Positions 1 to 64,000 of a stretch of DNA of 64,000 nucleotides are shown here, piece by piece. The notes beneath the pieces are model-generated. The model was given only the letters and a program-made list of their open reading frames with translations. It was not told the DNA's origin and made no database searches. Source of the stretch: Propionibacterium acidifaciens DSM 21887. Lineage in GTDB: Bacteria; Actinomycetota; Actinomycetes; Propionibacteriales; Propionibacteriaceae. How positions within the stretch are numbered: position 1 is the first letter of the stretch; each line of letters opens with the position of its first letter. The stretch lies in contig NZ_AUFR01000009.1 of the NCBI RefSeq assembly GCF_000426605.1, positions 1-64,000 of the forward strand. The letters are read 5' to 3'. The position numbers and the translations under genes are program-made.

Positions 1-2
1 TC

Positions 3-320
3 ACCGAATCAGGCCTTCTCGAGGGTCCGGGCGAGACCACGACCCACGATCCGGGTTCTTCCTCCGTGCCTCACATCGCGGACAAAGGGTATGTCGGGAT
101 GGGCCTGATCACCCCTGTCAAGAAACTCCCGGGTCTTCCCCTGTCCGAGGCCGACAAGAACTTCAACCGGGCCATCGACCGGATCAGGTGGAGGATCGAA
201 CAAGTCATCGCCCACCTCAAAACATGGAAAACCCTCAAAACCGGTTATAGACGCCCCATCGACGCCCTCCCGGACGCCATCACAACAATACTCGGAATCA
301 TATTCACCTACACCCTATGA
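3..320 (+). CDS. IS5-family transposase, C-terminal part (5' end outside window)
   Basis: The frame is already open at the window edge and ends at TGA 318-320. The translation contains ADKGYVGMG, a run resembling the end of the DDE catalytic domain (ADKNFNRAI, RIRWRIEQVIAHLKTWKTL), then a GYRRPI tail, typical of IS5-family DDE transposases. The N-terminal half is not visible, so whether this copy is intact is unknown. The stop lies inside a terminal inverted repeat (311-329), so this is the 3' end of the element. Its insertion truncates the ABC-transporter remnant that ends the siderophore operon. A matching N-terminal half in the same orientation is at about 20704-20990. Confidence 0.8.
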   Translation, partial: TESGLLEGPGETTTHDPGSSSVPHIADKGYVGMGLITPVKKLPGLPLSEADKNFNRAIDRIRWRIEQVIAHLKTWKTLKTGYRRPIDALPDAITTILGIIFTYTL

Positions 321-329
321 ATAAGCCTC
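311..329 (+). repeat. Right terminal inverted repeat of the IS5-family element
   Basis: CACCCTATGAATAAGCCTC. Its reverse complement begins GAGGCTTATTCATAGGG, which recurs at 20704-20720. Related ends (GAGGCYTATTCA or GAAGCTTATTCA) bound the two small elements at 32715-32793 and 40239-40316. The sequence changes abruptly to ABC-transporter coding sequence at 330. Confidence 0.8.
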
Positions 330-676
330 GTAGTTTATGGGCAATGATCAGTACCGTTCTGTTCTCAATAAGCCTGCCGATGGCCTTCTGAATCATTGTT
401 TCGTTCTCATGCTCAATGGAAGCTGTGCTTTCATCCGACAGGATCAGCAGCATGCCCGACTTGCGCACCTTCGAGTAAAACAGCATGGTGGGAATGCCCA
501 GGACCAAGACCTGCAACGGACTCACCATCACATAGCTCACCGGAGTGATCCCCACGGAAGCCACGCCCAGGCCCACTAGCGTGTTCACGACGAAGAAGAT
601 GCTGGAAGAAGATGCTGATCGTCATAAAATCGGTGATCTGCAGTCTTTCGAAGGCCCGGCCTCGCATGGTCCTCAT
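330..676 (-). pseudogene. Fused remnant: MptD/Trep_Strep-type ECF S-component joined to an ABC exporter ATPase end
   Basis: An ATG at 676 overlaps the thioesterase stop (ATGA) with an upstream GGAGAAGG. The frame runs MRTMRGRAFERLQITDFMT, which looks like the start of an MptD/Trep_Strep-family ECF substrate-binding membrane component. A 13-bp tandem duplication (592-617) then shifts the frame. Past it the protein resumes VVNTLVGLG...SPLQVLVLGIPTMLFYSKVRKSGM, a further part of the same membrane family. It then jumps directly into the end of an ABC ATPase (DESTASIEHENE, Walker B and D-loop; TVLIIAHKL, H-loop). At 329 the IS5 element cuts it. A deletion must have removed most of an ECF and ABC-transporter cassette. 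The family assignment of the S-component is from memory of its typical sequence. Confidence 0.65.
592..617 (-). repeat. 13-bp perfect tandem duplication causing a frameshift
   Basis: GAAGAAGATGCTG occurs twice back to back on the plus strand (592-604 and 605-617). Collapsing one copy joins the N-terminal frame of the S-component (…TISIFF) to its continuation (VVNTLV…). The duplication is therefore the frame-breaking lesion. Confidence 0.85.
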
Positions 677-1488
677 CGCTCATCCTTCTCCTCCACATCT
701 CCTGGGTGATTCGACTGTCGGTGGCGCTGCCGTGCCGACGTTCGCGGGTTCGCGCACATCTCCTCCTCAAGCTCCCGGTAGTAGGCCGTTCCCGGCTGGT
801 GGGGGAAAAAATGGTCCCCCTCGAAGCTCCGCAACTCGAACTGCGCACTCGTCATGGCCTGCCATCCGACCACGAGTTCAGCAGGCGTCTCGGTGTCCTC
901 ACACCCGACATGGGCATGAATCGGGCAGCTGAGTATCTCCCCCCGGTGGACCAAGGTCTCGTCTATGCGGTAGTCGGCAATGATCTGTGGCAGTAACCAG
1001 CCCAGCAGTTCACGGTCGGCGAGCAGCTCGGCGGGGGTACCGCCGAGCCTGACGAGTTCAGAGATCAGCGCCTCCTCGCCCTGAGAGCTGTGGAAATGGC
1101 TGACGGGGCTGCGCAGGGGCTCGTGGCGGCCAGCCACGACCATGAGCCGCGGCACCATCCCATACTCAGACTCGAGGAGCGCCGCCGTTTTGAATCCCAG
1201 CATCGCGCCCATCGAATGACCGTAGACGCAGTACTCTTGGTCGTTGATCATCTCGGCCATGGCCCCGGCGAGCGAGCCCACCAGCTGCTCCCCGTCAGTC
1301 GCGGGTTTCTCACTGATCCGTGTCGCCTTGCCGGGCAGTTCGACCGGCACGACCATGAGCCGTTCCTGGTACTTGGTCCATGGCCGGAAGACCGCGGCGG
1401 AACCGCCGGCATGGTGGAAGCAGAACATCATGCGGAGCCGGGACGCGCCTGTGTCCTCGACGAAGGGGAATTCCGTCAGTCGCTCCAT
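673..1488 (-). CDS. Type II (editing) thioesterase of the siderophore NRPS
   Basis: A 271-residue alpha/beta hydrolase of the YbtT/PchC/GrsT type. Members hydrolyse misprimed or stalled acyl groups from carrier-protein arms. Visible features are the early FCFHHAGGS block, the nucleophile elbow YGHSMGA (about residue 92-98) and the C-terminal GDHFFPH that carries the catalytic His. The start ATG overlaps the NRPS stop (TGATG) and its own stop overlaps the next start (ATGA), so it is translated as part of the biosynthetic operon. The last 30 or so residues are hydrophilic and probably disordered. It proofreads rather than builds the product. Confidence 0.93.
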   Translation of the reverse strand: MERLTEFPFVEDTGASRLRMMFCFHHAGGSAAVFRPWTKYQERLMVVPVELPGKATRISEKPATDGEQLVGSLAGAMAEMINDQEYCVYGHSMGAMLGFKTAALLESEYGMVPRLMVVAGRHEPLRSPVSHFHSSQGEEALISELVRLGGTPAELLADRELLGWLLPQIIADYRIDETLVHRGEILSCPIHAHVGCEDTETPAELVVGWQAMTSAQFELRSFEGDHFFPHQPGTAYYRELEEEMCANPRTSARQRHRQSNHPGDVEEKDER

Positions 1489-4400
1489 CAGATCTCCCCC
1501 TCCTCGACATCAGCCCCCACGCTGGCCTCGATGTGATCGGAAAGCTGACGCACCGTCGGGAGAGCAAAGACATCCCGGATGGAAATCTCCACCGAGATCT
1601 CCTTGCGGATCGCGTTGACCAAGTGGACCGCGGCGAGCGAGTCGCCGCCGAGCCGGAAGAAGTCGTCGTCGATACCGGGTTCGTCGCTGTCCAGCAGCCT
1701 CGACCACATCGCGACGAGTCGAGCGTCCCGTTCATTACGTGGACCCGTCGGAGCCATGAAAGACTCCTGGGACTGCGCTTCAAGGCTGTCCCTGTCAACC
1801 TTGCCGTTCCAGGTACGTGGGAGCTCGGCGAGTGGAACGATCCGTCGGGGCCGCATGTACTGCGGCAGTCTCTGGGCCAGTCGTCCTTCCACAAGCCCAA
1901 GGACATCCTCAGACTCGACCACAACGTACAGTTCAATATTGCCGGTGTGTTCGGACGCACGCGTCGTCGATGCAGTGCGCTCGGAAACACCGGCCCTGGT
2001 GACGACGGCGACGCACTCCCGCAATCCGGGTACCGTCAAAGCGGCCGACTCGATTTCCCCGAGCTCAATGCGGTAGCCGCCGACCTTGACCTGGCCGTCA
2101 CGTCGTCCGAGGAAGACGATCTGCCCGTCGCGCCCGTACATGGCCTGGTCGCCGGTGCGGTAGAGCCTCTCGCCCGTCCTCGGGTGCCGGAGGAAGGACT
2201 GCCCGGTCCGCACCGGGTCCTTCCAGTAGCCCAGCGCGAGCCCACGGCCGGCGATGTACAGATCGCCCGGCACGAGCTCGGGACGGTCCTCCAGCGCGTC
2301 GTCCAGGACGTACATCCGCTGGTTCGCCAGCGGCTTGCCGTAGGGGATGCTCGGCCGTTGTGCGTCGGCGACACTGATCGGATACCAGTTGGACCAGATC
2401 GAGGCCTCGGTCGCGCCGCCCAGGCCGTATGCACGGCAGTCCCGGAAACTGTCCGCCATGCGCAGCGCCACGTCGACCGGAATCCAATCTCCGCTCAGCA
2501 GCACCGCCCGCAGATGCTCGTCCACGAGTCCCCGGTCGGCCAGGTGTCCGGCGTACATCGAGAACAGCGAGGGCACCGAGTTCCACAGGCTGACCTGGTG
2601 ACTGCACGTCAGCTCCCACCAGTGCGCAGGATCACGCAGACCCTGCAGAGAGGGCATGACGATCGCGCCGCCGCAGGCGAGCATGCCGAAGACATCGTAG
2701 ACGGACAGATCGAAATTCAGTTCGGACAGAGCGAGGACACGGTCCTGCGGGCCCGCCCCGAGTCTCGCGTTGACGTCCCGGATGGTGTTGACCACCGCCC
2801 GATGGGCGATCGCGACCCCCTTGGGCACACCGGTCGTCCCGGAGGTGTAGATCACATAGGCCAATCCGTCGGCTGCGGGTCCGCTCCCGATGGGCGCCGC
2901 AGGGGAACTGACAGGAGAGAACCCGCCCATCACGTCGGCAAGTTCGATCACGGCGCGGCCACGCCCGATAGGCTCGGGCAACCCCTGACGGTCCTTTACC
3001 AGGACGATGCCGACCCCCGCGTCGGTGAGGATCCTACTGTTGCGCGCCACCGGGTGGGTGGGGTCCAGGGGGAGATAGGCGCAGCCTGCCTTGAAGACGC
3101 CGAGGACCGCGCTGATCTGATGGGTGGACTTCGGCAGCAGGATCGCGACGAGGGAGCCGGGCTCGGGGGACTCGGCCGCGATGAGCCGGGCCCAGCGCTC
3201 CGATTCCTCGTCGAGTTCTGTGTAGGACAGTTCGCGCTCGGAGTCAATGACCGCTGTGCGCCCACCGTGGTCCCGCAGGCCCTCGTCGAAGAGCCCGAGC
3301 AGCGTCTGCGTGCCGTCACCCGGCCCGGAGTCCTCGCTGAGGACGCCGGTGCGGTTGAGCGCCGCGATCCCGTCACGGTTGAGGCTTGGGCAGACTGTGA
3401 CTGTCTCCTGCCCCCAGGAGAGCGGCTGCGCTGCGAATCCCTTGGCGAGGGACTCCACCGCCTGCACCAGCGAGCGGAAAATCCCGTCCACCATCTGCTC
3501 GGGGAAGAGGGCCTCGACGGCGTCGAGGTTCAGCACCAGCCCCCCGTCGTCCTCGTAGACCTGCAGGTCCATCCACACCTGGGGCGTCTGGGAGAGCCCG
3601 TAGTCGATGACGCCGAGATAGGGGCTGGTGGACGCATCGCGTTCGACCACCCCTAGGCCGCAGGTGAAAACCACCGGCATGGTGATCTGCGATCGGCGCT
3701 GCCGGTTGAGCATGCGTTCGACGCTCACCCCGCTGACATGGCTGTGGGCCAAATTGCGCCACATCCGCCGTTGCAGGGCTCTGGCCCGCTGGCTGAAGGA
3801 GGCGCCGCTGCGAGTGTCGACGCTCAGGATCGACAGGCTCGTGAAATCGCCGACGATCGCGTCGACCTCCGGCGCGAAGGGAGTGCGCTCGAACTGTGTC
3901 AAATTGATGCTGAGCCCCGGCTCCTCACTGTATCGGGCCAGCGTCTCCGCGTAAACCTCGGCGAGGAAGGCGGCCTCGGTGAGGCCCTCCTGACGGAGGC
4001 CCTCCTTCACGGCCTGCCAGGCGGCGGGCTCCACGAGGGCGCTGTGTCGGACGAAGGCCGACGAAAAGTCCCCATCGGGCTGCGAGACCGGCAGCTGCGG
4101 CGCCGGGTGGATGCGGTCCAGGCGGTCCTCCCAGTAGTCGAGGTCCTGCTGGTAGGCCTCGCTAGCCCGGAGCCGTTCCATCGCCTCCACATAGTCCTTG
4201 AAGGAGTACGCGGGAGTCCGCCCGGCGTACGAAGCGGGCCCAGCCTCGTAGAACTCTTTCCACTCGCGGAAGACGTGGAACATACTCCAGCCATCGATGA
4301 AGACGTTGTCGAAACTCAGGAAAAGCCGTCCCTCACCCTCGCCGGTGCCCGCGTAGCGCACGTCGAAGCACGGCCACTGCGTCGGGTCGAAGCGCTGACG

Positions 4401-7400
4401 CGACATCTCTTGCCGGATTCGTTCGACGCGCTGGGTGCCCGGTAGACCCTGCCCTTGGACATGGGCGATCCTGTAGCGCGGCACCTGCGGCAGGAATCTC
4501 TGGCTCAGACCGTCCTCGCAGACGACGGCGCGGAGCATCGGGTGACGTTCGACGAGAGCGTTGAAGGAGTCCTCCAGGCGCGCCAAGTCGAGCCTTGCGG
4601 TGGCCATTTCGAAATAGCAGTGGCTCGACACCTCACCAAGCTCCACGGCTCCCGAGGCGCCGATCAGATAGGACTGCTGCACCTCTGTGAGGGGGAAGGG
4701 TGCGTACTGGTCCTCGGCGTGCACGATCGCCGGCAGTTCGTCACCGCTTCCCGTCCGCGCCGCGAGCGAGTCGATCCGGGCAGCCATGTCCTTCAGCACG
4801 GGCGAGTCGAAGACGATGTCCAGCCCGAAGTCGACATCGAAGCGCTCCTCGATCCGCTTCCTGAGTCTGGTCGCCACCAGCGAGTCCCCGCCCAGCCGGA
4901 AGTAGTCGCTGTCCGTCCCGGCATCCACGTCCAACAGCTCTTCCCAGATGCCGATCAGAGCTTCCTCGGTGGCGCTCAGCTCGACCTCACTCTTGGCCGC
5001 CGTAGGCTCGTCCTGAAAACTCTCGGGCGTGAGGAGCCCCACAAGTGCCCTCTGGTCCACCTTCCCGTTCGCGGTCAGGGGGAACTCGCCGAGGCGCATG
5101 ATCCGCTTGGGGAGCATGTACTCGGGGAGTCTGGCCGATAGCACGCGGACGGCCTCCTCGTATTCCTGGGGCGGCACAGGCACCGGTTCGGCTCCGCCGG
5201 CCCTGACCGCCAGGAAGAGCATCAGGGACTCGGTCAGCCCGATGCTCGACAACAGGCGGAAGTCGGCGCCCTCGAGCGCCTCTCGCCAGGCCTGCGCGTC
5301 GAGCAGCATCTCTCCACTGCCCTGGCGGGCATCGCTGTACTGCACGCTGAGGAAGGCGGCGCTCACCTCGGCCAGGGGCGTCGAGGAGATCGGCTCGACA
5401 AGCAGCAGCAGGCCCTGCTCGGCGAGCAGGGCGTGGATCCGTCGCAGGCTCGCGTCGACGTCGGTGCTTTGGTGGACGCTCTGATTGCAGATCGCCAGGT
5501 CGAAGCGCTCGGCGGCCGACACCGGGGCCGGCTTCCCGACAGTTGTGAACAGCATCCGCCCGAAGGAGCCGGGCTCGGACTCGTCCATCCGGTCGAGATA
5601 ATAGGGCGAGTAGTCAGCCATGGTATAGGAGGACGAGCCGCTCGCCTGGGCGTACTCGCGAGACTCACGGAGGCGTCTGGCGCCCAGTTCAAACACCCGC
5701 ATCCCCGCCTCGTCCGCCTGCCCGAGCGCGCGCACGATTTCCCTGATGGCAGCGTGCGTCAGACGCCCCACGGCCCTGCCGGACAGGAATTCCTCGACGG
5801 GCACGACCTCGGGCCTCTGGACAAACTCGGCCAGTGACTCGGCTTGCGCCGCCTCGACGAAGGCCCTGCCGAAGGGCCTCACGAAGCGATCGAGCTCGGC
5901 GCGTTCGGCCTCACTGGGCAGGACCGCGGTCACGGCGTCCCGGTCGGCGAGCCAGTGCGCCCAGCTGCGTTTCAGGGCGACGAGACGGTCGTCGGCGGAG
6001 AGCCTCCGGCAGATGAGCTGGGCGGTCCATCGGCGCATGGTCTCCATGGCGTAGCCGCACTGCACGGCTTCGTCGTGCGCGAGCGCGGCGCACAACTCCT
6101 GGTCGGCTAGCACGGGTGCCAGGACGGCGTCGACATCGATACGGCCGACGTCCTCAGCCTCCGTCTCGAGCGCTCCCCCACTCTCCGGGCCGTCCGGGGC
6201 CAGAGGCTGCTCGGGTTGGACAAAGACGACCAGCGAGCTCGAGGCCGAGCCCCGCACGGGGACGCACACGGCCCGTGTCACGGGCAACAGGGCCTCGCAG
6301 GCGGCCTCGACCTCCCCTAGCTCGATCCGGTGCCCGCGCAGCTTGATCTGATTGTCGGAGCGGCCGAGGAATTCGATGGTCCCATCCTGCCAGAAGCAGC
6401 CCAGATCACCGGTACGGTACCAGCGGCTTCCCTCTGCGTCCACGAACTTCTTCGCAGTGAGCTCCGGGTCGTCGACATAGCCGGTGGCGACGCCGAGCCC
6501 ACCGATCCACAGCTCCCCCGCCACGTGGTCCGGGCAGTCCCGTCCCTCGGCGTCGACCACTCGATAGGCCTGGTGCTCCAAGGCGCGCCCGTAGGGGATC
6601 GAGACCCAGTCCTCGGGGACGGCGCCGGTCAGTTCGATGGCGTTCGACCAGATGGCGGCCTCAGTCGCCCCTCCCATGGCGAGAATGTGCCCGTCGGGCA
6701 TGAGCTCGGCCATCCGGCTCGGCAGCCCCACGTCGATCCAGTCGCCGGACAGCAGCACGTGACGCAAGCTCGCAAGCCTTTCCGGCGCGCCGGCGGCGCT
6801 CGTCAGAAGCATCTCGAACAGAGTGGGGACCGAGTTCCACACGGTGATCCGGCAGGACTCCACCAGGTCCAGCCAGACGACGGCGTCGCGGCGCGCCTCG
6901 TCGGCGATGGTCACCAGGCAACCGCCCGCCGCGAGGACGCCGAAGGCGTCGTAGACCGACAGATCGAAGTCGAAGGCCGAGACACCCAGCACCCGGTCAT
7001 AGGGCCTGATGCCGAGACGGCGGTTCACCACCTCGATCGTGTTCCAGGCGGCTCCGTGGCTGATCTCGACCCCTTTCGGGACACCGGTGGTCCCGGAGGT
7101 GTAGATGACATAGGCGGGGTCCTGCGGTCGTGGCCTGGGCAGGGACAGCTCCCCGCTGCCGCGGCGGGCCTCTTCGAAGCCGATGACGCGCACACCGTTC
7201 TCGTACCACCGTTCCCAGGGCTCCTGATCGCTCAGCAGGAAGCCGATCCGCGGGGAGGAGAGGATGGCCGCGAGCCGCTCCGGCGGCTGCTGAGGATTCA
7301 CCGGGACATAGGCGGCTCCGGTGAGCATCACCCCGAAGGCGGCGATGACCTGCTCGGGGCCTCTGTCCATCATGACCGCACAGAGCCCACCGCGCCGCAA

Positions 7401-9263
7401 CCCGACAGCCGCCAGTGAGCCAGCAACGGCCCGCGCGCGTTCGACGAACTCGCGGTGGTTCAGTGTGCGCCCGTCGTGGGCGCGCAGGGCGGGACGGTCA
7501 GGGAATCTGCTAGCCGCTGCGAGCAGTTGGTGGACCAGAGTGGTCTCGGGCAGGGCCCAGTTCGTCAGCTCGGCGCGTTCGGCGCGCCTGGCGAGCACTC
7601 CTCGAGGCTCGACGGGCCCAGCGGATCCCAGCTGCGAGGCGATCGCCTGCTCGGTCTCGCGCACGAGACAGTCGACGATCTCGTCGAGCAGGCCCTCGGG
7701 GAAAATCTGCTCGACGGCGTCGCAGATAAGGGTGAAGCCGTCAATAGTGTTGAAGACCTGCAGATCGATCCAGACCTGCGGGGTCTGCGAGATCATATAG
7801 CCGATCTCGCCGAAGGTCTCCACGAACTCCTCGTTCACCAGCGGCTCACCGAGATTGCAGGAAAAGACGACAGGCGCGAGGAACTGCTCGCCGCGTCGGG
7901 CACGCAGATCGCGCAGGACCCGGACCGCCGAGTAGCCACAGTGGACGACGTCCTCGTAGAAGGACTCCTGGATGGCGCGCAGGTCCTCGACGAAGGACCG
8001 TCGGCTGCTCAGGTCGACGTCGGTGAGGGTGAGGGTGGTGAAGTCCGCCACGACGTCCTCGATGGCGGGATCGCTGTCACGGTTGAACAGCGGAACGCTC
8101 ATGAGGAAGCGCTTCTCCTCGCTCCACTGCCCGATCGTGCGCGCATAGGCAGTCAGGAGCACCATCGCCGGTGTCGTGCCGTGCCGCTCGCAGGCCGTGC
8201 GCAGGGCCCTCCAGCTGCTCCGGTCGAAGCTGTGACAGCGGCGCACGAAACGCGGAGCCGCGGCAGGTTTCCCGCCCCGGCGCAGGGGCAGCCGCGGGCC
8301 TGAGGGGAGTTCGTCGATGCGCGCGAGCCAGTACTGCCTGTCCCGCTCGACGTCCTCGGCGCCCTCACGCGCCCTGGTCTCCAGATAGTCCGCGAAACTC
8401 CACTCTGGGTCGGTCCGGGGCGCCTCGCCCGTCGCGTAGTGGTGCGCGAGATCGCGCAAGATGATTTGGAAGCTCTGCACATCGCAGACCAACAGGTCGA
8501 TGTCGAAATGCAGGAGTGCCCTGTTCTCATCGAGCAGGCTCAGCTGCAGGCAGCACACCTGCCCCTCGTCGATGGCCAGGAGCCGGTGGGACAACGCCTC
8601 GCGCATCTCCAGTAGCGCCGCCTGCTGCTCATCGGCGCCCAGGCCGGTCAGATCATGGATGGCCACGGAGGCGTCGGCCGGTTCGGCGCGCACGTACTGT
8701 CTGCCGTCGTCGGTGTAGCAGGCCCTCAGCATGGGATGGGCGCGCAGCAGCGTCTCCCAGGAAGCCTCCAGCCGGGCCGGGTCCAGCCAGCCGGTCTCGA
8801 CCTCCACATAGCCGTGACAGCCGACACCGCCCATGTACTGCCCCTGCCTGCGGCCGATCCAATAGGCGTACTGCACGTCCGTCAGGTCGAAGGGCTCGGC
8901 ATCACTGCGCGCCCCCGCGGCCTCGGGCGGCTCCGCGCCCTGACCGATCCCGGCATCGGCAGGGTCTTGGGGCCCCGACTGCGCGAACGCCATGGCCATC
9001 CCTTCAGCCGAGCCGTCGGCAGGCTCGCCCGGGGAGGCCTCGACGAGCAGCTGCACCCATTCGGCGAGCGTGGGACGGCGCATGAACGAGCCGAAGGAGA
9101 CGCGGTAGCCCTGCTTGATCCATCCGGCAAGCAACCTCATGGTCGGCAGGGACTCCAGCCCCAGTGTGAGCAGATTGTCCGTGCCAGCGATCTCGGTCTC
9201 GGCGCCAAGAATCGCCGAGACCGACGCCGCGAGCCTCTCGCGGATCTCGTCCTTGGTGAGCAC
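1488..9263 (-). CDS. PchE/HMWP2-like NRPS: ArCP-Cy-A(MT-like)-PCP-Cy-A-PCP, two cysteine modules
   Basis: 2591 residues. An N-terminal aryl carrier protein (phosphopantetheine Ser38 in LGLES) receives the starter acid. Cy1 covers about 123-560 and has the cyclisation motif DLLVCDVQS near 253-265, replacing the HHxxxDG of ordinary condensation domains. The A1 core YTSGTTGVPKG is near 718. An MT-fold insertion lies at about 1050-1390 but its SAM loop is degenerate (FELGARRL), as expected for a PchE-type epimerase-like domain. PCP1 (GGDS) is near 1460. Cy2 has DNVFIDGWS near 1650. A2 is about 1990-2480 and PCP2 is near 2540. Pocket residues read DLYNLSMIW (A1) and DLYNLSLIW (A2), matching the cysteine code DLYNMSLIW at all but one or two positions. 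Each module should make a thiazoline. There is no TE, so the chain passes to the PchF-like NRPS. The start has a fair context, 12 bp after the ligase stop. Confidence 0.95.
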   Translation of the reverse strand: MLTKDEIRERLAASVSAILGAETEIAGTDNLLTLGLESLPTMRLLAGWIKQGYRVSFGSFMRRPTLAEWVQLLVEASPGEPADGSAEGMAMAFAQSGPQDPADAGIGQGAEPPEAAGARSDAEPFDLTDVQYAYWIGRRQGQYMGGVGCHGYVEVETGWLDPARLEASWETLLRAHPMLRACYTDDGRQYVRAEPADASVAIHDLTGLGADEQQAALLEMREALSHRLLAIDEGQVCCLQLSLLDENRALLHFDIDLLVCDVQSFQIILRDLAHHYATGEAPRTDPEWSFADYLETRAREGAEDVERDRQYWLARIDELPSGPRLPLRRGGKPAAAPRFVRRCHSFDRSSWRALRTACERHGTTPAMVLLTAYARTIGQWSEEKRFLMSVPLFNRDSDPAIEDVVADFTTLTLTDVDLSSRRSFVEDLRAIQESFYEDVVHCGYSAVRVLRDLRARRGEQFLAPVVFSCNLGEPLVNEEFVETFGEIGYMISQTPQVWIDLQVFNTIDGFTLICDAVEQIFPEGLLDEIVDCLVRETEQAIASQLGSAGPVEPRGVLARRAERAELTNWALPETTLVHQLLAAASRFPDRPALRAHDGRTLNHREFVERARAVAGSLAAVGLRRGGLCAVMMDRGPEQVIAAFGVMLTGAAYVPVNPQQPPERLAAILSSPRIGFLLSDQEPWERWYENGVRVIGFEEARRGSGELSLPRPRPQDPAYVIYTSGTTGVPKGVEISHGAAWNTIEVVNRRLGIRPYDRVLGVSAFDFDLSVYDAFGVLAAGGCLVTIADEARRDAVVWLDLVESCRITVWNSVPTLFEMLLTSAAGAPERLASLRHVLLSGDWIDVGLPSRMAELMPDGHILAMGGATEAAIWSNAIELTGAVPEDWVSIPYGRALEHQAYRVVDAEGRDCPDHVAGELWIGGLGVATGYVDDPELTAKKFVDAEGSRWYRTGDLGCFWQDGTIEFLGRSDNQIKLRGHRIELGEVEAACEALLPVTRAVCVPVRGSASSSLVVFVQPEQPLAPDGPESGGALETEAEDVGRIDVDAVLAPVLADQELCAALAHDEAVQCGYAMETMRRWTAQLICRRLSADDRLVALKRSWAHWLADRDAVTAVLPSEAERAELDRFVRPFGRAFVEAAQAESLAEFVQRPEVVPVEEFLSGRAVGRLTHAAIREIVRALGQADEAGMRVFELGARRLRESREYAQASGSSSYTMADYSPYYLDRMDESEPGSFGRMLFTTVGKPAPVSAAERFDLAICNQSVHQSTDVDASLRRIHALLAEQGLLLLVEPISSTPLAEVSAAFLSVQYSDARQGSGEMLLDAQAWREALEGADFRLLSSIGLTESLMLFLAVRAGGAEPVPVPPQEYEEAVRVLSARLPEYMLPKRIMRLGEFPLTANGKVDQRALVGLLTPESFQDEPTAAKSEVELSATEEALIGIWEELLDVDAGTDSDYFRLGGDSLVATRLRKRIEERFDVDFGLDIVFDSPVLKDMAARIDSLAARTGSGDELPAIVHAEDQYAPFPLTEVQQSYLIGASGAVELGEVSSHCYFEMATARLDLARLEDSFNALVERHPMLRAVVCEDGLSQRFLPQVPRYRIAHVQGQGLPGTQRVERIRQEMSRQRFDPTQWPCFDVRYAGTGEGEGRLFLSFDNVFIDGWSMFHVFREWKEFYEAGPASYAGRTPAYSFKDYVEAMERLRASEAYQQDLDYWEDRLDRIHPAPQLPVSQPDGDFSSAFVRHSALVEPAAWQAVKEGLRQEGLTEAAFLAEVYAETLARYSEEPGLSINLTQFERTPFAPEVDAIVGDFTSLSILSVDTRSGASFSQRARALQRRMWRNLAHSHVSGVSVERMLNRQRRSQITMPVVFTCGLGVVERDASTSPYLGVIDYGLSQTPQVWMDLQVYEDDGGLVLNLDAVEALFPEQMVDGIFRSLVQAVESLAKGFAAQPLSWGQETVTVCPSLNRDGIAALNRTGVLSEDSGPGDGTQTLLGLFDEGLRDHGGRTAVIDSERELSYTELDEESERWARLIAAESPEPGSLVAILLPKSTHQISAVLGVFKAGCAYLPLDPTHPVARNSRILTDAGVGIVLVKDRQGLPEPIGRGRAVIELADVMGGFSPVSSPAAPIGSGPAADGLAYVIYTSGTTGVPKGVAIAHRAVVNTIRDVNARLGAGPQDRVLALSELNFDLSVYDVFGMLACGGAIVMPSLQGLRDPAHWWELTCSHQVSLWNSVPSLFSMYAGHLADRGLVDEHLRAVLLSGDWIPVDVALRMADSFRDCRAYGLGGATEASIWSNWYPISVADAQRPSIPYGKPLANQRMYVLDDALEDRPELVPGDLYIAGRGLALGYWKDPVRTGQSFLRHPRTGERLYRTGDQAMYGRDGQIVFLGRRDGQVKVGGYRIELGEIESAALTVPGLRECVAVVTRAGVSERTASTTRASEHTGNIELYVVVESEDVLGLVEGRLAQRLPQYMRPRRIVPLAELPRTWNGKVDRDSLEAQSQESFMAPTGPRNERDARLVAMWSRLLDSDEPGIDDDFFRLGGDSLAAVHLVNAIRKEISVEISIRDVFALPTVRQLSDHIEASVGADVEEGEI

Positions 9264-9275
9264 CTCTGTCCTTCC

Positions 9276-10916
9276 TCAGTCTGTCCGCTCGGTCCGCTGC
9301 TGGGTCATCGCGCGGAGCGCTTCCTTGTCGACCTTGCCGATGTTGGTCCGGGGGATCGCATCGACGACGATGACCTCGTCGGGCACTTTGTAGCGAGCAA
9401 TACCCTGCTCCTCGAAGTCCTTCATGACCCTCCGCCGGCCGAGGGGCCCGTCGGTGACGACGACCGCCACCGTCCGCTCCCCCAGCTCCTCATCGGGTGC
9501 GCCGAAGACCGCAGCCTCGCGGACGCCACCGATCAGCCCCAGGAGGTGCTCGATCTCGTGCGGGGAGACGTTCTCCCCCAGCCGGTTGATCTGCTCAACG
9601 ACGCGGCCGCAGACGACGAGATTGCCGTCGGCATCCAGATAGCCACGGTCGCCGGTCCGCAGGAAACCATCGGCGGTGAAGCAGTCGTCATCGGCGTGGG
9701 CGCCGTGATAGCCAAGGAAGGTGTAGGGGCCCTTCTCGATGATCTCGCCGACGACACCGGCGGGCAGCTGTCTGCCCTGCGGGTCGACGATCCGCAGGAC
9801 GTCACCGTCCGAGATCGGCGTCCCCTGGGTGCCGAGGGCCACCAGCTCCGGATCGTCCAGGCGGGTGAACGTGGTGATTCCCTCGCCCAGCCCGTATCCC
9901 TGCTGGATCAGCGCACCTGTCCTGGCCATGAGCGAACGCCCCAGCTTCGCATCGAGCCTGGCTGCCCCGATGAGGATCTGCCGGAGACTGGACAGCTGGG
10001 CTGGGTACCACTCCAGGGCCTCGTTCCACAGCTGGGCGACGGCTGGCACGATCGCAGTCACTGTCACCCGGTTGGCCTCGATCGCGGCGAAGGCCTCGTC
10101 GAAGGCGGCGCTGGCGCACATCACTGCGGTCCCGCCGCACAGCAGCGTCCCCAGGACGCCCGGCTGCGCCAGAGGGAAGTCGTGGGAGCTCGAGAGCACC
10201 GCAAGGTAGACGCTGTCGGGACCGATGCCGCAGCGCAGAGCGGCCGCCCTCGCATTGCAGGCATAGGCCTCGTGCACCCGCGGGATGATCTTGGGTTCGC
10301 TCGTCGTGCCCCCGGAGAGCAGATTCAGGGCCGCGTCCCGGTGTCCAGGCCCGGCCACCGGCAGCGGCGGGGGCTCGGGATCGGCCGTCCCAGGCAGCGG
10401 GGGCAGTCGGTGGCACGGCGCGGGTCCGGCGTGCTCAGGGCCAGCGTCGGCGTAGAGGAGACGGATGCCCAGCTCCTGCGGATCGGCTTCCTCGACCATC
10501 GCGACGCAGTCGAATCCGAGCTGGTCCCGCCCCCCGATGTAGGCGACGGGACGAAGCTGCCGGGCCAGCCGGACCAGTTCGCTGTGACGGTGTGAGGGCA
10601 GCATGAGCGTCGGGACGGCGCCGATCCTCATGAGCGCGAACAGGCTCACCAGATAGGCGGCGCTGTTCGGCAGCTGCACGAGCACCTGGTCTCCTCCCGA
10701 CAGCCCCGCCTCAAGGAATGCCCGGGCCCAGTGCGCGATCGTCAGGTCCAGCTGCCGATAGCTCAGCTCTGCGTCTGGGGCGACGACGGCGCGGCGCTCG
10801 CTGTGGCGCAGGCAGACCTCGTGCAGTTCCTCGCACAGGCTCCTCCTGCGCAGATGACCGCTCGCCTCATAGGCGTCAAGGATCTCCTGTGCCCTCATCC
10901 GCGCCCCGGCACTCAT
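9276..10916 (-). CDS. Aryl-AMP ligase loading the siderophore starter (YbtE/PchD/DhbE family)
   Basis: 546 residues, close to the usual length of about 525-545. It should adenylate an aryl acid and load it on the ArCP of the large NRPS. The P-loop-like core LSGGTTSEPKI, LRTGDRGYLD and the final NIGKVDKEAL lysine motif are all present. The pocket stretch that reads HNYPLSSPG in DhbE-type enzymes is HDFPLAQPG here. The Asn that contacts the 2-hydroxyl is thus Asp, and the Ser/Cys position that separates dihydroxybenzoate from salicylate enzymes is Gln. The substrate may not be plain salicylate. The ATG overlaps the VOC gene's stop (ATGA), giving the start MSAGARMRAQ. The family is certain; the substrate is open. 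Confidence 0.93.
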   Translation of the reverse strand: MSAGARMRAQEILDAYEASGHLRRRSLCEELHEVCLRHSERRAVVAPDAELSYRQLDLTIAHWARAFLEAGLSGGDQVLVQLPNSAAYLVSLFALMRIGAVPTLMLPSHRHSELVRLARQLRPVAYIGGRDQLGFDCVAMVEEADPQELGIRLLYADAGPEHAGPAPCHRLPPLPGTADPEPPPLPVAGPGHRDAALNLLSGGTTSEPKIIPRVHEAYACNARAAALRCGIGPDSVYLAVLSSSHDFPLAQPGVLGTLLCGGTAVMCASAAFDEAFAAIEANRVTVTAIVPAVAQLWNEALEWYPAQLSSLRQILIGAARLDAKLGRSLMARTGALIQQGYGLGEGITTFTRLDDPELVALGTQGTPISDGDVLRIVDPQGRQLPAGVVGEIIEKGPYTFLGYHGAHADDDCFTADGFLRTGDRGYLDADGNLVVCGRVVEQINRLGENVSPHEIEHLLGLIGGVREAAVFGAPDEELGERTVAVVVTDGPLGRRRVMKDFEEQGIARYKVPDEVIVVDAIPRTNIGKVDKEALRAMTQQRTERTD

Positions 10917-11521
10917 GCGAAACTCACCTCGATGGTGCCGTCCCCGATGCTGCACCTGAGTCGTTCCTCGGCCTGCGCGCCCAGGCAGATTCCCACGGCT
11001 GTCTCGCTTCCGGCGTAGCGGATCTCCTCGATCCGCGTGAAACCATTGGGATGGGCTGATGCGCGGTGCGTGTCCACCGCGAACGGGGTGACGAACATCG
11101 GCACACTCCAATCGTCCGGCACCAGACAGCGGCAGGAGAGCCGACGCCCGTGCGGGTCCTTCCTGGCGACCGGCGAGATCACCGTTGACCGGTCGTGCAC
11201 GGCGCACAGATGTTCCAGGGCCGTGAACTTCTCGCGTTCGACCTCGAAGACGATCCGGCTGTAGCCCTGCGGGGCCTGCGCCAAGCGGTCATAGTCCTCG
11301 ACCATGCGCCGGTGCCCTGTGAGCGCGAGAGCACCGCGCACCACGGCAGGCATGTGGATCCCCGCGATGATCTCCACATAGGGGCCGGTGGAGAAGTAGA
11401 TCAGCGCATTGTGCGGGTCCTTGGCCTTGCCGTACTCGACCTCGAAACCCTCGGCGCGGAACTCGGCCACGGCCTGTTCCAGATCGTCCGCCTTGTAGAT
11501 GACATGTCCGATCCTGGCCAT
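10913..11521 (-). CDS. VOC/glyoxalase-like protein of unknown role in the siderophore operon
   Basis: 202 residues, starting MARIGHVIYKADDLEQAV. The HVIYKADDLEQAVAEF opening and the GPYVEIIAG strand are typical of the vicinal-oxygen-chelate fold (glyoxalase-like domain). The ATG lies 5 nt after the NRPS stop and the gene's own stop overlaps the ligase start, so it is co-translated with the assembly line. No substrate can be read from the sequence. Tailoring of the product, a resistance or chelate-binding role, or a ring-modifying reaction are all possible inferences. It is not one of the standard pyochelin or yersiniabactin genes. Confidence 0.8.
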   Translation of the reverse strand: MARIGHVIYKADDLEQAVAEFRAEGFEVEYGKAKDPHNALIYFSTGPYVEIIAGIHMPAVVRGALALTGHRRMVEDYDRLAQAPQGYSRIVFEVEREKFTALEHLCAVHDRSTVISPVARKDPHGRRLSCRCLVPDDWSVPMFVTPFAVDTHRASAHPNGFTRIEEIRYAGSETAVGICLGAQAEERLRCSIGDGTIEVSFA

Positions 11522-11526
11522 GCTTG

Positions 11527-14500
11527 TCAATCCCCCTGGTCCTGCTCGAAGTGGGTCAGGATCGAGCGATAGTTCTCCTCGGTCAGGCAGTCGGAGTGCG
11601 AACCACTGATGATCCCGGTCCGCAGCTGCCCCAGGACGGTGCTGGGCCAGTCGACGTCGCCGCCGAGCGAGGGATAGAAGCCATCGACTCCGCGCTCGGG
11701 CTGCAGAGCGAGCACCGTGCCCAAGTAGACATCCGGCCGGTATCCGATCGTCCCGCGCAGGGAGTGCCGGAAGACGTCGTAGAGGATCTCGAGCATGGCT
11801 CGGGCGCTGCCTGCATCGTTCTCGTAGCCCTTGACCGTCTCGTAGATCCGCCGGCGTCGATGCTTCGGCGACATGCGCGAGCAGGCAGAGAAATAGGAGC
11901 CGAGCGAGGCGTAGCGGCCGTCGAGGGCGCACAGCTCCTCGTCCGTGATGTCCCTGTTCTGGCCACCGAGGATGTGTTCGAGGCCCTCACGGAGCAACTC
12001 GATGCTGAAATCAGCGCCGAGAGCCCGTGGGTCGGCCTCGACGACGCACCCGTAGGCGAACTCGCACAGCATCTCGTTGGCGATGCGGTGCGGGCACAGA
12101 TGGGTGCTCACCGCGACCACCCTGCAGACCCGGCGCCCCAGCTCGGTGAGGATCTTCGCCGTCTCCAACGCGAAGAAGCCTCCGATGCAGTAGCCGACCA
12201 GCTCGTAGCTGTCCATGTCCAGTTCCAGCAGGTCCTGTGCGTAGAGGCGCGCCCGTTCGGCGATGAGAGCATCAGTGGGACTGGCCAGGTACTCGTCGGC
12301 GTCACCGGAGGTGAAACCGACGTGGGCCGTTGCGGGGCTGCGCTCCATGAGCGCCGGAACCAGGAGATCGTAGTCCTTGATGCGCCCGGTACCGGCGTGG
12401 AAGAAGGCCCGGCACGAGCCCTGGTCCTCCCCGAGCCCGTAGACGTGCAGGCGCTGTGCACCAGCAGCAGCCGCAGAAGGCGACGAGACGGCAGGGCCGC
12501 TCGGAGCCACCCGCGCTCCATCTGTGGCGACCACGGTATCGGCGGTCGTCTGGGGGTCGGAGACCTCAACCGCCCCACCACCGAGGGCCTCGGCGATCCC
12601 GGCGACCGTGGGCTTCTTGAGCATCTCACGCATGATGAGATCCCAGCTCTGGTCCTTCAGCGCGTCGATCTCCTGGCGCATCCTTGTGACGGCCTTGGCC
12701 ATGAGCAGCGAGTCGCCACCGGCTGCGTAGAAGTCCTCGTCGCGGCCGATCCGCTCGTTCTCGAGGACATCGCGCCACAGGGCCGCGATCCGCTCCTCCA
12801 ACCCCCCCTGGGGCGCGGCGAGCGGCTGCTCCTCGGATTCCTGACGGGACGTGAACGAGCTCAGGAGAGCCTTCCTATCGATCTTCCCGTTCGCACTCAA
12901 CGGCATCGCGTCCATCACGGTGAGGGATGCGGGCACCATGTAGCCGGGAAGCATCTCGCGCAGAAAGCCCGTCAGCTCCTCCTCGTCGATCCTGCGCGCA
13001 CCAGGCTCGGTGAGGACGAACAGGCGCTGGCCGCACTCGCGCAGCGGGTCGAACCGGCCGGGGTACTCGGCGATCCTGCGCAGTCCCGCCCTGGTGAAGA
13101 CTCCCTCCCACTGCTCCTCGTCGAGGAAGACCCGATGGCCGTCGGCGCGCACATCGGTGAACTCGACCAGGCTCATCTTGATCGATATCGAGATGAGCGC
13201 GGCGTAAAGCTCGGTGACCGGTTCGATCATGACGATCACGCCGTCGGGCCGCCGCAGCTGGTTCAGCCGGGCGAAGGTCTGGTCGATGTTCACCGCATTG
13301 TGCAGGACGTTCGCACAGACGATCACGTCGTAGGCGCCCAGCTCGACGTCCTGCCCGGCACACTCGGCGTTGATGTCGAAGAGCCCGTAGCTCATGAAGC
13401 CGTAGTCGCGATAGCTCTCCCTCGCATTGCGCAGGAAGAAGGTGGACAAATCGGTGAACCGGTACTCCGCGATGTTCTCGGGGAGCTTAGGCAGGATGTA
13501 CGTGGTGCTGGCGCCCACGCCCGCCCCGATCTCCAGGACACGGATCGGGCGGTCCCCGCGTGACTCGGCGACTCTCGCCACCGCCTCCGCGACGGCCGCA
13601 TTGGTGGCCTCGCTGATCCTGTTCTCCGCGTAGATGGCGTGGGCGTTGTCGGTCCTGCCGCCGGGGAAGAACAGCTCAAGAGGATTCACCTCGCCACGGA
13701 TCTGGCGCAGCAGTGTGCCCGCCGCGTAATGCTGGTACTCGAACAGAGCGGAGCTGTTGAGCACCCGGGCCTCCATGGCCGCGAAGTGGTCCCAACGTTC
13801 GGCCATGCGGTAGTGCTCGAGGCTCTCGGACGTGAGGGTGAAGCCCCCCTCGTCGGCCTGCAGGACGCCCTCAGCCGTGAGCATGCCGAGCCAGCGACCC
13901 ACCAGCTCCCGGTACTCGGGATCGGGCCTGAGCCTGGCGACGATCTGCTCCTGGGAATGAACCGCCCCTGGCTCGGTGAAAAGCCCAGCCTCGACGAAGG
14001 CCGCCAGCAGAGCGGCCAGGGCGGCCTCGTTGCCGGCCTTCGTCCATGCCGCATAGCATGCGGCGTCGGGACCGCCGGCGTCACCCGAGGACCAGCGCTC
14101 ACGCAGCGCCGCGCCCAGCGCCTCGGGTGTGTCCGCCCGCTCTTCATCTGCCGCAGAAGAGCCCTGCTGCTGGGCGGGCGTCACGAAGGCCCTCAGCTTC
14201 TTACGGCCGTCTGTCTCTTCCACGACTACGACGGCACGGCCGATGTCCTGGTGCTCTTCAAGGACGGCCTCGATCTCACCGATCTCGACCCGGTAGCCGT
14301 TGATCTTGACTTGGGTGTCCGCCCGGCCGTGGAAGTCGATCACCCCGTCCGGGCGGTAGCTGCCGATGTCGCCGGTGTCGTAGAGACGGCGGCCCTGCTT
14401 GGCCGAGAAGAAGAATTTGCGTTCCGTGGTCTCGGGATCGTTGAAGTAGCCGCTCGCGAGGCTCTCGCCGCTGATGTGGATCCTACCCCTGACCCCGTCG

Positions 14501-17082
14501 GGGCACTCGTTCATGAATGCGTCGAGTACGTACATGCCCTGACGGGACAGGGCGCTGCCGTAGGGGATGTTCTCCTCGCCGGTGTGGCCGTTCATCCGAT
14601 GGTGGATCGACCAGATCCCTCCCTCCGTGGCCCCGCCGAGGCTCACGAGTTCGGCGCGGGGGAAGTGCGAAGCGGCCTGGGCGGGCAGGGTGCGGGCAAT
14701 GAGATCACCCGAGAGCAGGACGAGCCCAAGAATCTCATCGGGTGCCAGGCCAGCAGCCACGCGCTCGGCCAGGAGCATCTGGAACAGGGCGGGCACCGAG
14801 TTCCAGGTGTCCACCCGCCAAGTGCGCATCAGTTCGATCCAGCTGCTCGGGTCCTTCGCCTCGGACTCGAGGGGCAAGACGAGGCATCCCCCGCTCGCGA
14901 AGGTCCCGAAGACGTCGTAGACGGACAGATCGAAGGACAGCTTGGACAGGCCGAGCACCGTCCGCGGAGTTGCTCCCGCGAGGCGCTGGTTGACGTCCTC
15001 GATCGTGTTCATGGCGGCGGTGTGTGTCATTACGACGCCCTTGGGCGTTCCCGTACTGCCGGAGGTGAAGATGATGTAGGCCGTGTCCTCCGCCGGACCG
15101 GCCACCGGAACCGTCCCGTCCCAGGACAGTGGGCCCAATGCGTCGACGTCGACGACGGCCAGCTGCCCGTCCGTCGCGCGATAGTTCGCATCGGCGATGA
15201 TCGCCCGGGGGCGGCACAGCGAGATCATCCGGCGCTGGCGCGCCGACGGCTGGTCGTGGTCGACGGGGACATAGGCCGCTCCTCTGGAGACGACGGCGAG
15301 AACCGCCGCCACCTGCCAGACGCCCTTACCCAGGACGATCGCGACCCGGTCCCCTCTGCCAACCCCGGACAGCTGCGCGTCCACGGCTTGGACGTGGCCG
15401 GCGAGCTCGCTATAGCTGAAGCTCTCGCCGCCGCACACCAGTGCGCACGCCTCGGGCTGGCTCTGGGCCCTTCCCCAGAAACCAGTCTGGAGTGTCCGGG
15501 GCGCCAGCGGCGCGTCTCTCCGGTGGATCCGCTCACGCACCTGCTGCTGCCGCTCGCCCAGCTGCACGATGTCCTCGGCATGCCAGGGCTCCTCCTCGGC
15601 GCCGAGCAGCCGCTCGAGCGCCTCGGTGAAGGCCTCCCACATAGCCTCGAGGACCGCGGGCGCGAGGATGCCCTCGCGGACGTCCCAGTTGATGTTGCAA
15701 CCGCCGGCCTCCTCGAAGGCCTGGCAGTCGATCCAGACCTGCGGTGTGCGACTGACGCCATGGACGAGTTCAAGGGCTCGTCCTTCCCTGCGTCGCAGAC
15801 CGGCACCCAGCGCCCCGGTGAAGACGATCGGCACGACGGCACTTCCGCCTCTGGCCCGGCCGAGCTCGCGCAGTACGTCGAGGCCGCCGAACGCCGAGTG
15901 AGAAAGCTCGTCGACGAGCTGCTCCTGGGTCTTGCACACCCGCTCAAGGAAGCTACCGGTCTCCCGGCGGCTGGCGTGAACGCTCACCTCGGTGAAGTCC
16001 CCTATGATGCGCTCGACGCCCGGGAGCTCATCACCGCGGTTCATCGAGGTGATGTTCACGCAGAACTCCGGCTGGGAGGACCAGCGCCGGATGACATCGA
16101 TGTAGGCGGTCAGCAGCACATTCGACGGTGTCACGCCGAAGGCAGCGGCCCGTTCCACCAGCAAGGCCCACTCGGCAGGGCCGCACCGCCAGCTATGACG
16201 GGTGAAGCGGACCGTCTCCCCCTCGCATCTCTGCGGGGCGGTGAGAATCGGCAATGAGGGCCTCTCCGGCATGGACCCGATACGCCCGAGCCAGTACTCC
16301 TTCGCGCTCTCGTACTCGGCGCGCCCGGCCGGGGTCTCCTCGCGGATAGCCCGCGCAACCAGGACGTCCCTGAAGGTAGCCCGAGGCAGGGGCTCCAGCG
16401 GCTTGCCCTCGTAGAGGTCCATCAGTTCCTCGACCATGACCGAGACGCTGATGAAATCGGCGATGATCATGTCGATCGAGAACTGCAAGATGCTGCACTC
16501 TTCGAACTGGAGGATCCGGAAGCAGTGAAGGGGCCAAGCTCCCAGCGGATAGCTCCGCTCCTCCATCTCGCGGCGGTGGCGCAAATGCTCCTCGTCAGGC
16601 GACTGCGGATCATGGCCACGCAGATCGATTTCCTCCAGCCGCGGCATCCTCTCGACGGGCAGTTCCTCAGGAGGGACAACCCGCAGCGAGTCCGGGGGCA
16701 GCACGAATGCCGAGAGCATGTCGTGGCGGCGGATCAGTTCGTGCCAAGCCCTCTCCAGCCTCTCGCGCCCCACTGGCTGTGTGCGCAACTCCGCATAGCT
16801 GTGGCAGCCGGTCCCACCGAGTTCGTAGCCGGCGTGCTGGCCGGTGGCGTAGGCCCGCTGAATGTCCGTCATCCCGAAGGGCATGAAGCGCGCGGCGCTA
16901 TCATGCTCGATAGCTTTCTCGGCCCTCAGGTACTCAAGGATCTCGGCCTTGTGACTCCTCAGGCTCGCCAGGTCTGCTGGGCCCAGCGCGCCCTTGGGTG
17001 ACCGGTAGCCCAGTCTGTCCCCGTTGGCCCACAGGACGATGCCCCGCTGCTGGAATTCTTCAACCAGTATTGCGATGTTCAC
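11527..17082 (-). CDS. PchF-like NRPS: TubC docking-Cy-A-MT-PCP-TE, terminal cysteine module
   Basis: 1851 residues from GTG 17082, chosen because AGGAG lies 8 nt upstream and MNIAILVEEFQQRGI starts a TubC N-terminal docking domain exactly there; an ATG 18 nt earlier is possible. Cy is about 65-500 with DMIIADFIS near 205. A has FTSGSTGTPKG near 673 and the pocket code DLYNLSLIW, i.e. cysteine. An intact methyltransferase (VLEIGAGVGAS near 1183) is inserted before A10 (NGKIDRKAL near 1400), as in PchF. The PCP Ser is near 1457 (GGDSLLM). The TE (about 1530-1851) has GYCIGG with Cys as nucleophile, and GSHSD carries the His. It should add, cyclise and probably N-methylate the last cysteine, then release the chain. 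Confidence 0.95.
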   Translation of the reverse strand: MNIAILVEEFQQRGIVLWANGDRLGYRSPKGALGPADLASLRSHKAEILEYLRAEKAIEHDSAARFMPFGMTDIQRAYATGQHAGYELGGTGCHSYAELRTQPVGRERLERAWHELIRRHDMLSAFVLPPDSLRVVPPEELPVERMPRLEEIDLRGHDPQSPDEEHLRHRREMEERSYPLGAWPLHCFRILQFEECSILQFSIDMIIADFISVSVMVEELMDLYEGKPLEPLPRATFRDVLVARAIREETPAGRAEYESAKEYWLGRIGSMPERPSLPILTAPQRCEGETVRFTRHSWRCGPAEWALLVERAAAFGVTPSNVLLTAYIDVIRRWSSQPEFCVNITSMNRGDELPGVERIIGDFTEVSVHASRRETGSFLERVCKTQEQLVDELSHSAFGGLDVLRELGRARGGSAVVPIVFTGALGAGLRRREGRALELVHGVSRTPQVWIDCQAFEEAGGCNINWDVREGILAPAVLEAMWEAFTEALERLLGAEEEPWHAEDIVQLGERQQQVRERIHRRDAPLAPRTLQTGFWGRAQSQPEACALVCGGESFSYSELAGHVQAVDAQLSGVGRGDRVAIVLGKGVWQVAAVLAVVSRGAAYVPVDHDQPSARQRRMISLCRPRAIIADANYRATDGQLAVVDVDALGPLSWDGTVPVAGPAEDTAYIIFTSGSTGTPKGVVMTHTAAMNTIEDVNQRLAGATPRTVLGLSKLSFDLSVYDVFGTFASGGCLVLPLESEAKDPSSWIELMRTWRVDTWNSVPALFQMLLAERVAAGLAPDEILGLVLLSGDLIARTLPAQAASHFPRAELVSLGGATEGGIWSIHHRMNGHTGEENIPYGSALSRQGMYVLDAFMNECPDGVRGRIHISGESLASGYFNDPETTERKFFFSAKQGRRLYDTGDIGSYRPDGVIDFHGRADTQVKINGYRVEIGEIEAVLEEHQDIGRAVVVVEETDGRKKLRAFVTPAQQQGSSAADEERADTPEALGAALRERWSSGDAGGPDAACYAAWTKAGNEAALAALLAAFVEAGLFTEPGAVHSQEQIVARLRPDPEYRELVGRWLGMLTAEGVLQADEGGFTLTSESLEHYRMAERWDHFAAMEARVLNSSALFEYQHYAAGTLLRQIRGEVNPLELFFPGGRTDNAHAIYAENRISEATNAAVAEAVARVAESRGDRPIRVLEIGAGVGASTTYILPKLPENIAEYRFTDLSTFFLRNARESYRDYGFMSYGLFDINAECAGQDVELGAYDVIVCANVLHNAVNIDQTFARLNQLRRPDGVIVMIEPVTELYAALISISIKMSLVEFTDVRADGHRVFLDEEQWEGVFTRAGLRRIAEYPGRFDPLRECGQRLFVLTEPGARRIDEEELTGFLREMLPGYMVPASLTVMDAMPLSANGKIDRKALLSSFTSRQESEEQPLAAPQGGLEERIAALWRDVLENERIGRDEDFYAAGGDSLLMAKAVTRMRQEIDALKDQSWDLIMREMLKKPTVAGIAEALGGGAVEVSDPQTTADTVVATDGARVAPSGPAVSSPSAAAAGAQRLHVYGLGEDQGSCRAFFHAGTGRIKDYDLLVPALMERSPATAHVGFTSGDADEYLASPTDALIAERARLYAQDLLELDMDSYELVGYCIGGFFALETAKILTELGRRVCRVVAVSTHLCPHRIANEMLCEFAYGCVVEADPRALGADFSIELLREGLEHILGGQNRDITDEELCALDGRYASLGSYFSACSRMSPKHRRRRIYETVKGYENDAGSARAMLEILYDVFRHSLRGTIGYRPDVYLGTVLALQPERGVDGFYPSLGGDVDWPSTVLGQLRTGIISGSHSDCLTEENYRSILTHFEQDQGD

Positions 17083-17134
17083 TGAAAGCTCTCCTGACAT
17101 TCTCGAAATCACGAGCGAGTCGCTCTGGGCACCG

Positions 17135-18217
17135 TCATCTGGGTGCGCCATCTGGCATCCGCTCCGTGAGGTGCGCGAGGGAAAGGAACCGGGGAGGTGT
17201 CTCAGCACCCAACGGTTCGGCCGGGCCCATGAGCTGGCCTGCATGGGCCCACACCGCGCAGAGGGTCAGCATGTACTCGGCCTCGCGGGCCCGAGCCGCC
17301 GGGCTACCCGTCTCCTGGCGGAGCGCATCGAGGAATCCGGCAACGGCTGAGGGCCAGATGCGCTCGAACTGGCAGCGCCTGGTCACCTCGGTCTCGACGG
17401 CGAGGCTCTCATGCAACCGGACGGTGCTCAGGGCCTCGTCGGCCTCGATCTCCAAGAGACCCTCCGTAGTGCGGGGGGTTGTGACATTGGGGTGCCAGAT
17501 GATCTGCCCATCGGTCTCGGTCAGCACAAGATTGCCCGTCACCGTGAAAACGGTGATCCGATGGCCCACATGGGCGAAGTCATCGGGGTTGAGAGGATTC
17601 ATCCGATTGACGACGCGCAGGCTCACGGGGACACCCCTGAAGGATCCGCCCAGCTGCGTAAGCACGCCGGCGACGGTGCCCTGCGCCTGGATCTCCCAAG
17701 GCGTGAAACCACCGGTGATCCGACCTACGAGGTCAATCATCGAGAAGAGGAAGTGGATGCTGCACTCGGCCTCGACGCCAAGGATCCCGTGGTCCTCGCG
17801 CAGGACCCGCGCCATCTCCAGATAGCTCGCAATGGTGGGGCTGTGACGGTAGAAGGGGTTGATGAAGAAGGCGCCGCCGCTCCTGGCTGCCTCGCGATAA
17901 CACTCCACCGCGTCGTCACGGTGGATCGGGTGCTCGAGAACGACGTGCCGACCGTCCGCAAGAAAACGCCTGGCCAGCTGGGAACCCTTGCCGCCCACGA
18001 TGCCCGAGCGGACCACCACGCAAGCCATATCGAACTCGGGCAGCTCCTCAATCGTGGTAAACAGCGGCAACCGCTGCCGGCTGGCGAAGGCGCGGGACTG
18101 CTCGCTCCCGCGCGAGAGTATGCCGACCAGTTCGTAGTGCTCGGGAAGTCGGCGGACACCCGCCACGTAGACGCGGCCGAAGGTGGTTCCGCACACGACC
18201 ACGCGTGTTCTGTTCAT
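17135..18217 (-). CDS. Thiazolinyl imide reductase (PchG/YbtU-like)
   Basis: 360 residues of the Gfo/Idh/MocA-like fold used by PchG and Irp3/YbtU. These use NADPH to reduce a carrier-bound thiazoline to thiazolidine during siderophore assembly. The N terminus RVVVCGTTFGRVYVAGV is the characteristic dinucleotide-binding start of this family, followed by LEHPIHRDD where GFO-type enzymes have EKP. The start ATG follows GAAGGAAG-type ribosome binding sequence. It lies 52 nt before the PchF-like NRPS and 94 nt after the first gene of the operon. Its presence implies that one of the three rings is reduced; which one cannot be read here. Confidence 0.93.
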   Translation of the reverse strand: MNRTRVVVCGTTFGRVYVAGVRRLPEHYELVGILSRGSEQSRAFASRQRLPLFTTIEELPEFDMACVVVRSGIVGGKGSQLARRFLADGRHVVLEHPIHRDDAVECYREAARSGGAFFINPFYRHSPTIASYLEMARVLREDHGILGVEAECSIHFLFSMIDLVGRITGGFTPWEIQAQGTVAGVLTQLGGSFRGVPVSLRVVNRMNPLNPDDFAHVGHRITVFTVTGNLVLTETDGQIIWHPNVTTPRTTEGLLEIEADEALSTVRLHESLAVETEVTRRCQFERIWPSAVAGFLDALRQETGSPAARAREAEYMLTLCAVWAHAGQLMGPAEPLGAETPPRFLSLAHLTERMPDGAPR

Positions 18218-18311
18218 AATGCGCCTTCCTTCTCGGGCAGAGCACGATCACCGCGGCACCCGGGCCGGGGCGCGACGGTTCGGTGAGGGACGAGGTCCGG
18301 CGGGGAGGGGC

Positions 18312-19493
18312 TCACAGGAACCCGGACTCGACCGCCCCGGCATGCTGATGGCGTTCTGTCATCAGCTCGTCCGGCCCGCTCTCGCTCAGCCGCATGCCAG
18401 CCTGCCGCAGCGCGCCCATCACCGGTTCGACCTCCAGGAAGCGGTAGGCCCAGTGGGCTCCCGGGGGGCAGCCGGTCTCGAGTGCACGGAGCACGGTCTG
18501 CGCGAGCACGACTGCCGTCAGCTCGCTGCTGTCATCGGAGCACACGGCGACAGAACTCCGCTCGAGCACGCCCGCCGTGTGTCCGCGCGCGCTCACCTGC
18601 ATGGCGGACCAGTTCTTCCTGTCCTCGTCTAGCCCCGACTTGGCGGCGTCGATCTGTGCGAAGAATCTCATCAGCTCTTCAGGCTCACCACTCTCGCTGA
18701 GGCTCATGGCCTTCAGGAGCAGCTGCAGTGAAGCTTGATCGGGGATCACCAGGAATCCGGCTAGCTGCGCGATGGCGCAGTCACGAACCACCCTGTACAG
18801 CTCGTCGGTGACGAAGGGAGAACGCAGGTTCTCCGGTTCCTGCGGGAAGGAGGCGGTGTCCTGCATCTGCCAGTCGCTCTCGACATGGGGGCAGACACGC
18901 CCCTCCACCAGCATCTGACCAGGATGACCGTATCCGTCGCGGGTGCTGAGGATGACGTCAGCGAAACCGGCGAGGCCGCCCTGTTCCCTTCCGCCGCAGC
19001 AAACGACCGCTGTGGTGCACTCGTCGAAGGACCCCGCCAGATGCCTCGTCAGGAGGCCCGCCAGTCCGGGAGTGCAGCCCGCATTGATGATGCTGGGGCA
19101 GACCCCTGCGTAGTGCTCGAAGCAATTCCCTCCGAAGGGGTCGACGTAGATCGCATCTGCAGGCAGCGCAGCGGCGACACGGTCCTTGATTAGGCACGAA
19201 GGCCCGGCGCAGTTCACCACCACCGCGCAGCCTCGGGCGAACTCGCGCACGCTGTCTGCCTTGTGAGCGTCGACGAAGAGGGTGTCCTCATCGGGCGTTC
19301 TCCTGGTCCTGTTGCCGCAGATGACCTCACACCCCTCGGCGCACAGGAGTTCGAGCAGGGCCCTACCGACGGCTCCGTGCGAACCGATGACACCGATTCG
19401 ACGTCCTCGAGCACTGCTCCCCACATTGACTCCTTCACACATCAGCAACTGGGCCACGGACGCATCGGATGCGGCGAACTCAAGCCCCGTCAT
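18312..19493 (-). CDS. Saccharopine dehydrogenase-like NAD(P)-binding oxidoreductase, first gene of the siderophore operon
   Basis: 393 residues from ATG 19493, which follows AGGGGAAG. RRIGVIGSHGAVGRALLELL (about 34-53) is a Rossmann nucleotide loop. It continues as in saccharopine-dehydrogenase-type proteins with CAGPS and INAGCTPGLAG, the cysteine-containing segment typical of the family. The gene follows the iron box at 19532-19550 with a 39-bp leader, so it is the promoter-proximal gene. Homologues occur in some actinobacterial thiazoline-siderophore clusters (from memory, not checked). Its reaction is unknown. Options are a second ring reduction, precursor supply or an opine-like condensation. 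A longer upstream frame exists but its codons run through the iron box and IS remnants and was rejected. Confidence 0.8.
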   Translation of the reverse strand: MTGLEFAASDASVAQLLMCEGVNVGSSARGRRIGVIGSHGAVGRALLELLCAEGCEVICGNRTRRTPDEDTLFVDAHKADSVREFARGCAVVVNCAGPSCLIKDRVAAALPADAIYVDPFGGNCFEHYAGVCPSIINAGCTPGLAGLLTRHLAGSFDECTTAVVCCGGREQGGLAGFADVILSTRDGYGHPGQMLVEGRVCPHVESDWQMQDTASFPQEPENLRSPFVTDELYRVVRDCAIAQLAGFLVIPDQASLQLLLKAMSLSESGEPEELMRFFAQIDAAKSGLDEDRKNWSAMQVSARGHTAGVLERSSVAVCSDDSSELTAVVLAQTVLRALETGCPPGAHWAYRFLEVEPVMGALRQAGMRLSESGPDELMTERHQHAGAVESGFL

Positions 19494-19531
19494 CCGCTTC
19501 CCCTGAAACGAAGAGGCAGTCTGGATGTAAG

Positions 19532-19550
19532 TTAGGTAAAGCTTACCTAA
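19532..19550 (-). promoter_or_regulatory. DtxR/IdeR-type iron box of the siderophore biosynthesis operon
   Basis: TTAGGTAAAGCTTACCTAA has perfect 8-bp arms (TTAGGTAA / TTACCTAA) around a 3-bp centre, close to the IdeR/DtxR consensus TTAGGTTAGCCTAACCTAA. It lies 39 bp upstream of the ATG at 19493, where an iron-loaded repressor would block the promoter. Confidence 0.88.
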
Positions 19551-19689
19551 GCTCAACACTGCAGTCAACGATGTCTCAGACCTGAATTGGGCCTCTTGAG
19601 GCGGCTTGGGTGTTTCTGGTGTGCTTTGTTGCTTGTCAGGACGTTTTGGGTGGGTGGTGTGGGTCACTGATGGCGGGGTGGGATCCGGT

Positions 19690-20040
19690 GGGTGGGTCCG
19701 CTCTTGCGGAGGGTGAGGACCGCGTCGGGGGCGACGGCCGTGCAGATCGTGGCCAGGGACGGCCGCACCAACCGGGTCGTGGAGCATCTCGGCTCGGCCC
19801 ATGACGAGGCCGGACCGGTCTCGTTGATGGCCGCCGGGAGAGCCGGACTGACCGCGCCGGACCAGCAGATGGTGGAGTTCGACGCTGCCGCGGTGACGCA
19901 CCCGGCGGTGGTGACCGCGGCGGCTCGGCCGTACTGGTCGGTGTTGTGCAGGTGGCGTGGTCGGCGTTGGGATTCGATCAGACCCGTGACGGGGCCTTCT
20001 TCCAGCTCGTCCTGGCCCGTCTGAGTCGTCTTGGGTTGCT
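19690..20040 (+). pseudogene. IS1634-type transposase N-terminal remnant
   Basis: The translation from a GTG at 19692 reads LLRRVRTASGATAVQIV, then RVVEHLGSAHDEA, the characteristic opening of IS1634-like transposases of the IS4 superfamily. The middle is degraded. After about 19965 the conserved continuation moves to another frame (LGFDQTRDGAFFQLVLARL), so at least one frameshift is present. Nothing of the DDE domain follows, as it runs straight into the IS3 remnant. Non-functional. Confidence 0.75.
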
Positions 20041-20075
20041 TGGGGGCTCCTGATCTTGGAGACGAGGACGGGGTC

Positions 20076-20640
20076 ATGGGAGGCAAGAGCACGTCGGGGA
20101 GGCCGACACGGCGGCGGTACCCGCCCGAGGAGAAGGCACGGGCTGCCCGACTGGTACGACGGGCGCAAGGAGCTCGGCACGACGCACGGGACGGCCCAGC
20201 AGGTGGACCGACCAGACCGGCTGCAGGGGTGGAGCCACTGCGCGCCCGGGTCGAGCAGGCCGACACCGACAAGGGCATCGAGCCCGGCCCGAGGACGACT
20301 GAGGCAAAACGCACCAAGGAGCCGGAGCAGGAGAACCACGGGCTTCGCCGGGCCAACGATCCACTGAAACGGGCCCCGGCCCTCTCCGCGGCGGAACCCG
20401 ACCGCCCTCGAAATGACCCATCAAGGTCATCCGCAGACACCCGCAGGCGCCTCCGAGCAGCCACCACGCCGCGAAGAAACGGCGGACCGTCATCGGCCCG
20501 CGCGGCCCGGGACACGGCCACGACGCAGACCCCGCTCACCCTGCGGGCCGCGAACCGGAAGGCCCACGGAGCCCACAAAGGGAATGACGTCGCCCTCAGA
20601 ACCCAGAACGGCGGCAAGCGCCCTCATGACGTGCCGTCCT
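20076..20640 (+). pseudogene. Degraded IS3-family element (orfA with traces of orfB)
   Basis: It starts MGGKSTSGRPTRRRYPPEEK, the typical opening of actinobacterial IS3-family OrfA (helix-turn-helix protein). The homologous continuation jumps frame near 20160 (RKELGTTHGTAQQVDR) and returns near 20240 to the frame with EPGPRTTEAKR and EQENHGLRRAND, the leucine-zipper region of OrfA. Around 20460-20490 another frame has SHHAAKKRR, resembling the OrfB start. Several indels make it dead. 20640-20703 holds nothing recognisable. Confidence 0.75.
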
Positions 20641-20703
20641 CACCCTGCCCGGAGGCGGTCAGCAGCCTGTCCTGGGGGCCGAGCCCGCGGATCACCCGAC
20701 AGG

Positions 20704-20990
20704 GAGGCTTATTCATAGGGTTGATCCAAGTTGTTGTCGGTGATTTCGCGGAGGCGTGTCGCAGAAGACGAAGGGCGGCCTGCCCCGAGATAATTAATGC
20801 GTGACCAGAAACAATCAAGGAACAGGCCGTGGACCGCATGCTATCACACGACTGCCCCGGGCCCGGATGCAAGACCTGTACCGGAGAATCCACGCGGCGG
20901 TCAATGGCGACCTGCCGCCGGCCGGTTCACGGCGACTCGGCCCCCACCAAGGCATCCGGCCCGTTCTGGCCAGTCTGCGACTCTTCTCGC
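20704..20990 (+). pseudogene. Left end and N-terminal fragment of an IS5-family element
   Basis: 20704-20722 is GAGGCTTATTCATAGGGTT, matching the reverse complement of the terminal repeat at 311-329 at 18 of 19 bases. About 97 bp inside it, a GTG at 20801 opens a frame containing RARMQDLYRRIHAA and SRRLGPHQGIRPVLASLRL. This resembles the helix-turn-helix start of IS5-type transposases. The similarity then stops near 20990 and no catalytic domain follows. It could be the missing half of the element seen at 3-320 or an independent truncated copy. 20991-21152 contains no recognisable feature. Confidence 0.6.
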
Positions 20991-21152
20991 TGCGACTCTT
21001 CTCGAGAGTCCATGTTCACTCCTCGATTGTGCATTGAATCGGATGGTGGATGGGATCGGGCGACGACTGGTTTGCCTCGCAATGGCCCGCGCGAGGAATC
21101 AGACGACGATCGCTCACGGCCATGGCCCCGCCGTTGGCACGAGCACGGCCGC

Positions 21153-22316
21153 TCAGGGATCGGTTCTGCCCTCCTGCCCGCCGAGGGCCGTCAGGAAGGT
21201 CCGCATCTTGGCTGCGGTCTCGCGCAGCTCTGCCTCTGGTTCGGAGGTGGCGATGACGCCGGCTCCTGCGAACATCGTCGCCCGGTCCCCGCGGAGCACA
21301 CCTCCGCGCAGGGCCAGCGCCCACTCGCAGTTCCGATCAGCGTCGATCCATCCGATCAGCCCCGCGAAGAGGCCTCTGTCGAACCCCTCGTGGTCGACGA
21401 TGAAATCGCGCGCACGTTCATGGGGCCAGCCGCACACGGCCGGCGTGGGATGCAATTCATAGAGCAACTCGAAGGGGCTGGCTCCGCCCCTGAGCGTTCC
21501 CGTAATCTCGGTGCCAAGGTGCCACACGGCCGGGGTGGGCACCAGTCGTGGACGCGAGGGGATCCTCGGATCATCGGTGCGCGCGCGAAAGACCCTGGCG
21601 ATCGCCCGTACGACATATGAGTGCTCAGCCAGGTCCTTCCCAGACTCAAGGAGGGCCTCGGAGGCCCGCTCGTCCCGCTCGGGCTCACTCCAGCGGGCGG
21701 TGGTGCCGGCCAAAGGCACAGTGCGCACCCGTGAACCCGAGCAGGACAGCACAAGTTCGGGGCTGGCGCCCAGGAAGACCCCTTCCTGGGCGAACTCGCC
21801 GTCATAGCCTCCGGGCACGTCAATCAGGTAGACGAAGGCGTCTGGATTCTGTATCCCGAGTCGGACGAAGACCGACTGAGGATCCCAGGGGGCCGCTGCG
21901 CACACCGTCGCGCAGCGCCCCAGAACCACCTTGTCCAGCTCCCCTGAGCGGATCGTCTCGACGGCCTTGGCGACAAGGCACCGATAGCCCTCGTGACTGG
22001 GCCGCCGATCGGTGACGGCGGTCGTGGACGCAGAGGGAGCGAAGGGCTCGGGCCGACCGGGAAAAGCGCAACTCCTCCAGCAGGCCTCCGCAGGACGGTA
22101 GAGCATCCCCGGCCTTGCACTGTCGAAGGGAAGCACCCCCACCACGAGCTGGGGGGCCTCAAGGGGAGCAGCCAGCACCTCCTCGACGGCCCTGGCAACC
22201 CCGGTACCGACCCATGAGCGCGGCTCGACGTGCCGCACGACTCCGGTGGCGACCAGATGACGCCCTGAGGAGGCGAACTCGAAGCGGGGCTCCCGCGCCG
22301 CGGACGAACTGCTCAT
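21153..22316 (-). CDS. Isochorismate synthase (EntC/DhbC family)
   Basis: 387 residues, the usual EntC length and shorter than the fused salicylate synthases Irp9/MbtI. It should convert chorismate to isochorismate, the precursor of salicylate or 2,3-dihydroxybenzoate. Typical blocks are ELDKVVLGR, PLAGTTAR, HPTPAVCGWP and the C-terminal GLIGWIDADRNCEW with MFAGAGVI. The start ATG 22316 overlaps the preceding permease stop (TGATG), so it is the last gene of the iron-box operon at 24970-21153. No isochorismate-pyruvate lyase or isochorismatase is in the window, so the aryl acid made cannot be settled here. A longer upstream start would overlap the permease and was rejected. Confidence 0.92.
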   Translation of the reverse strand: MSSSSAAREPRFEFASSGRHLVATGVVRHVEPRSWVGTGVARAVEEVLAAPLEAPQLVVGVLPFDSARPGMLYRPAEACWRSCAFPGRPEPFAPSASTTAVTDRRPSHEGYRCLVAKAVETIRSGELDKVVLGRCATVCAAAPWDPQSVFVRLGIQNPDAFVYLIDVPGGYDGEFAQEGVFLGASPELVLSCSGSRVRTVPLAGTTARWSEPERDERASEALLESGKDLAEHSYVVRAIARVFRARTDDPRIPSRPRLVPTPAVWHLGTEITGTLRGGASPFELLYELHPTPAVCGWPHERARDFIVDHEGFDRGLFAGLIGWIDADRNCEWALALRGGVLRGDRATMFAGAGVIATSEPEAELRETAAKMRTFLTALGGQEGRTDP

Positions 22317-23107
22317 CACAGGACCCAACGCCGCAGACCGCTTGCCCGGCGCCGCAGCGCCAAGAGGCTGAGCGCCACGAGACCGCCGAACCAGAGGACG
22401 AAGACGAGCAACTGCTGGCCTTCAAGGCCCCCGCCGATGATCGCATCGACGAGTTCGATGACAGCGGTGATCGGTGAACCGTCGACGAGGGGGCGCAGCA
22501 CAGCCGCGTACATCTCGCGGGGCATCATGGCGGTGTTGAAGAACATGGCGGCCATCACCAGCGGCGCGAAGCTGAAGGCGCCTTGCGGGGTCTCCACGAG
22601 ATGACCGAGCATGACGCCCACAGCACCGGCCGAGACCGCGACGAACGCCAAGACGACGAGCACGCCCAGCAGATGCACCGCACCACCGAACTCCGCGCCG
22701 AGGACAAGACCGAGGGCCACGGCCGCCAGTGTTGTAGCGAAGGCACGCGCTGCCTCGGCGAGGATACGCCCGACGATCGCCGCACTGCGCGGTCCCGGCA
22801 TGCTGGCGAGGCGCTGCGGCAGCCCCTCGTGACGCTCCTGGACGATCGCCCCTGCACCGAGCAGGCCCCCAGTGAACGCCTGGGAGACGCCGACCATGAC
22901 GGCCACACCGGTCATGTCCATCTCAGCGCCGCTGAACTGCTCGACCATGCCAGCGAACATCACCCTGATGATCACGATCATGACCACGGGCACACCGAGC
23001 GCGGCGCCTATCGTCACGGGCGATCTGCGCCAGCGCCTCAGCAGACGCCCGGCGTGCACAGCGACCGCGCCCGCCCATCCAATGTGGTTCTGCTCGCCGC
23101 TACTCAT
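22316..23107 (-). CDS. ABC-2 type permease (DrrB-like), probable siderophore exporter subunit
   Basis: 263 residues starting MSSGEQNHIGWAG at ATG 23107, with AGGAGGT 6 nt upstream and overlapping the preceding stop (ATGA). Hydrophobic stretches such as IGAALGVPVVMIVIIRVMFA, a GGLLGAGAIVQERHEGLPQR segment (the ABC-2 coupling motif between helices 2 and 3) and four later helices give the six-helix ABC-2 topology. It forms a heteromeric channel with the adjacent permease and the DrrA-like ATPase. Its place under an iron box and beside isochorismate synthase supports export of the siderophore, an inference from context. Confidence 0.88.
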   Translation of the reverse strand: MSSGEQNHIGWAGAVAVHAGRLLRRWRRSPVTIGAALGVPVVMIVIIRVMFAGMVEQFSGAEMDMTGVAVMVGVSQAFTGGLLGAGAIVQERHEGLPQRLASMPGPRSAAIVGRILAEAARAFATTLAAVALGLVLGAEFGGAVHLLGVLVVLAFVAVSAGAVGVMLGHLVETPQGAFSFAPLVMAAMFFNTAMMPREMYAAVLRPLVDGSPITAVIELVDAIIGGGLEGQQLLVFVLWFGGLVALSLLALRRRASGLRRWVL

Positions 23108-23892
23108 ACCGACCTCCTGAAGGTTCGCGAGACCCACCAGGCGCCGAGAACGAGCCCGCCGGTCAGCCATACCAGCGCCTCCCAGCCCGAGTCGCCGGGC
23201 GTCTCACCGTTGAGCAAGGCCCGGTTCGTATCGATCATCGGGGAGAAGGGCATGTGGGCGATGAGCGGTTCCAGACGATCAGGCAGCGTGCTCAACGGGA
23301 TGAAGGCCGTCGAGACCATGAGCAGGGGAAGTTCCACGCCTTGGATGAGTCCAGCCATCTGGACCGGCTGTCTCGAGCGCAGGGCTAGCCCGGAGAAGAC
23401 CAGCACCAGTACCTCACCCATCGCTAAGGCGACGAGGAATGCCAAGGCCAGCCCGGACCAACTCGCTGGTTCAGCCCCGCACAGCAGCCCCAGGGCGATC
23501 ACGGTACACAGGGAGAGGATCGAGCGGATCAGATCGCAGATCATGCGCCCCATGATCACGCTCAGGACGTGGACCGGCATCGCGCGAACCCGGGCCAGAA
23601 GCCCCGACTCGACGTCGACGGCCAAGGCCATCGCCGATCCCCCGGCGGTAAACATGACAGCTTGGAACATGGCAGCCGCCATGAGGAAAAGGGCGTAGTC
23701 GAAACCGGAGCCACTAGCAGCGTGACCGAAGACCACCCAGAAAGCGAGCATCGACATGCCGGGGATCACCAGCGCCGAGACCAACGAGGCGGAATTGCGC
23801 ATCAGGCGCAGATTGTTGCGCCAAGTGGCTCCGCGTACAGCGGTGAGAGCACTCGACCGCAGCTGGGCAGACGAGGAGTTGGAGAGCGCCAT
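23104..23892 (-). CDS. ABC-2 type permease (DrrB-like), partner subunit
   Basis: 262 residues, starting MALSNSSSAQLRSSAL 3 nt after the ATPase stop. The N-terminal amphipathic run WRNNLRLMRNSASL precedes six predicted helices (for example LVIPGMSMLAFWVVFG). The conserved SGLLARVRAMPVHVLSV coupling segment is characteristic of daunorubicin-type ABC-2 permeases. Two different permease genes with one ATPase suggest a heterodimeric membrane domain. It belongs to the operon under the iron box at 24952-24970. Confidence 0.88.
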   Translation of the reverse strand: MALSNSSSAQLRSSALTAVRGATWRNNLRLMRNSASLVSALVIPGMSMLAFWVVFGHAASGSGFDYALFLMAAAMFQAVMFTAGGSAMALAVDVESGLLARVRAMPVHVLSVIMGRMICDLIRSILSLCTVIALGLLCGAEPASWSGLALAFLVALAMGEVLVLVFSGLALRSRQPVQMAGLIQGVELPLLMVSTAFIPLSTLPDRLEPLIAHMPFSPMIDTNRALLNGETPGDSGWEALVWLTGGLVLGAWWVSRTFRRSV

Positions 23893-23895
23893 CCC

Positions 23896-24891
23896 TCAGT
23901 CCTCCTGCGTGTCGGCGAAGGCTGTGCCGAGGAAAACCTCGTCCAAGGAGGGCGGGTTGAGCGAGGCCGAGACAGGCTCCAGTTGCGCATCCGCCAGTGC
24001 AGCCACGCACCGGGACAGATCTCGGGCCCCGTTGTGCGTGATGAACAGGACCTCGAGAGCCTCGGCCCGGAAATCCTCGGCCGGACGCGAAAGCACGCCC
24101 GGCAGCAACTCGATGGCGCACCGTTCGGCCGTCTCGGCCTCGTCGAAACCGAGTCGGCAGATCGGGGCGCCGAAGCGGCGGCGCAGTTCGCCTGGGGCGC
24201 CCTGGGCCACGGCCCGTCCCCCGCGCAACAGCACGATGCCGTCGGAGAGCCGTTCGGCCTCGTCCAGGTACTGGGTGGTGAGCAGCACCGAGACCCCGCG
24301 GTCGCGCAACTCGTCGACGGTCTTCCACAATTCACGCCGCGACAACGGGTCCAGACCGGTGGTTGGCTCATCGAGGAAGAGCAGTGAGGGCTCGACGACG
24401 AGGGAGGCCGCGATGTCGAGCCGACGGCGCATGCCCCCTGAATAGTTCGCCGCACGCCTACCGGAGGCATCGGTCAGGCGAAAGGTCCGCAACAGTTCAT
24501 CGGCGCGGGCCCTGGCCGCGGACGCGCCGAAACCGTGGAGTCGGGCGAAAAAGACGAGGTTCTCGCGGCCGGTCAGTTCACCGTCGACGGCCGCGAACTG
24601 ACCTGTGAGGGAGATCGTGCGGCGCACCGCGGCTGGTTCATCGACGACATCGGCTCCGCACACCCGCACTGTGCCCGCACTGGGCAGCATGAGGGTCGAG
24701 GCGATGTTCACCAGCGTCGTCTTGCCGGCACCGTTGGCGCCGAGCAGGGAGACTACCGAGCCTCTCAGGACCTCGAAGGAGAGCCCCTTGAGCACCTCGG
24801 TGGCTTTGTCACCCCGTCCGAAGGTTTTGCAGAGCTCGCTCACGCACAGCACTACCTCGTCGTCGCGTCCGGTCGTCCGGGACTCGAGCAT
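23896..24891 (-). CDS. ABC transporter ATPase, DrrA-like (exporter)
   Basis: 331 residues from ATG 24891, chosen because GGGAGGA sits 6 nt upstream; ATGs at 24897 and 24906 crowd or overlap that site. Walker A is GANGAGKTT, the signature is YSGGMRRRLD and Walker B is LLFLDEPTTGLD. A C-terminal extension of about 100 residues is typical of DrrA-type antibiotic-export ATPases. It energises the two ABC-2 permeases that follow. It is the first gene after the iron box 61 bp upstream. Probable cargo is the siderophore made by the neighbouring NRPS operon. Confidence 0.93.
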   Translation of the reverse strand: MLESRTTGRDDEVVLCVSELCKTFGRGDKATEVLKGLSFEVLRGSVVSLLGANGAGKTTLVNIASTLMLPSAGTVRVCGADVVDEPAAVRRTISLTGQFAAVDGELTGRENLVFFARLHGFGASAARARADELLRTFRLTDASGRRAANYSGGMRRRLDIAASLVVEPSLLFLDEPTTGLDPLSRRELWKTVDELRDRGVSVLLTTQYLDEAERLSDGIVLLRGGRAVAQGAPGELRRRFGAPICRLGFDEAETAERCAIELLPGVLSRPAEDFRAEALEVLFITHNGARDLSRCVAALADAQLEPVSASLNPPSLDEVFLGTAFADTQED

Positions 24892-24951
24892 GAGCATTCC
24901 TCCCATGGGGTACGCGTCGCCGTTCCATACAGCCTGTCAGCATGACAGTGG

Positions 24952-24970
24952 TTAGCATAGCTTTACCTAA
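24952..24970 (-). promoter_or_regulatory. DtxR/IdeR-type iron box of the exporter/isochorismate synthase operon
   Basis: On the minus strand it reads TTAGGTAAAGCTATGCTAA. The left arm is identical to the box at 19532-19550 and the right arm is partly degenerate. It lies 61 bp upstream of the ATPase ATG (24891). Confidence 0.8.
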
Positions 24971-25044
24971 CCATTGATGTCACTGAGGACTGTCCACGAA
25001 ACGGTGTAGGTGGTTCCATCGCCCGACAGGGCAGGAGGAGCCAC

Positions 25045-25319
25045 ATGATGACCGAGACAATCAGCAGCAGTAGTTGTCGACCCCGGGGTCGGCCAGGTGC
25101 TCGTCTCGGTCGGCAGCATCGCACCCGAGGAGTTCCAGGAGCAATGGCAGGTCGAGGACGCGGACGACGCCGCACCGGATCGGCCGGGAGGGCCTGGAGC
25201 CGAACGCGCGAGGCGACCTCAACGCGTCGGTCGGCAGCTGCTTCGAGGGCGTCACCACGGCGAGCAATCTGGCGTCCCTCATCAGGAGCATCGACTCCTG
25301 CGCCGACATCGTGGCTTAG
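25045..25319 (+). pseudogene. Frameshifted small open frame of unknown origin
   Basis: GCAGGAGGAGCCAC precedes an ATG at 25045 (MMTETISSSS), a strong start. The likely continuation shifts frame near 25072 (VDPGVGQVLVSVGSIAPEEF, then QEQWQVEDADDAAPD) and again near 25170 (GREGLEPNARGDLN, then VGSCFEGVTTASNL) and ends at TAG 25319. All pieces look like coding sequence, so this is a once-intact gene of about 90 residues or the start of a larger one with two indels. I do not recognise the family. The acidic first part and the Ser/Thr/Cys-rich end are reminiscent of a peptide precursor, but no maturation enzyme is next to it. 24971-25044 and 25320-25486 show nothing else. Confidence 0.35.
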
Positions 25320-25486
25320 CCGGCGCCTTCACCGACTGACCGCGCACGGCCCCGGGGCGTCCCGTCGACGACCCCGCGTCGCGGGATGGCCTCGGGGTCT
25401 GGTGTGCTGTGGCCTGCTCTTCGTACGGCCTGACGGAGTCTGCTCTCCCCCGGGCGCACGATGAACGACTGCCGACGCGACAGGGG

Positions 25487-27217
25487 TCACTCGTTGGTGA
25501 TGCGCCAGCCCTGCGCCTTCACCCGCTCGTTCCAAAACGTGGCGTAGCGCCCTGGCCGGCCGACGAGTTCCTCATGGGTGCCGAGCTGGGTGATGCGGCC
25601 GTCCTCGAGGACGGCGATCTGGTCGGCTGCGGCGATGGTGGACATGCGGTGCGCGATGACCATGACGGTGCGGTCGCGGGCCAGCTCGTGCATGGCCGCG
25701 ACGATCGCCGCCTCGTTCTCGGCGTCGAGCGCGGCGGTGGCCTCGTCGAACAGCAGAATGGGTGCGTCCTTGAGGAGTGCGCGGGCGATGGACACCCGCT
25801 GCCGCTCACCGCCGGACAGGCGGTTGCCGCCCTCGCCGACCCGGGTGTCCCAGCCGTCGTCCAGCCGGTCTGCGACCTCGTCCAGGCCGGCGAGGCGGGC
25901 GGCGCGGCGCACCTGCTCGTTGTCGGCGTCCGGGCCGCCGAGCCGGATGTTGTCCTCGATGGTGCCGTCGAACAGGTAGACGTCCTGGAACACCAGGGCG
26001 ATGCGCGCCATGAGATCCTCGGTGCTCATGTCGCGGATGTCGGTTCCGCCGATGCGCACGCTGCCATCGGTGACGTCCCAGAACCGCGCGACGAGCCGGG
26101 TGAGTGTCGTCTTGCCGGAACCGCTGGGGCCGACCAGCGCGGTGAGGGTGCGTTCGGGGACAGTGAATGTCACGTCGTCCAGTACGGGGCGCTGACCGTC
26201 GTACGAGAAACTCACATGTGCGAACTCGATGCCCGATCCTCCTGGCACCGCGGGTGTCCTCGGCTGGGGAAGGGGTTCCTCGTCGAGGACGCGCTGTGCG
26301 GCGTCGAGGGCGTTCTGCGAGACGCGCAGGTTCATGCCCTGCTGGCCGACCGCGTTGAGCGAGTCGACGGCCCGCAGCCCCAGGACGGCGACGAAGATGA
26401 AGTCGGCGACGCCGATGCCCCCGGAAGCCAGGACGAGCGCCGAGACGACGAGCAGTAGCGCGTAGATGGCCTGAACGAGCAGGGTGTGCAGCCATATGGG
26501 CATGCTCGTCATGCGCAGGGTGCGCACTGTCGCTTTGCGGTCTGCTGTGATGGCCTCCTGCAGGGCGCCCCAGGCCGACTCGTTGCGGTTCGCCGAACGC
26601 AGGGCCGGCTGCGCCTGAGCGAACTCCAGGATGCGGGACGAGAGCTCCGCGCCGGCCCGTTCCTCCTCGAGATGCCCGTCGCCCGCGGCCCTGGCCATCC
26701 AGCGGGAGCTGGCGTACAACGCGGGTGTGAGGACGAGGAACGAAAGCCCCACCCGCCAGTCCACGACGAAGAACAGGACGGCGACCGTCGCCGGGGTCAG
26801 CATCGAGAAGATGAGCTGCCGCATGAAGTTGCTGGGCATGTTCATGATCATCTGCAGGTCGTGGGTGAGCAGGGTCGACATCTGGCCGCTGCGTTCCTTG
26901 GTGAACCAGCCGAGGGGCAGCTGAACCATGTGGTCGCCCAGCCGGTGCTGGATGGGCCGCAGCACGTGCTTGATGCCGATGAAATAGCCGCGGTTGTCCA
27001 CCCAGTACAGCACGATGCCGTAGGCGACGGCCACCACCGCCCCGATGGCGAGCAGGACGAGGGCCCGGCCGAGGTCACCGCCCACGAGGCTGCGCAGCAG
27101 CGGCAGCAGCAGCGCGAAGATGGCGGCCTCCAGCAGGCCCGTGACGACGTAGGCCCCGGCCTGCGGCAGCACGCCGGTCCTGCCGGCGGCGAGCCGGTCC
27201 ATCTGGTCGATGATCAT
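25487..27217 (-). CDS. ABC half-transporter, exporter fold (YbtQ/IrtB-like), probable Fe-siderophore importer subunit
   Basis: 576 residues: a six-helix transmembrane domain (about 15-310) then an ATPase domain with Walker A GPSGSGKTT, signature LSGGERQRVS and Walker B ILLFDEATAALD. The start overlaps the preceding gene's stop (ATGA), so it is translated with its partner as a heterodimer. YbtPQ and mycobacterial IrtAB have the exporter fold but import iron-siderophores. The iron box upstream of the pair supports the same role here. An export role cannot be excluded from sequence alone. Confidence 0.9.
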   Translation of the reverse strand: MIIDQMDRLAAGRTGVLPQAGAYVVTGLLEAAIFALLLPLLRSLVGGDLGRALVLLAIGAVVAVAYGIVLYWVDNRGYFIGIKHVLRPIQHRLGDHMVQLPLGWFTKERSGQMSTLLTHDLQMIMNMPSNFMRQLIFSMLTPATVAVLFFVVDWRVGLSFLVLTPALYASSRWMARAAGDGHLEEERAGAELSSRILEFAQAQPALRSANRNESAWGALQEAITADRKATVRTLRMTSMPIWLHTLLVQAIYALLLVVSALVLASGGIGVADFIFVAVLGLRAVDSLNAVGQQGMNLRVSQNALDAAQRVLDEEPLPQPRTPAVPGGSGIEFAHVSFSYDGQRPVLDDVTFTVPERTLTALVGPSGSGKTTLTRLVARFWDVTDGSVRIGGTDIRDMSTEDLMARIALVFQDVYLFDGTIEDNIRLGGPDADNEQVRRAARLAGLDEVADRLDDGWDTRVGEGGNRLSGGERQRVSIARALLKDAPILLFDEATAALDAENEAAIVAAMHELARDRTVMVIAHRMSTIAAADQIAVLEDGRITQLGTHEELVGRPGRYATFWNERVKAQGWRITNE

Positions 27218-29067
27218 CGCGCGTCGCTCCCCTCCTTGACCGTCTGTTTGCGCCAGAGCGCCGTATATCGCCCGTCCCTGGCCAGCAGCTCGTCGTGGGT
27301 ACCGCGTTCGACGATGCGCCCGCGCTCCACGACGAGGATCTGGTCGGCGTGGGTGATGGTGTTGAGCCGGTGCGCGATGACGACGGTCGTGCGGCCCCGG
27401 GCCAGGTGCGCGAGCGCGTCCTGGATGGCCACCTCGTTCTCGGGGTCGGCGTGGGCGGTGGCCTCGTCGAGGATGAGGATCGGCGCGTCCTGCATGATGG
27501 CGCGGGCGATGGCCACGCGCTGGGCCTCGCCGCCGGAGAACTCGCCGTCGTCGGAGCCGATGACGGTGTCGTAGCCGTGGGGCAGTTCCATGATGCGGTC
27601 GTGGATCTGGGCGCTCCTGGCCGCCGCGATGACCTCGTCGTCGTCCGCGTCGGGGCGCGCAAGGCGGATGTTGTCGCGGATGCTCTGGCGCAGCAGCATG
27701 CTGTCCTGCAGCACCATGGCCGTCCTCGACAGCACCTGCGTGGTCGTCACGTCGCGGAGGTCCAGGCCCCCGATCCTCACCGCTCCCGACGCCGGGTCCC
27801 AGAAGCGCGGGATGAGGCGGGCGAGGGTCGTCTTGCCGCTGCCCGAGTCCCCGACCAGCGCCGTCACCGTGCCCGGGCTCAGCGTGATGTCGACGTCGGT
27901 GAGCACCGGCGCCGAGTCCGTGCCGTAGGCGAAGCTCACCCCATCCATCTGCACGCCCAGCTCGCCGTCGGGGAACTCGCCGGGTTCGTCGGGCTCGGTC
28001 AGGGGCTCGGCGGCCAGGACGGCGCCCAAGTGTCCGCTGCTCTGCAGGGCCAGACGCAGGAAACCGAGGGAGGTTGCCATGTGGAGCAGGGCGCTGGGAA
28101 TGCCGACGCCGAGGATGAGGAAGGGGACGCAGTCGACGAGCCCCAGCCAGTCCCGCGAGACGAACAACATGGTCAGGGCGGAAAGCAGGATGAGCATGAC
28201 GGCCGGCGAGAAGAGAGCCATGACGGTGCTGAACGGCGCCGCTGTTCTGATGGCCCAGAGGTAGGCGATGGCGGACAGCCGGTCGACGGCCTGCGAGAAG
28301 CGCCGGTTGGCGCGGGCCGAGGTGCCGTAGGTCTTCACCACCTCGACGCCGTCGATCATCTCGACCGACGCGGCGGACAGCTCGACGATGGCGTTGTTGT
28401 ACTCGCGGTTCAGGCGATCGTGGTCCTTGCTCATGAGGATGAGCGAGACACCCAGGCCCACGACGACGTACAGCAGCAGGACGAGCGCGAACCGCCAGTC
28501 GACGGTGAACAGGTAGACCAGCGGGATCAGTGGGGACAGGAGTACCGCGGTGATGTCAGCCGGGGCGTGCCCGACCGCCTGGTGCATGGACAGCACGTCG
28601 TCGGAGGCGGCCTGTTTCACCTCACCGGACGGGTTGTCGAGGAACCACCCGAGGGGCACCCGGGACAGGTGCCGGATGAGTTCCTCGCGTACCCTGACGC
28701 GGAAGTCCGCGTCGGCGTGGTGGCAGATGCCCGTTCCCAGGCCGAAGAGCGCCCGGCCCGCCAGTGCGGCGACGGCGGCGACGGCGAGCGGGACGGCGAG
28801 CTCGCGGGACGAGTCGATCCGCCCGGTGAGCGCCTGCTGGGCGATGCGGGTGATGACGAGGTAGGGGATGAAGGTGCACACGGAGGAGACGGCGGTCAGC
28901 ACCGCGCCCACGATGATGGTGCGCGCCACCGGCCTCGTGAAGCGCCTCAGCACGGCGCTCGCGCTGGCTTGCTGGCCGGGTTCCGCCCCCGCACCCGGCT
29001 CCCGCGACGTCTTCGGCTCGGGGCCGCCGTCGACCGGCTCGTCCATCGGTCCGGAACCGCTGCTCAT
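27214..29067 (-). CDS. ABC half-transporter, exporter fold (YbtP/IrtA-like), probable Fe-siderophore importer subunit
   Basis: 617 residues. A hydrophilic N-terminal stretch of about 35 residues precedes the six-helix domain. The ATPase has Walker A GDSGSGKTT, signature FSGGEAQRVA and Walker B ILILDEATAHADPE. An ADPE D-loop in place of the usual SALD is, from memory, typical of YbtP/IrtA-type siderophore transporters. ATG 29067 follows GGGAGGG by 4 nt. It is first in the two-gene operon, 82 bp from the iron box at 29149-29167. The N-terminal FAD-binding siderophore-reductase domain of mycobacterial IrtA is absent. Confidence 0.9.
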   Translation of the reverse strand: MSSGSGPMDEPVDGGPEPKTSREPGAGAEPGQQASASAVLRRFTRPVARTIIVGAVLTAVSSVCTFIPYLVITRIAQQALTGRIDSSRELAVPLAVAAVAALAGRALFGLGTGICHHADADFRVRVREELIRHLSRVPLGWFLDNPSGEVKQAASDDVLSMHQAVGHAPADITAVLLSPLIPLVYLFTVDWRFALVLLLYVVVGLGVSLILMSKDHDRLNREYNNAIVELSAASVEMIDGVEVVKTYGTSARANRRFSQAVDRLSAIAYLWAIRTAAPFSTVMALFSPAVMLILLSALTMLFVSRDWLGLVDCVPFLILGVGIPSALLHMATSLGFLRLALQSSGHLGAVLAAEPLTEPDEPGEFPDGELGVQMDGVSFAYGTDSAPVLTDVDITLSPGTVTALVGDSGSGKTTLARLIPRFWDPASGAVRIGGLDLRDVTTTQVLSRTAMVLQDSMLLRQSIRDNIRLARPDADDDEVIAAARSAQIHDRIMELPHGYDTVIGSDDGEFSGGEAQRVAIARAIMQDAPILILDEATAHADPENEVAIQDALAHLARGRTTVVIAHRLNTITHADQILVVERGRIVERGTHDELLARDGRYTALWRKQTVKEGSDAR

Positions 29068-29148
29068 CGCGCCCTCCCCTCTGGCCGCCCCCGGCCATCA
29101 CGAACGGCCCCGCGGCGGACGGCCGATGGCCGAGCCGCAAGATCGTAT

Positions 29149-29167
29149 TTTGGAAAGGCTAGCCTAA
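29149..29167 (-). promoter_or_regulatory. DtxR/IdeR-type iron box of the importer operon
   Basis: On the minus strand it reads TTAGGCTAGCCTTTCCAAA, matching the IdeR/DtxR consensus best in its left half and centre. It lies between the sigma-factor stop (29220) and the importer ATG (29067). Confidence 0.72.
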
Positions 29168-29219
29168 TTCATGCGAGAACGCGACGGCCGGGCCCGCAGC
29201 GCAGCGTCTCTGGCGTCCC

Positions 29220-30773
29220 TCAGGCGTCGCGCCCCCGCCGGGGGCGGTAGCGCTCCTGCTCCGAGTCCTCGTCGAGGACCCGTCTGGGACGGTGGCCGGA
29301 TTCCGGCGGCACGTCGCCGGGCAGGGCCCGCCGCGGCCGGTACAACGCCACGACGGAGTCCGGCAGGGCGCGCCTCGGCGCCTGCTCCCGTCCCGGCTCC
29401 TCGATCCCGGGAGCCGCTTCGCGGCGCCGGAGCACGCTCCGCGCCGGCCCGCCCGCTGCGCCACCCGCAGTCGTCTTCCGACCCGCGGTTCCGGAAGGCC
29501 CCGGCGGGATCGCGCCGACCGAGGGCCCCCTCCGCCCGAGGGCCCCGGAACCGGCTCGGGAGGCCGTCCTCGCCGCGCGTCCGACTGCCCTCGGAGCGCC
29601 TGCCCTCGAGGCGGCCATCGCGGGCCCCGGCTCCGCGGGCGCCCTGGGCGCCGTGCGCGCCCCTCCCCTCGGCGCCGTCCTTGTCGCCACGGTCTCCGGT
29701 GAGGCCGGCGGCCCGGCGGCGAGCTCGGCGGCGATGCCACGGCACCGCTCGAGCGCCTTCTTCTCGATCTGGCGGATGCGTTCGCGGGTGAGGCCGAAGC
29801 GCGTCCCGATGACGTCCAGGGTCTCGGGCTCCCCGGTCACCAGGCCGTACCGGTAACGCAGAATCCTCATCGCCCGGGGATCCTCCGCGCCGAGGCATTC
29901 GAGGATCTCCGTCGTTTCCCGGTCCGGGTCGAACCGTTCGACGAGCTCCTCGGGATCGGGCGGGGGCTGCCCGGCCCCGGGGACAGCGATGATGCGGGCA
30001 TCCTCGTCCAGCAGGTCCACGTCGAGCACCGGGCGCGAGAGCCTGGCGGCGCGCCCCAGTTCGTCGGCGCTGATCGCCCTGTCGGGCAGCCCGTCGGGGT
30101 GCGCGCGGACGAACCCGCCCCAGCCAAGACCCTCGCCCCGGCGGATGCGGTCGGCCGCCCGGCGCTTCTCCTCGAAGTGCACCGGCACGCGGATGAGGGC
30201 GCCCCGGTCGGCGAGGGCCCTCGTGACGGACTGCCTGATCCACCAGGTTGCGTAAGTGGAGAACTTGTTCCCGCGCCGGTGGTCGAACTTCTCGACGGCC
30301 CGGATGAGGCCCAGGTTGCCCTCCTGCACGAGGTCGATGGGTTCCATGCCCCGGCTCCGGTGGCGCGCGGCGATGGACACCACGAGCCTCAGGTTCGAGG
30401 TGATGAACTGGTGGCGGGCGGCCCGGCCCTCCGCCGCGATGCGCCGCAGGTCCTCCTCGTCGAAGCGCTCATCAGCGGCCTCGAGGAGGTGCTGGGCGTA
30501 GAGGCCGGCCTCGATGAGGGCGCCGAGGCGGCGCTCGTCCTCGGCGTCGAGCAGCGGATACCTCCTGATGGCCTCCCGGTAGTCGCGCAGCGCGTCCGCC
30601 GACGGCTCGCCCCCGCCGGGGCGTCTCGGACGGCCGCTCTTCCGGCCCCTGCCGTTGCTCCGGAGGCCGACGGGCGTGCGGTCGGAGGCGGAGCCGTCCC
30701 GGCCCCCGGCATCGCTCGCCACTGCGCCGGTGCTCCGCGGGCGGCCGGGCCCGTGCCCGGGCATCGGCTGCAC
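29220..30773 (-). CDS. Group-2 sigma-70 factor (RpoD/SigB-like) with a long basic C-terminal tail
   Basis: 517 residues from ATG 30773; a GTG near 30721 is an alternative. Region 1.2 is [20 protein letters not shown]. Region 2 contains [30 protein letters not shown] and [13 protein letters not shown]. Region 4 ends [20 protein letters not shown] near residue 350. These are the core-binding, -10 and -35 recognition parts of a primary-like sigma factor without region 1.1. Unusually, about 165 Arg/Pro/Ala-rich residues follow region 4, with three RPRR repeats (LYRPRRA, HRPRRV, YRPRRGR) near the end. The first 300 nt overlap the helicase frame, so the true start or the helicase end may differ. 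Confidence 0.85.
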
Positions 30774-32295
30774 GGCCCCCGGTGCGCTGCGAGGCGTTCC
30801 GGCCCGTGTCAGGGCCCGCCGCCCGGATCATCCGTTCCTGCACCGCCCGGCCCGCCCGGGGATCGGCGGCGAGGAACTCGAGCAGATGCGGCAGGCCATC
30901 CTCGGTGCCGAGGTCGAACTCCCCCATCTCGCACGCAGCGGGGGTGCACTCCGCGTAGAAGTCCTGCTGCCCGCTCGACACCGGCCTCCGGGCGAGGGGA
31001 TCCTCGACCGTGTCCTGCGCGTAGAGCACGACGAAGCGGGCGATCTTGCCCCGCCTGCGCCTCAGGACGCGGCCGAGGCGCTGGATCATCTGGCGGCGGC
31101 TCCTGGTCGCGGCCATGACGACGCCGAGATCGGCGTCCGGCACGTCGACGCCCTCGTCGAGGATGCGCGGCGCCGAGACCGCATCGACCGAGCCGTCGCG
31201 GAGCAGTTCGAGCCGTTCCTCGCGCTCCTGGTCGGCCATGCTCGAGTGCATGGCGGCCGCCCGGCAGCCGGCGGAGCCCAGGACTTCCGCGGCCTCGCGG
31301 CTGCCCTCCTTCGTCTGCGTGAAGACGATGGCCCCCGCGCTGGCCCGCACGGCGGGGGCGAGGCCCTCGAGCGCCAGCGCCTTCATGCGCGTCCCCGACA
31401 GCAGGGCGCGGCGGTCGGCGAACCTGGCCAGGTAGCAGCGGGCGAGACGACGGCCCGCGGAGGACTCCCCCTGCTCGGCCAGCCGGCTCACCTGCTTCAG
31501 GAATTCGCCCACCGGTTCGGGCTCGAGGCCATGGTGTTGGACCAGCTTCTTACGGACGTTGAACAGGGTCTCCTCCAGCTCGTCGTAGGTCTCCCGTTCG
31601 TCACGGCCGAGGGGCACGGCGGCGAAAGCGATCTTGAAGGGGGCGATGAGCTGGTCGGCGGCGGCCCGCTGATAGCCCATCCCGAAGCGGACAGGGCCGA
31701 AGTAGTCGCGCAGGATGCTGTCACCGGCGTCTCCGCGGGCCAGCGTCGCCGTCAGGCCCAGCCGCCACGCGTACTCGGGGCGCAGCGCCCGTGAGAACGA
31801 CTCGGCCCCGTAGCGGTGACACTCGTCGGCGACGAGCAGACCGCTCTCCCCCTGCCGCAGGGCCGGACGGTGGTGGGCCGCCTGGACCGTGGTCACCATG
31901 ACCCGCCAGGGCTGCGATGCCCTCAGGTCGGCGCTCACCGCCATGCCGGGCAGCAGTTCGTGCAACGAATCCGCCCACTGGGCGACGAGCGTCCTGGTCG
32001 GCACGAGCACCACCGCCCGCATCCCCGCGGTGGCCGCCTCGCTCACCGCGGCGATGCCGACGCGGGTCTTGCCCGCTCCCGTCACCGCCTCGACGACGCC
32101 CGTGCGGTCTGCGTCGCGCCATGCGGCGAGCGCCTCGGCCTGCCAGGCGCGGAGGGGGACGCGGGCGTCGGCGTCAGGAGTTCCCGAGCCGGGGCAGGCC
32201 TCCGGAGCGGGGCGCACAAGAACCAGGTCGGTGGTCCGCGGCACGCCGGCACTCGGCACCACGAGATCGCTCACGCGACCGTCCTCAGCGCTCAT
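30472..32295 (-). CDS. DEAD/DEAH-box helicase (superfamily 2)
   Basis: 607 residues. Motif I is [10 protein letters not shown], motif [11 protein letters not shown], motif [14 protein letters not shown] and motif [15 protein letters not shown]. This is the two-RecA-domain core of XPB/RAD25-like superfamily 2 helicases. The recognisable protein ends near residue 505 ([12 protein letters not shown]). The last 100 residues are Arg/Pro-rich and lie over the sigma-factor gene in another frame, so they may be the product of a frameshift or of read-through rather than selected protein. GGGCGGGGGC precedes the ATG. The substrate is unknown; a DNA-repair role is likely from the family. Confidence 0.82.
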
Positions 32296-32714
32296 GCCCC
32301 CGCCCCACCGTCCAGTGATGTTCCGCGCAACAGTGTAGAGGTGCCCACCGACACGATCGCCGGACGGGCCAGAACCCGGCGACCAGGACGGGGCGCCGGC
32401 GGCAGGGCACGCGGGAGCCCGCGCCCTGCGGAGTGGCTGGCGGGGAGGGAATCTCGCCCGCGGTCGGTACGTAGGGCCAGGCGATCAGCCGGCGGAGCGG
32501 CTGGTGCGACGGGAGTCCCGCCCGTGAGGGGCCGGCATCTCGACCCGGAGATGGCCGAACTCGTGCACGAAGGGAGCCCCGCCCGTGGGGGCCGGCATGA
32601 AGCGCCCCCGTCAAGATCCAGTGCGCCGGTGAGGATCCCCGAATCCGAGGCGTGCAAAACGGAGCATGTCGAGCGGAGCCCCCGGCCAGAGGGGCACAGG
32701 GGGTGACGTTCTGG
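32296..32714. other. Gene-free interval between the helicase and the BREX island
   Basis: No frame here has a recognisable protein; several long open frames are GC-driven. It holds a near-perfect direct repeat, 32511-32538 and 32572-32598 (GGGAGYCCCGCCCGTG then GGGGCCGGCAT). This may be a decayed repeat array or the remains of a lost gene. Confidence 0.6.
32511..32598. repeat. Imperfect direct repeat, two copies of about 27 bp
   Basis: Copy 1 is 32511-32538 and copy 2 is 32572-32598, spaced 61 bp start to start. They differ by one substitution (T/C) and one or two changes in the GTGAGGGG/GTGGGGG run. No further copies were seen. Confidence 0.6.
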
Positions 32715-32793
32715 GAAGCTTATTCACAGCACGACAGGACGGAGGTCTGACAGGGGGAAGCACTCCTGCGAACAACTCTTGTGAATAAGCCTC
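32715..32793 (+). mobile_element. 79-bp non-autonomous element with IS5-like ends, just downstream of brxL
   Basis: It begins GAAGCTTATTCACA and ends TGTGAATAAGCCTC, an inverted repeat of about 14 bp with one mismatch. It is flanked by a 3-bp direct repeat TGG (32712-32714 and 32794-32796). The ends match those of the IS5-family remnants at 311-329 and 20704, but no coding sequence fits inside. It ends 24 bp from the brxL stop. Confidence 0.7.
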
Positions 32794-32817
32794 TGGATGA
32801 GTCGCCGGGGAACGGCG

Positions 32818-35046
32818 TCACCGCGACTGGTCCCGTCGCATGTACGTGACGGTGAACTCCTTGACCTGCCGGTAGCGCTGCTGGCGCAGGCGCAGATCGA
32901 GCCAGTCCGTGTCGAAGGGCTGGAAGACGTCGAGACCGCGGCCCAGGACGATGAGCCAGCCCGTGTCGGCGCTGATCGAACGGTCGTGGATGGTGTCGCT
33001 GAACTCGTAGTCGAAGCCGATGCCGGCGACGGCGGAGCTGGTGCGGATCATCTCCAGGTTGGCGAGCTGCTTCCTGGCGTGCTCGGGGTTCTCGTCGACC
33101 TTGGTGACCAGATGGACCTCGGTCTCAGTGGCGTCATCGGTGACCTTGGCGATGGTCTCGATGAGCTCCATGAGGTTCCTCGCCTGATGGGGCTGCCGGA
33201 TGAACGGGTCAGCGACGGTGACCTTCGTGGCACCCCGCAGGTAGGGGCCGAAGAAGCGATCGAAGCTGAATCCGCGCTGACCGTCGCGGAAGGAAAGATG
33301 CTGCTCCTCCAGTTCCGACACCGCCGGTGACGAGTCCGTGGGCGCAGGCACGGCCCCGTCCGCTGTCGAGCCGGCAGCATCCCCGGCGGCGCCGCTGCGG
33401 GCTCCCTCCTCGTTGCCGGCCGACGCGCCGACTCCGTTTCGCCCTCGGCCCGAGGCCTCAGCCTCCCCCTCGTCCGCGACGTCCGCACTCGGCGTGCCAC
33501 GGCGGTACAGCTCGGGGTACTCGTTCTCCTCGAGCACCGGGACGGAGGACCACTCCCCGTCGGCGCCCCGGTAGCCGAAACGCACCGGGGTCATCGTCGT
33601 GTCGATGCGCACGAGCTGGTCCTTGACGCGTTTGCGCCCCTCGATGGCGGCGCGCAGCAGCGCCTCGATCTCGTCGCAGCTCGCCCGCCCCGTCGGGTGG
33701 ACCAGTTTCATGAGGCCGGAGAAGGTCTTGTGGATGCCGTCGCGGTCGCGGGTGGAGATGTCGGCGGAGAGCTGGAAATGCTCTCGGTAGCGGTCGGAGT
33801 AGTCGAGGTCGCGCATCGACTTGAGCACCTCGGCGAGGTAGTCGACGACGAACCCGTAGCCGGTGGCGAACATCTCGCCGCGGATCTGCTCGAACTCCCA
33901 GCCGGGAATGTAGGCGTGGATGCGGTCGAGGAAGGCCGGGTCGTGGTACTGCTCGGGCAGCTCGTCGAACAGGTCCGAGTTCTTCAGCATGTAGGGCACC
34001 GTGTGGGTGGTGTTGCCGATGAAGACCATGGAGGCCTCGGCGCCGAGCGTCTCCACGCCGCGGGAGAAGGACTTGTTGGCCATGTAGTTCTTCATGATGT
34101 CCACGAGCCCCCGGTCGGCCCGCTTCTTGCGTCCGGCGAACTCGTCGAAGGCCACGGTGTCCCAGTAGCCGACCAGGCCGATCCTCCCGGTGGAGTTGTT
34201 GACGAACAGCTTGGCCGCGGTGACCTCCCCGCCGGAGATCAGCATGCCGTGGGGTGAGAACTCCGAGTAGATGTGGGACTTCCCGGTGCCCTTGGGGCCG
34301 AGCTCGATGAGATTGTAGTTGCGCTCCACGAAGGGGATGAGCCGCACCAGGTGCAGCAGTTTTGCTCGGGCTCCGAGCAGCTCTGGGTTGAATCCGATGG
34401 ACTGGACGAGCAGGTCGATCCACTCGTCAGTGGTGAATCTGGCGCGAGTCGCCTGGTAGCCGTCGAGGTCGAGGTTGGACAGCTGGATGGGTTTGAGGGA
34501 GTGCAGCCGCCACGGCGCCTCCTTCGGATCGCCGGAGTGGGCGTACACGATGTCGCAGATGCACCACACCCCGCCGGTGAGCAGCTTGGGGTGCTTGCGC
34601 ACCACCTCGGAGCTGATCTCCACCCGGGAGATGCCGAGATTGGAGAACTCCGCCTCGTAGACGTCGTCCCGCTCGTTGAGCGCGACGGACACCTTGTCGA
34701 TGACCCGGTGCCGCCCCTTCTCCCTGATGCGCGACTGCACCAGGCGGTTCTCGCCGCGGTGCACGTAGTGGTCGCGCAGCACGTTGCGCACCTGCTCGAT
34801 GCCGGAGCGGATGCTCGCCTCGTCGTCGGTGGCGGCGTACTGGCCGAGCAGGTACTCCAGCACGTAGGTGGGGACGATGGCGTTGCCCTTGACCGCCTTG
34901 ACGAGGTCCTTCCTCACGACCACGCCGGGGAAGGCCTCATTGATCCTACGGTCGAGCGGCGTCATGCCACCGGGGCGGGGAGCCGGGCCCGCCGCGTCCG
35001 GCGCCCGGTAGCCCTGCCCCGCCGTGTCGTCCATCTCGTCGTTCAT
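32818..35046 (-). CDS. brxL: BREX Lon-like AAA+ protein BrxL
   Basis: 742 residues. Last gene of the BREX operon. The N-terminal part has IELGPKGTGKSH (Walker A, about 247-256) and WDTVAFDEFAG (Walker B), the AAA+ core of the BrxL family. A low-complexity acidic/Ala linker (about 545-605) leads to a C-terminal domain with FSFDRFFGPYL, DPFIRQPHQARNLMELIE and GWLIVLGRGLDVFQ. This resembles the MIT_C (phospholipase-D-like) domain found at the end of BrxL proteins. BrxL is a DNA-binding AAA+ ring needed for phage exclusion in type 1 systems. It starts 15 nt after the pglZ stop. Confidence 0.95.
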   Translation of the reverse strand: MNDEMDDTAGQGYRAPDAAGPAPRPGGMTPLDRRINEAFPGVVVRKDLVKAVKGNAIVPTYVLEYLLGQYAATDDEASIRSGIEQVRNVLRDHYVHRGENRLVQSRIREKGRHRVIDKVSVALNERDDVYEAEFSNLGISRVEISSEVVRKHPKLLTGGVWCICDIVYAHSGDPKEAPWRLHSLKPIQLSNLDLDGYQATRARFTTDEWIDLLVQSIGFNPELLGARAKLLHLVRLIPFVERNYNLIELGPKGTGKSHIYSEFSPHGMLISGGEVTAAKLFVNNSTGRIGLVGYWDTVAFDEFAGRKKRADRGLVDIMKNYMANKSFSRGVETLGAEASMVFIGNTTHTVPYMLKNSDLFDELPEQYHDPAFLDRIHAYIPGWEFEQIRGEMFATGYGFVVDYLAEVLKSMRDLDYSDRYREHFQLSADISTRDRDGIHKTFSGLMKLVHPTGRASCDEIEALLRAAIEGRKRVKDQLVRIDTTMTPVRFGYRGADGEWSSVPVLEENEYPELYRRGTPSADVADEGEAEASGRGRNGVGASAGNEEGARSGAAGDAAGSTADGAVPAPTDSSPAVSELEEQHLSFRDGQRGFSFDRFFGPYLRGATKVTVADPFIRQPHQARNLMELIETIAKVTDDATETEVHLVTKVDENPEHARKQLANLEMIRTSSAVAGIGFDYEFSDTIHDRSISADTGWLIVLGRGLDVFQPFDTDWLDLRLRQQRYRQVKEFTVTYMRRDQSR

Positions 35047-35061
35047 GCATGCCCCCTGAGC

Positions 35062-37572
35062 TCAGAAGTCGAAGTCGCTGGTGAAGGTGCGCACCAGAGT
35101 GAATCTGGCCTTGTCCGGGTATGGCCGTCGTTCCGATGCGCCGACCTGCTCGGACAGGCGCAGCTCGACCGTCCGGCCGTTGGCGTCGTCGGCCTCCTTG
35201 CTGAGCATCAAGGTGACCGGGAAGAGGCGGTCCCGCTCCTCGGGCGAGGTCTGCGAGCAGGAAACCCGCACCTCGTTCGAGATGAGGACGTCATCGGCGT
35301 AGAGACCGGCGATGAGGGTGCGCCCCTTCACCTTCTCGCTGACCGGCTCCTCCTGGTGGAGCACCACCGTGATCTGCCCGGTGGTGATGCGATCGGTCTG
35401 AGCCATGATCCTGACGGCGACCTGCCGGGTGTCCGAGGTGCGGCGCTTGTTGATGGCGAGCACCGGCACGACGATCTCCTGCAATGCTGCCCCGCCGTGC
35501 ACGTAGCGCGCCCCCGAGCCGGCCATGCGCAGCCGGTGGATCGACTTGGGCACCTGGGCCTCGACCCGGCCCGCCAGTCCGAGCTGAGCGGGGGTGAAGG
35601 TGGTGAAGGCCGGGCTGCGCTTGAGACCGCGGCCCAGCACGAAACGATGATTCGCGTACAGCAGGGCATCGGCGTGCGGCTTCTCGGTGAGGTACTGCGA
35701 TTCGTCCAGGGGCGTGTCCTGGTGGAGGAAACCATGGTCGGCGGTGATGAGGACGTTGTTGACGTTCGCGTTGGCGAGTTTCTTCACCAGCCTGATCAGC
35801 TCCTCGATGGTGTCCTCGCAGGCCTGGAACACCCTCGATTCGGTGGTCGGGTCGTCCCCCGTTGCGTCGATCTGGTTGTGGTAGAGGTACAGCACCCGGT
35901 GCGCCTTGACGAGCTCGCGGGCCTCACCGGGCCGCAGGCGGGTGAAGTCGGAGGCCTGGACGGCGGTGCCGCCCACGGCCTGAAGGATGCGGGCGCGGTT
36001 CTTCGTCCCGTCGGAGGGGCCGCCGTCGACCTCGACGAGCCCCTTGCTCCCCTCTGCGAGAGCCAGGGTCTTGTGCGGCAGGAGCGCTGCCATGCCCAGT
36101 TGGGTGTACGAGGGCAGTGCGCCCAGCATCGCGGTCAGTTCCGCGCTGAAGCGGTCCTCCTCGCGGATGCGGCGGGCGAGTTCCTCGGCCACGTCGTAGC
36201 GCAGGGCGTCGGAGACGATGACGACGATCTTGTTGCCCCGGTGCAGAACCGGACGGACCCGCTTGTTGTAGAACGAGGTGGCCGCGGGCGCCTCATCGAC
36301 CGTCCAGCGGTCCATGGTGTCGACCTGCTCCTGCCAGGCGTTCCCGAGGGGCCCCAGGTAGGAGCCGGTGTACAGCGCCTCGACCCTCTGCCTGAGGGAT
36401 CCCAGTGGCTCGTCGAGGACGGCCCTGCCCGCGTGCACGATGAACTGGCGGTAGGACTGGTCGATGGCGAACCATTCCTCGACGTAACGGCGGAATCCCT
36501 CTGCGGGCGAGCCGATCGAGGGGGGCAGCGCCTCGATGCGGGTCGACAGCGTGGAGGCTGCGGCGATGGCTTGATAGTCCTGCTCGTACTGCTGGTACCA
36601 GATGCCCGTGGCGCGCCGCCCCACCGTTCTGCGCACGTCCTGGTCCGTCATGGTTCGCTGTTCGACGCCCGTGGCCAGGAGCGCGATGATCCGCTGGTCC
36701 ACTTCCTCGAAGGTGAAGCGCTCGGCGAGGGCGGGCAGGTTCAGTTCAGCGACGCGGTCTTCGATGGCGAGTTCGTCGGCGGCCCGGCGGGCCAGGGCCC
36801 GGTGGGTGTCCGCGAAGCGGACGTCGTTGCTCCACATGCTGAAGTCCCGGCCGATGTTGCGGTACTCGCCGGGCGTGGGCGAGGCGAACTTCTCCCAGGC
36901 CCGCGCGAAGAGCCACCGGACGAAGTCGTCGACGGATGGCGTCTCGGCGCCGTAGCCGTAGATGTCACGGGTGCCGGCCCAGTGGAAACCGGCCAGGCCG
37001 AGCCCGGTGATCTCGTCGATCCATGTCGACTCGCCCGAGGCGTTCTCCGTCAGCAGATTGCGCCAGATGACATCCAAGGAGTTCCCTTGGCAGCCGATGA
37101 CGGTGGCGACCATCTTGGCAGCGATGTCGGTGGCGTCGTCACCGTCCTCCAACCGGGCCTTGAGGGCGGCGACGCGTGATTCCTGCCTGAAGAAGGCCGG
37201 GTACTGCTCGGCGATCTCGCGCAGTGCCGGACCGCCGCCGAGTTCCTGGACGACGAGCGAGGCGGGGTCGGCGGTGAAGGTTCCGTATGCCAGCTCGAGG
37301 TCGAGCAGCCAGTTCGCCACGGGATCGTCCGGAACGGGCGAGGGGCGGTGGATGAGGAATTTGCGCGTCGGCTCGGCGGCCAGTACGCGCCGCTTGATCG
37401 CGAATTCGTTGCCGTCCACGCGGAGCACGGTCACGCCCGGCAGATCAAGATCCTCGATGCAGCCGTTGTCGTAGTCGCCGTCCGGGTCGTTCCAGATGAC
37501 GATCCGGCCGGCCTCCCCCGGGGCCTCGAAGCGTTCGCCGAGCTGGCGCTGGATGATGGACAGGGCGCTCAT
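35062..37572 (-). CDS. pglZ: BREX-1 alkaline-phosphatase-superfamily protein PglZ
   Basis: 836 residues. The metal-binding alkaline-phosphatase-like core is visible as IVVIVSDALRYD (about 449-460) and LITADHGFLHQD (about 605-616). The N terminus carries FEAPGEAGRIVIWNDPDGDY, the opening typical of type 1 PglZ. PglZ is essential for BREX defence and is thought to act as a metal-dependent phosphodiesterase or nuclease with BrxC/PglX. The start ATG overlaps the stop of the small upstream gene (ATGA). Confidence 0.96.
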   Translation of the reverse strand: MSALSIIQRQLGERFEAPGEAGRIVIWNDPDGDYDNGCIEDLDLPGVTVLRVDGNEFAIKRRVLAAEPTRKFLIHRPSPVPDDPVANWLLDLELAYGTFTADPASLVVQELGGGPALREIAEQYPAFFRQESRVAALKARLEDGDDATDIAAKMVATVIGCQGNSLDVIWRNLLTENASGESTWIDEITGLGLAGFHWAGTRDIYGYGAETPSVDDFVRWLFARAWEKFASPTPGEYRNIGRDFSMWSNDVRFADTHRALARRAADELAIEDRVAELNLPALAERFTFEEVDQRIIALLATGVEQRTMTDQDVRRTVGRRATGIWYQQYEQDYQAIAAASTLSTRIEALPPSIGSPAEGFRRYVEEWFAIDQSYRQFIVHAGRAVLDEPLGSLRQRVEALYTGSYLGPLGNAWQEQVDTMDRWTVDEAPAATSFYNKRVRPVLHRGNKIVVIVSDALRYDVAEELARRIREEDRFSAELTAMLGALPSYTQLGMAALLPHKTLALAEGSKGLVEVDGGPSDGTKNRARILQAVGGTAVQASDFTRLRPGEARELVKAHRVLYLYHNQIDATGDDPTTESRVFQACEDTIEELIRLVKKLANANVNNVLITADHGFLHQDTPLDESQYLTEKPHADALLYANHRFVLGRGLKRSPAFTTFTPAQLGLAGRVEAQVPKSIHRLRMAGSGARYVHGGAALQEIVVPVLAINKRRTSDTRQVAVRIMAQTDRITTGQITVVLHQEEPVSEKVKGRTLIAGLYADDVLISNEVRVSCSQTSPEERDRLFPVTLMLSKEADDANGRTVELRLSEQVGASERRPYPDKARFTLVRTFTSDFDF

Positions 37573-37907
37573 TCGGCGTCTCCCGCCACGGCATCGAGGT
37601 GGGCACGCCCCGCATCGGTGAGTCGGTAGCGCTGGAAGCGGCTGTTCGGTTTGTCCGGGATGGTCCTGGCCAGATAGCCCTGTTCGACGAGCGGCAGCAG
37701 GTGCCGACGGTAGTTCCCATAGGCATCACTAAGACCGATCGTCGTCAACAGGTCGGCGCGGGAACAGGGCCCGGCGGCGGAATTGACGAAGGCGACGATC
37801 GTGCGCAGGGGCCGCTCGGGCGAGGACAGATCACGCTTGAACTCGAGGGTCTTGCCCTCGACATCGGCGACCCGGCCGTCCGGGTCGAGGATCAGCAGTC
37901 CGTCCAC
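37569..37907 (-). CDS. Shrunken AlbA/Schlafen-type protein: N-terminal stub fused to C-terminal winged helix
   Basis: 112 residues from GTG 37907, with AGGAGG spaced 7 nt. The first 50 residues (GKTLEFKRDLSS, LRTIVAFVNSA) match the start of an AlbA_2/Schlafen-like ATP-binding domain, which normally runs on for more than 150 residues. Here, at about residue 46, it passes directly into CSRADLLTTIGLSD, LLPLVEQGYLARTIPDKP and YRLTDAGR, the winged helix normally at the end of such proteins (about 400-550 residues). This is an in-frame internal deletion. The product could still bind DNA. It is coupled to pglZ by ATGA, so it may be kept as a regulator of the operon or simply be a relic. Confidence 0.7.
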   Translation of the reverse strand: MDGLLILDPDGRVADVEGKTLEFKRDLSSPERPLRTIVAFVNSAAGPCSRADLLTTIGLSDAYGNYRRHLLPLVEQGYLARTIPDKPNSRFQRYRLTDAGRAHLDAVAGDAE

Positions 37908-37925
37908 GGCTGCACCTCCTCATCC

Positions 37926-38336
37926 TCACGAGCGGTGGCGGGCAGGGCGCTCATGCCCGCCACCTCCATCATCCTTCGTCGGGCCGGCCCTGTGCTCGAG
38001 CTCCCGCAAGCTCCGTAGGTCCGCCTCGTCCGCTTCTTGGGCGTCGAGCGCCCGTCGCGTCCGGTCGTAGTGCTCGTAGCGGTCCTCGGCGAGGAGCGTT
38101 CTGCGCACGGTATGAGCGCCCTCTACACGAACCATTAACTCTGAGTTAACAGTCTCCGCCGCGACCTCGCCGTCCGCGAGGACTCGCCTGACGATCTGGG
38201 CAATGTTCGGCACCGATGTGCCGTAGAGCCCGGCCATCTCCGCCTGGGTGAGCCACACCGTGCCACCCGAGGCCCGAAGCTGGACGTGACTGCCGTCATC
38301 GGCCTGGTAGAGGATGATCTCCCCGCCGTTCACCAT
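37926..38336 (-). CDS. Truncated RhuM-family protein
   Basis: 136 residues. The N-terminal half (GEIILYQADDGSHVQLR, GTVWLTQAEMAGLYGTSVPN, EVAAETVNSELMVR) is the DNA-binding-like start of RhuM/virulence-associated proteins, usually about 330 residues. After residue 75 the sequence switches to LLAEDRYEHYDRTRRALDAQE, resembling the C-terminal coil of that family, so the central part is missing. RhuM homologues are frequent passengers of restriction and BREX loci, with no established reaction. Function after the deletion is doubtful. It lies 18 nt before the AlbA-like gene. Confidence 0.65.
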   Translation of the reverse strand: MVNGGEIILYQADDGSHVQLRASGGTVWLTQAEMAGLYGTSVPNIAQIVRRVLADGEVAAETVNSELMVRVEGAHTVRRTLLAEDRYEHYDRTRRALDAQEADEADLRSLRELEHRAGPTKDDGGGGHERPARHRS

Positions 38337-38419
38337 TCCCCCTCATGCTCGTGCTCATCCGGACCGGCACACCAGTGGCTCTCATTCCGCTTGACTGCTG
38401 GAACGTCTTTCCTGCTCAT
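38330..38419 (-). CDS. Possible 29-residue upstream peptide overlapping the RhuM start
   Basis: ATG 38419 opens MSRKDVPAVKRNESHWC and ends at TGA 38332-38330, overlapping the RhuM start (ATGGTGA). The position fits a translational-coupling leader for the truncated RhuM gene, but there is no homology and the length is short. Confidence 0.25.
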   Translation of the reverse strand: MSRKDVPAVKRNESHWCAGPDEHEHEGEW

Positions 38420-38454
38420 CGATTGCCCTCAGCCTCTCTTGCCTCCCCATCGCC

Positions 38455-40638
38455 TTACAGATCGGCTTGGTCATTATTATCGGACGTCAATCCGGCGATG
38501 TCCTGCTGCCAGTCATCCGCAACGCTCTTCCAGTCAACGTCTCGCCTCTTCTCCCCTGACCAGACACCCCAATAATCAGGATCGTCAGATTTCGGACGGT
38601 ACTCCTCCGGAATTTCATCGATTTCGACCAGCACTGGCAGTTCGGAGGCCCATCCGAGCAGTACGGCCTGCCGAGAGGGCAGGGAGGGGAGATCGTGCAG
38701 CAAGCCACTCAGACTGTCAGGAAGCAGCCTACTCACCAGTTCTTGATCCTTGTCATTGCTGATTCGATGGAGCAGGAAAGAGTTACACTGGGACAGCACC
38801 GTTGGAGAGAGCTCGCTTGGCCGCTGGGACGAGAGAACCATCCCCAAACCGAATTTTCTGCCCTCTCGGGCGATCTTCTCGAAGACCTTGCAGCAGACTG
38901 CGGCAACGGATTGATTGTCGGGGTCATCACGATAACGCCTGACGAAGGTGTGCGCCTCTTCCATCACAAGAACCGTCGGCAGGGTCTTCCCACCGTTGAG
39001 TCTCCTGTAGCGCTGGAGCGCTTCGAGCGTCACTCGGGCGATGACGGCTGTCACCAAGTGCACTATTTCTGCGGGGACGAGGGAAAGATCGATGATGGAA
39101 ACAGGGACAGCTGCACTTCCATCGTCCCCGATGTATGACGCGAGCCAGTCTGAAAGGGACTCCTCTGAAATATTTCCGCCAGAGCCCGCGATCTGCTTCA
39201 TCCGGGCATCCGAGAGCAGGGCCTTGATTCGTATGAGCATCGTCTCGACATAGTCTGAAACACCCATGAGCTCGGCATTGGCCTCCACGCTGCGCAGCAA
39301 TTGGTCACCCGTGAAGGGCAAGGGAAGATCAGCATCAATCGGGAGAGCATCGGAATCGCTACCACCGAATGCTTCGTAAGCCATCTTCGCAGTGCAAAGA
39401 AGAATATCAACCTCTTCCTTACTCAGGTTACAATTAGGGTGAGCAGGCTGACGAGAAGTTAACAAGGTGTTCATATTGTTGGAAAGTGATTCGATCATTT
39501 TGACTTCCCACTCCGAGAAAGAGCTCTGGACGGTGAGACCTTCTTTCCACTTCTCAATCATCTCAAAGAAGCCTTTTGCCTTGGGGAAACCCGACCACGG
39601 CGTTCCAGCATTTTTGGCCATTTGGATCAGACTCACGATCGTCCGCAGGTATCTTCTCATCTCCTGCCGAGAAGAAGTGTTTTCATCAACAGATCCATCC
39701 TTGACCGTCCTCAGCGCTTGCACCAAGGTGGGACGTTGGGTCTTCGCTGTCGCCTGGGCGAATGCGCTCCATTCCGCACTGTTCCAGAGCCAGAGCGGCA
39801 CACGGAGTTGATCGGCTCCTTCCCCAGTCTCAACGGCGAATCGACGCACCCCTTGTATGTCATCGAACGCATGCGAGTACTCTCCGTTGGGGTCGAGGAT
39901 GATGAACCTCGCATTCGGATTCCTCTCATCCCCGCACTCGCGTTGAGCCGCCTCAAGAGACCAGCGGATGAGACCGGCGACCGAACAGGATTTTCCGCTT
40001 CCCGTGTTCCCCAAGACGGCGAGATGACGACCGAACAGACGATCCGGGTCGATTCTGACCTCAGCGTTCGCAGCGAGAGGGCTGGTGCCGATACGCACCC
40101 GTCGATTCACCCCGGACTCAACGATCGCTCGCAGCTGACGTTGAGTGGGAAGCAGGACCTCATCACCGACTGCAGGGTAGGTGCTCATCCCTCGGGTGAA
40201 GCTATAGGAATTTTCATTTTCTGGTTCACTGGCTTGTTGAGGCCTATTCATCGGGGTTGGATCACGATCGCCATCCCCAGGCACAACGTCGTCTGCAGAC
40301 GCTGCGAATAAGCCTCGTTGCAGTGTACCCAGCGGGTTGAGACTCAGTTTGCGCACCGGGTACGGGAGATCAACGAGACCGAAATCCTGCATTCCCCTGC
40401 GTTTGGGGAACTGGGAGGGCTGAACCGTGATCCATTGGATCTGGCCCACCATGTAGCCATCACTCGTGCCGACCAAGACGTAACCGTTGAGACGGGGGAA
40501 GGGTCTGGGGATGCCCGTGTTGAGAGCGATGTCCTCTGGCGCTTCGATGTCCAACGAGACTCTGATCTCATCCGAGGAGACGAAGTCAACCGTTCCGATG
40601 CGCAGGGCACCAGCATAAGCAATCGGTGTTGCACTCAT
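38455..40638 (-). CDS. HerA-like hexameric ATPase paired with SIR2 (antiphage module)
   Basis: 727 residues. Walker A is VLGNTGSGKS (about 209-218), Walker B is TVLVMEEAHTF (about 552-562) and SSQRPSELSP is a HerA/FtsK-like sensor segment. HerA translocases paired with SIR2 NADases form large complexes that deplete NAD+ on phage infection (Nezha-type and SIR2-HerA systems). The start overlaps the SIR2 stop (ATGA). GC content is visibly lower than in flanking BREX genes. Residues about 108-134, just after the N-terminal barrel-like region (LNPLGTLQ), are encoded by an inserted 78-bp mobile element plus a 3-bp target duplication. The frame remains open throughout. Confidence 0.9.
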   Translation of the reverse strand: MSATPIAYAGALRIGTVDFVSSDEIRVSLDIEAPEDIALNTGIPRPFPRLNGYVLVGTSDGYMVGQIQWITVQPSQFPKRRGMQDFGLVDLPYPVRKLSLNPLGTLQRGLFAASADDVVPGDGDRDPTPMNRPQQASEPENENSYSFTRGMSTYPAVGDEVLLPTQRQLRAIVESGVNRRVRIGTSPLAANAEVRIDPDRLFGRHLAVLGNTGSGKSCSVAGLIRWSLEAAQRECGDERNPNARFIILDPNGEYSHAFDDIQGVRRFAVETGEGADQLRVPLWLWNSAEWSAFAQATAKTQRPTLVQALRTVKDGSVDENTSSRQEMRRYLRTIVSLIQMAKNAGTPWSGFPKAKGFFEMIEKWKEGLTVQSSFSEWEVKMIESLSNNMNTLLTSRQPAHPNCNLSKEEVDILLCTAKMAYEAFGGSDSDALPIDADLPLPFTGDQLLRSVEANAELMGVSDYVETMLIRIKALLSDARMKQIAGSGGNISEESLSDWLASYIGDDGSAAVPVSIIDLSLVPAEIVHLVTAVIARVTLEALQRYRRLNGGKTLPTVLVMEEAHTFVRRYRDDPDNQSVAAVCCKVFEKIAREGRKFGLGMVLSSQRPSELSPTVLSQCNSFLLHRISNDKDQELVSRLLPDSLSGLLHDLPSLPSRQAVLLGWASELPVLVEIDEIPEEYRPKSDDPDYWGVWSGEKRRDVDWKSVADDWQQDIAGLTSDNNDQADL
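40239..40316 (+). mobile_element. 78-bp non-autonomous IS5-like element inserted in frame in herA
   Basis: It begins GAGGCCTATTCATCGGGG and ends GCGAATAAGCCTC, imperfect terminal inverted repeats. The left 24 bp closely follow the IS5 remnant end at 20704. It is flanked by GTT on both sides (40236-40238 and 40317-40319). Length 78 plus duplication 3 equals 81 nt, or 27 codons, with no stop in the herA frame. Removing it would join TLQ to QASEP. Confidence 0.72.
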
Positions 40639-41987
40639 GACTCATCACCCGGCCCGGCCCCCTCCCGGCCTTTCTCCGCAGAAGGCTCTTCGGTCCCGAA
40701 TCTCTGGCGGAGGAGCTCTGCCATCCGGAAGGTGGTGCGGTCTATCGCAGGTTTGGGAAGATAATTCTGTGTAAGCTTCGCGAGGTCAGCCAGATCCGGG
40801 CCAACCAGTAGGCTCATCTGCGCGCTTCGACCAATATTTTCATAGAATTTGATGATTCTGTTCGATGCATCATCATGCGAGATGATGACCACATGCGTCG
40901 ATGGGATGGTGAGCATGTCCCGGAGGACTCTGTTGATGTGGTCGTCGCCGAAACTGTACCCGTAAGTGACAAGGGTGCTGTTTGGACGGCACAGAGCTCC
41001 TGCGAGATCGCGGAACATTTCCACGTAGGGGTACCCGGCGGTCTCCCTGTCCTTGCTCGAGTTCGGATAGATCATGAGCTGGAAGGCCGAGGCGCCGTTC
41101 AGCCCGGGAGCTTCGAGATATGGTTCCAGTGATTCTGCTCCGAACGGCAGACCAACCCGTCTGATGTCTTCCCCTGTCGTCACCCAGTCCACCGATCCAT
41201 GCAGCTTGGTGAAATGAGCAACGCCTTCGAGGAATCGTGGTTCTCCTTTGATGCCGGGAGGATTGTAGTGCATGTCAAGATTCAGTCGTGATGACCGGAA
41301 CACGGGTGCCAGCGTTCCGACGAAACGGTCCAGCAGATGCATGCCGGCGAGTTCAGCTCCGGCCTCAATCAGGCGATCGTAGTTCGTGGTGAAGATGTGA
41401 AGACGCTCACGAGGTCCGCCTCTGCCGGCAAAGCTCATCAGGAAGGACACGAGAACATTGAATGCCTGTTCCCTCTTCTCGCTCACCGCGGTAGCTATCC
41501 CACGTTCGCTAGTCAGTATGCTTTGCGCGAACTCATTGATGGTCATGTCGATCTCTGAGCGGAGATCATCGGTTCGGTCATGATCCAGTATTTCAAGACC
41601 TCGTAGCAGTTCATTGGCCACGCGCAACGCATCCTCGAGGTTCTCCCCGTTCCTCGACATGCGCTCAGCAGATTCTTTTGCGGCTTTGCTGATCTTGTCT
41701 CCACAAGTCTTGAACTTCGGCGTGTTCATCCCCGTTGCAGACTTACCTACTGCAAGGTGATGGACAGCGTGAGTGAGGCCAGACCCGGCGAGGAGTGACA
41801 GATGCTCGGACTGGAACAGTGAGGAGAGCCATGGTTCGATCCTCTTGCGAAGGTCTGGAACGCCAAGGTTCTCACCGAACCAGGATGACCGATTATCGCT
41901 GGTCACCCGAAAGCCATCTTCTCCATTCTGCTTGAACCGGATCGGCTTGGAGTCCTCACGAACCTTGAGAATGTTCTCAGCAGTCAT
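40635..41987 (-). CDS. SIR2-domain protein (NADase-type) of the SIR2-HerA module
   Basis: 450 residues from ATG 41987, which overlaps the pglX stop (ATGA) and follows GAGGAGAGC inside pglX. The NAD+-binding motifs of defence SIR2 domains are present: LLAGSGLTH (about 62-70), FTTNYDR (about 197-203), TKLHGSVDW (about 257-265) and YGYSFGDDHIN (about 336-346). Defence SIR2 domains hydrolyse NAD+ to abort infection, usually activated through a HerA or Argonaute partner. It sits directly after pglX and before herA in the same coupled operon. GC content falls in this segment, suggesting later acquisition than BREX itself. A start 45 nt upstream is possible but lacks a ribosome site. Confidence 0.9.
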   Translation of the reverse strand: MTAENILKVREDSKPIRFKQNGEDGFRVTSDNRSSWFGENLGVPDLRKRIEPWLSSLFQSEHLSLLAGSGLTHAVHHLAVGKSATGMNTPKFKTCGDKISKAAKESAERMSRNGENLEDALRVANELLRGLEILDHDRTDDLRSEIDMTINEFAQSILTSERGIATAVSEKREQAFNVLVSFLMSFAGRGGPRERLHIFTTNYDRLIEAGAELAGMHLLDRFVGTLAPVFRSSRLNLDMHYNPPGIKGEPRFLEGVAHFTKLHGSVDWVTTGEDIRRVGLPFGAESLEPYLEAPGLNGASAFQLMIYPNSSKDRETAGYPYVEMFRDLAGALCRPNSTLVTYGYSFGDDHINRVLRDMLTIPSTHVVIISHDDASNRIIKFYENIGRSAQMSLLVGPDLADLAKLTQNYLPKPAIDRTTFRMAELLRQRFGTEEPSAEKGREGAGPGDES

Positions 41988-44900
41988 TTCTTGCTCTCCT
42001 CGGGCTGGAGCGGGTTGACGGGCCATGTCCACGTCTCGACGTCGTGACGTTTCTCCTCGATGGCCTTGATTCTGACGAGGGCTTTGCCGAAGCGGAGGTA
42101 GTTGACCAGGACGCCGTCGTCCAGGTCAAGATCGAGGTTCCGGGTGGCCAGCGGGTAGAGGATGTCGCGCTCGTAGTCCTCGCATTCGAGCAGGTCCTTG
42201 CGGTACTTGTCGGCCCTCTTGAGGTTCGCACTCCTATCGGATCGTTCCAGTTGGTCGATCTCTGCACGGAGCTTGGTCTGGAATTCGCGAAGGTACTCGT
42301 TGAGCACGGTGTTCAGTGTCGCCGGGGTGTAGCGGTGCAGGTAGATCAGCGCGTTGAAGACGCCCTTGCCATCGGGGCGCGAGGAGAACATCCAGTAGAT
42401 CGGGCGGTTCGAGTAGCGCTTGCAGTGGTCCTTGTAGAAGTCCCTCAGGAAGTACCGTCGCAGGGGTTTCCCGAGAACGGATTCGATGCATCGGACGTTC
42501 TCCTCGAGATTCGCCTCCCCGAAGGAGGCCTTGAGGAAGGTTCGGAAGCGGGCGACGATGTCATCCTCGAACCAGTCGTCCTGTGTCACGGGGATGACGT
42601 TGTCGTCGTCCGGCGCGAAGGTGGGCTCTGGTACCCGTGCCACGTAGTCTTGGATCGTCTCGCCCTGACTGGCCAGGATGAGCCCGGGTTCATCGAGGCT
42701 GTAGCGGCCGAACATGCAGCCCACGGCGTAGGAGATGAGATCGCGGACCGCATCGGCCGCGAACAGCTCGCGGTATTCAGCCTCGCTACGTTCTTCGCCT
42801 TTGGCGGGGGCATAACGGAACCAGGGGTTCGAGGTCAGGGAGACGCGGTTGAGCGGAACCTCGGTCGGCACCTCATCCTCCAAGCCGTAGACGCAGGTCC
42901 AGTAACGGTTGTTCTCTTCCTCCAGCTCTTGGGCCTCACGGCCAGCACGAGTCGAGTCATTCCACCAACACTCAAGAGCACCCTCGAGAGATTCATTGGG
43001 CTGAGTGCACTCCATCAGCGGCGAACCGACGAAGCCCCAAGAGAGCTCATATGAATTCCAGTCCCCACGAGACAACTCAATAAGACCATCAGCAATTGAC
43101 GCACTTTTGGAATTATCATCGGGCACGCCGAAGTCAATGATGGGAAGTTCCGCAAGTTGACCGACTTCGAAGTGCATGGTTGCCGCAAGCGACTCGAGAA
43201 TCCTCTGAGTAGCAGTCGAATTCAACAGCGCAAGCCTCTCAAGATCCGAGCCTAAAATGACTGGCGCCACATCGTTCGGAATGAATCCTTCACTCGTAAA
43301 ACGGAAAGAAGGCTCACCGCTCGACACTCGAGACCACGAGATCGCCGGCTTGAAGTAGGAGTCGATGTTCTGCGGGCGAGACTTCTGCTTCCCTCCCGCG
43401 TCACGGAACTCTTGAATCTCGGCGCCGTCATGCTCCCAGTTCACCACGTACTCCTGGTTGCCCCACCACTTGCGGAAGGCGCCGCCCTTGAGGTGGGGGA
43501 ACCACTTCGCACCGCTGGCGGCGGCCTCCTCGCGGGATGCGGCGGTGAAGCACGACTTGTCCCGGGAGACCTCGAACCAGTGGCGCAGGAAACGCAAGTT
43601 GTCTCCAGTCTGGAGACCAACCCTCGGGGCGGCGATCTCGCCCAATGGGCTGCCCTCGGCGAAGACCCTCAGCATGGCGGGCGAGAGCCAGTAGGCGATG
43701 CGAGCGCCTGGGACACTGGCGAGTTCCCGGGCTGTCAAGATGAAGCGGGGAGCGCTCCCCCTCACCGCCTCTGCGAGCAGTTCCTCTTTCTCCGCTTCGG
43801 AACTCCCCTCGACCAGCCTGAGGTAGCAGGACTGTCTCTCAGGAGAGCGCCCCTGCTCGAGGATGAAGGCAGTGGTGGAGACCACCTCGCCCCCGATGGA
43901 GTCGAAGGCCCTCTCCCCCAGGTGCGCCATCGTCACCGGCGGGGCCGAGCTCAGGATGCGGCGTCGCAGCTCCTCGAAGGATCCGAGGAACATCCAGCCC
44001 TGCATCGTGATCATCGCGACCAGCCCGTGGCCGCCCTCGGCCAGCGCGAGGCACCGTTCGATGAAGGCGGCGAAGAGATCGGCCTTGGCCGCCGGGTGGT
44101 GCGTCTTCCCCCAGTCCGACAGGACCGCATCCATGTTCTTGCTGCCCATGTACGGCGGATTGGTCACCACGACGGCGTACTCGCGGGCGAGGTACTCGGC
44201 CTGGCACAGCACCTGTTCGGCGCGTTCTCTCAGGTTCGCACCGACCAGAGTGTCAGAGTCGAGATCTTCCGCCTGCGCCTTGGCAACTGCCAGTGTCTCG
44301 GAGTCGGGGCTGATCAGTGAGCCCAGCATGTCAGCATGGCGGAAGCACTGCCAGAAGTCCTCCTCGGCCCGGCGGTCGCCGCCGGCGCTGACGAGGCGGT
44401 CCAGCTCGTCCGGGGTGAACTCGGCCGACTCGATGACACGGATCCGGGGCTGGACGTGCGTGCGCAGGAAGCGGCGCTGCCGGGCCCGGGCCTTCATCAT
44501 GAGCGCGAACGCCGCGAGCGCCCCGGCGCGGCCGTCGATCTCGGTGCCGCGCAGATTGTGGGTGAGGATCAGCTCGGGGATCTCGGAGGGCGCGTAGCCC
44601 TCCTCCTCGTAGATCTCGTAGAGCAGGTCGAAGGCGTAGGTGAGCATGTGCCCCGAACCGCAGGCCGGGTCCATCACCGTCAGCTCCTCGGGCCGCTCGA
44701 TCCGCAGGAAGTCCTCCTCGCCGGTCGGCTCGATGTAGTACTCCATCCGACCGCCCAGGGCCGACTCGGGGTGGTTGAGCAGCCACAGACGGCCAACAGA
44801 GTTCTGCACCAGATAGCGGACGATCCAGTCCGGGGTGAAGAGCTGGGTCGCGGCGGGGATCTCGTCGGGGCCGGCCTTCTTGTTCCTCTTGAAGCCGGCG

Positions 44901-45565
44901 AAGACCTCGTTCTTGCGTTCGGAGATGTAGAACTGGTAGAGCCAGCCGATCACCTCGACGTCCTGGCAGTCCTCGACCGTGAGGGTCTCGACCGCCGTGG
45001 CCCGCACCGAGCCGTCGGCCAGCAGGTTGCCGGGCATGAGCAGGCTCGTGAAGCTGCCGTCGGCGGCGAACATGAAGGGCATGGCCCGGTGCCAGAAGGC
45101 GCAGTGGGCGGCCAGGATCAGCCCGTAGGCCTCGCCCTGCGCGTCGTGGCTGGTCAGGGTTCCGTCGAGCAGGCCGGTGATGCGTTCCACCTGCGCCGGG
45201 CGGGTGAAGACATCGGGGTCGAACTCGCCGCGTTTGGCCGCCGCCAGCACTGCCGGTTGGCCGCTCGCTCGGCCCGCCTCGGGCGAGACGACGGGCGTGG
45301 GCGTGCACCGGTTGGCGTCCATGAAGCGCAGGGCGACGATCCGGTTGAACCATGCGTAGGCCTGCTCCTCGACGATGCGCCGTCGCCCCTCCCGGCCCCC
45401 GCCGTGGCGGGCGATGGCGTCCTCGAGTTCTCCGACCGCACCGGGGGCCTCGACCCGTGCGGTCGAGGCCGGGGCGAGCGCGGCCATGAGCCGGGCCTCG
45501 ACCTCTGCGATGAGCCCGCTGCGGGCCGAGGCCGCGAAGGCTTCGAGTTTCTTCGTGTCGATCAC
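41984..45565 (-). CDS. pglX: BREX-1 adenine-specific DNA methyltransferase PglX
   Basis: 1193 residues. The SAM-binding motif is MDPACGSGHML (about 296-306) and the catalytic motif is VVTNPPYMGS (about 463-472), N6-adenine type. PglX methylates one strand of a non-palindromic site to mark self DNA. It carries the target-recognition region in its C-terminal half. Around 42950-43330 (about residues 745-870) base composition becomes distinctly AT-richer, as expected for an exchanged target-recognition segment. The start overlaps the brxC stop (ATGA). No homopolymer phase-variation tract was seen. Confidence 0.96.
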   Translation of the reverse strand: MIDTKKLEAFAASARSGLIAEVEARLMAALAPASTARVEAPGAVGELEDAIARHGGGREGRRRIVEEQAYAWFNRIVALRFMDANRCTPTPVVSPEAGRASGQPAVLAAAKRGEFDPDVFTRPAQVERITGLLDGTLTSHDAQGEAYGLILAAHCAFWHRAMPFMFAADGSFTSLLMPGNLLADGSVRATAVETLTVEDCQDVEVIGWLYQFYISERKNEVFAGFKRNKKAGPDEIPAATQLFTPDWIVRYLVQNSVGRLWLLNHPESALGGRMEYYIEPTGEEDFLRIERPEELTVMDPACGSGHMLTYAFDLLYEIYEEEGYAPSEIPELILTHNLRGTEIDGRAGALAAFALMMKARARQRRFLRTHVQPRIRVIESAEFTPDELDRLVSAGGDRRAEEDFWQCFRHADMLGSLISPDSETLAVAKAQAEDLDSDTLVGANLRERAEQVLCQAEYLAREYAVVVTNPPYMGSKNMDAVLSDWGKTHHPAAKADLFAAFIERCLALAEGGHGLVAMITMQGWMFLGSFEELRRRILSSAPPVTMAHLGERAFDSIGGEVVSTTAFILEQGRSPERQSCYLRLVEGSSEAEKEELLAEAVRGSAPRFILTARELASVPGARIAYWLSPAMLRVFAEGSPLGEIAAPRVGLQTGDNLRFLRHWFEVSRDKSCFTAASREEAAASGAKWFPHLKGGAFRKWWGNQEYVVNWEHDGAEIQEFRDAGGKQKSRPQNIDSYFKPAISWSRVSSGEPSFRFTSEGFIPNDVAPVILGSDLERLALLNSTATQRILESLAATMHFEVGQLAELPIIDFGVPDDNSKSASIADGLIELSRGDWNSYELSWGFVGSPLMECTQPNESLEGALECWWNDSTRAGREAQELEEENNRYWTCVYGLEDEVPTEVPLNRVSLTSNPWFRYAPAKGEERSEAEYRELFAADAVRDLISYAVGCMFGRYSLDEPGLILASQGETIQDYVARVPEPTFAPDDDNVIPVTQDDWFEDDIVARFRTFLKASFGEANLEENVRCIESVLGKPLRRYFLRDFYKDHCKRYSNRPIYWMFSSRPDGKGVFNALIYLHRYTPATLNTVLNEYLREFQTKLRAEIDQLERSDRSANLKRADKYRKDLLECEDYERDILYPLATRNLDLDLDDGVLVNYLRFGKALVRIKAIEEKRHDVETWTWPVNPLQPEESKK

Positions 45566-48500
45566 AGCGAGACCTGCTTCCCGGAGTCGATGGCCTCGTG
45601 CAGGATGGCGCGCAGCTCCTCGAGGTAGGCGTCGGCGTCGGCGGTGGTGCGCAGCAGCCTGGCCCGGGGCCTCGGCAGGCGACGGATCGGGACGATGGGC
45701 CGGGGCGGGGCGGCCGGCTCGTCAGAGCCCTGCTCCCGGTGCGGGCGGGCCGTCTCGACGAGTGAGAGCAGTTCGGTGTAGCCGTCCTCGTCGAAGTCGT
45801 TCGCGATCTGGCGGATGAGCGGCACCGAGGCGGCATCGGCGATCCTGACCTGGACGCTGCTGCCCGCATCTTCGACCCCGGCGCGGGCCTCGTCGGTGGT
45901 CTCGGCCCAGGCGGCGCTGCCGCGGATGGCCGCCACCCGTGCGTTGACCACGGCGGCGGCCTTCTCGCGCTCGTCGTCGAGCACCCGGCCGAGACCCCTC
46001 CGCAGCGCCGCTGCGGTCTCCTTGAGCCGGTTGATGCCCTGCCCGCGCAGGATCCGCGGATCGTCCAGCAGGGCCTGGACCCTCTCGGCCTGCCCGTCAT
46101 GGAGATAGGCGAGATTGTCGCGGTTGGCGCCCACCAGCCGCATCGCGTCGTCGTAGATGCCCTTCTGGGGGCTGGCCAGGAAGTGGCGCACCGGGTCGAT
46201 GGCGTTCTCCTTGGCGTCCAGCAGATCGTCCGCATGGGCGGGTAGTTCCTCGAGGTACCACTCGGTGGGCTTCTCGAGGGTCCGGTCGAGCAGAGCGAGG
46301 GGCTCGTCGAGCAGCCTCATGAACGGGTACGTGCCGGCGTAGGCGTCGTGCGTCGTCCGCAGATCGCGGCGCTCCTCGGCAAGGGCACTCTTGACTTGGG
46401 ATGCCAGCTCCGAGGGATCGGCCGGCAGCTCGCCCCGGGAGAAGAACTCCTGGGCGAAGGCGCGAACGCGCTGCACCGCGGCCGGGTCGAACCGGCGCTG
46501 CCGGGTCACGACGATGCCTGCGTGCTTGTGACCGTTGCACAGGGCCTCGGGAAGCTCGGTGCGCTTGAGCCTGCGCCCGTCCAGGGAGAGCGCGACCTGC
46601 GATGTGGTGCACAGCCTGGTGACGGCGCACAGGATCGCCGCCAGCGGCCAGCCGTAGGGCTTGTCCTCGAAGCTCTCCACGATTCCCCTGACGGTGACGG
46701 TGGCATTGAGCCGGTGCTGGGCGGTGATGAAGGCCACCACCTCGTCGGCCGCCGGCTGGAGCCTGTCCTCGCCGCGGTCGATCATGGCGGGATCCTCCTC
46801 GGCGAACCGGGTGATGTCCGGCTCGGCGTAGTTGATCCCGTCCAGGAGCGAGAGCTGGGTGTAGGTGCGGTCGACGAGCTGGGCCATGGCCTCGTCGATG
46901 CGGTCCTTCGGGCCGACCGCCCGCACATTGATCTGGGCTCCGTTGATGATGAATTCGGCCCGTTCGATGGCCTCCCTGACCCGTCCGACCAGCTCTCGGC
47001 GGCGTTCCTGGTTGAGTCGGCTCTTGGCGTCGAGGATGTGGCGCTGGGTCTCGGTCAGCGACGAGGAGCGCCGGCGCCGCGCATATTTGTCCGTCTGCAC
47101 GTGCAGGCGCAGGTCGGCGTACAGCCGCGGGTCGTCGGGCAGCAGCACCCGTACCTCGTCGCGCCCCATGGACTGCGCCATGACGACCTCGCGCGGCTGC
47201 CCCAGCGCCGGGGAGACGTAGTGGACGGCGAGCGGATGGGCGCGGCTGTAGAGGACGTCGTCAAGCCGCAGCTCGTACTTGAAGTCGCGTCCGGTCGGCG
47301 TGTGGCGGAAGGTCGTGGACTTCACCACGTCGTCACTGATGATCGTGGACAGGAGCTTGGAGACCTCCGCCGGGCCGATGTCGGTGTTCTTGATCTCCTG
47401 CTCGATCTCCTGCTCCTCGTCGGTCAGGTATTCGTACGCGGTACCGGCGCGCTGCACATAACTCCGCCCCTCCAGCAGGTCGAGGGCCCCGGTGATCCTG
47501 CTGGTGAGCCCGGCGATGTCCTGGTCGAAGCGGTCGTAGAGCAGCACGGTGAGGTTGCGGGCCGTTGCGGTGAAGCCGTCGACGTATTTGACGAGGAACA
47601 GGGCCTTGAGCAGGCGGATCGCGATCGTGGAGGTCTCGGAGCCGGAGGGCAGCTGCTTCTCGGCCTCCAGGATGTTGCGGATCGCGGCGGCCTTCACGGT
47701 CTGACCGATGCCCGAGAACATGAGGTCGAAGGGCGCCACGGCGCCGACGGGCTCGTCCGCGAGCTCCTTCGCCACGTCCTGGATGACGCCCAGCATGGAG
47801 CGCTCGCCGACCGAGGCGTGGCGGCCCTCGAACACGTTGTGCCCCGACAGGCCGACCAGCGCCGCCTGGAAGAGCGGGAACTGGTAGGGCACGAAGGGAT
47901 AGCTGCCGGTGAAGTGCTCCCGGCCCTGATAGTTGCGGTAGGTCTTGGCCCCGTCCGCGAAGTCGAACAGGGTGCGGAAGTTCGCGCGCTGGGCGTCGTA
48001 CAGCGCGTCGAGCTCGGCCTCGCCGTCGGCGTTCTTGCCGAGCAGGCGCTTCTCGATGACCTCCTCGACATCGCGGCTGGTCAGTTTCATGCGGGTGGCG
48101 AAGCGGGCCTGGATCTTGGAGAAGTCGTTGGCCTGCCATGTGGTGCGGTCGCCGATGACCCCGTCCATGTCCTCCTGGCTGGTGACGCACACCCACGCCC
48201 TGCCGCCGCACTTCGTGTTGAGGGATTCGACGATGGTCTGGAGGTTGAGCATGAGTTTCGTGTCGGAGCCGATGAACTGGCCCACCTCGTCGGCCAGGAA
48301 CAGCAGCCGACGATCCGCGGGGCGCTCGGCCAGCCACTGGGCGACCTCGTCGGCGAAGTCCTCGATGGACAGGGTGAACCGCTCCTCGTAGCGGGCGAGG
48401 ATGTTCTCGGTGGGCGGCTCCCCGGTCACCTTCGCCCAGGCCTGCGTGACATTGCGCTCCTGCAGGATGCCCTCCTCGCGGCCCTGCTCCCAGGGCACCG

Positions 48501-49077
48501 AGGCGATCTCGGCGAAGGCCTCGCGGAAGCGCCCCAGCAGGCCGCGGCGGTCGAGGTCGCGTTCGAAGCGGGCCACCGACGGCTCGCCAGAGTAGTAGCC
48601 GCGGGCCTCGTTGAACACCTTGACGAAGACCTGCAGCAGGGCGTCGGTCTGGTTCTTGTCGATGAGCGGCGCCTTCTGGTCGATGTTGAACAGCAGGCAG
48701 GTGGCGGGAATGCGCGCCACCCTCGCCAGCGAGGCGGCGAGCATGGAATCGCCCTCGGCCTTGGCGGTGAAGGCGTCGACGACCGACCCACGAGGATGAT
48801 CCTGGCCCGGCACATCGCCCAGCAGGTGGGCGAGCATCTTGAGCAGGTGCGATTTTCCGGAGCCGAAGAAACCGGAGATCCACACGCCGTTGCCGCCGCC
48901 GTAGACCGGGGCGGTGTAGGCCTCCAGCAGATCGGACAGGGCGGCGGCGGTCTCGCCGGTGAGCACGTACTCGTCGATCTCGGTCGCCAGATGCTCGGCG
49001 TCGTCGGCCTTGATGACGCCCTCGATCGGACGGGCGATGTCCTTGGCGAAGATGCTGCCGATCGTGACGTCGCTCAT
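45562..49077 (-). CDS. brxC: BREX ATPase BrxC
   Basis: 1171 residues, the family's usual length (about 1200). An N-terminal P-loop GFFGSGKSHLLK (about 64-75) and Walker-B-like RLLFLADEVGQF identify the ATPase domain. A long, largely helical C-terminal part follows. BrxC is an Orc/Cdc6-related AAA+ protein essential for BREX modification and exclusion. The start overlaps the brxB stop (ATGA) and its own stop overlaps pglX. No frame disruption was seen. Confidence 0.96.
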   Translation of the reverse strand: MSDVTIGSIFAKDIARPIEGVIKADDAEHLATEIDEYVLTGETAAALSDLLEAYTAPVYGGGNGVWISGFFGSGKSHLLKMLAHLLGDVPGQDHPRGSVVDAFTAKAEGDSMLAASLARVARIPATCLLFNIDQKAPLIDKNQTDALLQVFVKVFNEARGYYSGEPSVARFERDLDRRGLLGRFREAFAEIASVPWEQGREEGILQERNVTQAWAKVTGEPPTENILARYEERFTLSIEDFADEVAQWLAERPADRRLLFLADEVGQFIGSDTKLMLNLQTIVESLNTKCGGRAWVCVTSQEDMDGVIGDRTTWQANDFSKIQARFATRMKLTSRDVEEVIEKRLLGKNADGEAELDALYDAQRANFRTLFDFADGAKTYRNYQGREHFTGSYPFVPYQFPLFQAALVGLSGHNVFEGRHASVGERSMLGVIQDVAKELADEPVGAVAPFDLMFSGIGQTVKAAAIRNILEAEKQLPSGSETSTIAIRLLKALFLVKYVDGFTATARNLTVLLYDRFDQDIAGLTSRITGALDLLEGRSYVQRAGTAYEYLTDEEQEIEQEIKNTDIGPAEVSKLLSTIISDDVVKSTTFRHTPTGRDFKYELRLDDVLYSRAHPLAVHYVSPALGQPREVVMAQSMGRDEVRVLLPDDPRLYADLRLHVQTDKYARRRRSSSLTETQRHILDAKSRLNQERRRELVGRVREAIERAEFIINGAQINVRAVGPKDRIDEAMAQLVDRTYTQLSLLDGINYAEPDITRFAEEDPAMIDRGEDRLQPAADEVVAFITAQHRLNATVTVRGIVESFEDKPYGWPLAAILCAVTRLCTTSQVALSLDGRRLKRTELPEALCNGHKHAGIVVTRQRRFDPAAVQRVRAFAQEFFSRGELPADPSELASQVKSALAEERRDLRTTHDAYAGTYPFMRLLDEPLALLDRTLEKPTEWYLEELPAHADDLLDAKENAIDPVRHFLASPQKGIYDDAMRLVGANRDNLAYLHDGQAERVQALLDDPRILRGQGINRLKETAAALRRGLGRVLDDEREKAAAVVNARVAAIRGSAAWAETTDEARAGVEDAGSSVQVRIADAASVPLIRQIANDFDEDGYTELLSLVETARPHREQGSDEPAAPPRPIVPIRRLPRPRARLLRTTADADAYLEELRAILHEAIDSGKQVSL

Positions 49078-49682
49078 GCTGGCTCCTGTTCCAGGATGTT
49101 CTTGGCCCGGTAGTACTGGTCGTCGGAGAGTCTGCCGAACAGCACGAGGGCCGAGCCGAGGGTGGCCGACTGACGGTACTCGCCGGGGAAGAGCACCAGC
49201 ATCGGCCGGCTCGAGGCCACCGTCTGAAGATTGTTCAGCACGGTGTGGGTGCGGATGACGGGGAAGACCTTGCCGATGCCGGTGAGGAAGAGGATGTCGT
49301 AGTCCGGCTGGGCGTCGAGACGCTTCCTGATGGCCGGGGCGATGTGCTTCTCGGGGTCGAGCATCCGCTGGAGATCATGCTGGAAGTCGCTCTTGCAACG
49401 GCGGGATTCCAGCTCGTCGAGCCGATCGAGGACGCCGCGCTCCCCCAGCATGCCGATCGCGAGCTCGAACAGGTCGATGGTGATGACGGTCAGGCCCTGC
49501 TCGGTCTGCAGCGCGGTCCGGATTCTGCCGGCGGCGGCCGCCACCTCGAGCTCCCACTCGGGTGGATAGGCCCAGATGAAGAAGGGCACCTCACGGCCCA
49601 AGCCCTTCATCCGCTGGAAGCGCCGGGACGAGAGCACCGCCAGAACACGCTGCTCCTCCTCGGCCAGGTTGCGCTCGCTCAT
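49074..49682 (-). CDS. brxB: BREX protein BrxB
   Basis: 202 residues of the DUF1788 family. It is recognised by EVPFFIWAYPPEWE near the start, ILFLTGIGKVFPVIRTHTVL and the C-terminal MLVLFPGEY, the usual BrxB blocks. The start ATG overlaps the brxA stop (ATGA) and its stop overlaps the brxC start. It has no assigned enzyme activity and is required for full BREX function in type 1 systems. Confidence 0.94.
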   Translation of the reverse strand: MSERNLAEEEQRVLAVLSSRRFQRMKGLGREVPFFIWAYPPEWELEVAAAAGRIRTALQTEQGLTVITIDLFELAIGMLGERGVLDRLDELESRRCKSDFQHDLQRMLDPEKHIAPAIRKRLDAQPDYDILFLTGIGKVFPVIRTHTVLNNLQTVASSRPMLVLFPGEYRQSATLGSALVLFGRLSDDQYYRAKNILEQEPA

Positions 49683-50311
49683 GCCGGGCTCCCCACCAGC
49701 GCGTCCTCCACCGGGAAGAACCGGAGATCGCTCGGCGTGCGGGCGCGGAGGAAGGAGGCGACCTCGCACGACAGCAGCGGAGACAGGATCCGGCCGTCGT
49801 CGAGGAGCTCCGCCTGGCGCATGGCAAGGAACAGGTTCACGCGCAGCTTGGACCGGGTGGACGGCTTGACCGCATCGAGCTCGTGGTGCCACAACGCCTT
49901 CGCGGCCCAGAAGCGTTCGAAGTCCTCGGCCCCCAACGCGGGAGCGCCGAGGAGGAAGCCGTCGCGCAGCACCTCCTGCGCGAACTCGCCGACGAAGGCG
50001 TACCGGCGGCAGAACGCGACCCACATGAGGTGCCTGTGGTCGGGCCCGGGCGCCGTGGCCACGTGCGCCGTCTCCTCGTCGCTCAGGGTCGCCATGCGCT
50101 GGACGAGCTCCCGGGCGAGCCGCACCGCCGTGGCGTGCGTGCGGGCGTGGAGCAGATTGCCCTCGTCGAGGGCCCGGCGGGCAGCCGCCCAGTCGCCCAG
50201 CTCCCCGTGGAGCCGGGCGGCGACCCTGGACTCCTCGGCGAACAGGCCGCCGACGAGGAAGGACAGGCGGTACGGCTGCGGAATCGTCTCGTGCACTCTG
50301 CTCGCTTTCAT
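49679..50311 (-). CDS. brxA: BREX protein BrxA
   Basis: 210 residues of the DUF1819 family. It is recognised by YRLSFLVGGLFAEESR near the N terminus and by its position as the first gene of a type 1 BREX operon before brxB. BrxA is a small DNA-binding protein of NusB-like fold. The upstream 400 bp (50312-50708) must hold the operon promoter, which I could not place exactly. No other start between this ATG and the alpha-galactosidase is plausible. Confidence 0.94.
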   Translation of the reverse strand: MKASRVHETIPQPYRLSFLVGGLFAEESRVAARLHGELGDWAAARRALDEGNLLHARTHATAVRLARELVQRMATLSDEETAHVATAPGPDHRHLMWVAFCRRYAFVGEFAQEVLRDGFLLGAPALGAEDFERFWAAKALWHHELDAVKPSTRSKLRVNLFLAMRQAELLDDGRILSPLLSCEVASFLRARTPSDLRFFPVEDALVGSPA

Positions 50312-50424
50312 GCTCGTGCGGGGCGTCGTGGGCGCAGGCGGCCGCCCTGCCGTGTCAGTGCTCGCCCGGCCCGCGCTTCACTTCACGAACAGGGTACGGC
50401 GGCCCACTGACATGTTGCCGCCCC

Positions 50425-50511
50425 CCACGCCCGCGCGCAGCGGAGCGCCGTTTCTTCCCGATGTCGGTCATCGGCCCCGAAAGTCCACGCCCGCGCGCAG
50501 CGGAACGCCGT
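50425..50511 (-). CRISPR. Two-repeat CRISPR-like remnant (possible I-E type)
   Basis: CCACGCCCGCGCGCAGCGGA then R-CGCCGT occurs at 50425-50451 and 50485-50511, differing by one base (G/A). The spacing is exactly 60 bp, giving a 33-bp spacer (50452-50484). The reverse complement reads GGCGTTCCGCTGCGCGCGGG then CGTGG, with a CCGC/GCGG stem and a GTTCC start as in type I-E repeats. There are only two copies and no cas genes, so it is a remnant or an orphan pair at best. Confidence 0.35.
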
Positions 50512-50520
50512 CCCGGCCCG

Positions 50521-50568
50521 TTCACTGTGCGGAGATCGCTCGTCATTCCACCGGCTCCGCACAGTGAA
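50521..50568. repeat. 14-bp perfect inverted repeat with a 20-nt loop
   Basis: TTCACTGTGCGGAG (50521-50534) and CTCCGCACAGTGAA (50555-50568). It lies 140 bp before the alpha-galactosidase. It could be an operator of a sugar regulator or an RNA hairpin. It lacks a U-run, so a simple terminator is unlikely. Confidence 0.6.
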
Positions 50569-50708
50569 CCGGCGGGGTGAACCGCCACGTGGTGAGACGC
50601 GCACCCACCATCGGCCCACCGGTTATCATGGTGCCCACGCGGCTCCCGCCGCCGGGCACCGCGCTCCGCACCCCTCACAAGGGGTCCTGAGACGAGGACA
50701 TCGTTGTC

Positions 50709-52925
50709 ATGACCGTGCATCTGCGCCGAGCCGGCACCTCGCTGGTCCTGGACCTGCCGACGGACCGCTTCCCCGTCGTCCGCCACTGGGGCACGGACCT
50801 GGGGCCGTTCGACGGCGCGGCGTTCACCGACCTCGCGACGGCGCAGGCGACGTCGACCGGCGACAACAGCACCTGGATCACCAACGACCTGCCCGTCCTG
50901 CCGCTGCCCCACCTGGGCTGGGCGGGGCGCCCCGCACTGCTCCTCCACCGCCAGGACGGCTCGGCCTTCTCCGCCCACGTGACCGGGATCGCCCATGCGG
51001 TGGCCGCCGAGGCCGGCGCCGACGTCGTGCGCTCGGTCGGCGCCGACCCCGTCCATGCCATCGGCGTGGCCACCGAACTGCGCCTCGAGGCCTGCGGGCT
51101 CGTCCGCGTCCGCGTCACCGTCACGAACCGGGCGACCGACGGGCGGGGCCCCCAGGGCTCACCCCTCGTCGTGGGCGAGGTCACCCCCGTCCTGCCGGTC
51201 CCCGCCGATGCGTCCGAGCTGCTCGACATGGCCGGGCACCACGGCCGGGAGCGTCGTCTCGTGCGCACGCCCTTCACCGCCGGCACCAGACTGCGCGAGA
51301 GCTGGGAGGGCCGCCCGGGCCACGACGCCGCCACCTGGCTGGCCGCCGGACGCACCGGTTTCGGCTGGCGCTCCGGCACCGTCCACGGCGTGCACCCGGC
51401 CTGGTCCGGGAACACCCGCTCGGTCGCCCTCAACACCTCCCAGGGCCTGCGCCTGCTCGGGGCGGGCGAGCTGCTCCACCCGGGCGAGGTCGTGCTCGAC
51501 CCGGGCGAGTCCTACACGTGCCCCTGGGCGGTCTTCTCCTGGGGGGAGGGCCTGGACGAGCTCGCCGGCCGCGCCCACGCCTGGCTGCGCTCCCTGCCCT
51601 CGCACCCCGCCCGGCCCCGCCCCGTGCTGCTCAACACCTGGGAGGCCGTCTACTTCGACCACGACCTGGGCACCCTCACGGCCCTGGCCGACGAGGCCGC
51701 CGCCCTCGGGGTCGAGCGCTTCGTCGTCGACGACGGCTGGTTCGGTTCCCGCCGCGACGACCGCTCCGGCCTGGGCGACTGGTGGGTCTCCCCCGACGCC
51801 TGGCCGCAGGGGCTGGAGCCGCTGGCCGAGCACGTGCGGGGCCTCGGCATGGAGTTCGGCCTGTGGTTCGAGCCCGAGATGGTCAACGCCGACTCCGACC
51901 TCGCCCGGGCCCACCCCGACTGGATCCTCTCCGACGGCGCGGGCGGCGCCCCCGAGCACCGCAACCAGCGGGTCCTCGACCTCACCGCCCCCGGCGCCTG
52001 GGACCACCTCCGCGACACGATGAGCGGGCTCGTCGAGCGACTGGGCATCGCCTACATCAAGTGGGACCACAACTCGCCCCTGCTCACCGCCGGGCACCAG
52101 GCGGCCGGCACCCGCTGCGGCGCCCCCGCCGTCCACGACCAGACCCTCGCCTACTACCGGCTCCTGGACGCCCTGCACGGGCGCTTCCCCGGGCTGGAGA
52201 TCGAGTCGTGCGCCGGTGGGGGCGGGCGCATCGACCTCGGCGTCACGGAGCGGGTCCAGCGCGTGTGGGCCAGCGACTGCAACGACGCCCACGACCGCCA
52301 CGACATCAACCGCGGCACGATGCTGCTGCTGCCGCCCGAGCTCGTCGGCACCCACGTGGGGAACCGCCGGGACCACACGACCCGCCGCGAACTGGACATC
52401 TCCTTCCGGGCCGGCACGGCCCTGTGGGGCCACATGGGCGTGGAGTTCGACCTGCTGTCGGCCCCCGAGCCCGAGCGGCGCGCCCTCGCCTCCTTCATCG
52501 CCCTGCACAAGCGGCTCCGCCCCCTGCTGCACTCCGGCGTCCTCGTCCACGCCGACCTCGACGAGGACGAGCCCCTGCGCATCCAGGGCGTCGTCGCGGC
52601 CGACGGCTCCGACGCCCTCTACGAGATCGCGGCCCTCGGCCAGCCGCTCTCGTGGCCCGCCGCGCCCCGCCCGCTGCCGGGCCTCGACCCGGCGCGCACC
52701 TATCACGTGCGGCTCGAGACGCCGCTCGGCGAGGAGCTGCGCTATGGGGCCCCCTGGACCCGCCCCGAGGGCGTCGTCCTGCCCGGCGCCTATCTGTCGG
52801 CGACGGGCCTGTCCCTGCCCTCCATCCACCCGGACCACCTTCTGCTCGTGCGCGCGACCGCCCTCGGCCCGGACCGCGCGCCGGCGATCCGAGCACACTC
52901 CACGGCGAACGGAGGATCCTCATGA
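50709..52925 (+). CDS. Alpha-galactosidase, GH36 family
   Basis: 738 residues. It releases alpha-galactose from melibiose, raffinose or stachyose. GH36 landmarks are WEAVYFDHD, FVVDDGWFG, the nucleophile Asp in YIKWDHN (near residue 451), the SCAGGGGRIDLG block and the acid/base Asp region WASDCNDAHDR (near 520). The domain order is an N-terminal beta-sandwich, TIM barrel and C-terminal beta domain, of full length. There is no signal peptide, so it acts in the cytoplasm on oligosaccharides brought in by the ABC genes that follow. The stop overlaps the next start (ATGA). Confidence 0.95.
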   Translation: MTVHLRRAGTSLVLDLPTDRFPVVRHWGTDLGPFDGAAFTDLATAQATSTGDNSTWITNDLPVLPLPHLGWAGRPALLLHRQDGSAFSAHVTGIAHAVAAEAGADVVRSVGADPVHAIGVATELRLEACGLVRVRVTVTNRATDGRGPQGSPLVVGEVTPVLPVPADASELLDMAGHHGRERRLVRTPFTAGTRLRESWEGRPGHDAATWLAAGRTGFGWRSGTVHGVHPAWSGNTRSVALNTSQGLRLLGAGELLHPGEVVLDPGESYTCPWAVFSWGEGLDELAGRAHAWLRSLPSHPARPRPVLLNTWEAVYFDHDLGTLTALADEAAALGVERFVVDDGWFGSRRDDRSGLGDWWVSPDAWPQGLEPLAEHVRGLGMEFGLWFEPEMVNADSDLARAHPDWILSDGAGGAPEHRNQRVLDLTAPGAWDHLRDTMSGLVERLGIAYIKWDHNSPLLTAGHQAAGTRCGAPAVHDQTLAYYRLLDALHGRFPGLEIESCAGGGGRIDLGVTERVQRVWASDCNDAHDRHDINRGTMLLLPPELVGTHVGNRRDHTTRRELDISFRAGTALWGHMGVEFDLLSAPEPERRALASFIALHKRLRPLLHSGVLVHADLDEDEPLRIQGVVAADGSDALYEIAALGQPLSWPAAPRPLPGLDPARTYHVRLETPLGEELRYGAPWTRPEGVVLPGAYLSATGLSLPSIHPDHLLLVRATALGPDRAPAIRAHSTANGGSS

Positions 52926-53827
52926 GCGCCCTCACCGGGGCGGTTCCGAGACCCGGCAGGAGGACGAAGGACGACCGCGTGCTCGGCATCGCCTTCATCA
53001 TCCCCGCCGGCATCGGGCTCGTCGCCTTCTACCTGTGGCCGCTGGTCCGCGGCATCTGGTTGTCCCTCACCGAGTACAACCTGCTCACGCCCGAGCAGTT
53101 CACCGGTCTCGCGAACTACGAGCGCATGCTCGGCGACTCGATCTTCTGGAACGCGGTCAAGGTCACGCTCGAGTACGTCGTCATCAACATCGGCCTCCAG
53201 ACGCTCCTCGCGCTGCTCATCGCCGTGCTCATGCAGCGCCTCACCCAGTCGACCCTCGTCCGCTCGGTCGTCCTCACGCCCTACCTCGTCTCGAACGTCG
53301 TCGTGGCCATGCTCTGGCTGTGGATCCTCGACAACACCCTCGGCATCTCCAACCAGATCATCGAGGCCATCACCGGCGAGAGCGTCAACTTCTTCTCCTC
53401 GGCGCTCGCGATCCCGACCATCGCGCTCATCAACGTGTGGCGCCACATGGGCTACACGGCCCTGCTCATCTTCGCCGGCCTGCAGTCCATCCCGAACTCG
53501 GTCTACGAGGCCGGCAAGGTGGACGGCGCCAGCGAGTGGACGATGTTCTGGCGGATCACGATGCCGCTGCTGCGCCCCATCCTCGCGCTCGTCCTCATCA
53601 TGACGATGATCGGCTCCTTCCAGGTCTTCGACACGGTCTCCGTGACGACCCAGGGCGGCCCGGTCAACGCCACCCGCGTGCTCCAGTACTACATCTACGA
53701 CATGGCCTTCGGGCGCTTCCAGTTCGGCTACGCCTCGGCGATGGCCGTCGGACTGCTCATCGTGCTGGCCGCCATCACGATCCTCCAGTACCGGATGACG
53801 CGCGCCGGCGAGACGGACCTGGCCTGA
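52922..53827 (+). CDS. Sugar ABC permease (MalF/RafF/MsmF-like)
   Basis: 301 residues. Six predicted membrane helices from about 23 (LGIAFIIPAGIGLVAFYLW) onward. The cytoplasmic EAA loop is YEAGKVDGASEWTMFWRITMP, typical of carbohydrate-uptake-1 permeases. The start is coupled to the alpha-galactosidase stop with GGAGGATCC upstream. It pairs with the next permease and the lipoprotein for alpha-galactoside uptake, an inference from gene order. Confidence 0.93.
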   Translation: MSALTGAVPRPGRRTKDDRVLGIAFIIPAGIGLVAFYLWPLVRGIWLSLTEYNLLTPEQFTGLANYERMLGDSIFWNAVKVTLEYVVINIGLQTLLALLIAVLMQRLTQSTLVRSVVLTPYLVSNVVVAMLWLWILDNTLGISNQIIEAITGESVNFFSSALAIPTIALINVWRHMGYTALLIFAGLQSIPNSVYEAGKVDGASEWTMFWRITMPLLRPILALVLIMTMIGSFQVFDTVSVTTQGGPVNATRVLQYYIYDMAFGRFQFGYASAMAVGLLIVLAAITILQYRMTRAGETDLA

Positions 53828-53839
53828 GGAGGAACGACC

Positions 53840-54784
53840 ATGAGCACCATCTCCACCACCGGCCCGGCCTCTGAGGCCGCCACCGCACCGGCCGCCGAGC
53901 CGGCCGGCGGGCGCCGTTCCGTCGGGCACGCCCTCGCCTGGATCGTGATGATCCTCATCATGATCATCACGATCCTGCCCTTCTACTGGGTGCTGCGCAC
54001 CGCGCTGTCCTCGAACGCCGGGCTGACCAGCGGCCCGACCTCGATCCTGCCGGTCGATGCCAATCTGCGCGGCTTCGAGCGCGTCTTCGGCATGCAGTCC
54101 ACCGAGGAGGCGATCGCCGACGGCGGTTCCGGCGCCTCGATGAACTTCTGGATCTACCTGCGCAACTCCTTCGTCGTCGCGACACTCGTGACGGCGGGCC
54201 AGGTCTTCTTCTCCTCGATGGCCGCCTACTCCTTCGCCCGACTGCGCTGGCGGGGCCGGGACGTCGTCTTCGGCGTCTTCCTCGCGGCCCTCATGGTGCC
54301 GTCGATCTTCACGCTGCTGCCGAACTTCGTGCTGATCAGGCAGCTCCACCTCATCGACAGCCTGCTGGGCATGGCCCTGCCGACGATGTTCATGACGCCC
54401 TTCGCGGTGTTCTTCCTGCGGCAGTTCTTCATGAACATCCCGTACGAGCTGGAGGAGGCCGCCCTCCTGGACGGCGCCTCGAAGATCCGCGTGTTCTTCC
54501 AACTCGTCCTGCCGATGGCCAAGGCCCCGATCACGACGCTCGCGATCCTCACCTACATCACGGCGTGGAACGACTACTTCTGGCCCCTGCTGGTCTCCTA
54601 CTCGGACTCCTCACGGGTGCTCACGGTGGCCGTCGCGGTCTTCAAGTCCCAGGCGCCCTCCAGCGGCACCGACTGGGCCGGTCTCATGGCCGCCACCCTC
54701 GTGGCGGCCCTGCCGATGCTCCTGCTCTTCATGGCCTCGGCCAAGCGCATCGTCAACTCCATCGGTTTCACCGGGATCAAGTGA
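53840..54784 (+). CDS. Sugar ABC permease (MalG/RafG/MsmG-like)
   Basis: 314 residues with six helices and an N-terminal Ala/Pro-rich cytoplasmic tail of about 30 residues. The EAA loop is YELEEAALLDGASKIRVFFQ. It ends with IVNSIGFTGIK, a usual MalG-type end. GAGGAACG lies 6 nt before the ATG, 12 nt after the first permease stop. There is no ATPase gene in this operon, so it must use a shared MsmX/MsiK-like ATPase encoded elsewhere. Confidence 0.93.
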   Translation: MSTISTTGPASEAATAPAAEPAGGRRSVGHALAWIVMILIMIITILPFYWVLRTALSSNAGLTSGPTSILPVDANLRGFERVFGMQSTEEAIADGGSGASMNFWIYLRNSFVVATLVTAGQVFFSSMAAYSFARLRWRGRDVVFGVFLAALMVPSIFTLLPNFVLIRQLHLIDSLLGMALPTMFMTPFAVFFLRQFFMNIPYELEEAALLDGASKIRVFFQLVLPMAKAPITTLAILTYITAWNDYFWPLLVSYSDSSRVLTVAVAVFKSQAPSSGTDWAGLMAATLVAALPMLLLFMASAKRIVNSIGFTGIK

Positions 54785-54793
54785 GGCACCACG

Positions 54794-56209
54794 ATGAACG
54801 AGAGAATCCCCCGCACCGGCAGGCCCTCCTCGCCCATGATCACGCGCCGCACCGCGCTCGCCTCCCTCGCGGCGGGCACCGCCGCCCTGGGTCTGGGCGC
54901 CTGCTCCTCCGACGGCACCGGCTCACAGGGCGGCAGCACGGTCGAGTACTGGCTGTGGGACTCGCTCCAGAAGCCCGCCTACGAGGCCTGCGCCGAACGC
55001 TTCAAGGAGAAGACCGGCATCACGGTCAACATCACCCAGACCGGCTGGGACGACTACTGGACCAAGCTGACCGCCGCCTTCATCGCCGGCACCGGGCCGG
55101 ACGCCTTCATCGACCACGTCTCGAAGTTCGCCCAGTTCGTCGACCTCGACGTGCTCGTGCCCCTGGACGAGCAGGAGGCCTGGGCGGGCGTCGACGAGTC
55201 GTCCTTCCAGGCGGGCCTCATCGACCTGTGGAAGGGCGAGGACGGCCACCAGTACGGCTGCCCCAAGGACTGGGACACCGAGGCGGTCTTCTACAACCGG
55301 AGCATGCTCGCCGATGCCGGCTACACCGAGGAGGACGTCGCGCACTGGGACTGGAACCCCGACGACGGCGGCAGCTTCGAGGCGATGATCGCCCACCTCA
55401 CCGTCGACCGCAACGGGGTGCGCGGCGACGAGGAGGGCTTCGACAAGGACCACGTCGCCGTCTACGGCCTCGGCACCAAGGACGCCGGGGACGGCGACGG
55501 GCAGACGTCCTGGAGCCCCTTCACCGGCTCGGTGGGCGACTGGTCGTACATGGACAGGCCGACCTGGGGCACCCGTTACCGGTACGACGACGCCGACCGG
55601 TTCCAGCGGACCATCGACTGGTACTTCGGGCTGGTGGACAAGGGCTGTCTGAACAGTTACGGCACCTTCTCCGACGTGACGGGGCAGGACATCCAGCTCG
55701 GCTCGGGCGCCGTGGCCATGGTCGTCCACGGCGCCTGGATGTTCAACACCTTCGCGAAGCTGGACATCGACGTCGGCATCGCCGCCACCCCGGTGGGCCC
55801 GTCGGGGCGCAACGCGTCGATGCTCAACGGCGTCGGCGACTCGGTCGTCAAGCAGTCGCCGAGGATCGCCGAGGCCTGCCAGTGGGTGGCCTTCCTCGGC
55901 ACGGCCGAGGCGCAGGACATCGTCGCCTCGTACGGCGTCGTCTTCCCGGCGATCGCCTCGTCGACCGAGAAGGCCATCGAGGTCTTCGAGCGGACGGGCC
56001 TGCCCGTGGATTCCTTCACCCAGCACGTCGAGAACGGCACCGGCTTCTACTTCCCGCTGTCCTACTTCGGCGCCGACATCCTGGCCATCATGAGCCCGGC
56101 GATGGAGGCCGTCTGGTCGGAGCGCCTCCCCGCGTCCTCCCTCGACGAGGCCAACGAGCAGATCAACCTGCTGTTCGAGACCTCCTCGCACGGCAGAGGG
56201 GGATCCTGA
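54794..56209 (+). CDS. Sugar ABC solute-binding lipoprotein (RafE/MsmE-like)
   Basis: 471 residues. The N terminus has a twin-arginine-like ITRRTALASLA followed by a lipobox LGAC (Cys near residue 37), so it is exported and lipid-anchored. The mature part starts SSDGTGSQGG and continues as a family-1 extracellular solute-binding protein (WDSLQKPAYEACAERFKEKTG, a typical N-terminal lobe). It should bind alpha-galactosides such as raffinose or melibiose, judged from the neighbouring alpha-galactosidase. It follows the second permease by 9 nt. An alternative start MITRRT is 42 nt downstream. Confidence 0.93.
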   Translation: MNERIPRTGRPSSPMITRRTALASLAAGTAALGLGACSSDGTGSQGGSTVEYWLWDSLQKPAYEACAERFKEKTGITVNITQTGWDDYWTKLTAAFIAGTGPDAFIDHVSKFAQFVDLDVLVPLDEQEAWAGVDESSFQAGLIDLWKGEDGHQYGCPKDWDTEAVFYNRSMLADAGYTEEDVAHWDWNPDDGGSFEAMIAHLTVDRNGVRGDEEGFDKDHVAVYGLGTKDAGDGDGQTSWSPFTGSVGDWSYMDRPTWGTRYRYDDADRFQRTIDWYFGLVDKGCLNSYGTFSDVTGQDIQLGSGAVAMVVHGAWMFNTFAKLDIDVGIAATPVGPSGRNASMLNGVGDSVVKQSPRIAEACQWVAFLGTAEAQDIVASYGVVFPAIASSTEKAIEVFERTGLPVDSFTQHVENGTGFYFPLSYFGADILAIMSPAMEAVWSERLPASSLDEANEQINLLFETSSHGRGGS

Positions 56210-56407
56210 GGACGGGCCGGCCGGGCGCGGGCCGCGATGAACATCCGGCGGGCCCGCCGGGCGCGGTCCGATCCCTGCCGCGCGGTCCGGCCCCGTAACC
56301 TCGCTGAAACCCGCGTGCAACACCGGGGGCCCCGCACCTAGTAGCGTGATGCCCGTCACCGTACGAGCAGGGCACCGGGCCCCGCTCGACTCTCCCGGGG
56401 GGAAAAC

Positions 56408-57829
56408 ATGTTCAAAGGCGCCGATGACCTGCTGAAGTTCATCGAGGACGAGCACGTCGAGTTCATCGACGTGCGCTTCTGCGATCTGCCAGGTGTCATG
56501 CAGCACTTCGTCGTCCCGTCCAGCGGCTTCGGCCCCGAGGTCTTCACCGAGGGCCTCGCCTTCGACGGCTCCTCCGTCGAGGGCTTCGCCACGATCAACG
56601 AGTCCGACATGGCGCTCATGCCCGACCCGTCCAGCGCCTGGCTCGACCCCTTCCGCGAGCACAAGACCCTCATCATCGACTTCTTCGTGCACAACCCGAT
56701 CACGAAGGAGCCCTACAGCCGGGACCCCCGCAACATCGCCCGCAAGGCCCAGGCCTACCTCGGCACCACCGGCATCGGCGACACCGCCTACTTCGCCCCC
56801 GAGGCGGAGTTCTACGTCTTCGACGACGTGCGCTACGAGACCAACGGCCACAGGTCCTTCTACTCGGTCGACGCCGAGGCGGCGGCCTGGAACACCGGCC
56901 GCACCGAGGACCGCGGCAACCAGGGCTACAAGGTGCGGGTCAAGGGAGGCTACTTCCCCGTCGCCCCCACCGACCACTACGGGGACCTGCGCGACGAGAT
57001 GGTGAAGCGCTGCCTGGCCGCCGGCCTCGACATCGAGCGCGCCCACCACGAGGTCGGCTCCGCCGGCCAGGCCGAGATCAACTGGCGCTTCGACGAGCTG
57101 CTCACCAGCGCCGACAACACGATGAAGTTCAAGTACATCGTGAAGAACACCGCCTACCTGCACGGCAAGACCGCCACCTTCATGCCCAAGCCGGTCTTCG
57201 GCGACAACGGCTCGGGCATGCACTGCCACCAGTCCATCTGGAACAGGGGCGAGCCGCTGTTCTTCGACGAGAACGGCTACGCGCAGCTGTCCGACATGGC
57301 CCGCCACTACATCGGCGGCCTGCTCAGGCACGCCCCCAGCCTGCTGGCCTTCACCAACCCGACCGTCAACAGCTACCACCGTCTCGTGCCGGGCTTCGAG
57401 GCGCCGGTCAACCTGGTCTACTCGAACGGCAACCGCTCGGCCTGCATCCGCATCCCGATCACCGGCCCGAACCCGAAGGCCAAGCGCATCGAGTTCCGCT
57501 GCCCCGACCCGAGCTCCAACCCGTACCTCGCCTTCGCGGCCCAGCTCATGGCCGGCATCGACGGCATCCAGAACCGGATCGAGCCGCCGGCCCCGATCGA
57601 CAAGGACCTCTACGAGCTGCCCCCCGAGGAGTACGACGAGGTCGACCAGGTGCCCGGTTCGCTGTCCGAGGTGCTCGACGCCCTCGAGAAGGACAACGAC
57701 TACCTGCTCGCCGGTGACGTCTTCACCCTCGACCTCATCGACACCTGGATCGCGATGAAGCGCGCGGAGATCGCCGAGCTGCAGCAGCGCCCGCACCCCT
57801 ACGAGTTCGACCTGTACTACCAGATCTGA
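56408..57829 (+). CDS. glnA: Glutamine synthetase type I (adenylylation-regulated)
   Basis: 473 residues. It makes glutamine from glutamate, ammonia and [12 protein letters not shown], the metal-binding [22 protein letters not shown] and the adenylylation site LYELPPEE (Tyr402) are all present, i.e. the GSI-beta type that GlnE regulates. GlnE is encoded 3 kb downstream on the other strand. GGGGGGAAAAC precedes the ATG. 56210-56407 is a 198-bp leader without a gene and should contain the promoter. A perfect hairpin terminator follows 17 bp after the stop. Confidence 0.97.
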
Positions 57830-57845
57830 GCCGTCCGGGCCGAGT

Positions 57846-57882
57846 CCGGGGCCCGCCCCCTGCCACCGGGGGCGGGCCCCGG
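57846..57882 (+). terminator. Hairpin terminator after glnA
   Basis: A 15-bp perfect stem (CCGGGGCCCGCCCCC / GGGGGCGGGCCCCGG) with the 7-nt loop TGCCACC, starting 17 bp after the glnA stop. It has no clear T-run, as usual in high-GC actinobacteria. Confidence 0.8.
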
Positions 57883-58021
57883 CGCGTCGGGCCTCATGCG
57901 GCTCGTCGGACGGGCCCGCCGCGCATGATCACGGCGTTCCGCATGGAGGACCCCACCAGCAAGAACGACGCCGCCCCCGATCGGGTCCTCTCGAGCCCAC
58001 CGGACACCCCGTGCACGGATG

Positions 58022-58420
58022 TCAGATCTCGTCGCCCTCCACCGCGAAGGCGGCGCTCTGGCGTTCACGGCGCCTGCGCAGTTCGGCGAAGACGTCCTGG
58101 GTCCTCAGACGATGGTGCGTACCGACCTCATGGGCGGGAATCCGCCCCTCGTGGATCATCTTCATCAGGGTGGGGCGCGAGATGCCGAGGATCTTGGCCG
58201 CGGTGGACGTCGTGAGCTCCTCGGGAAGAGGAGTCACGCTGAGGGTGCCTCCTCTGGCCGTCGCGTCGAGCACCCGGAGAAGAAGTTCCACGATCCGCGG
58301 CGGCAGGTTCCCCGCATGAAGCGCGGGGTTCGGACGGCGCAGCTCCTCGGCCACGGCCCCTGCATCCCGGGCATCCTCGGCCGTCGTCAGGACGTGTTCA
58401 TCGTCGATCATCATGGCCAT
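58022..58420 (-). CDS. Excisionase/MerR-type HTH protein, antitoxin-like
   Basis: 132 residues from ATG 58420, with AGGAGG 5 nt upstream. The C-terminal half has LTTSTAAKILGISRPTLMKMI and HEVGTHHRLRTQDVFAELR, an excisionase-family (HTH_17-like) helix-turn-helix. Proteins of this shape often precede a PIN-domain toxin, but no toxin frame follows within the 190 bp to the glnA terminator. It is either an orphan antitoxin or a stand-alone regulator. A longer upstream frame to 58834 runs antisense to the lipoprotein gene and was rejected. Nothing else was found in 57883-58021 and 58421-58574. Confidence 0.8.
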   Translation of the reverse strand: MAMMIDDEHVLTTAEDARDAGAVAEELRRPNPALHAGNLPPRIVELLLRVLDATARGGTLSVTPLPEELTTSTAAKILGISRPTLMKMIHEGRIPAHEVGTHHRLRTQDVFAELRRRRERQSAAFAVEGDEI

Positions 58421-58574
58421 GGATCCTCCTCGCCTCATCGCATCCCGTGATGCCGTGGCAGGACCGCCGCGGAACCGTCCGGCAGGAGCACCTGCCACGA
58501 TATGAACTTTCACTTGTATCCGCGAGTCCGTGCTCGTCCCTCGTCCTGTCCGGAACGGCTGCCATACTTGCCCC

Positions 58575-59102
58575 ATGGGCTCTTGGAGGGATCCGCTCGT
58601 CATCGTCGGCGCGGCACTGGCCGTGCTGGGGCTCGCCGGATGCGCGGATTCGCCGGAGCCAGGGCCTTCGGCCAGCGCCTCGTCGAGCCCGTCGACCCCG
58701 GCCGCGAGCACGTCGGACAGCCCCACCCCCCTGGCCGCCGACGACCTCGCCCTGCCCGCGCAGTTCGACGGCTGGAGCGCCCAGGAGTCCCCCACGCCGG
58801 CGCCGACGACCATCGACAACACCCCGGCGGTCATGCAGACCGGCGTCTACTCCGACGGCACCGGCACGCGCCTGGTGACGCTCATCGCGACCCGCGACAA
58901 GGGCTACCTGGAGTCGCTGCGCAAGAAGACCAGCGACACGACCGAGGTCGGCGCCTCCGTCTGCGGTGCACCGCAGGACGTGCCGCAGGCCGTCACCTGC
59001 ACCCGCGAGCTGACCGGTGGCCTCATCCAGGTCACCGCGACGGGGCCTGCCGCCGAGGAGCTCGGCGCCTTCACCAACGGGCTCTACGACTCCCTGGGCT
59101 GA
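58575..59102 (+). CDS. Small secreted lipoprotein of unknown function
   Basis: 175 residues starting MGSWRDPLVIVGAALAVL. A signal helix ends at the lipobox LAGC (Cys near residue 23), then a Ser/Pro/Thr-rich linker of about 40 residues and a compact domain (DLALPAQFDGW ... TRLVTLIATRDKGYL ... VTCTRELTGG) of no family I recognise. The two later cysteines (about 137 and 145) could pair. It lies 4 nt upstream of the TetR gene and is probably co-transcribed with it. Confidence 0.75.
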   Translation: MGSWRDPLVIVGAALAVLGLAGCADSPEPGPSASASSSPSTPAASTSDSPTPLAADDLALPAQFDGWSAQESPTPAPTTIDNTPAVMQTGVYSDGTGTRLVTLIATRDKGYLESLRKKTSDTTEVGASVCGAPQDVPQAVTCTRELTGGLIQVTATGPAAEELGAFTNGLYDSLG

Positions 59103-59106
59103 CCTC

Positions 59107-59658
59107 ATGGCTCTCAACGACACGGATGTCACCGACGCGGCCCTGGCGATCCTCGACGAGTACGGCCTGGCCGATCTCACGATGCGGCGCCTGGCCGACT
59201 CTCTCGGGGTGAGGGCCGGCGCCCTCTACTGGCACGTGAGCAACAAGCAGACCCTGCTGGCCGGGCTCGTCACCGTGATCCTCGACGGCCTGGAGGAGCC
59301 CGCAGGGCCGTGGCGGGCCGGGCTGGCCGGGTGGGCCGATGCGCTGCGCTCGAGGCTTCTGGCCCACCGGGACTCGGCCGACCTCGTCGCCACGATGCGT
59401 GCCATCGGCATGGCCGCGACCGATCTCGCCGACGGCCCGGCCGCCTGCCTCACCGGGGCGGGGCTCGAGCCGGAGCGGGCGGGGCTCGGGGCCCGCACGC
59501 TCGTCCACTTCGTCATCGGTCACGTCAACGAGGAGCAGCAGCGGGTCCAGCTGGGCCCGCTGGCCGGCAAGGACGCCCCGCCGGTCCCGTCGGGGGCCGA
59601 GGACTTCCGCGCCGGTGTGGGGCTGCTCCTGGACGGCATCGCGGCCCAGTTCCCCTGA
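59107..59658 (+). CDS. TetR-family transcriptional regulator
   Basis: 183 residues. The N-terminal helix-turn-helix reads ALAILDEYGLADLTMRRLADSLGVRAGALYWHVSNKQ, the classic TetR recognition helix with YWHV. The C-terminal ligand domain is of the TetR_C type (FVIGHVNEEQQ). The target is unknown; the upstream lipoprotein and the divergent SDR/glnE genes are candidates. It starts 4 nt after the lipoprotein stop. Confidence 0.88.
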   Translation: MALNDTDVTDAALAILDEYGLADLTMRRLADSLGVRAGALYWHVSNKQTLLAGLVTVILDGLEEPAGPWRAGLAGWADALRSRLLAHRDSADLVATMRAIGMAATDLADGPAACLTGAGLEPERAGLGARTLVHFVIGHVNEEQQRVQLGPLAGKDAPPVPSGAEDFRAGVGLLLDGIAAQFP

Positions 59659-59739
59659 GCCCCGTCGGCCGCGGGGGCGTCCCGCGCGACGACGCCCTCG
59701 TCGGGCACGGGCCCGACCGGGCGACCGCGGCCCCGTCGG

Positions 59740-60615
59740 TCACCAGGGCATCCTGCGCGCCAGCGCCTGCGGCATCAGCCTGAAGACCGTCATGACCGGC
59801 CCGAAGACGGCCGGCACCCGCACCAGCTCGCGGCCCCGCTCGTCCGCCTCGGCGACGGCCCGCCCGACGCGACGCGGGTCGACGGCCAGCGGCATGCTGC
59901 GGCCGGCCGTCATGGCGCTGCGCACGAAGCCGGGCCGTACGACGAGCACGCCGATGCCGTCGGGGCGCAGGGCTTCGCGCAGGCCGGTGAAGAAGCCGTC
60001 CATGCCGGCCTTGGAGGCCCCGTAGACGAAGTTGGGGCGCCGCACCCGCTCGGCGGCCACCGAGCTGATCGCGATGATGCGCCCGCGGCGGCCGGTCGCC
60101 CGGGCCTGCCCGCGCAGCCGCTGGGCGACGAGCACGCCGATGCTCACGGCGGCCGTGGCGTTGACGGTGAAGACGGTGACGGCGGCCCCGGCGTCCTGCC
60201 AGGCCCGCTCCTGGTCGCCGAGCACGCCGAAGGCGAGGACGACGCGGTCGACCGGCCCGGCGAGGGCCTCGGCGACGGCCGCCTCGTGAGCGCCGAGCTC
60301 GGCGACGTCGAGGTCGACGATCCGCACCCGGGTCGCGCCGGCCTCGAGCATCGCCCGCCGCGCGGCGGGCACGCGCGGGGCGCCGGGCCGGCAGACGAGG
60401 ACGACGGGGCGGGGTGCCGCGGCGAGCAGCTCGGCGGCGACGGCCAGGCCGATGTCGCTCGTCCCGCCGAAGACGACGAGGGAGCCGTCGGCGCCGTGGC
60501 CCGCCCCGCGGCCGTCGCCGGACGGCGCGGGCTTCCCGCCGGGGGCGTGCGTCATGCCGGGGACGACGCGCCCGCCGACGGGGCGCGGGCGCTGCGGGAA
60601 TCTCGGGTGTCTCAT
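59740..60615 (-). CDS. Short-chain dehydrogenase/reductase (DprE2-like)
   Basis: 291 residues from ATG 60615, overlapping the glnE stop; MTHAPGG at about 60555 is an alternative start. The Rossmann motif is VVFGGTSDIGLAVA, the active-site pair is YGASKAG (Tyr and Lys) and ISSVAAER supplies the Ser. This arrangement and the RPNFVYGASKAGMDGF run resemble decaprenylphosphoryl-2-keto-ribose reductases, but the exact substrate cannot be read. It follows glnE directly. Confidence 0.85.
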   Translation of the reverse strand: MRHPRFPQRPRPVGGRVVPGMTHAPGGKPAPSGDGRGAGHGADGSLVVFGGTSDIGLAVAAELLAAAPRPVVLVCRPGAPRVPAARRAMLEAGATRVRIVDLDVAELGAHEAAVAEALAGPVDRVVLAFGVLGDQERAWQDAGAAVTVFTVNATAAVSIGVLVAQRLRGQARATGRRGRIIAISSVAAERVRRPNFVYGASKAGMDGFFTGLREALRPDGIGVLVVRPGFVRSAMTAGRSMPLAVDPRRVGRAVAEADERGRELVRVPAVFGPVMTVFRLMPQALARRMPW

Positions 60616-63578
60616 GAGTCGCGCTCCCAGAAGATGCGGTCGACGACGTTCGAGGCCCTGCGGGAGGTGCGCTCCCAGTCCTCGATGAGCTCGGAGGCGT
60701 TGGCCATGTCGCGGTGCAGCTGCACGGCGATGGCGGCCAGGTCGCGCGGGTCGGAGGGCAGCAGGTCGCTGGAGCGGCCGCTCACGAGCATCGTGTGGTC
60801 GCGCAGGGCGCTCGCCAGCCGCCACGCCCGGCCGAGGGCCCGGGCGTCGGGCTCGTCCACGAGACCGGCCTCGCGCAGGGCCGTGAGGGCCGTCATCGTC
60901 GTGGGCGTGCGCAGCCCGGGCATCCGGCCCGCGTGCTGCATCTGGAGCAGCTGCACGGTCCACTCGACGTCGGACAGCCCGCCCGGGCCGAGCTTGAGGT
61001 TGCGGTGCGGGTCGGTGCCGCGACGGATGCGCTCGCGCTCCATGCGGGCCTTGAGCCTGCGGATCTCGGCGACCTGCTCGGGCCTCAGCCCGTCGGCGGG
61101 CCAGCGCAGGTGGTCGACGCCCGCCAGCAGGGCCTCGACGAGGCGGCGGTCCCCCGCCCCGTGGTCGGCGCGCACGAGGGCCTGGTGCTCCCAGGTGCTC
61201 GACCAGCGCTCGTAGTAGCTCAGGAAGCCCGACAGGGTGCGCACCATGGCGCCGTCCCTGCCCTCGGGGCGCAGGCCGGCGTCGATCTCGAGGGCCGGGC
61301 CGCGGCCCGGCGCCTTGAGCAGGGCGCGCAGGCGGGCGACGACCCGGGTGGCGACGGTGATCCCCTCGGGGTCCGTGCCGTCGGGGACGACGAACATGGC
61401 GTCGGCGTCCGAGCCGTAGCTGAGCTCCGCGCCGCCCCAGCGGCCCATCGCGACGACGCCGATCGGCGGCACCGGCCCGTCCTGCTCGCGCGCGGCGATG
61501 GCCAGGGCCACGTCGATGGTGGCGCCCATGACGGACGACAGGCCCGCGCCGACGTCCTGGGTGCCGATGAGGCCGAGCGCGTCGCCGAGGGCCAGGCGGG
61601 TGAGCTCGCGGCAGCGAACGGTGCGCAGCGCCTCGACGGCCCCGTCGGTGTCGTCGTGGCGGCGGGCGGCGGCGCTCATCGTCTCGACCAGGGCCTCGCG
61701 GGGCCTGACGGCCAGCTGGGAGGCGTCGGCGAGCATCTGGACCGCGCCGGGAACGTAGCCGATCATCCGGATGACGTAGCGGCTGCTCGACAGGATCGAG
61801 GCGAGCAGCTCGGCCATCTGGCCCTCGTCGCGCAGGGCCCTCATGTACCAGCTCGTGCCGCCCATCTCCTCGGAAAGCTGGCGGAAGCTGAGCAGGCCGA
61901 GGTCGGGGTTGGGGCCCTCCGCGAACCAGCCGAGCATGGCGGGCATGAGCTGACGCTGGATCTCGGCGGTGCGGCTGGCCCCCGTCGTGAGGGCCCTGAT
62001 GTGGGACAGCGCCGAGCGCGGGTCGGCGAAGCCGAGGGCCTTGAGGCGGTCCTGGGCGGCCTGCGGCGACATGCGCAGCTCCTCGTCGGACAGGTGCGAG
62101 ACGGCCTCGAGCAGCGGCGAGTAGAAGATGCGGCGCTGGCGGTGCTCGACGTCGCGTGCGGTGCGCCGCCAGGCATCCCACAGCTCCTCGCCCTCGTGCA
62201 TGCCGAGGGAGCGGGCGATGCGGCGCCGGTCGTCGTCGCCGGACGGCATGAGGTGGCTCCGGCGCAGGGAGAACAGCTGAATGCGGTGCTCGACGGTGCG
62301 TTCGAAGCGGTAGGCGCGGTCGAGCTCGGAGGCGTCGCCGCGGCCGATGTACCCGTGGGCGGCCAGGGCGTGCAGGGCGGGGAGGGTGCCGCGCAGGCGC
62401 AGGCGCTCGTCGACGCGCCCGTGGACGAGCTGGAGGAGCTGGACGCTGAACTCGACGTCGCGCAGGCCGCCGGAGCCGAGCTTGATCTCGGTCCGGGCGT
62501 CCTTGGCCGGGATGAGGCCGACGACCCGCCGACGCATCGCCTGGGCCTCGCTCATGAAGTCGTCGCGCCCGCCGACCTGCCAGACGAGGGGCTCGACGAT
62601 CCGGCAGAAGCCCTCCGCCAGCTCCGGGTCGCCGGCCATCGGGCGGGCCTTGAGCATGGCCTGGAACTCCCAATTCCTGGCCCATCGCTCGTAGTAGGCG
62701 CGGTGGGCCGAGAGAGTGCGGGTGAGCGGGCCCTTCTTGCCCTCGGGGCGCAGCGCCGCGTCGACCTGCCAGATGGTGCCGCAGGTCGAATGGGCCGAGC
62801 AGATGCGCGTGGTGGCGGCGGCGATGAGGTTGCCGATGGCGGTGGCCTCCGCCGTGGTGACCGTCTCGTCGGCGGGCTCGGCGACGAAGAGCACGTCGAT
62901 GTCGGACAGGTAGTTGAGCTCCTGGGCCCCGCACTTGCCGAGCGCGATGACGCCGAGCCTCGCCCGGGCCTGGTCGACGACCTCGCTGCGGGCGATGGTG
63001 AGGGCGCAGACCATGACGGCGTCGGCCAGGTCGGCCAGCTCGGCGGCGACCGAGCCGACGGCCAGCACCGGGTCGGGGGACGGCAGGTCGCGGCCGGCGA
63101 TCCGCACCAGATGGCGCCTGTTGGCCAGGCGCAGCCGGTCGGCGGCGTCCGGGGCGCCGGCGACGGCACGGGCGAGCTCGCCCGGCTCGGCCCCGATCAG
63201 GTCCGGCAGGCCGATGTCGGCCAGCAGGTCGTCGAGGATCTCCCGGGCCGACCAGCGGAGGGGCTCGGCCGCGAGCACCCGGGCGTCCTGCGGGTGGGCC
63301 CCCAGGTGGTGGCCGAGCGCCTGGCTGAAGCCGATGACGGCGACGAGGCGGCGGCGCCATCCCTGGTCGGCCATGATCTCGCCGACCAGCTCGGGGGCCT
63401 GCTCGAAGAGTTCGGCGAACGCCGCCAGGCCGAGGTCGGGGTCGGCCGCCGTGGACAGCTCGTCGATGAGTCCTGCGGGGTCGACGGGAAGGGAGCCGAG
63501 CACCTCCGCGGCATGGGCGACGCCGGTGAACCCGCGCCGCGCCAGGACACCCGTCAGTGTCATCCTGCGTGCTGCCAT
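60612..63578 (-). CDS. glnE: Bifunctional glutamine synthetase adenylyltransferase/removase
   Basis: 988 residues from ATG 63578, preceded by GGGAGGGG. GlnE adenylylates and deadenylylates glutamine synthetase, here the product of glnA 3 kb away (target Tyr402). Both nucleotidyltransferase halves are visible: SDIDVLFVAEP (about 223-233) and YGSDADAMFVVPDG (about 723-736), each with the paired acidic residues that bind metal. Length is normal for actinobacteria (about 990-1000). A longer upstream frame to 63905 lacks a ribosome site and overlaps the promoter. Confidence 0.95.
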   Translation of the reverse strand: MAARRMTLTGVLARRGFTGVAHAAEVLGSLPVDPAGLIDELSTAADPDLGLAAFAELFEQAPELVGEIMADQGWRRRLVAVIGFSQALGHHLGAHPQDARVLAAEPLRWSAREILDDLLADIGLPDLIGAEPGELARAVAGAPDAADRLRLANRRHLVRIAGRDLPSPDPVLAVGSVAAELADLADAVMVCALTIARSEVVDQARARLGVIALGKCGAQELNYLSDIDVLFVAEPADETVTTAEATAIGNLIAAATTRICSAHSTCGTIWQVDAALRPEGKKGPLTRTLSAHRAYYERWARNWEFQAMLKARPMAGDPELAEGFCRIVEPLVWQVGGRDDFMSEAQAMRRRVVGLIPAKDARTEIKLGSGGLRDVEFSVQLLQLVHGRVDERLRLRGTLPALHALAAHGYIGRGDASELDRAYRFERTVEHRIQLFSLRRSHLMPSGDDDRRRIARSLGMHEGEELWDAWRRTARDVEHRQRRIFYSPLLEAVSHLSDEELRMSPQAAQDRLKALGFADPRSALSHIRALTTGASRTAEIQRQLMPAMLGWFAEGPNPDLGLLSFRQLSEEMGGTSWYMRALRDEGQMAELLASILSSSRYVIRMIGYVPGAVQMLADASQLAVRPREALVETMSAAARRHDDTDGAVEALRTVRCRELTRLALGDALGLIGTQDVGAGLSSVMGATIDVALAIAAREQDGPVPPIGVVAMGRWGGAELSYGSDADAMFVVPDGTDPEGITVATRVVARLRALLKAPGRGPALEIDAGLRPEGRDGAMVRTLSGFLSYYERWSSTWEHQALVRADHGAGDRRLVEALLAGVDHLRWPADGLRPEQVAEIRRLKARMERERIRRGTDPHRNLKLGPGGLSDVEWTVQLLQMQHAGRMPGLRTPTTMTALTALREAGLVDEPDARALGRAWRLASALRDHTMLVSGRSSDLLPSDPRDLAAIAVQLHRDMANASELIEDWERTSRRASNVVDRIFWERDS

Positions 63579-64000
63579 GGCCCCTCCCGGTCGCCGCGCG
63601 CCCGTGCCGCGGTGGTCAGCACCGAGCCTAGTGGAGGGAGGTGCCGGGGCGGGTGGCGACCTCGGACGGAGGCACGGCCCCGGATCACTGGCACGAATCC
63701 GTCGTGCCCGCCGTGATGCCAATGGCCTCTCCCGGTTGGACCATCGGCCACCGCTGGATCCGCGCGGCCGTCTGGCCGGTATGTTCTCTCCGCCCATCAC
63801 CTTGTCGGTGGCCACGGGGACGGTCCAGCGATCGAAGTGCCACCTGCGCGAGACCGCCAAGGACGAATGATCACCGATCGGGGTCGGACGGACCGCCGGA
63901 GACACTCGTTCCTCATGCCCAAGAACGGCCCAACGACAGAAAGGAATCTGGTCAGCTCCCCGGTGAACGAGTCTCGACGGATCCTGTGGAGACGGCCGGC
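63579..64000. other. Upstream region of glnE; possible start of a plus-strand gene at the edge
   Basis: It contains a small hairpin (GGCACGA-ATCCG-TCGTGCC near 63690-63710). A plus-strand frame from ATG 63868 is open to the window end (about 44 residues, no recognisable domain) and may be the beginning of a gene. No confident CDS is seen. Confidence 0.4.

Follow-up and report, generated by a model that had tools for sequence, protein, structure and literature searches.

Siderophore aryl starters are predicted from sequence with a rule on two residues of the loading ligase, Asn at position 235 and Ser or Cys at position 240 (numbering of DhbE). The preliminary description of the present DNA had relied on Asn235 binding the 2-hydroxyl and on Ser/Cys240 setting the specificity, and this holds in those parts of PMC11253843, PMC12005286 and PMC3672683 that treat the pocket, in which position 240 together with 236 and 337/339 separates 2,3-dihydroxybenzoate (2,3-DHB) from salicylate. 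Asp/Gln at the two sites was sought in the characterised salicylate ligases that we aligned or found tabulated, and occurs in none of them; CahJ (5wm2), MbtA (5kei), PchD (7tyb) and YbtE are all Asn/Cys, as is EqbD. In the excerpt of PMC3672683 that holds its Table 1, the N/C pair is given for YbtE, PchD and the 3-hydroxypicolinate ligase SnbA; thus, even 3-hydroxypicolinate needs no Asp. At the level of gene clusters, the closest described systems are eqb of Streptococcus equi and a cluster of Clostridium kluyveri, compared here by their description in sections of PMC3672683, with three Cy domains, four carriers, a thiazoline reductase, a type II thioesterase, an extra oxidoreductase and no salicylate-forming enzyme. 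An aryl cap plus three cysteine-derived rings is proposed for equibactin in the same sections.

We analyzed a window (the whole stretch of DNA, 64,000 nucleotides, from Propionibacterium acidifaciens DSM 21887) that holds a siderophore cluster with these same traits. Our literature search found no description of this cluster. All of its genes are on the minus strand, and they are given below together with two pocket segments of the ligase, whose coordinates were computed from the residue numbers.

673..1488, minus strand, type II thioesterase (PF00975)
1488..9263, minus strand, NRPS1, ArCP-Cy-A(MT-like insert)-PCP-Cy-A-PCP (Pfam, N-terminal carrier PF00550, motifs)
9276..10916, minus strand, predicted starter-loading aryl-acid AMP ligase P0001, 546 aa (translation; AMP-binding Pfam; CahJ match E 1e-113)
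9867..9968, minus strand, remaining pocket of the ligase, residues 317-350 (GAARL ... QQGYGLGEGITTF)
10158..10184, minus strand, HDFPLAQPG motif of the ligase, residues 245-253 = DhbE H234-G242
10913..11521, minus strand, VOC / Glyoxalase_3 protein, 202 aa (PF13468, 64.6 bits, cut-off 25.1)
11527..17244 (putative start), minus strand, NRPS2, TubC_N-Cy-A-MT-PCP-TE (Pfam, motifs)
17135..18217, minus strand, thiazolinyl imide reductase (TIGR01761, 254 bits, cut-off 188.8)
18312..19496, minus strand, Rossmann-fold oxidoreductase (weak Pfam matches; homologs in related clusters)
21153..22328, minus strand, EntC/DhbC-type isochorismate synthase (TIGR00543, 262.9 bits, cut-off 224.75)
22316..24906, minus strand, ABC exporter: ABC-2 permeases 22316-23170 and 23104-23892, DrrA-type ATPase 23896-24906
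25487..29067, minus strand, two permease-ATPase ABC proteins (homologs flank related clusters)

The Cy domains carry three Cy motifs and the reductase matches TIGR01761, the features by which clusters of the pyochelin/yersiniabactin/equibactin type are known. Every A domain has a D-L-x-x-Y motif matching the Cys entries of Table 1 of PMC3672683, the cysteine specificity being read by eye at three positions. The three Cy domains and these motifs together therefore predict an aryl cap followed by three cysteine-derived rings. The methyltransferase-like insert sits in the first A domain of NRPS1, and the aryl carrier adjoining the ligase (PF00550 at NRPS1 residues 9-73, 25.0 bits against a cut-off of 20.8, with GLESL) is likely the acceptor of the ligase. 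The Glyoxalase_3 gene shares 4 bases with the ligase start, and its homologs occur in the related clusters L187, L181 and L046. The Rossmann-fold oxidoreductase is the C-terminal part of a longer ORF (18312-20339), the second ABC-2 permease (23104-23892) was assigned by homology to a copy on contig C37, and the ABC proteins at 25487..29067 appear positioned as in siderophore import systems. The cluster differs from eqb, whose EqbD keeps the salicylate code, in having its own A domain per module, an isochorismate synthase and the Glyoxalase_3 gene.

The ligase is encoded by one stand-alone gene with its ATG at 10916 and its stop at 9276. It resembles CahJ, MbtA, PchD, YbtE and EqbD in full-length homology, ANL motifs, an ArCP partner and a siderophore NRPS cluster as its setting; the nearest solved structures are those of the salicylate ligase CahJ (best, E 1e-113), the 2,3-DHB ligases, PchD and MbtA. 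The best NCBIfam match, TIGR02275 (2,3-DHB ligase) at 403 bits, lies far below its equivalog threshold of 723.55. The ANL core is present, with S201, G202, G203, T205, K209, E345, D423, R438 and K528 invariant among 54 aligned proteins; it covers SGGTT..PK, the GEG glutamate, GD, GR and the terminal Lys, and the catalytic A3/A5/A7/A8/A10 residues lie in invariant columns. The A5 motif is QQGYGLGEGI, departing from the QQVFGMAEGL of aryl-acid ligases, a motif named in the relevant portion of PMC11253843 and printed there as QQVxFMAEGL. A phmmer alignment to DhbE (1md9) matches H245 to H234, D246 to N235 and Q251 to S240 without gaps over the 200 residues around the motif, and so confirms the altered aryl pocket HDFPLAQPG that had been proposed. 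The Pro at DhbE 241, after the code loop, is kept in the ligase (P252).

Homologs were drawn from relatives, from the class, and from the phyla of an Eubacteriales and a Pseudomonas genome; in the searches of 400 genomes three candidates were scored per genome. Besides the window there were 105 matches, 89 of which were used, while 16 that were low-scoring or stop-bearing were left out. Neither the window protein nor its P. australiense ortholog is among the 129 rows counted, and duplicate loci and alignments shorter than 450 columns were omitted as well. Position 235 is Asn in 128 of these 129 other homologs and Ser in one, with Asp in none. At position 240, Cys occurs 68 times and Ser 58 times, and the lone Gln240 is an alignment slip in L020. 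Gly at 329 and Thr at 337 are likewise found in 0 of the 129. We scanned 84,980 species genomes, a set that possibly did not include the window's own genome, for HD(F/Y)PLxQPG, run as HD-F/Y-P-L/F-[A,S,G,C,W]-QPG. There were 17 matches, only one of them a true ligase: L033 of Propionibacterium australiense, 97% identical over its full 546 residues. The remaining 16 fall in chance reading frames or in unrelated proteins. The Asp/Gln motif is thus well beyond chance and conserved in two species, to which, within our sampling, the pocket change appears confined.

Between these two species the ligase has a dS of 0.086 and a dN of 0.016 (ratio 0.18), with no stop, and the ratio over the whole cluster is similar, at 0.09-0.38. 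Their ligases differ at 18 amino acids, none of them in the pocket, where all ten residues are kept. The ligase could have lost its function or be drifting under relaxed constraint, a reading that draws on its long terminal branch. We consider it very improbable, given the constraint shared with the rest of the cluster and the identical pocket in both species; with the catalytic residues intact and a dN/dS of 0.18, the altered pocket is not decay.

The pocket was then considered as a whole. Ten positions were taken from the contacts of CahJ (N256, C261, G327, G328, V350, L358), BasE (N242, F243, S247, V336, V344, Y346) and DhbE (H234, A333), as given in the pertinent sections of PMC12005286 and PMC11253843. 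Seven of the ten are off the salicylate-type consensus (N235D, C240Q, G307A, V329G, A333G, L337T and Y339F), and all of these except the Tyr-to-Phe change separate the ligase from CahJ, MbtA, PchD, YbtE and EqbD. Five had gone unmentioned in the preliminary description (G307A, V329G, A333G, L/V337T, Y339F), and these are carried by the 9867..9968 segment. Phe236 is kept, while Gln240 and Thr337 depart from the salicylate-ligase code (Cys240, Phe236, Ile/Leu at 337/339). Compared to DhbE, EntE and BasE (TIGR02275), which share the fold family, the ligase has no Ser240 and its genome no EntB-like isochorismatase; the case for 2,3-DHB as starter was lowered on both counts. Of the two suggestions made earlier, that of a rebuilt pocket stands, whereas that of another aromatic acid does not follow, the substrate not being readable from the sequence.

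Four of the ten pocket residues are private to the Propionibacterium pair, compared to at most two in any of the 52 further aligned proteins; L172, whose branch is equally long, has none. Private residues are enriched about threefold in the pocket (Fisher one-sided p about 0.03, or 0.06 at an 80% threshold), a modest enrichment because the whole protein is fast-evolving, with 63 of 507 columns private. We also summed side-chain volumes with standard residue values. Over nine first-shell positions the sum is 983, compared to a mean of 1062 overall and 1088 for Cys240 ligases, or about 105 cubic angstroms under the latter; this is the second lowest of 129, with 1 of 128 homologs lower. Over all ten positions 3 of 128 are lower, and over the six CahJ contact positions 8 of 128, which is not extreme. 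The Gln at 240 is larger than Cys and counts against an enlarged pocket. By these sums, which are drawn from sequence and not from a structure, the pocket base looks opened, with position 240 filled by a polar side chain.

An Asp at 235 invites comparison with NRPS A domains for amino acids, in which Asp235 is the alpha-amino anchor (PMC11253843, in the section on these domains). The ligase might by analogy activate anthranilate or another 2-amino aryl acid, Asp235 binding the 2-amino group, and TrpE in the genome makes anthranilate available. We regard this as improbable: the conserved isochorismate synthase in the cluster would have no purpose, and the DhbE variants selected for a 2-amino substrate, which two reviews name differently in the portions we drew on, were changed at A333 and V337 and not from N235 to Asp (PMC11253843, same limits). 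The same portion of PMC11253843 reports that DhbE N235Q favours 3-hydroxybenzoate. The case for 3-hydroxypicolinate as starter was lowered, SnbA carrying the ordinary N/F/C code.

A tree of 125 rows was built, from which L018, L019, L020, L109 and two ligases of contig C37 were dropped. The ligase falls among the Cys240 (salicylate-type) ligases on the second-longest end branch (1.21, with a median of 0.15). Its neighbours are two proteins from the Eubacteriales-phylum search and one from the Pseudomonas-phylum search, the exact placement being unsure because of the long branch. The ligase likely descends from a salicylate ligase and was later remodelled. This ancestry and the retained Phe236 would suit an enzyme that has kept salicylate as its substrate in a pocket of different construction. 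Such an enzyme could draw its salicylate from the host, from isochorismate that slowly loses pyruvate without an enzyme, a reaction discussed in a section of PMC11416591, or from an unrecognised lyase such as the Glyoxalase_3 protein adjoining the ligase. S. equi offers a parallel, having neither a salicylate synthase nor pchA/pchB homologs and needing salicylate as a supplement in defined medium, according to the pages of PMC3672683 on this point. Yet EqbD has a normal N/F/C code, so that the pocket need not be rebuilt for scavenging. The salicylate ligases named above, all characterised, are without exception Asn/Cys, and a related cluster equipped with a salicylate synthase (L045/L187) likewise encodes the Glyoxalase_3 protein, which is therefore not tied to the missing lyase. 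We hold salicylate activation to be doubtful, though it deserves more weight than the other alternatives.

The supply of the starter bears on the same question. The chorismate enzyme in the cluster scores 115.8 bits against TIGR03494 (salicylate synthase), for which the cut-off is 325. In the segment corresponding to PAVTASG it has Ala, as does the menaquinone-type enzyme, where salicylate synthases and TrpE have Thr; Thr in this segment marks lyase activity. The surroundings of eight related ligase loci were compared. In four of them a chorismate enzyme of the salicylate synthase type lies close to the ligase, and none has one of the EntC type. Three of these four score 422-470 bits as salicylate synthase; the fourth shares one open frame with its ligase and has the same motif in the PAVTASG segment. 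An aryl ligase and a salicylate synthase make up one 1014-aa frame, a natural fusion, at L185:15178-18222 (G1135). The other four related clusters have no chorismate enzyme within the stretch compared, and it is thus not odd in itself for the source to be distant or absent.

No salicylate synthase over the TIGR03494 cut-off was found in the window's genome (G000) or in P. australiense, and neither a PchB-type lyase nor an EntB-like isochorismatase was found in the window's genome. Its single isochorismatase-family protein is nicotinamidase-like (best match NF008623, 101 bits, cut-off 174). P. australiense has one additional isochorismatase-family protein, a hydrolase-like ORF, which weakens the case for complete absence in that species. 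Of the known ways to salicylate, a salicylate synthase or an isochorismate synthase with a lyase, only the isochorismate synthase is present. The housekeeping chorismate mutase, the only one in the genome (TIGR01795, 128 bits, cut-off 107.55) and present also in two congeners without the ligase, was considered as the missing lyase and lowered, with 28 bits against the isochorismate lyase model NF005475 (cut-off 126). By eye, it has Arg-Glu (DPGRE) at what we take to be the position of PchB Val55. At that site PchB has Val55, and Glu marks mutases, as stated in the relevant passage of PMC12329711. The oxidoreductase and the Glyoxalase_3 protein were likewise lowered as candidates for the lyase, both having homologs in related clusters that possess a salicylate synthase. 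Isochorismate thus appears to be made on purpose, in a genome without a known enzyme that takes it to salicylate or 2,3-DHB. The swapped chorismate enzyme and the missing lyase, neither of them seen in the preliminary description, are stronger hints of a different starter than the pocket motif.

Isochorismate synthase with neither lyase nor isochorismatase raises the possibility that isochorismate itself is adenylated and loaded, with loss of pyruvate on the ArCP or on a later intermediate giving a salicyl unit. The larger pocket base suggested by the volume sums would accommodate it, and Asp could accept a hydrogen bond from the free ring hydroxyl. Plant PBS3 provides a precedent, by analogy only, in the ATP-driven activation of isochorismate followed by enolpyruvyl loss to salicylate (PMC11416591, in the part on this enzyme); the ligase would be its bacterial, carrier-bound counterpart. 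Unlike the ligase, PBS3 is a plant acyl-adenylase of the GH3 family with a glutamate acceptor. We found no newly gained basic residue in the pocket to pair with the second carboxylate, Gln240 would occupy the site to which the enolpyruvyl group would point, and our literature search found no bacterial precedent. This route, a special case of the reading we prefer, is unlikely as it stands, though less so than that with a 2-amino acid.

The reading we prefer, to which we give a probability of about 0.55, is that the ligase with its rebuilt pocket loads onto the ArCP of NRPS1 an acid other than ready-made salicylate or 2,3-DHB, probably one derived from isochorismate. A stand-alone ANL ligase of salicylate-ligase ancestry would adenylate the starter acid and transfer it to the N-terminal aryl carrier of NRPS1; NRPS1 and NRPS2 would add three cysteines as thiazoline/thiazolidine rings, the thiazolinyl imide reductase would convert one thiazoline to a thiazolidine, and the thioesterase would free the product. 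For the supply, a salicylate synthase would have given way to an isochorismate synthase of the EntC type, unaccompanied by a lyase. The starter supply and the pocket look to have changed together, and the acid is therefore probably not plain salicylate. The sequence, the pocket changes, the purifying selection, the tree position, the gene content and the absences are direct evidence. From these we infer the enzymatic activity, the loading of the ArCP and the nature of the acid. The starter may be isochorismate, a meta-substituted product of isochorismate, for which the 3-hydroxybenzoate preference of DhbE N235Q is a parallel, salicylate that is formed or scavenged, or anthranilate, candidates among which sequence cannot choose.

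The surroundings of the cluster differ between the two species. In P. australiense, three further genes separate that of the oxidoreductase from that of the isochorismate synthase (L041:4148-7593), encoding an RmlC-RmlD fusion, an EryCIII-like glycosyltransferase and a hexapeptide acetyltransferase. The corresponding window segment (19580-20996) is shorter and unrelated, apart from 128 bp retained from the end of the acetyltransferase gene at 97.7% identity; a disrupted transposase of the IS3 type can be made out in it by eye. The product of P. australiense may carry a sugar that the product of the window strain lacks. At the cluster end, the P. australiense alignment starts at window position 333, and the first 320 bases resemble, by eye, a transposase end. 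BREX-type defence genes adjoin the cluster at 29220-50024, with BrxL, PglZ, BrxB, a sigma-factor gene whose best NCBIfam match is MzaA (239 bits, cut-off 800) and a helicase similar to the Dnd restriction protein. The window's genome has a second aryl-ligase NRPS cluster (L044, G000:C37:6000-20000), in which a carrier-ligase fusion with HNYANSSPG lies beside a second ligase with HNFAMASPG and whose ABC exporter genes are 59-71% identical to those of the window cluster.

The ligase belongs to a known enzyme family and stands apart from it in its pocket. It is a selected natural exception to the Asn235 and Ser/Cys240 code and offers a direct test of it. A new starter acid could come to light through it, or else a hitherto undescribed way of turning isochorismate into a chelating cap, and the cluster predicts a new thiazoline-type metallophore in Propionibacterium. 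If true, direct activation of isochorismate would replace both the salicylate synthase and the PchB lyase.

Follow-up and report, generated by a model that had tools for sequence, protein, structure and literature searches.

A 78-bp IS5-type MITE lies in frame within the herA gene of a SIR2-HerA locus in Propionibacterium acidifaciens

A SIR2-HerA gene pair inside a BREX-like cluster

The window, a stretch of 64,000 nucleotides of P. acidifaciens DNA, carries on its minus strand a herA gene (38455-40638) that encodes a DUF87/HerA motor protein of 727 residues (Pfam DUF87, E 2.5e-21; PADLOC HerA PDLC04098, E 2.8e-254) with a 27-residue insert at about residues 108-134. The Walker A motif GNTGSGKS and the other invariant blocks are kept. 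Next to herA, on the same strand, lies an apparently intact gene for its SIR2-family partner (40635-42032; PADLOC SIR2 PDLC04079, E 8.5e-162), and in loci of Psychrobacter, Xylanibacter and Mangrovibacter herA likewise follows a member of this SIR2 family. Judged from the genes alone, the adjacency of SIR2-domain and HerA/DUF87 genes places the pair among the SIR2-HerA systems. The solved SIR2-HerA complexes (8wld, 8wod, 8j4u and 8sub) represent the same fold and the same partner pair, with chains that are only about 20% identical to this HerA over the structural alignment.

The two genes are located between those for PglX (41984-45565) and PglZ (35062-37572), in a BREX type 1-like cluster that also contains BrxC (45562-49077), so that positions 35062-49077 of the window hold one defence system nested in another. 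The gene ends overlap at 40635/40638 and at 41984/42032, which suggests that the SIR2-HerA and BREX genes form one operon. Two small frames lie between herA and pglZ, at 37569-38336; one matches a Fic-like C-terminal domain (PF21247), while the frame at 37926-38336 has no Pfam match and resembles a truncated protein, and they are perhaps remnants of another gene of the defence island.

Ends, target duplication and empty site

The initial annotation had placed a 78-bp IS-derived element within herA at 40239-40316, and these limits proved exact. One terminal inverted repeat is GAGGCCTATTC (40239-40249, plus strand), while the other is GAGGCTTATTC (40306-40316, minus strand; GAATAAGCCTC as read in the window); the two match at 10 of 11 bp, and the single mismatch also separates the first of them from the ends of the resident IS, to which the second is identical. 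The element is flanked by a perfect target-site duplication, GTT at 40236-40238 and again at 40317-40319, so that both the repeats and the duplication are found where they had been described. At 78 bp, it has no transposase. When the full window was scanned for inverted repeats of 11 bp with at most one mismatch, delimiting 50-120 bp and bordered by identical 3-bp flanks, three places only were returned, of which two (32715-32793 and 40239-40316) belong to the same MITE family; the recurrence of this type of element in the genome and in a sister species is more telling than this statistic. The other window copy has 79 bp, a TGG/TGG duplication and no long reading frame spanning it.

Element and duplication together add 78 + 3 = 81 nt to herA, namely exactly 27 codons with no stop in the frame used, which bears out the in-frame gain that had been annotated (some 27 residues from residue 108, within the N-terminal region). 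The inserted residues are RGLFAASADDVVPGDGDRDPTPMNRPQ, with a margin of one residue at the ends. Since 81 is divisible by three and this copy can be read without a stop in two to three of its six frames, an open fusion is not improbable once it lands in a gene.

The comparison with HerA proteins that lack the insert, which had been proposed as a check, agrees with an insertion. The segment is missing from all 29 aligned homologues, and thus no close homologue carries it without terminal repeats; the loop at this site is short and differs by several residues among the 29. In the PADLOC PDLC04098 alignment, residues 140-712 of the protein fall on positions 110-685 of the profile, an offset of 30 residues before residue 140. 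The best homologue in the genomes of 197 relatives comes from another genus of the same family (G036) and aligns in two blocks, residues 2-107 and 143-713, that are separated by only 24 nt, the insert region being skipped. When the flanks are joined without the element and one GTT, HerA measures 700 instead of 727 residues, the gap total against this homologue falls from 41 to 14, a drop of exactly 27, and the loop that results (GTLQQASEPENENSYSF) is equal in length to its counterpart (GILSAIPTRPLTESYSF). At E <= 1e-150, P. acidifaciens is the only one of 395 genomes of the class with a HerA homologue; the three other genomes of the genus gave no HerA match and provide no same-genus empty site.

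The resident IS and the MITE family

The near match to a local IS5 end that had been reported corresponds to two places in the window, 20704-20714 (plus strand) and 329-319 (minus strand), which both read GAGGCTTATTC and are ends of a multicopy IS. In particular, 20704-20778 (plus strand) is the left end of the resident IS5-family element, with the terminal repeat in common with the MITE and 13 matches in the genome, while 1-329 (plus strand) comprises its right end and the 3' part of the transposase gene, with 10 matches. Matches to the IS ends are often found at contig ends, as expected since repeats break assembly; this holds for many of those to the left end. The only complete copy found (C1:272646-273565) has 920 bp and ATT on both sides, a 3-bp duplication. 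The transposase of another copy, on contig C10, matches DDE_Tnp_4 (E 5e-16) and HTH_Tnp_4, and annotated relatives of the IS include the IS5-like element IS1373 of Streptomyces. The transposase of IS5 type (DDE) and the length within the 0.8-1.0 kb range assign the IS to the IS5 family, with an NCBIfam IS5 match that lies under its cut-off.

The herA element belongs to a family of 12 elements of 78-83 bp in the P. acidifaciens genome, with eight more in one sister species (G002), as counted, not exhaustively, through their end patterns; eleven of the 12 were found by a two-end pattern, and the twelfth is a copy at C8:78912 whose first base differs. The two-end pattern found no elements in two other genomes of the genus (G001 and G003), nor did the same pattern read backwards, used as a control. 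With a slightly stricter end pattern applied to 57 genomes, elements were present in P. acidifaciens and in the sister species only (none in the 55 others). A BLAST search of the herA element against its own genome returned two more copies, on contigs C8 (78912) and C1 (about 350109); these closest siblings are only 71-74% identical to it, and the source copy was not found. Phage and plasmid collections gave no match to the herA copy. The cores split into several sub-families, while the ends are common to all. Perfect duplications, each of exactly 3 bp (GTT, TGG, GCA, AAA, GAT, TAT or ATC), border seven of the 17 distinct copies read, against a chance expectation of about 0.3, and none of the 17 has a longer one. 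In the sister species, about 340 bp separate two elements of this type (C55:2567-2645 and C55:2989-3067).

Terminal inverted repeats, a duplication of constant length, several unrelated sites and the absence of a transposase, with ends that match those of an autonomous-type element, identify the family as MITEs. Compared with the resident IS, an IS5-family element of the DDE_Tnp_4 type with IS1373-like relatives in Streptomyces, the MITE has the same GAGGCTTATTC ends and a duplication that is likewise of 3 bp but lacks the transposase, and has little in common with it beyond the ends. The common ends and the duplication length suggest that the resident IS mobilises the MITE. Taken together, the family copies, the IS ends and the empty homologues support the annotated non-autonomous, IS5-derived insertion, whose MITE origin is settled as far as sequence allows.

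As regards coding potential, the frame used in herA is interrupted by stops in most other copies, and a 79-bp copy, which adds 82 nt (79 + 3), would put a gene out of frame. Apart from the copy at C1:350110, which sits in mutually overlapping open frames of 265 and 355 codons that are candidate genes at most, no other copy examined is spanned by a long reading frame. Among the copies examined, herA is the only recognised gene known to host one. Adaptation of the family to intragenic insertion is thus not indicated, as the other copies mostly contain stops or shift the frame and lack long spanning frames. The copy at C8:78911-78989 seems to provide the last eight codons and the stop (RLIHSACG*) of a 174-residue frame, which has a lipoprotein-like start and no Pfam match and is a putative gene at most.

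The insert in HerA and its interpretation

In an AlphaFold2 model of HerA, residues 110-142 have a pLDDT of about 31 and no secondary structure, and they lie between strands 94-108 and 145-149; the model is modest (mean pLDDT 69, from 18 sequences) and too shallow for the loop to be positioned within the hexamer, and part of the low confidence in the insert comes from its having no homologues. In a Foldseek search, the model falls among the solved HerA chains of SIR2-HerA and DUF4297-HerA complexes. The insert is probably disordered in the real protein, as an excursion from a loop that would belong to the HAS barrel, and its residues are likely to be floppy and tolerated. The suggestion of protein domain innovation in the initial annotation is not upheld: the insert is predicted to be disordered, it is missing from every homologue found, no coding is conserved across the copies, and a single recognised gene hosts one.

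The element, its duplication, its family, the IS ends, the empty site in homologues and the open frame are directly observed. The reading that we favour, with a probability of roughly 85%, is a tolerated MITE insertion that is in frame by chance and was mobilised in trans by the resident IS. The transposase of the resident IS5-family element would have moved the MITE into a GTT target in herA, with duplication of the GTT; as the 81 nt keep the frame and contain no stop, HerA would be translated with 27 extra residues, which would form a disordered excursion at a point where two strands of the barrel-like N-terminal region are joined by a loop of variable length. That the insertion persists would then be due to its having little or no effect on fitness at this site. 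HerA function has presumably been retained, with the proviso that defence genes can decay while still open.

The main rival to a tolerated excursion is partial impairment. The insert may hinder the docking of SIR2 or the formation of the hexamer and so blunt the SIR2-HerA system in part or in full, leaving a gene on its way to becoming a pseudogene; we regard this as possible but rather unlikely. In the related HerA-DUF4297 complex, the effector docks on the N-terminal HAS barrel, and defence is weakened when the assembly interfaces are mutated (PMC11291478); the insert is modelled between two N-terminal strands. However, herA outside the insert and its SIR2 partner gene both have full-length open frames and strong family scores, and the motor motifs look intact, so that there is no direct hint of blunting; the length of the loop also varies naturally among homologues. 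The same loop variation would favour a HerA lineage with an ordinary long loop, in which the 11-bp inverted repeat and the GTT pair arose by chance. This can practically be dismissed, as elements of matching size and ends occur in multiple copies, 3-bp duplications recur among them, the homologues lack the segment and the excess is of exactly 27 residues.

At the other extreme, the 27 residues could by now be a functional HerA surface that alters SIR2-HerA assembly or phage sensing, the element-derived segment having changed partner binding, target sensing or evasion by phage inhibitors. Mobile DNA would in that case have reshaped a defence protein in situ. It would fit a frame that is still open and a segment that projects from the fold in the model, but the segment occurs in one genome only and in no homologue, its peptide is not conserved in the other copies, where the same frame mostly contains stops, and its predicted order is low; both the exaptation and the resulting functional surface are hence quite improbable. 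A tolerated insertion thus remains the preferred reading, and the herA case alone does not change the picture of protein or defence-system evolution. Its value lies in a clean and well-delimited in-frame fusion of a short mobile element to an actinobacterial immune protein for which empty-site homologues are available, thus providing an insertion/no-insertion pair for the tolerance of the HerA N-terminal loop.

Rickettsia palindromic elements (RPEs) are short non-autonomous repeats that lie in frame within protein-coding genes, with at least one product (gmk) that is still active (PMC2229807, PMC10969869). The herA element resembles them in its in-frame, stop-free insertion into a conserved gene, and it adds a further host group and a defence gene to what had been observed in Rickettsia. 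RPEs have about 105-150 bp, occur in genes in many copies and encode a conserved peptide, whereas the MITE family has 78-83 bp, IS5-type ends, 3-bp duplications and one copy known in a recognised gene among those examined, with neither a conserved peptide nor repeated in-frame insertion into several genes. A conserved coding function across the family, as in RPEs, is ruled out by the stops, the frame shift of the 79-bp copies and the lack of any other recognised host gene. Terminal inverted repeats, target duplications and in-frame gene fusions are also known for ERIC, Correia (107-bp form) and YPAL elements (PMC2229807), from which the herA MITE differs in family, ends and hosts, being confined, within the species searched, to two from a single genus. 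In-frame fusion of MITEs to genes is therefore an already established phenomenon, of which the herA case is a clear new example.
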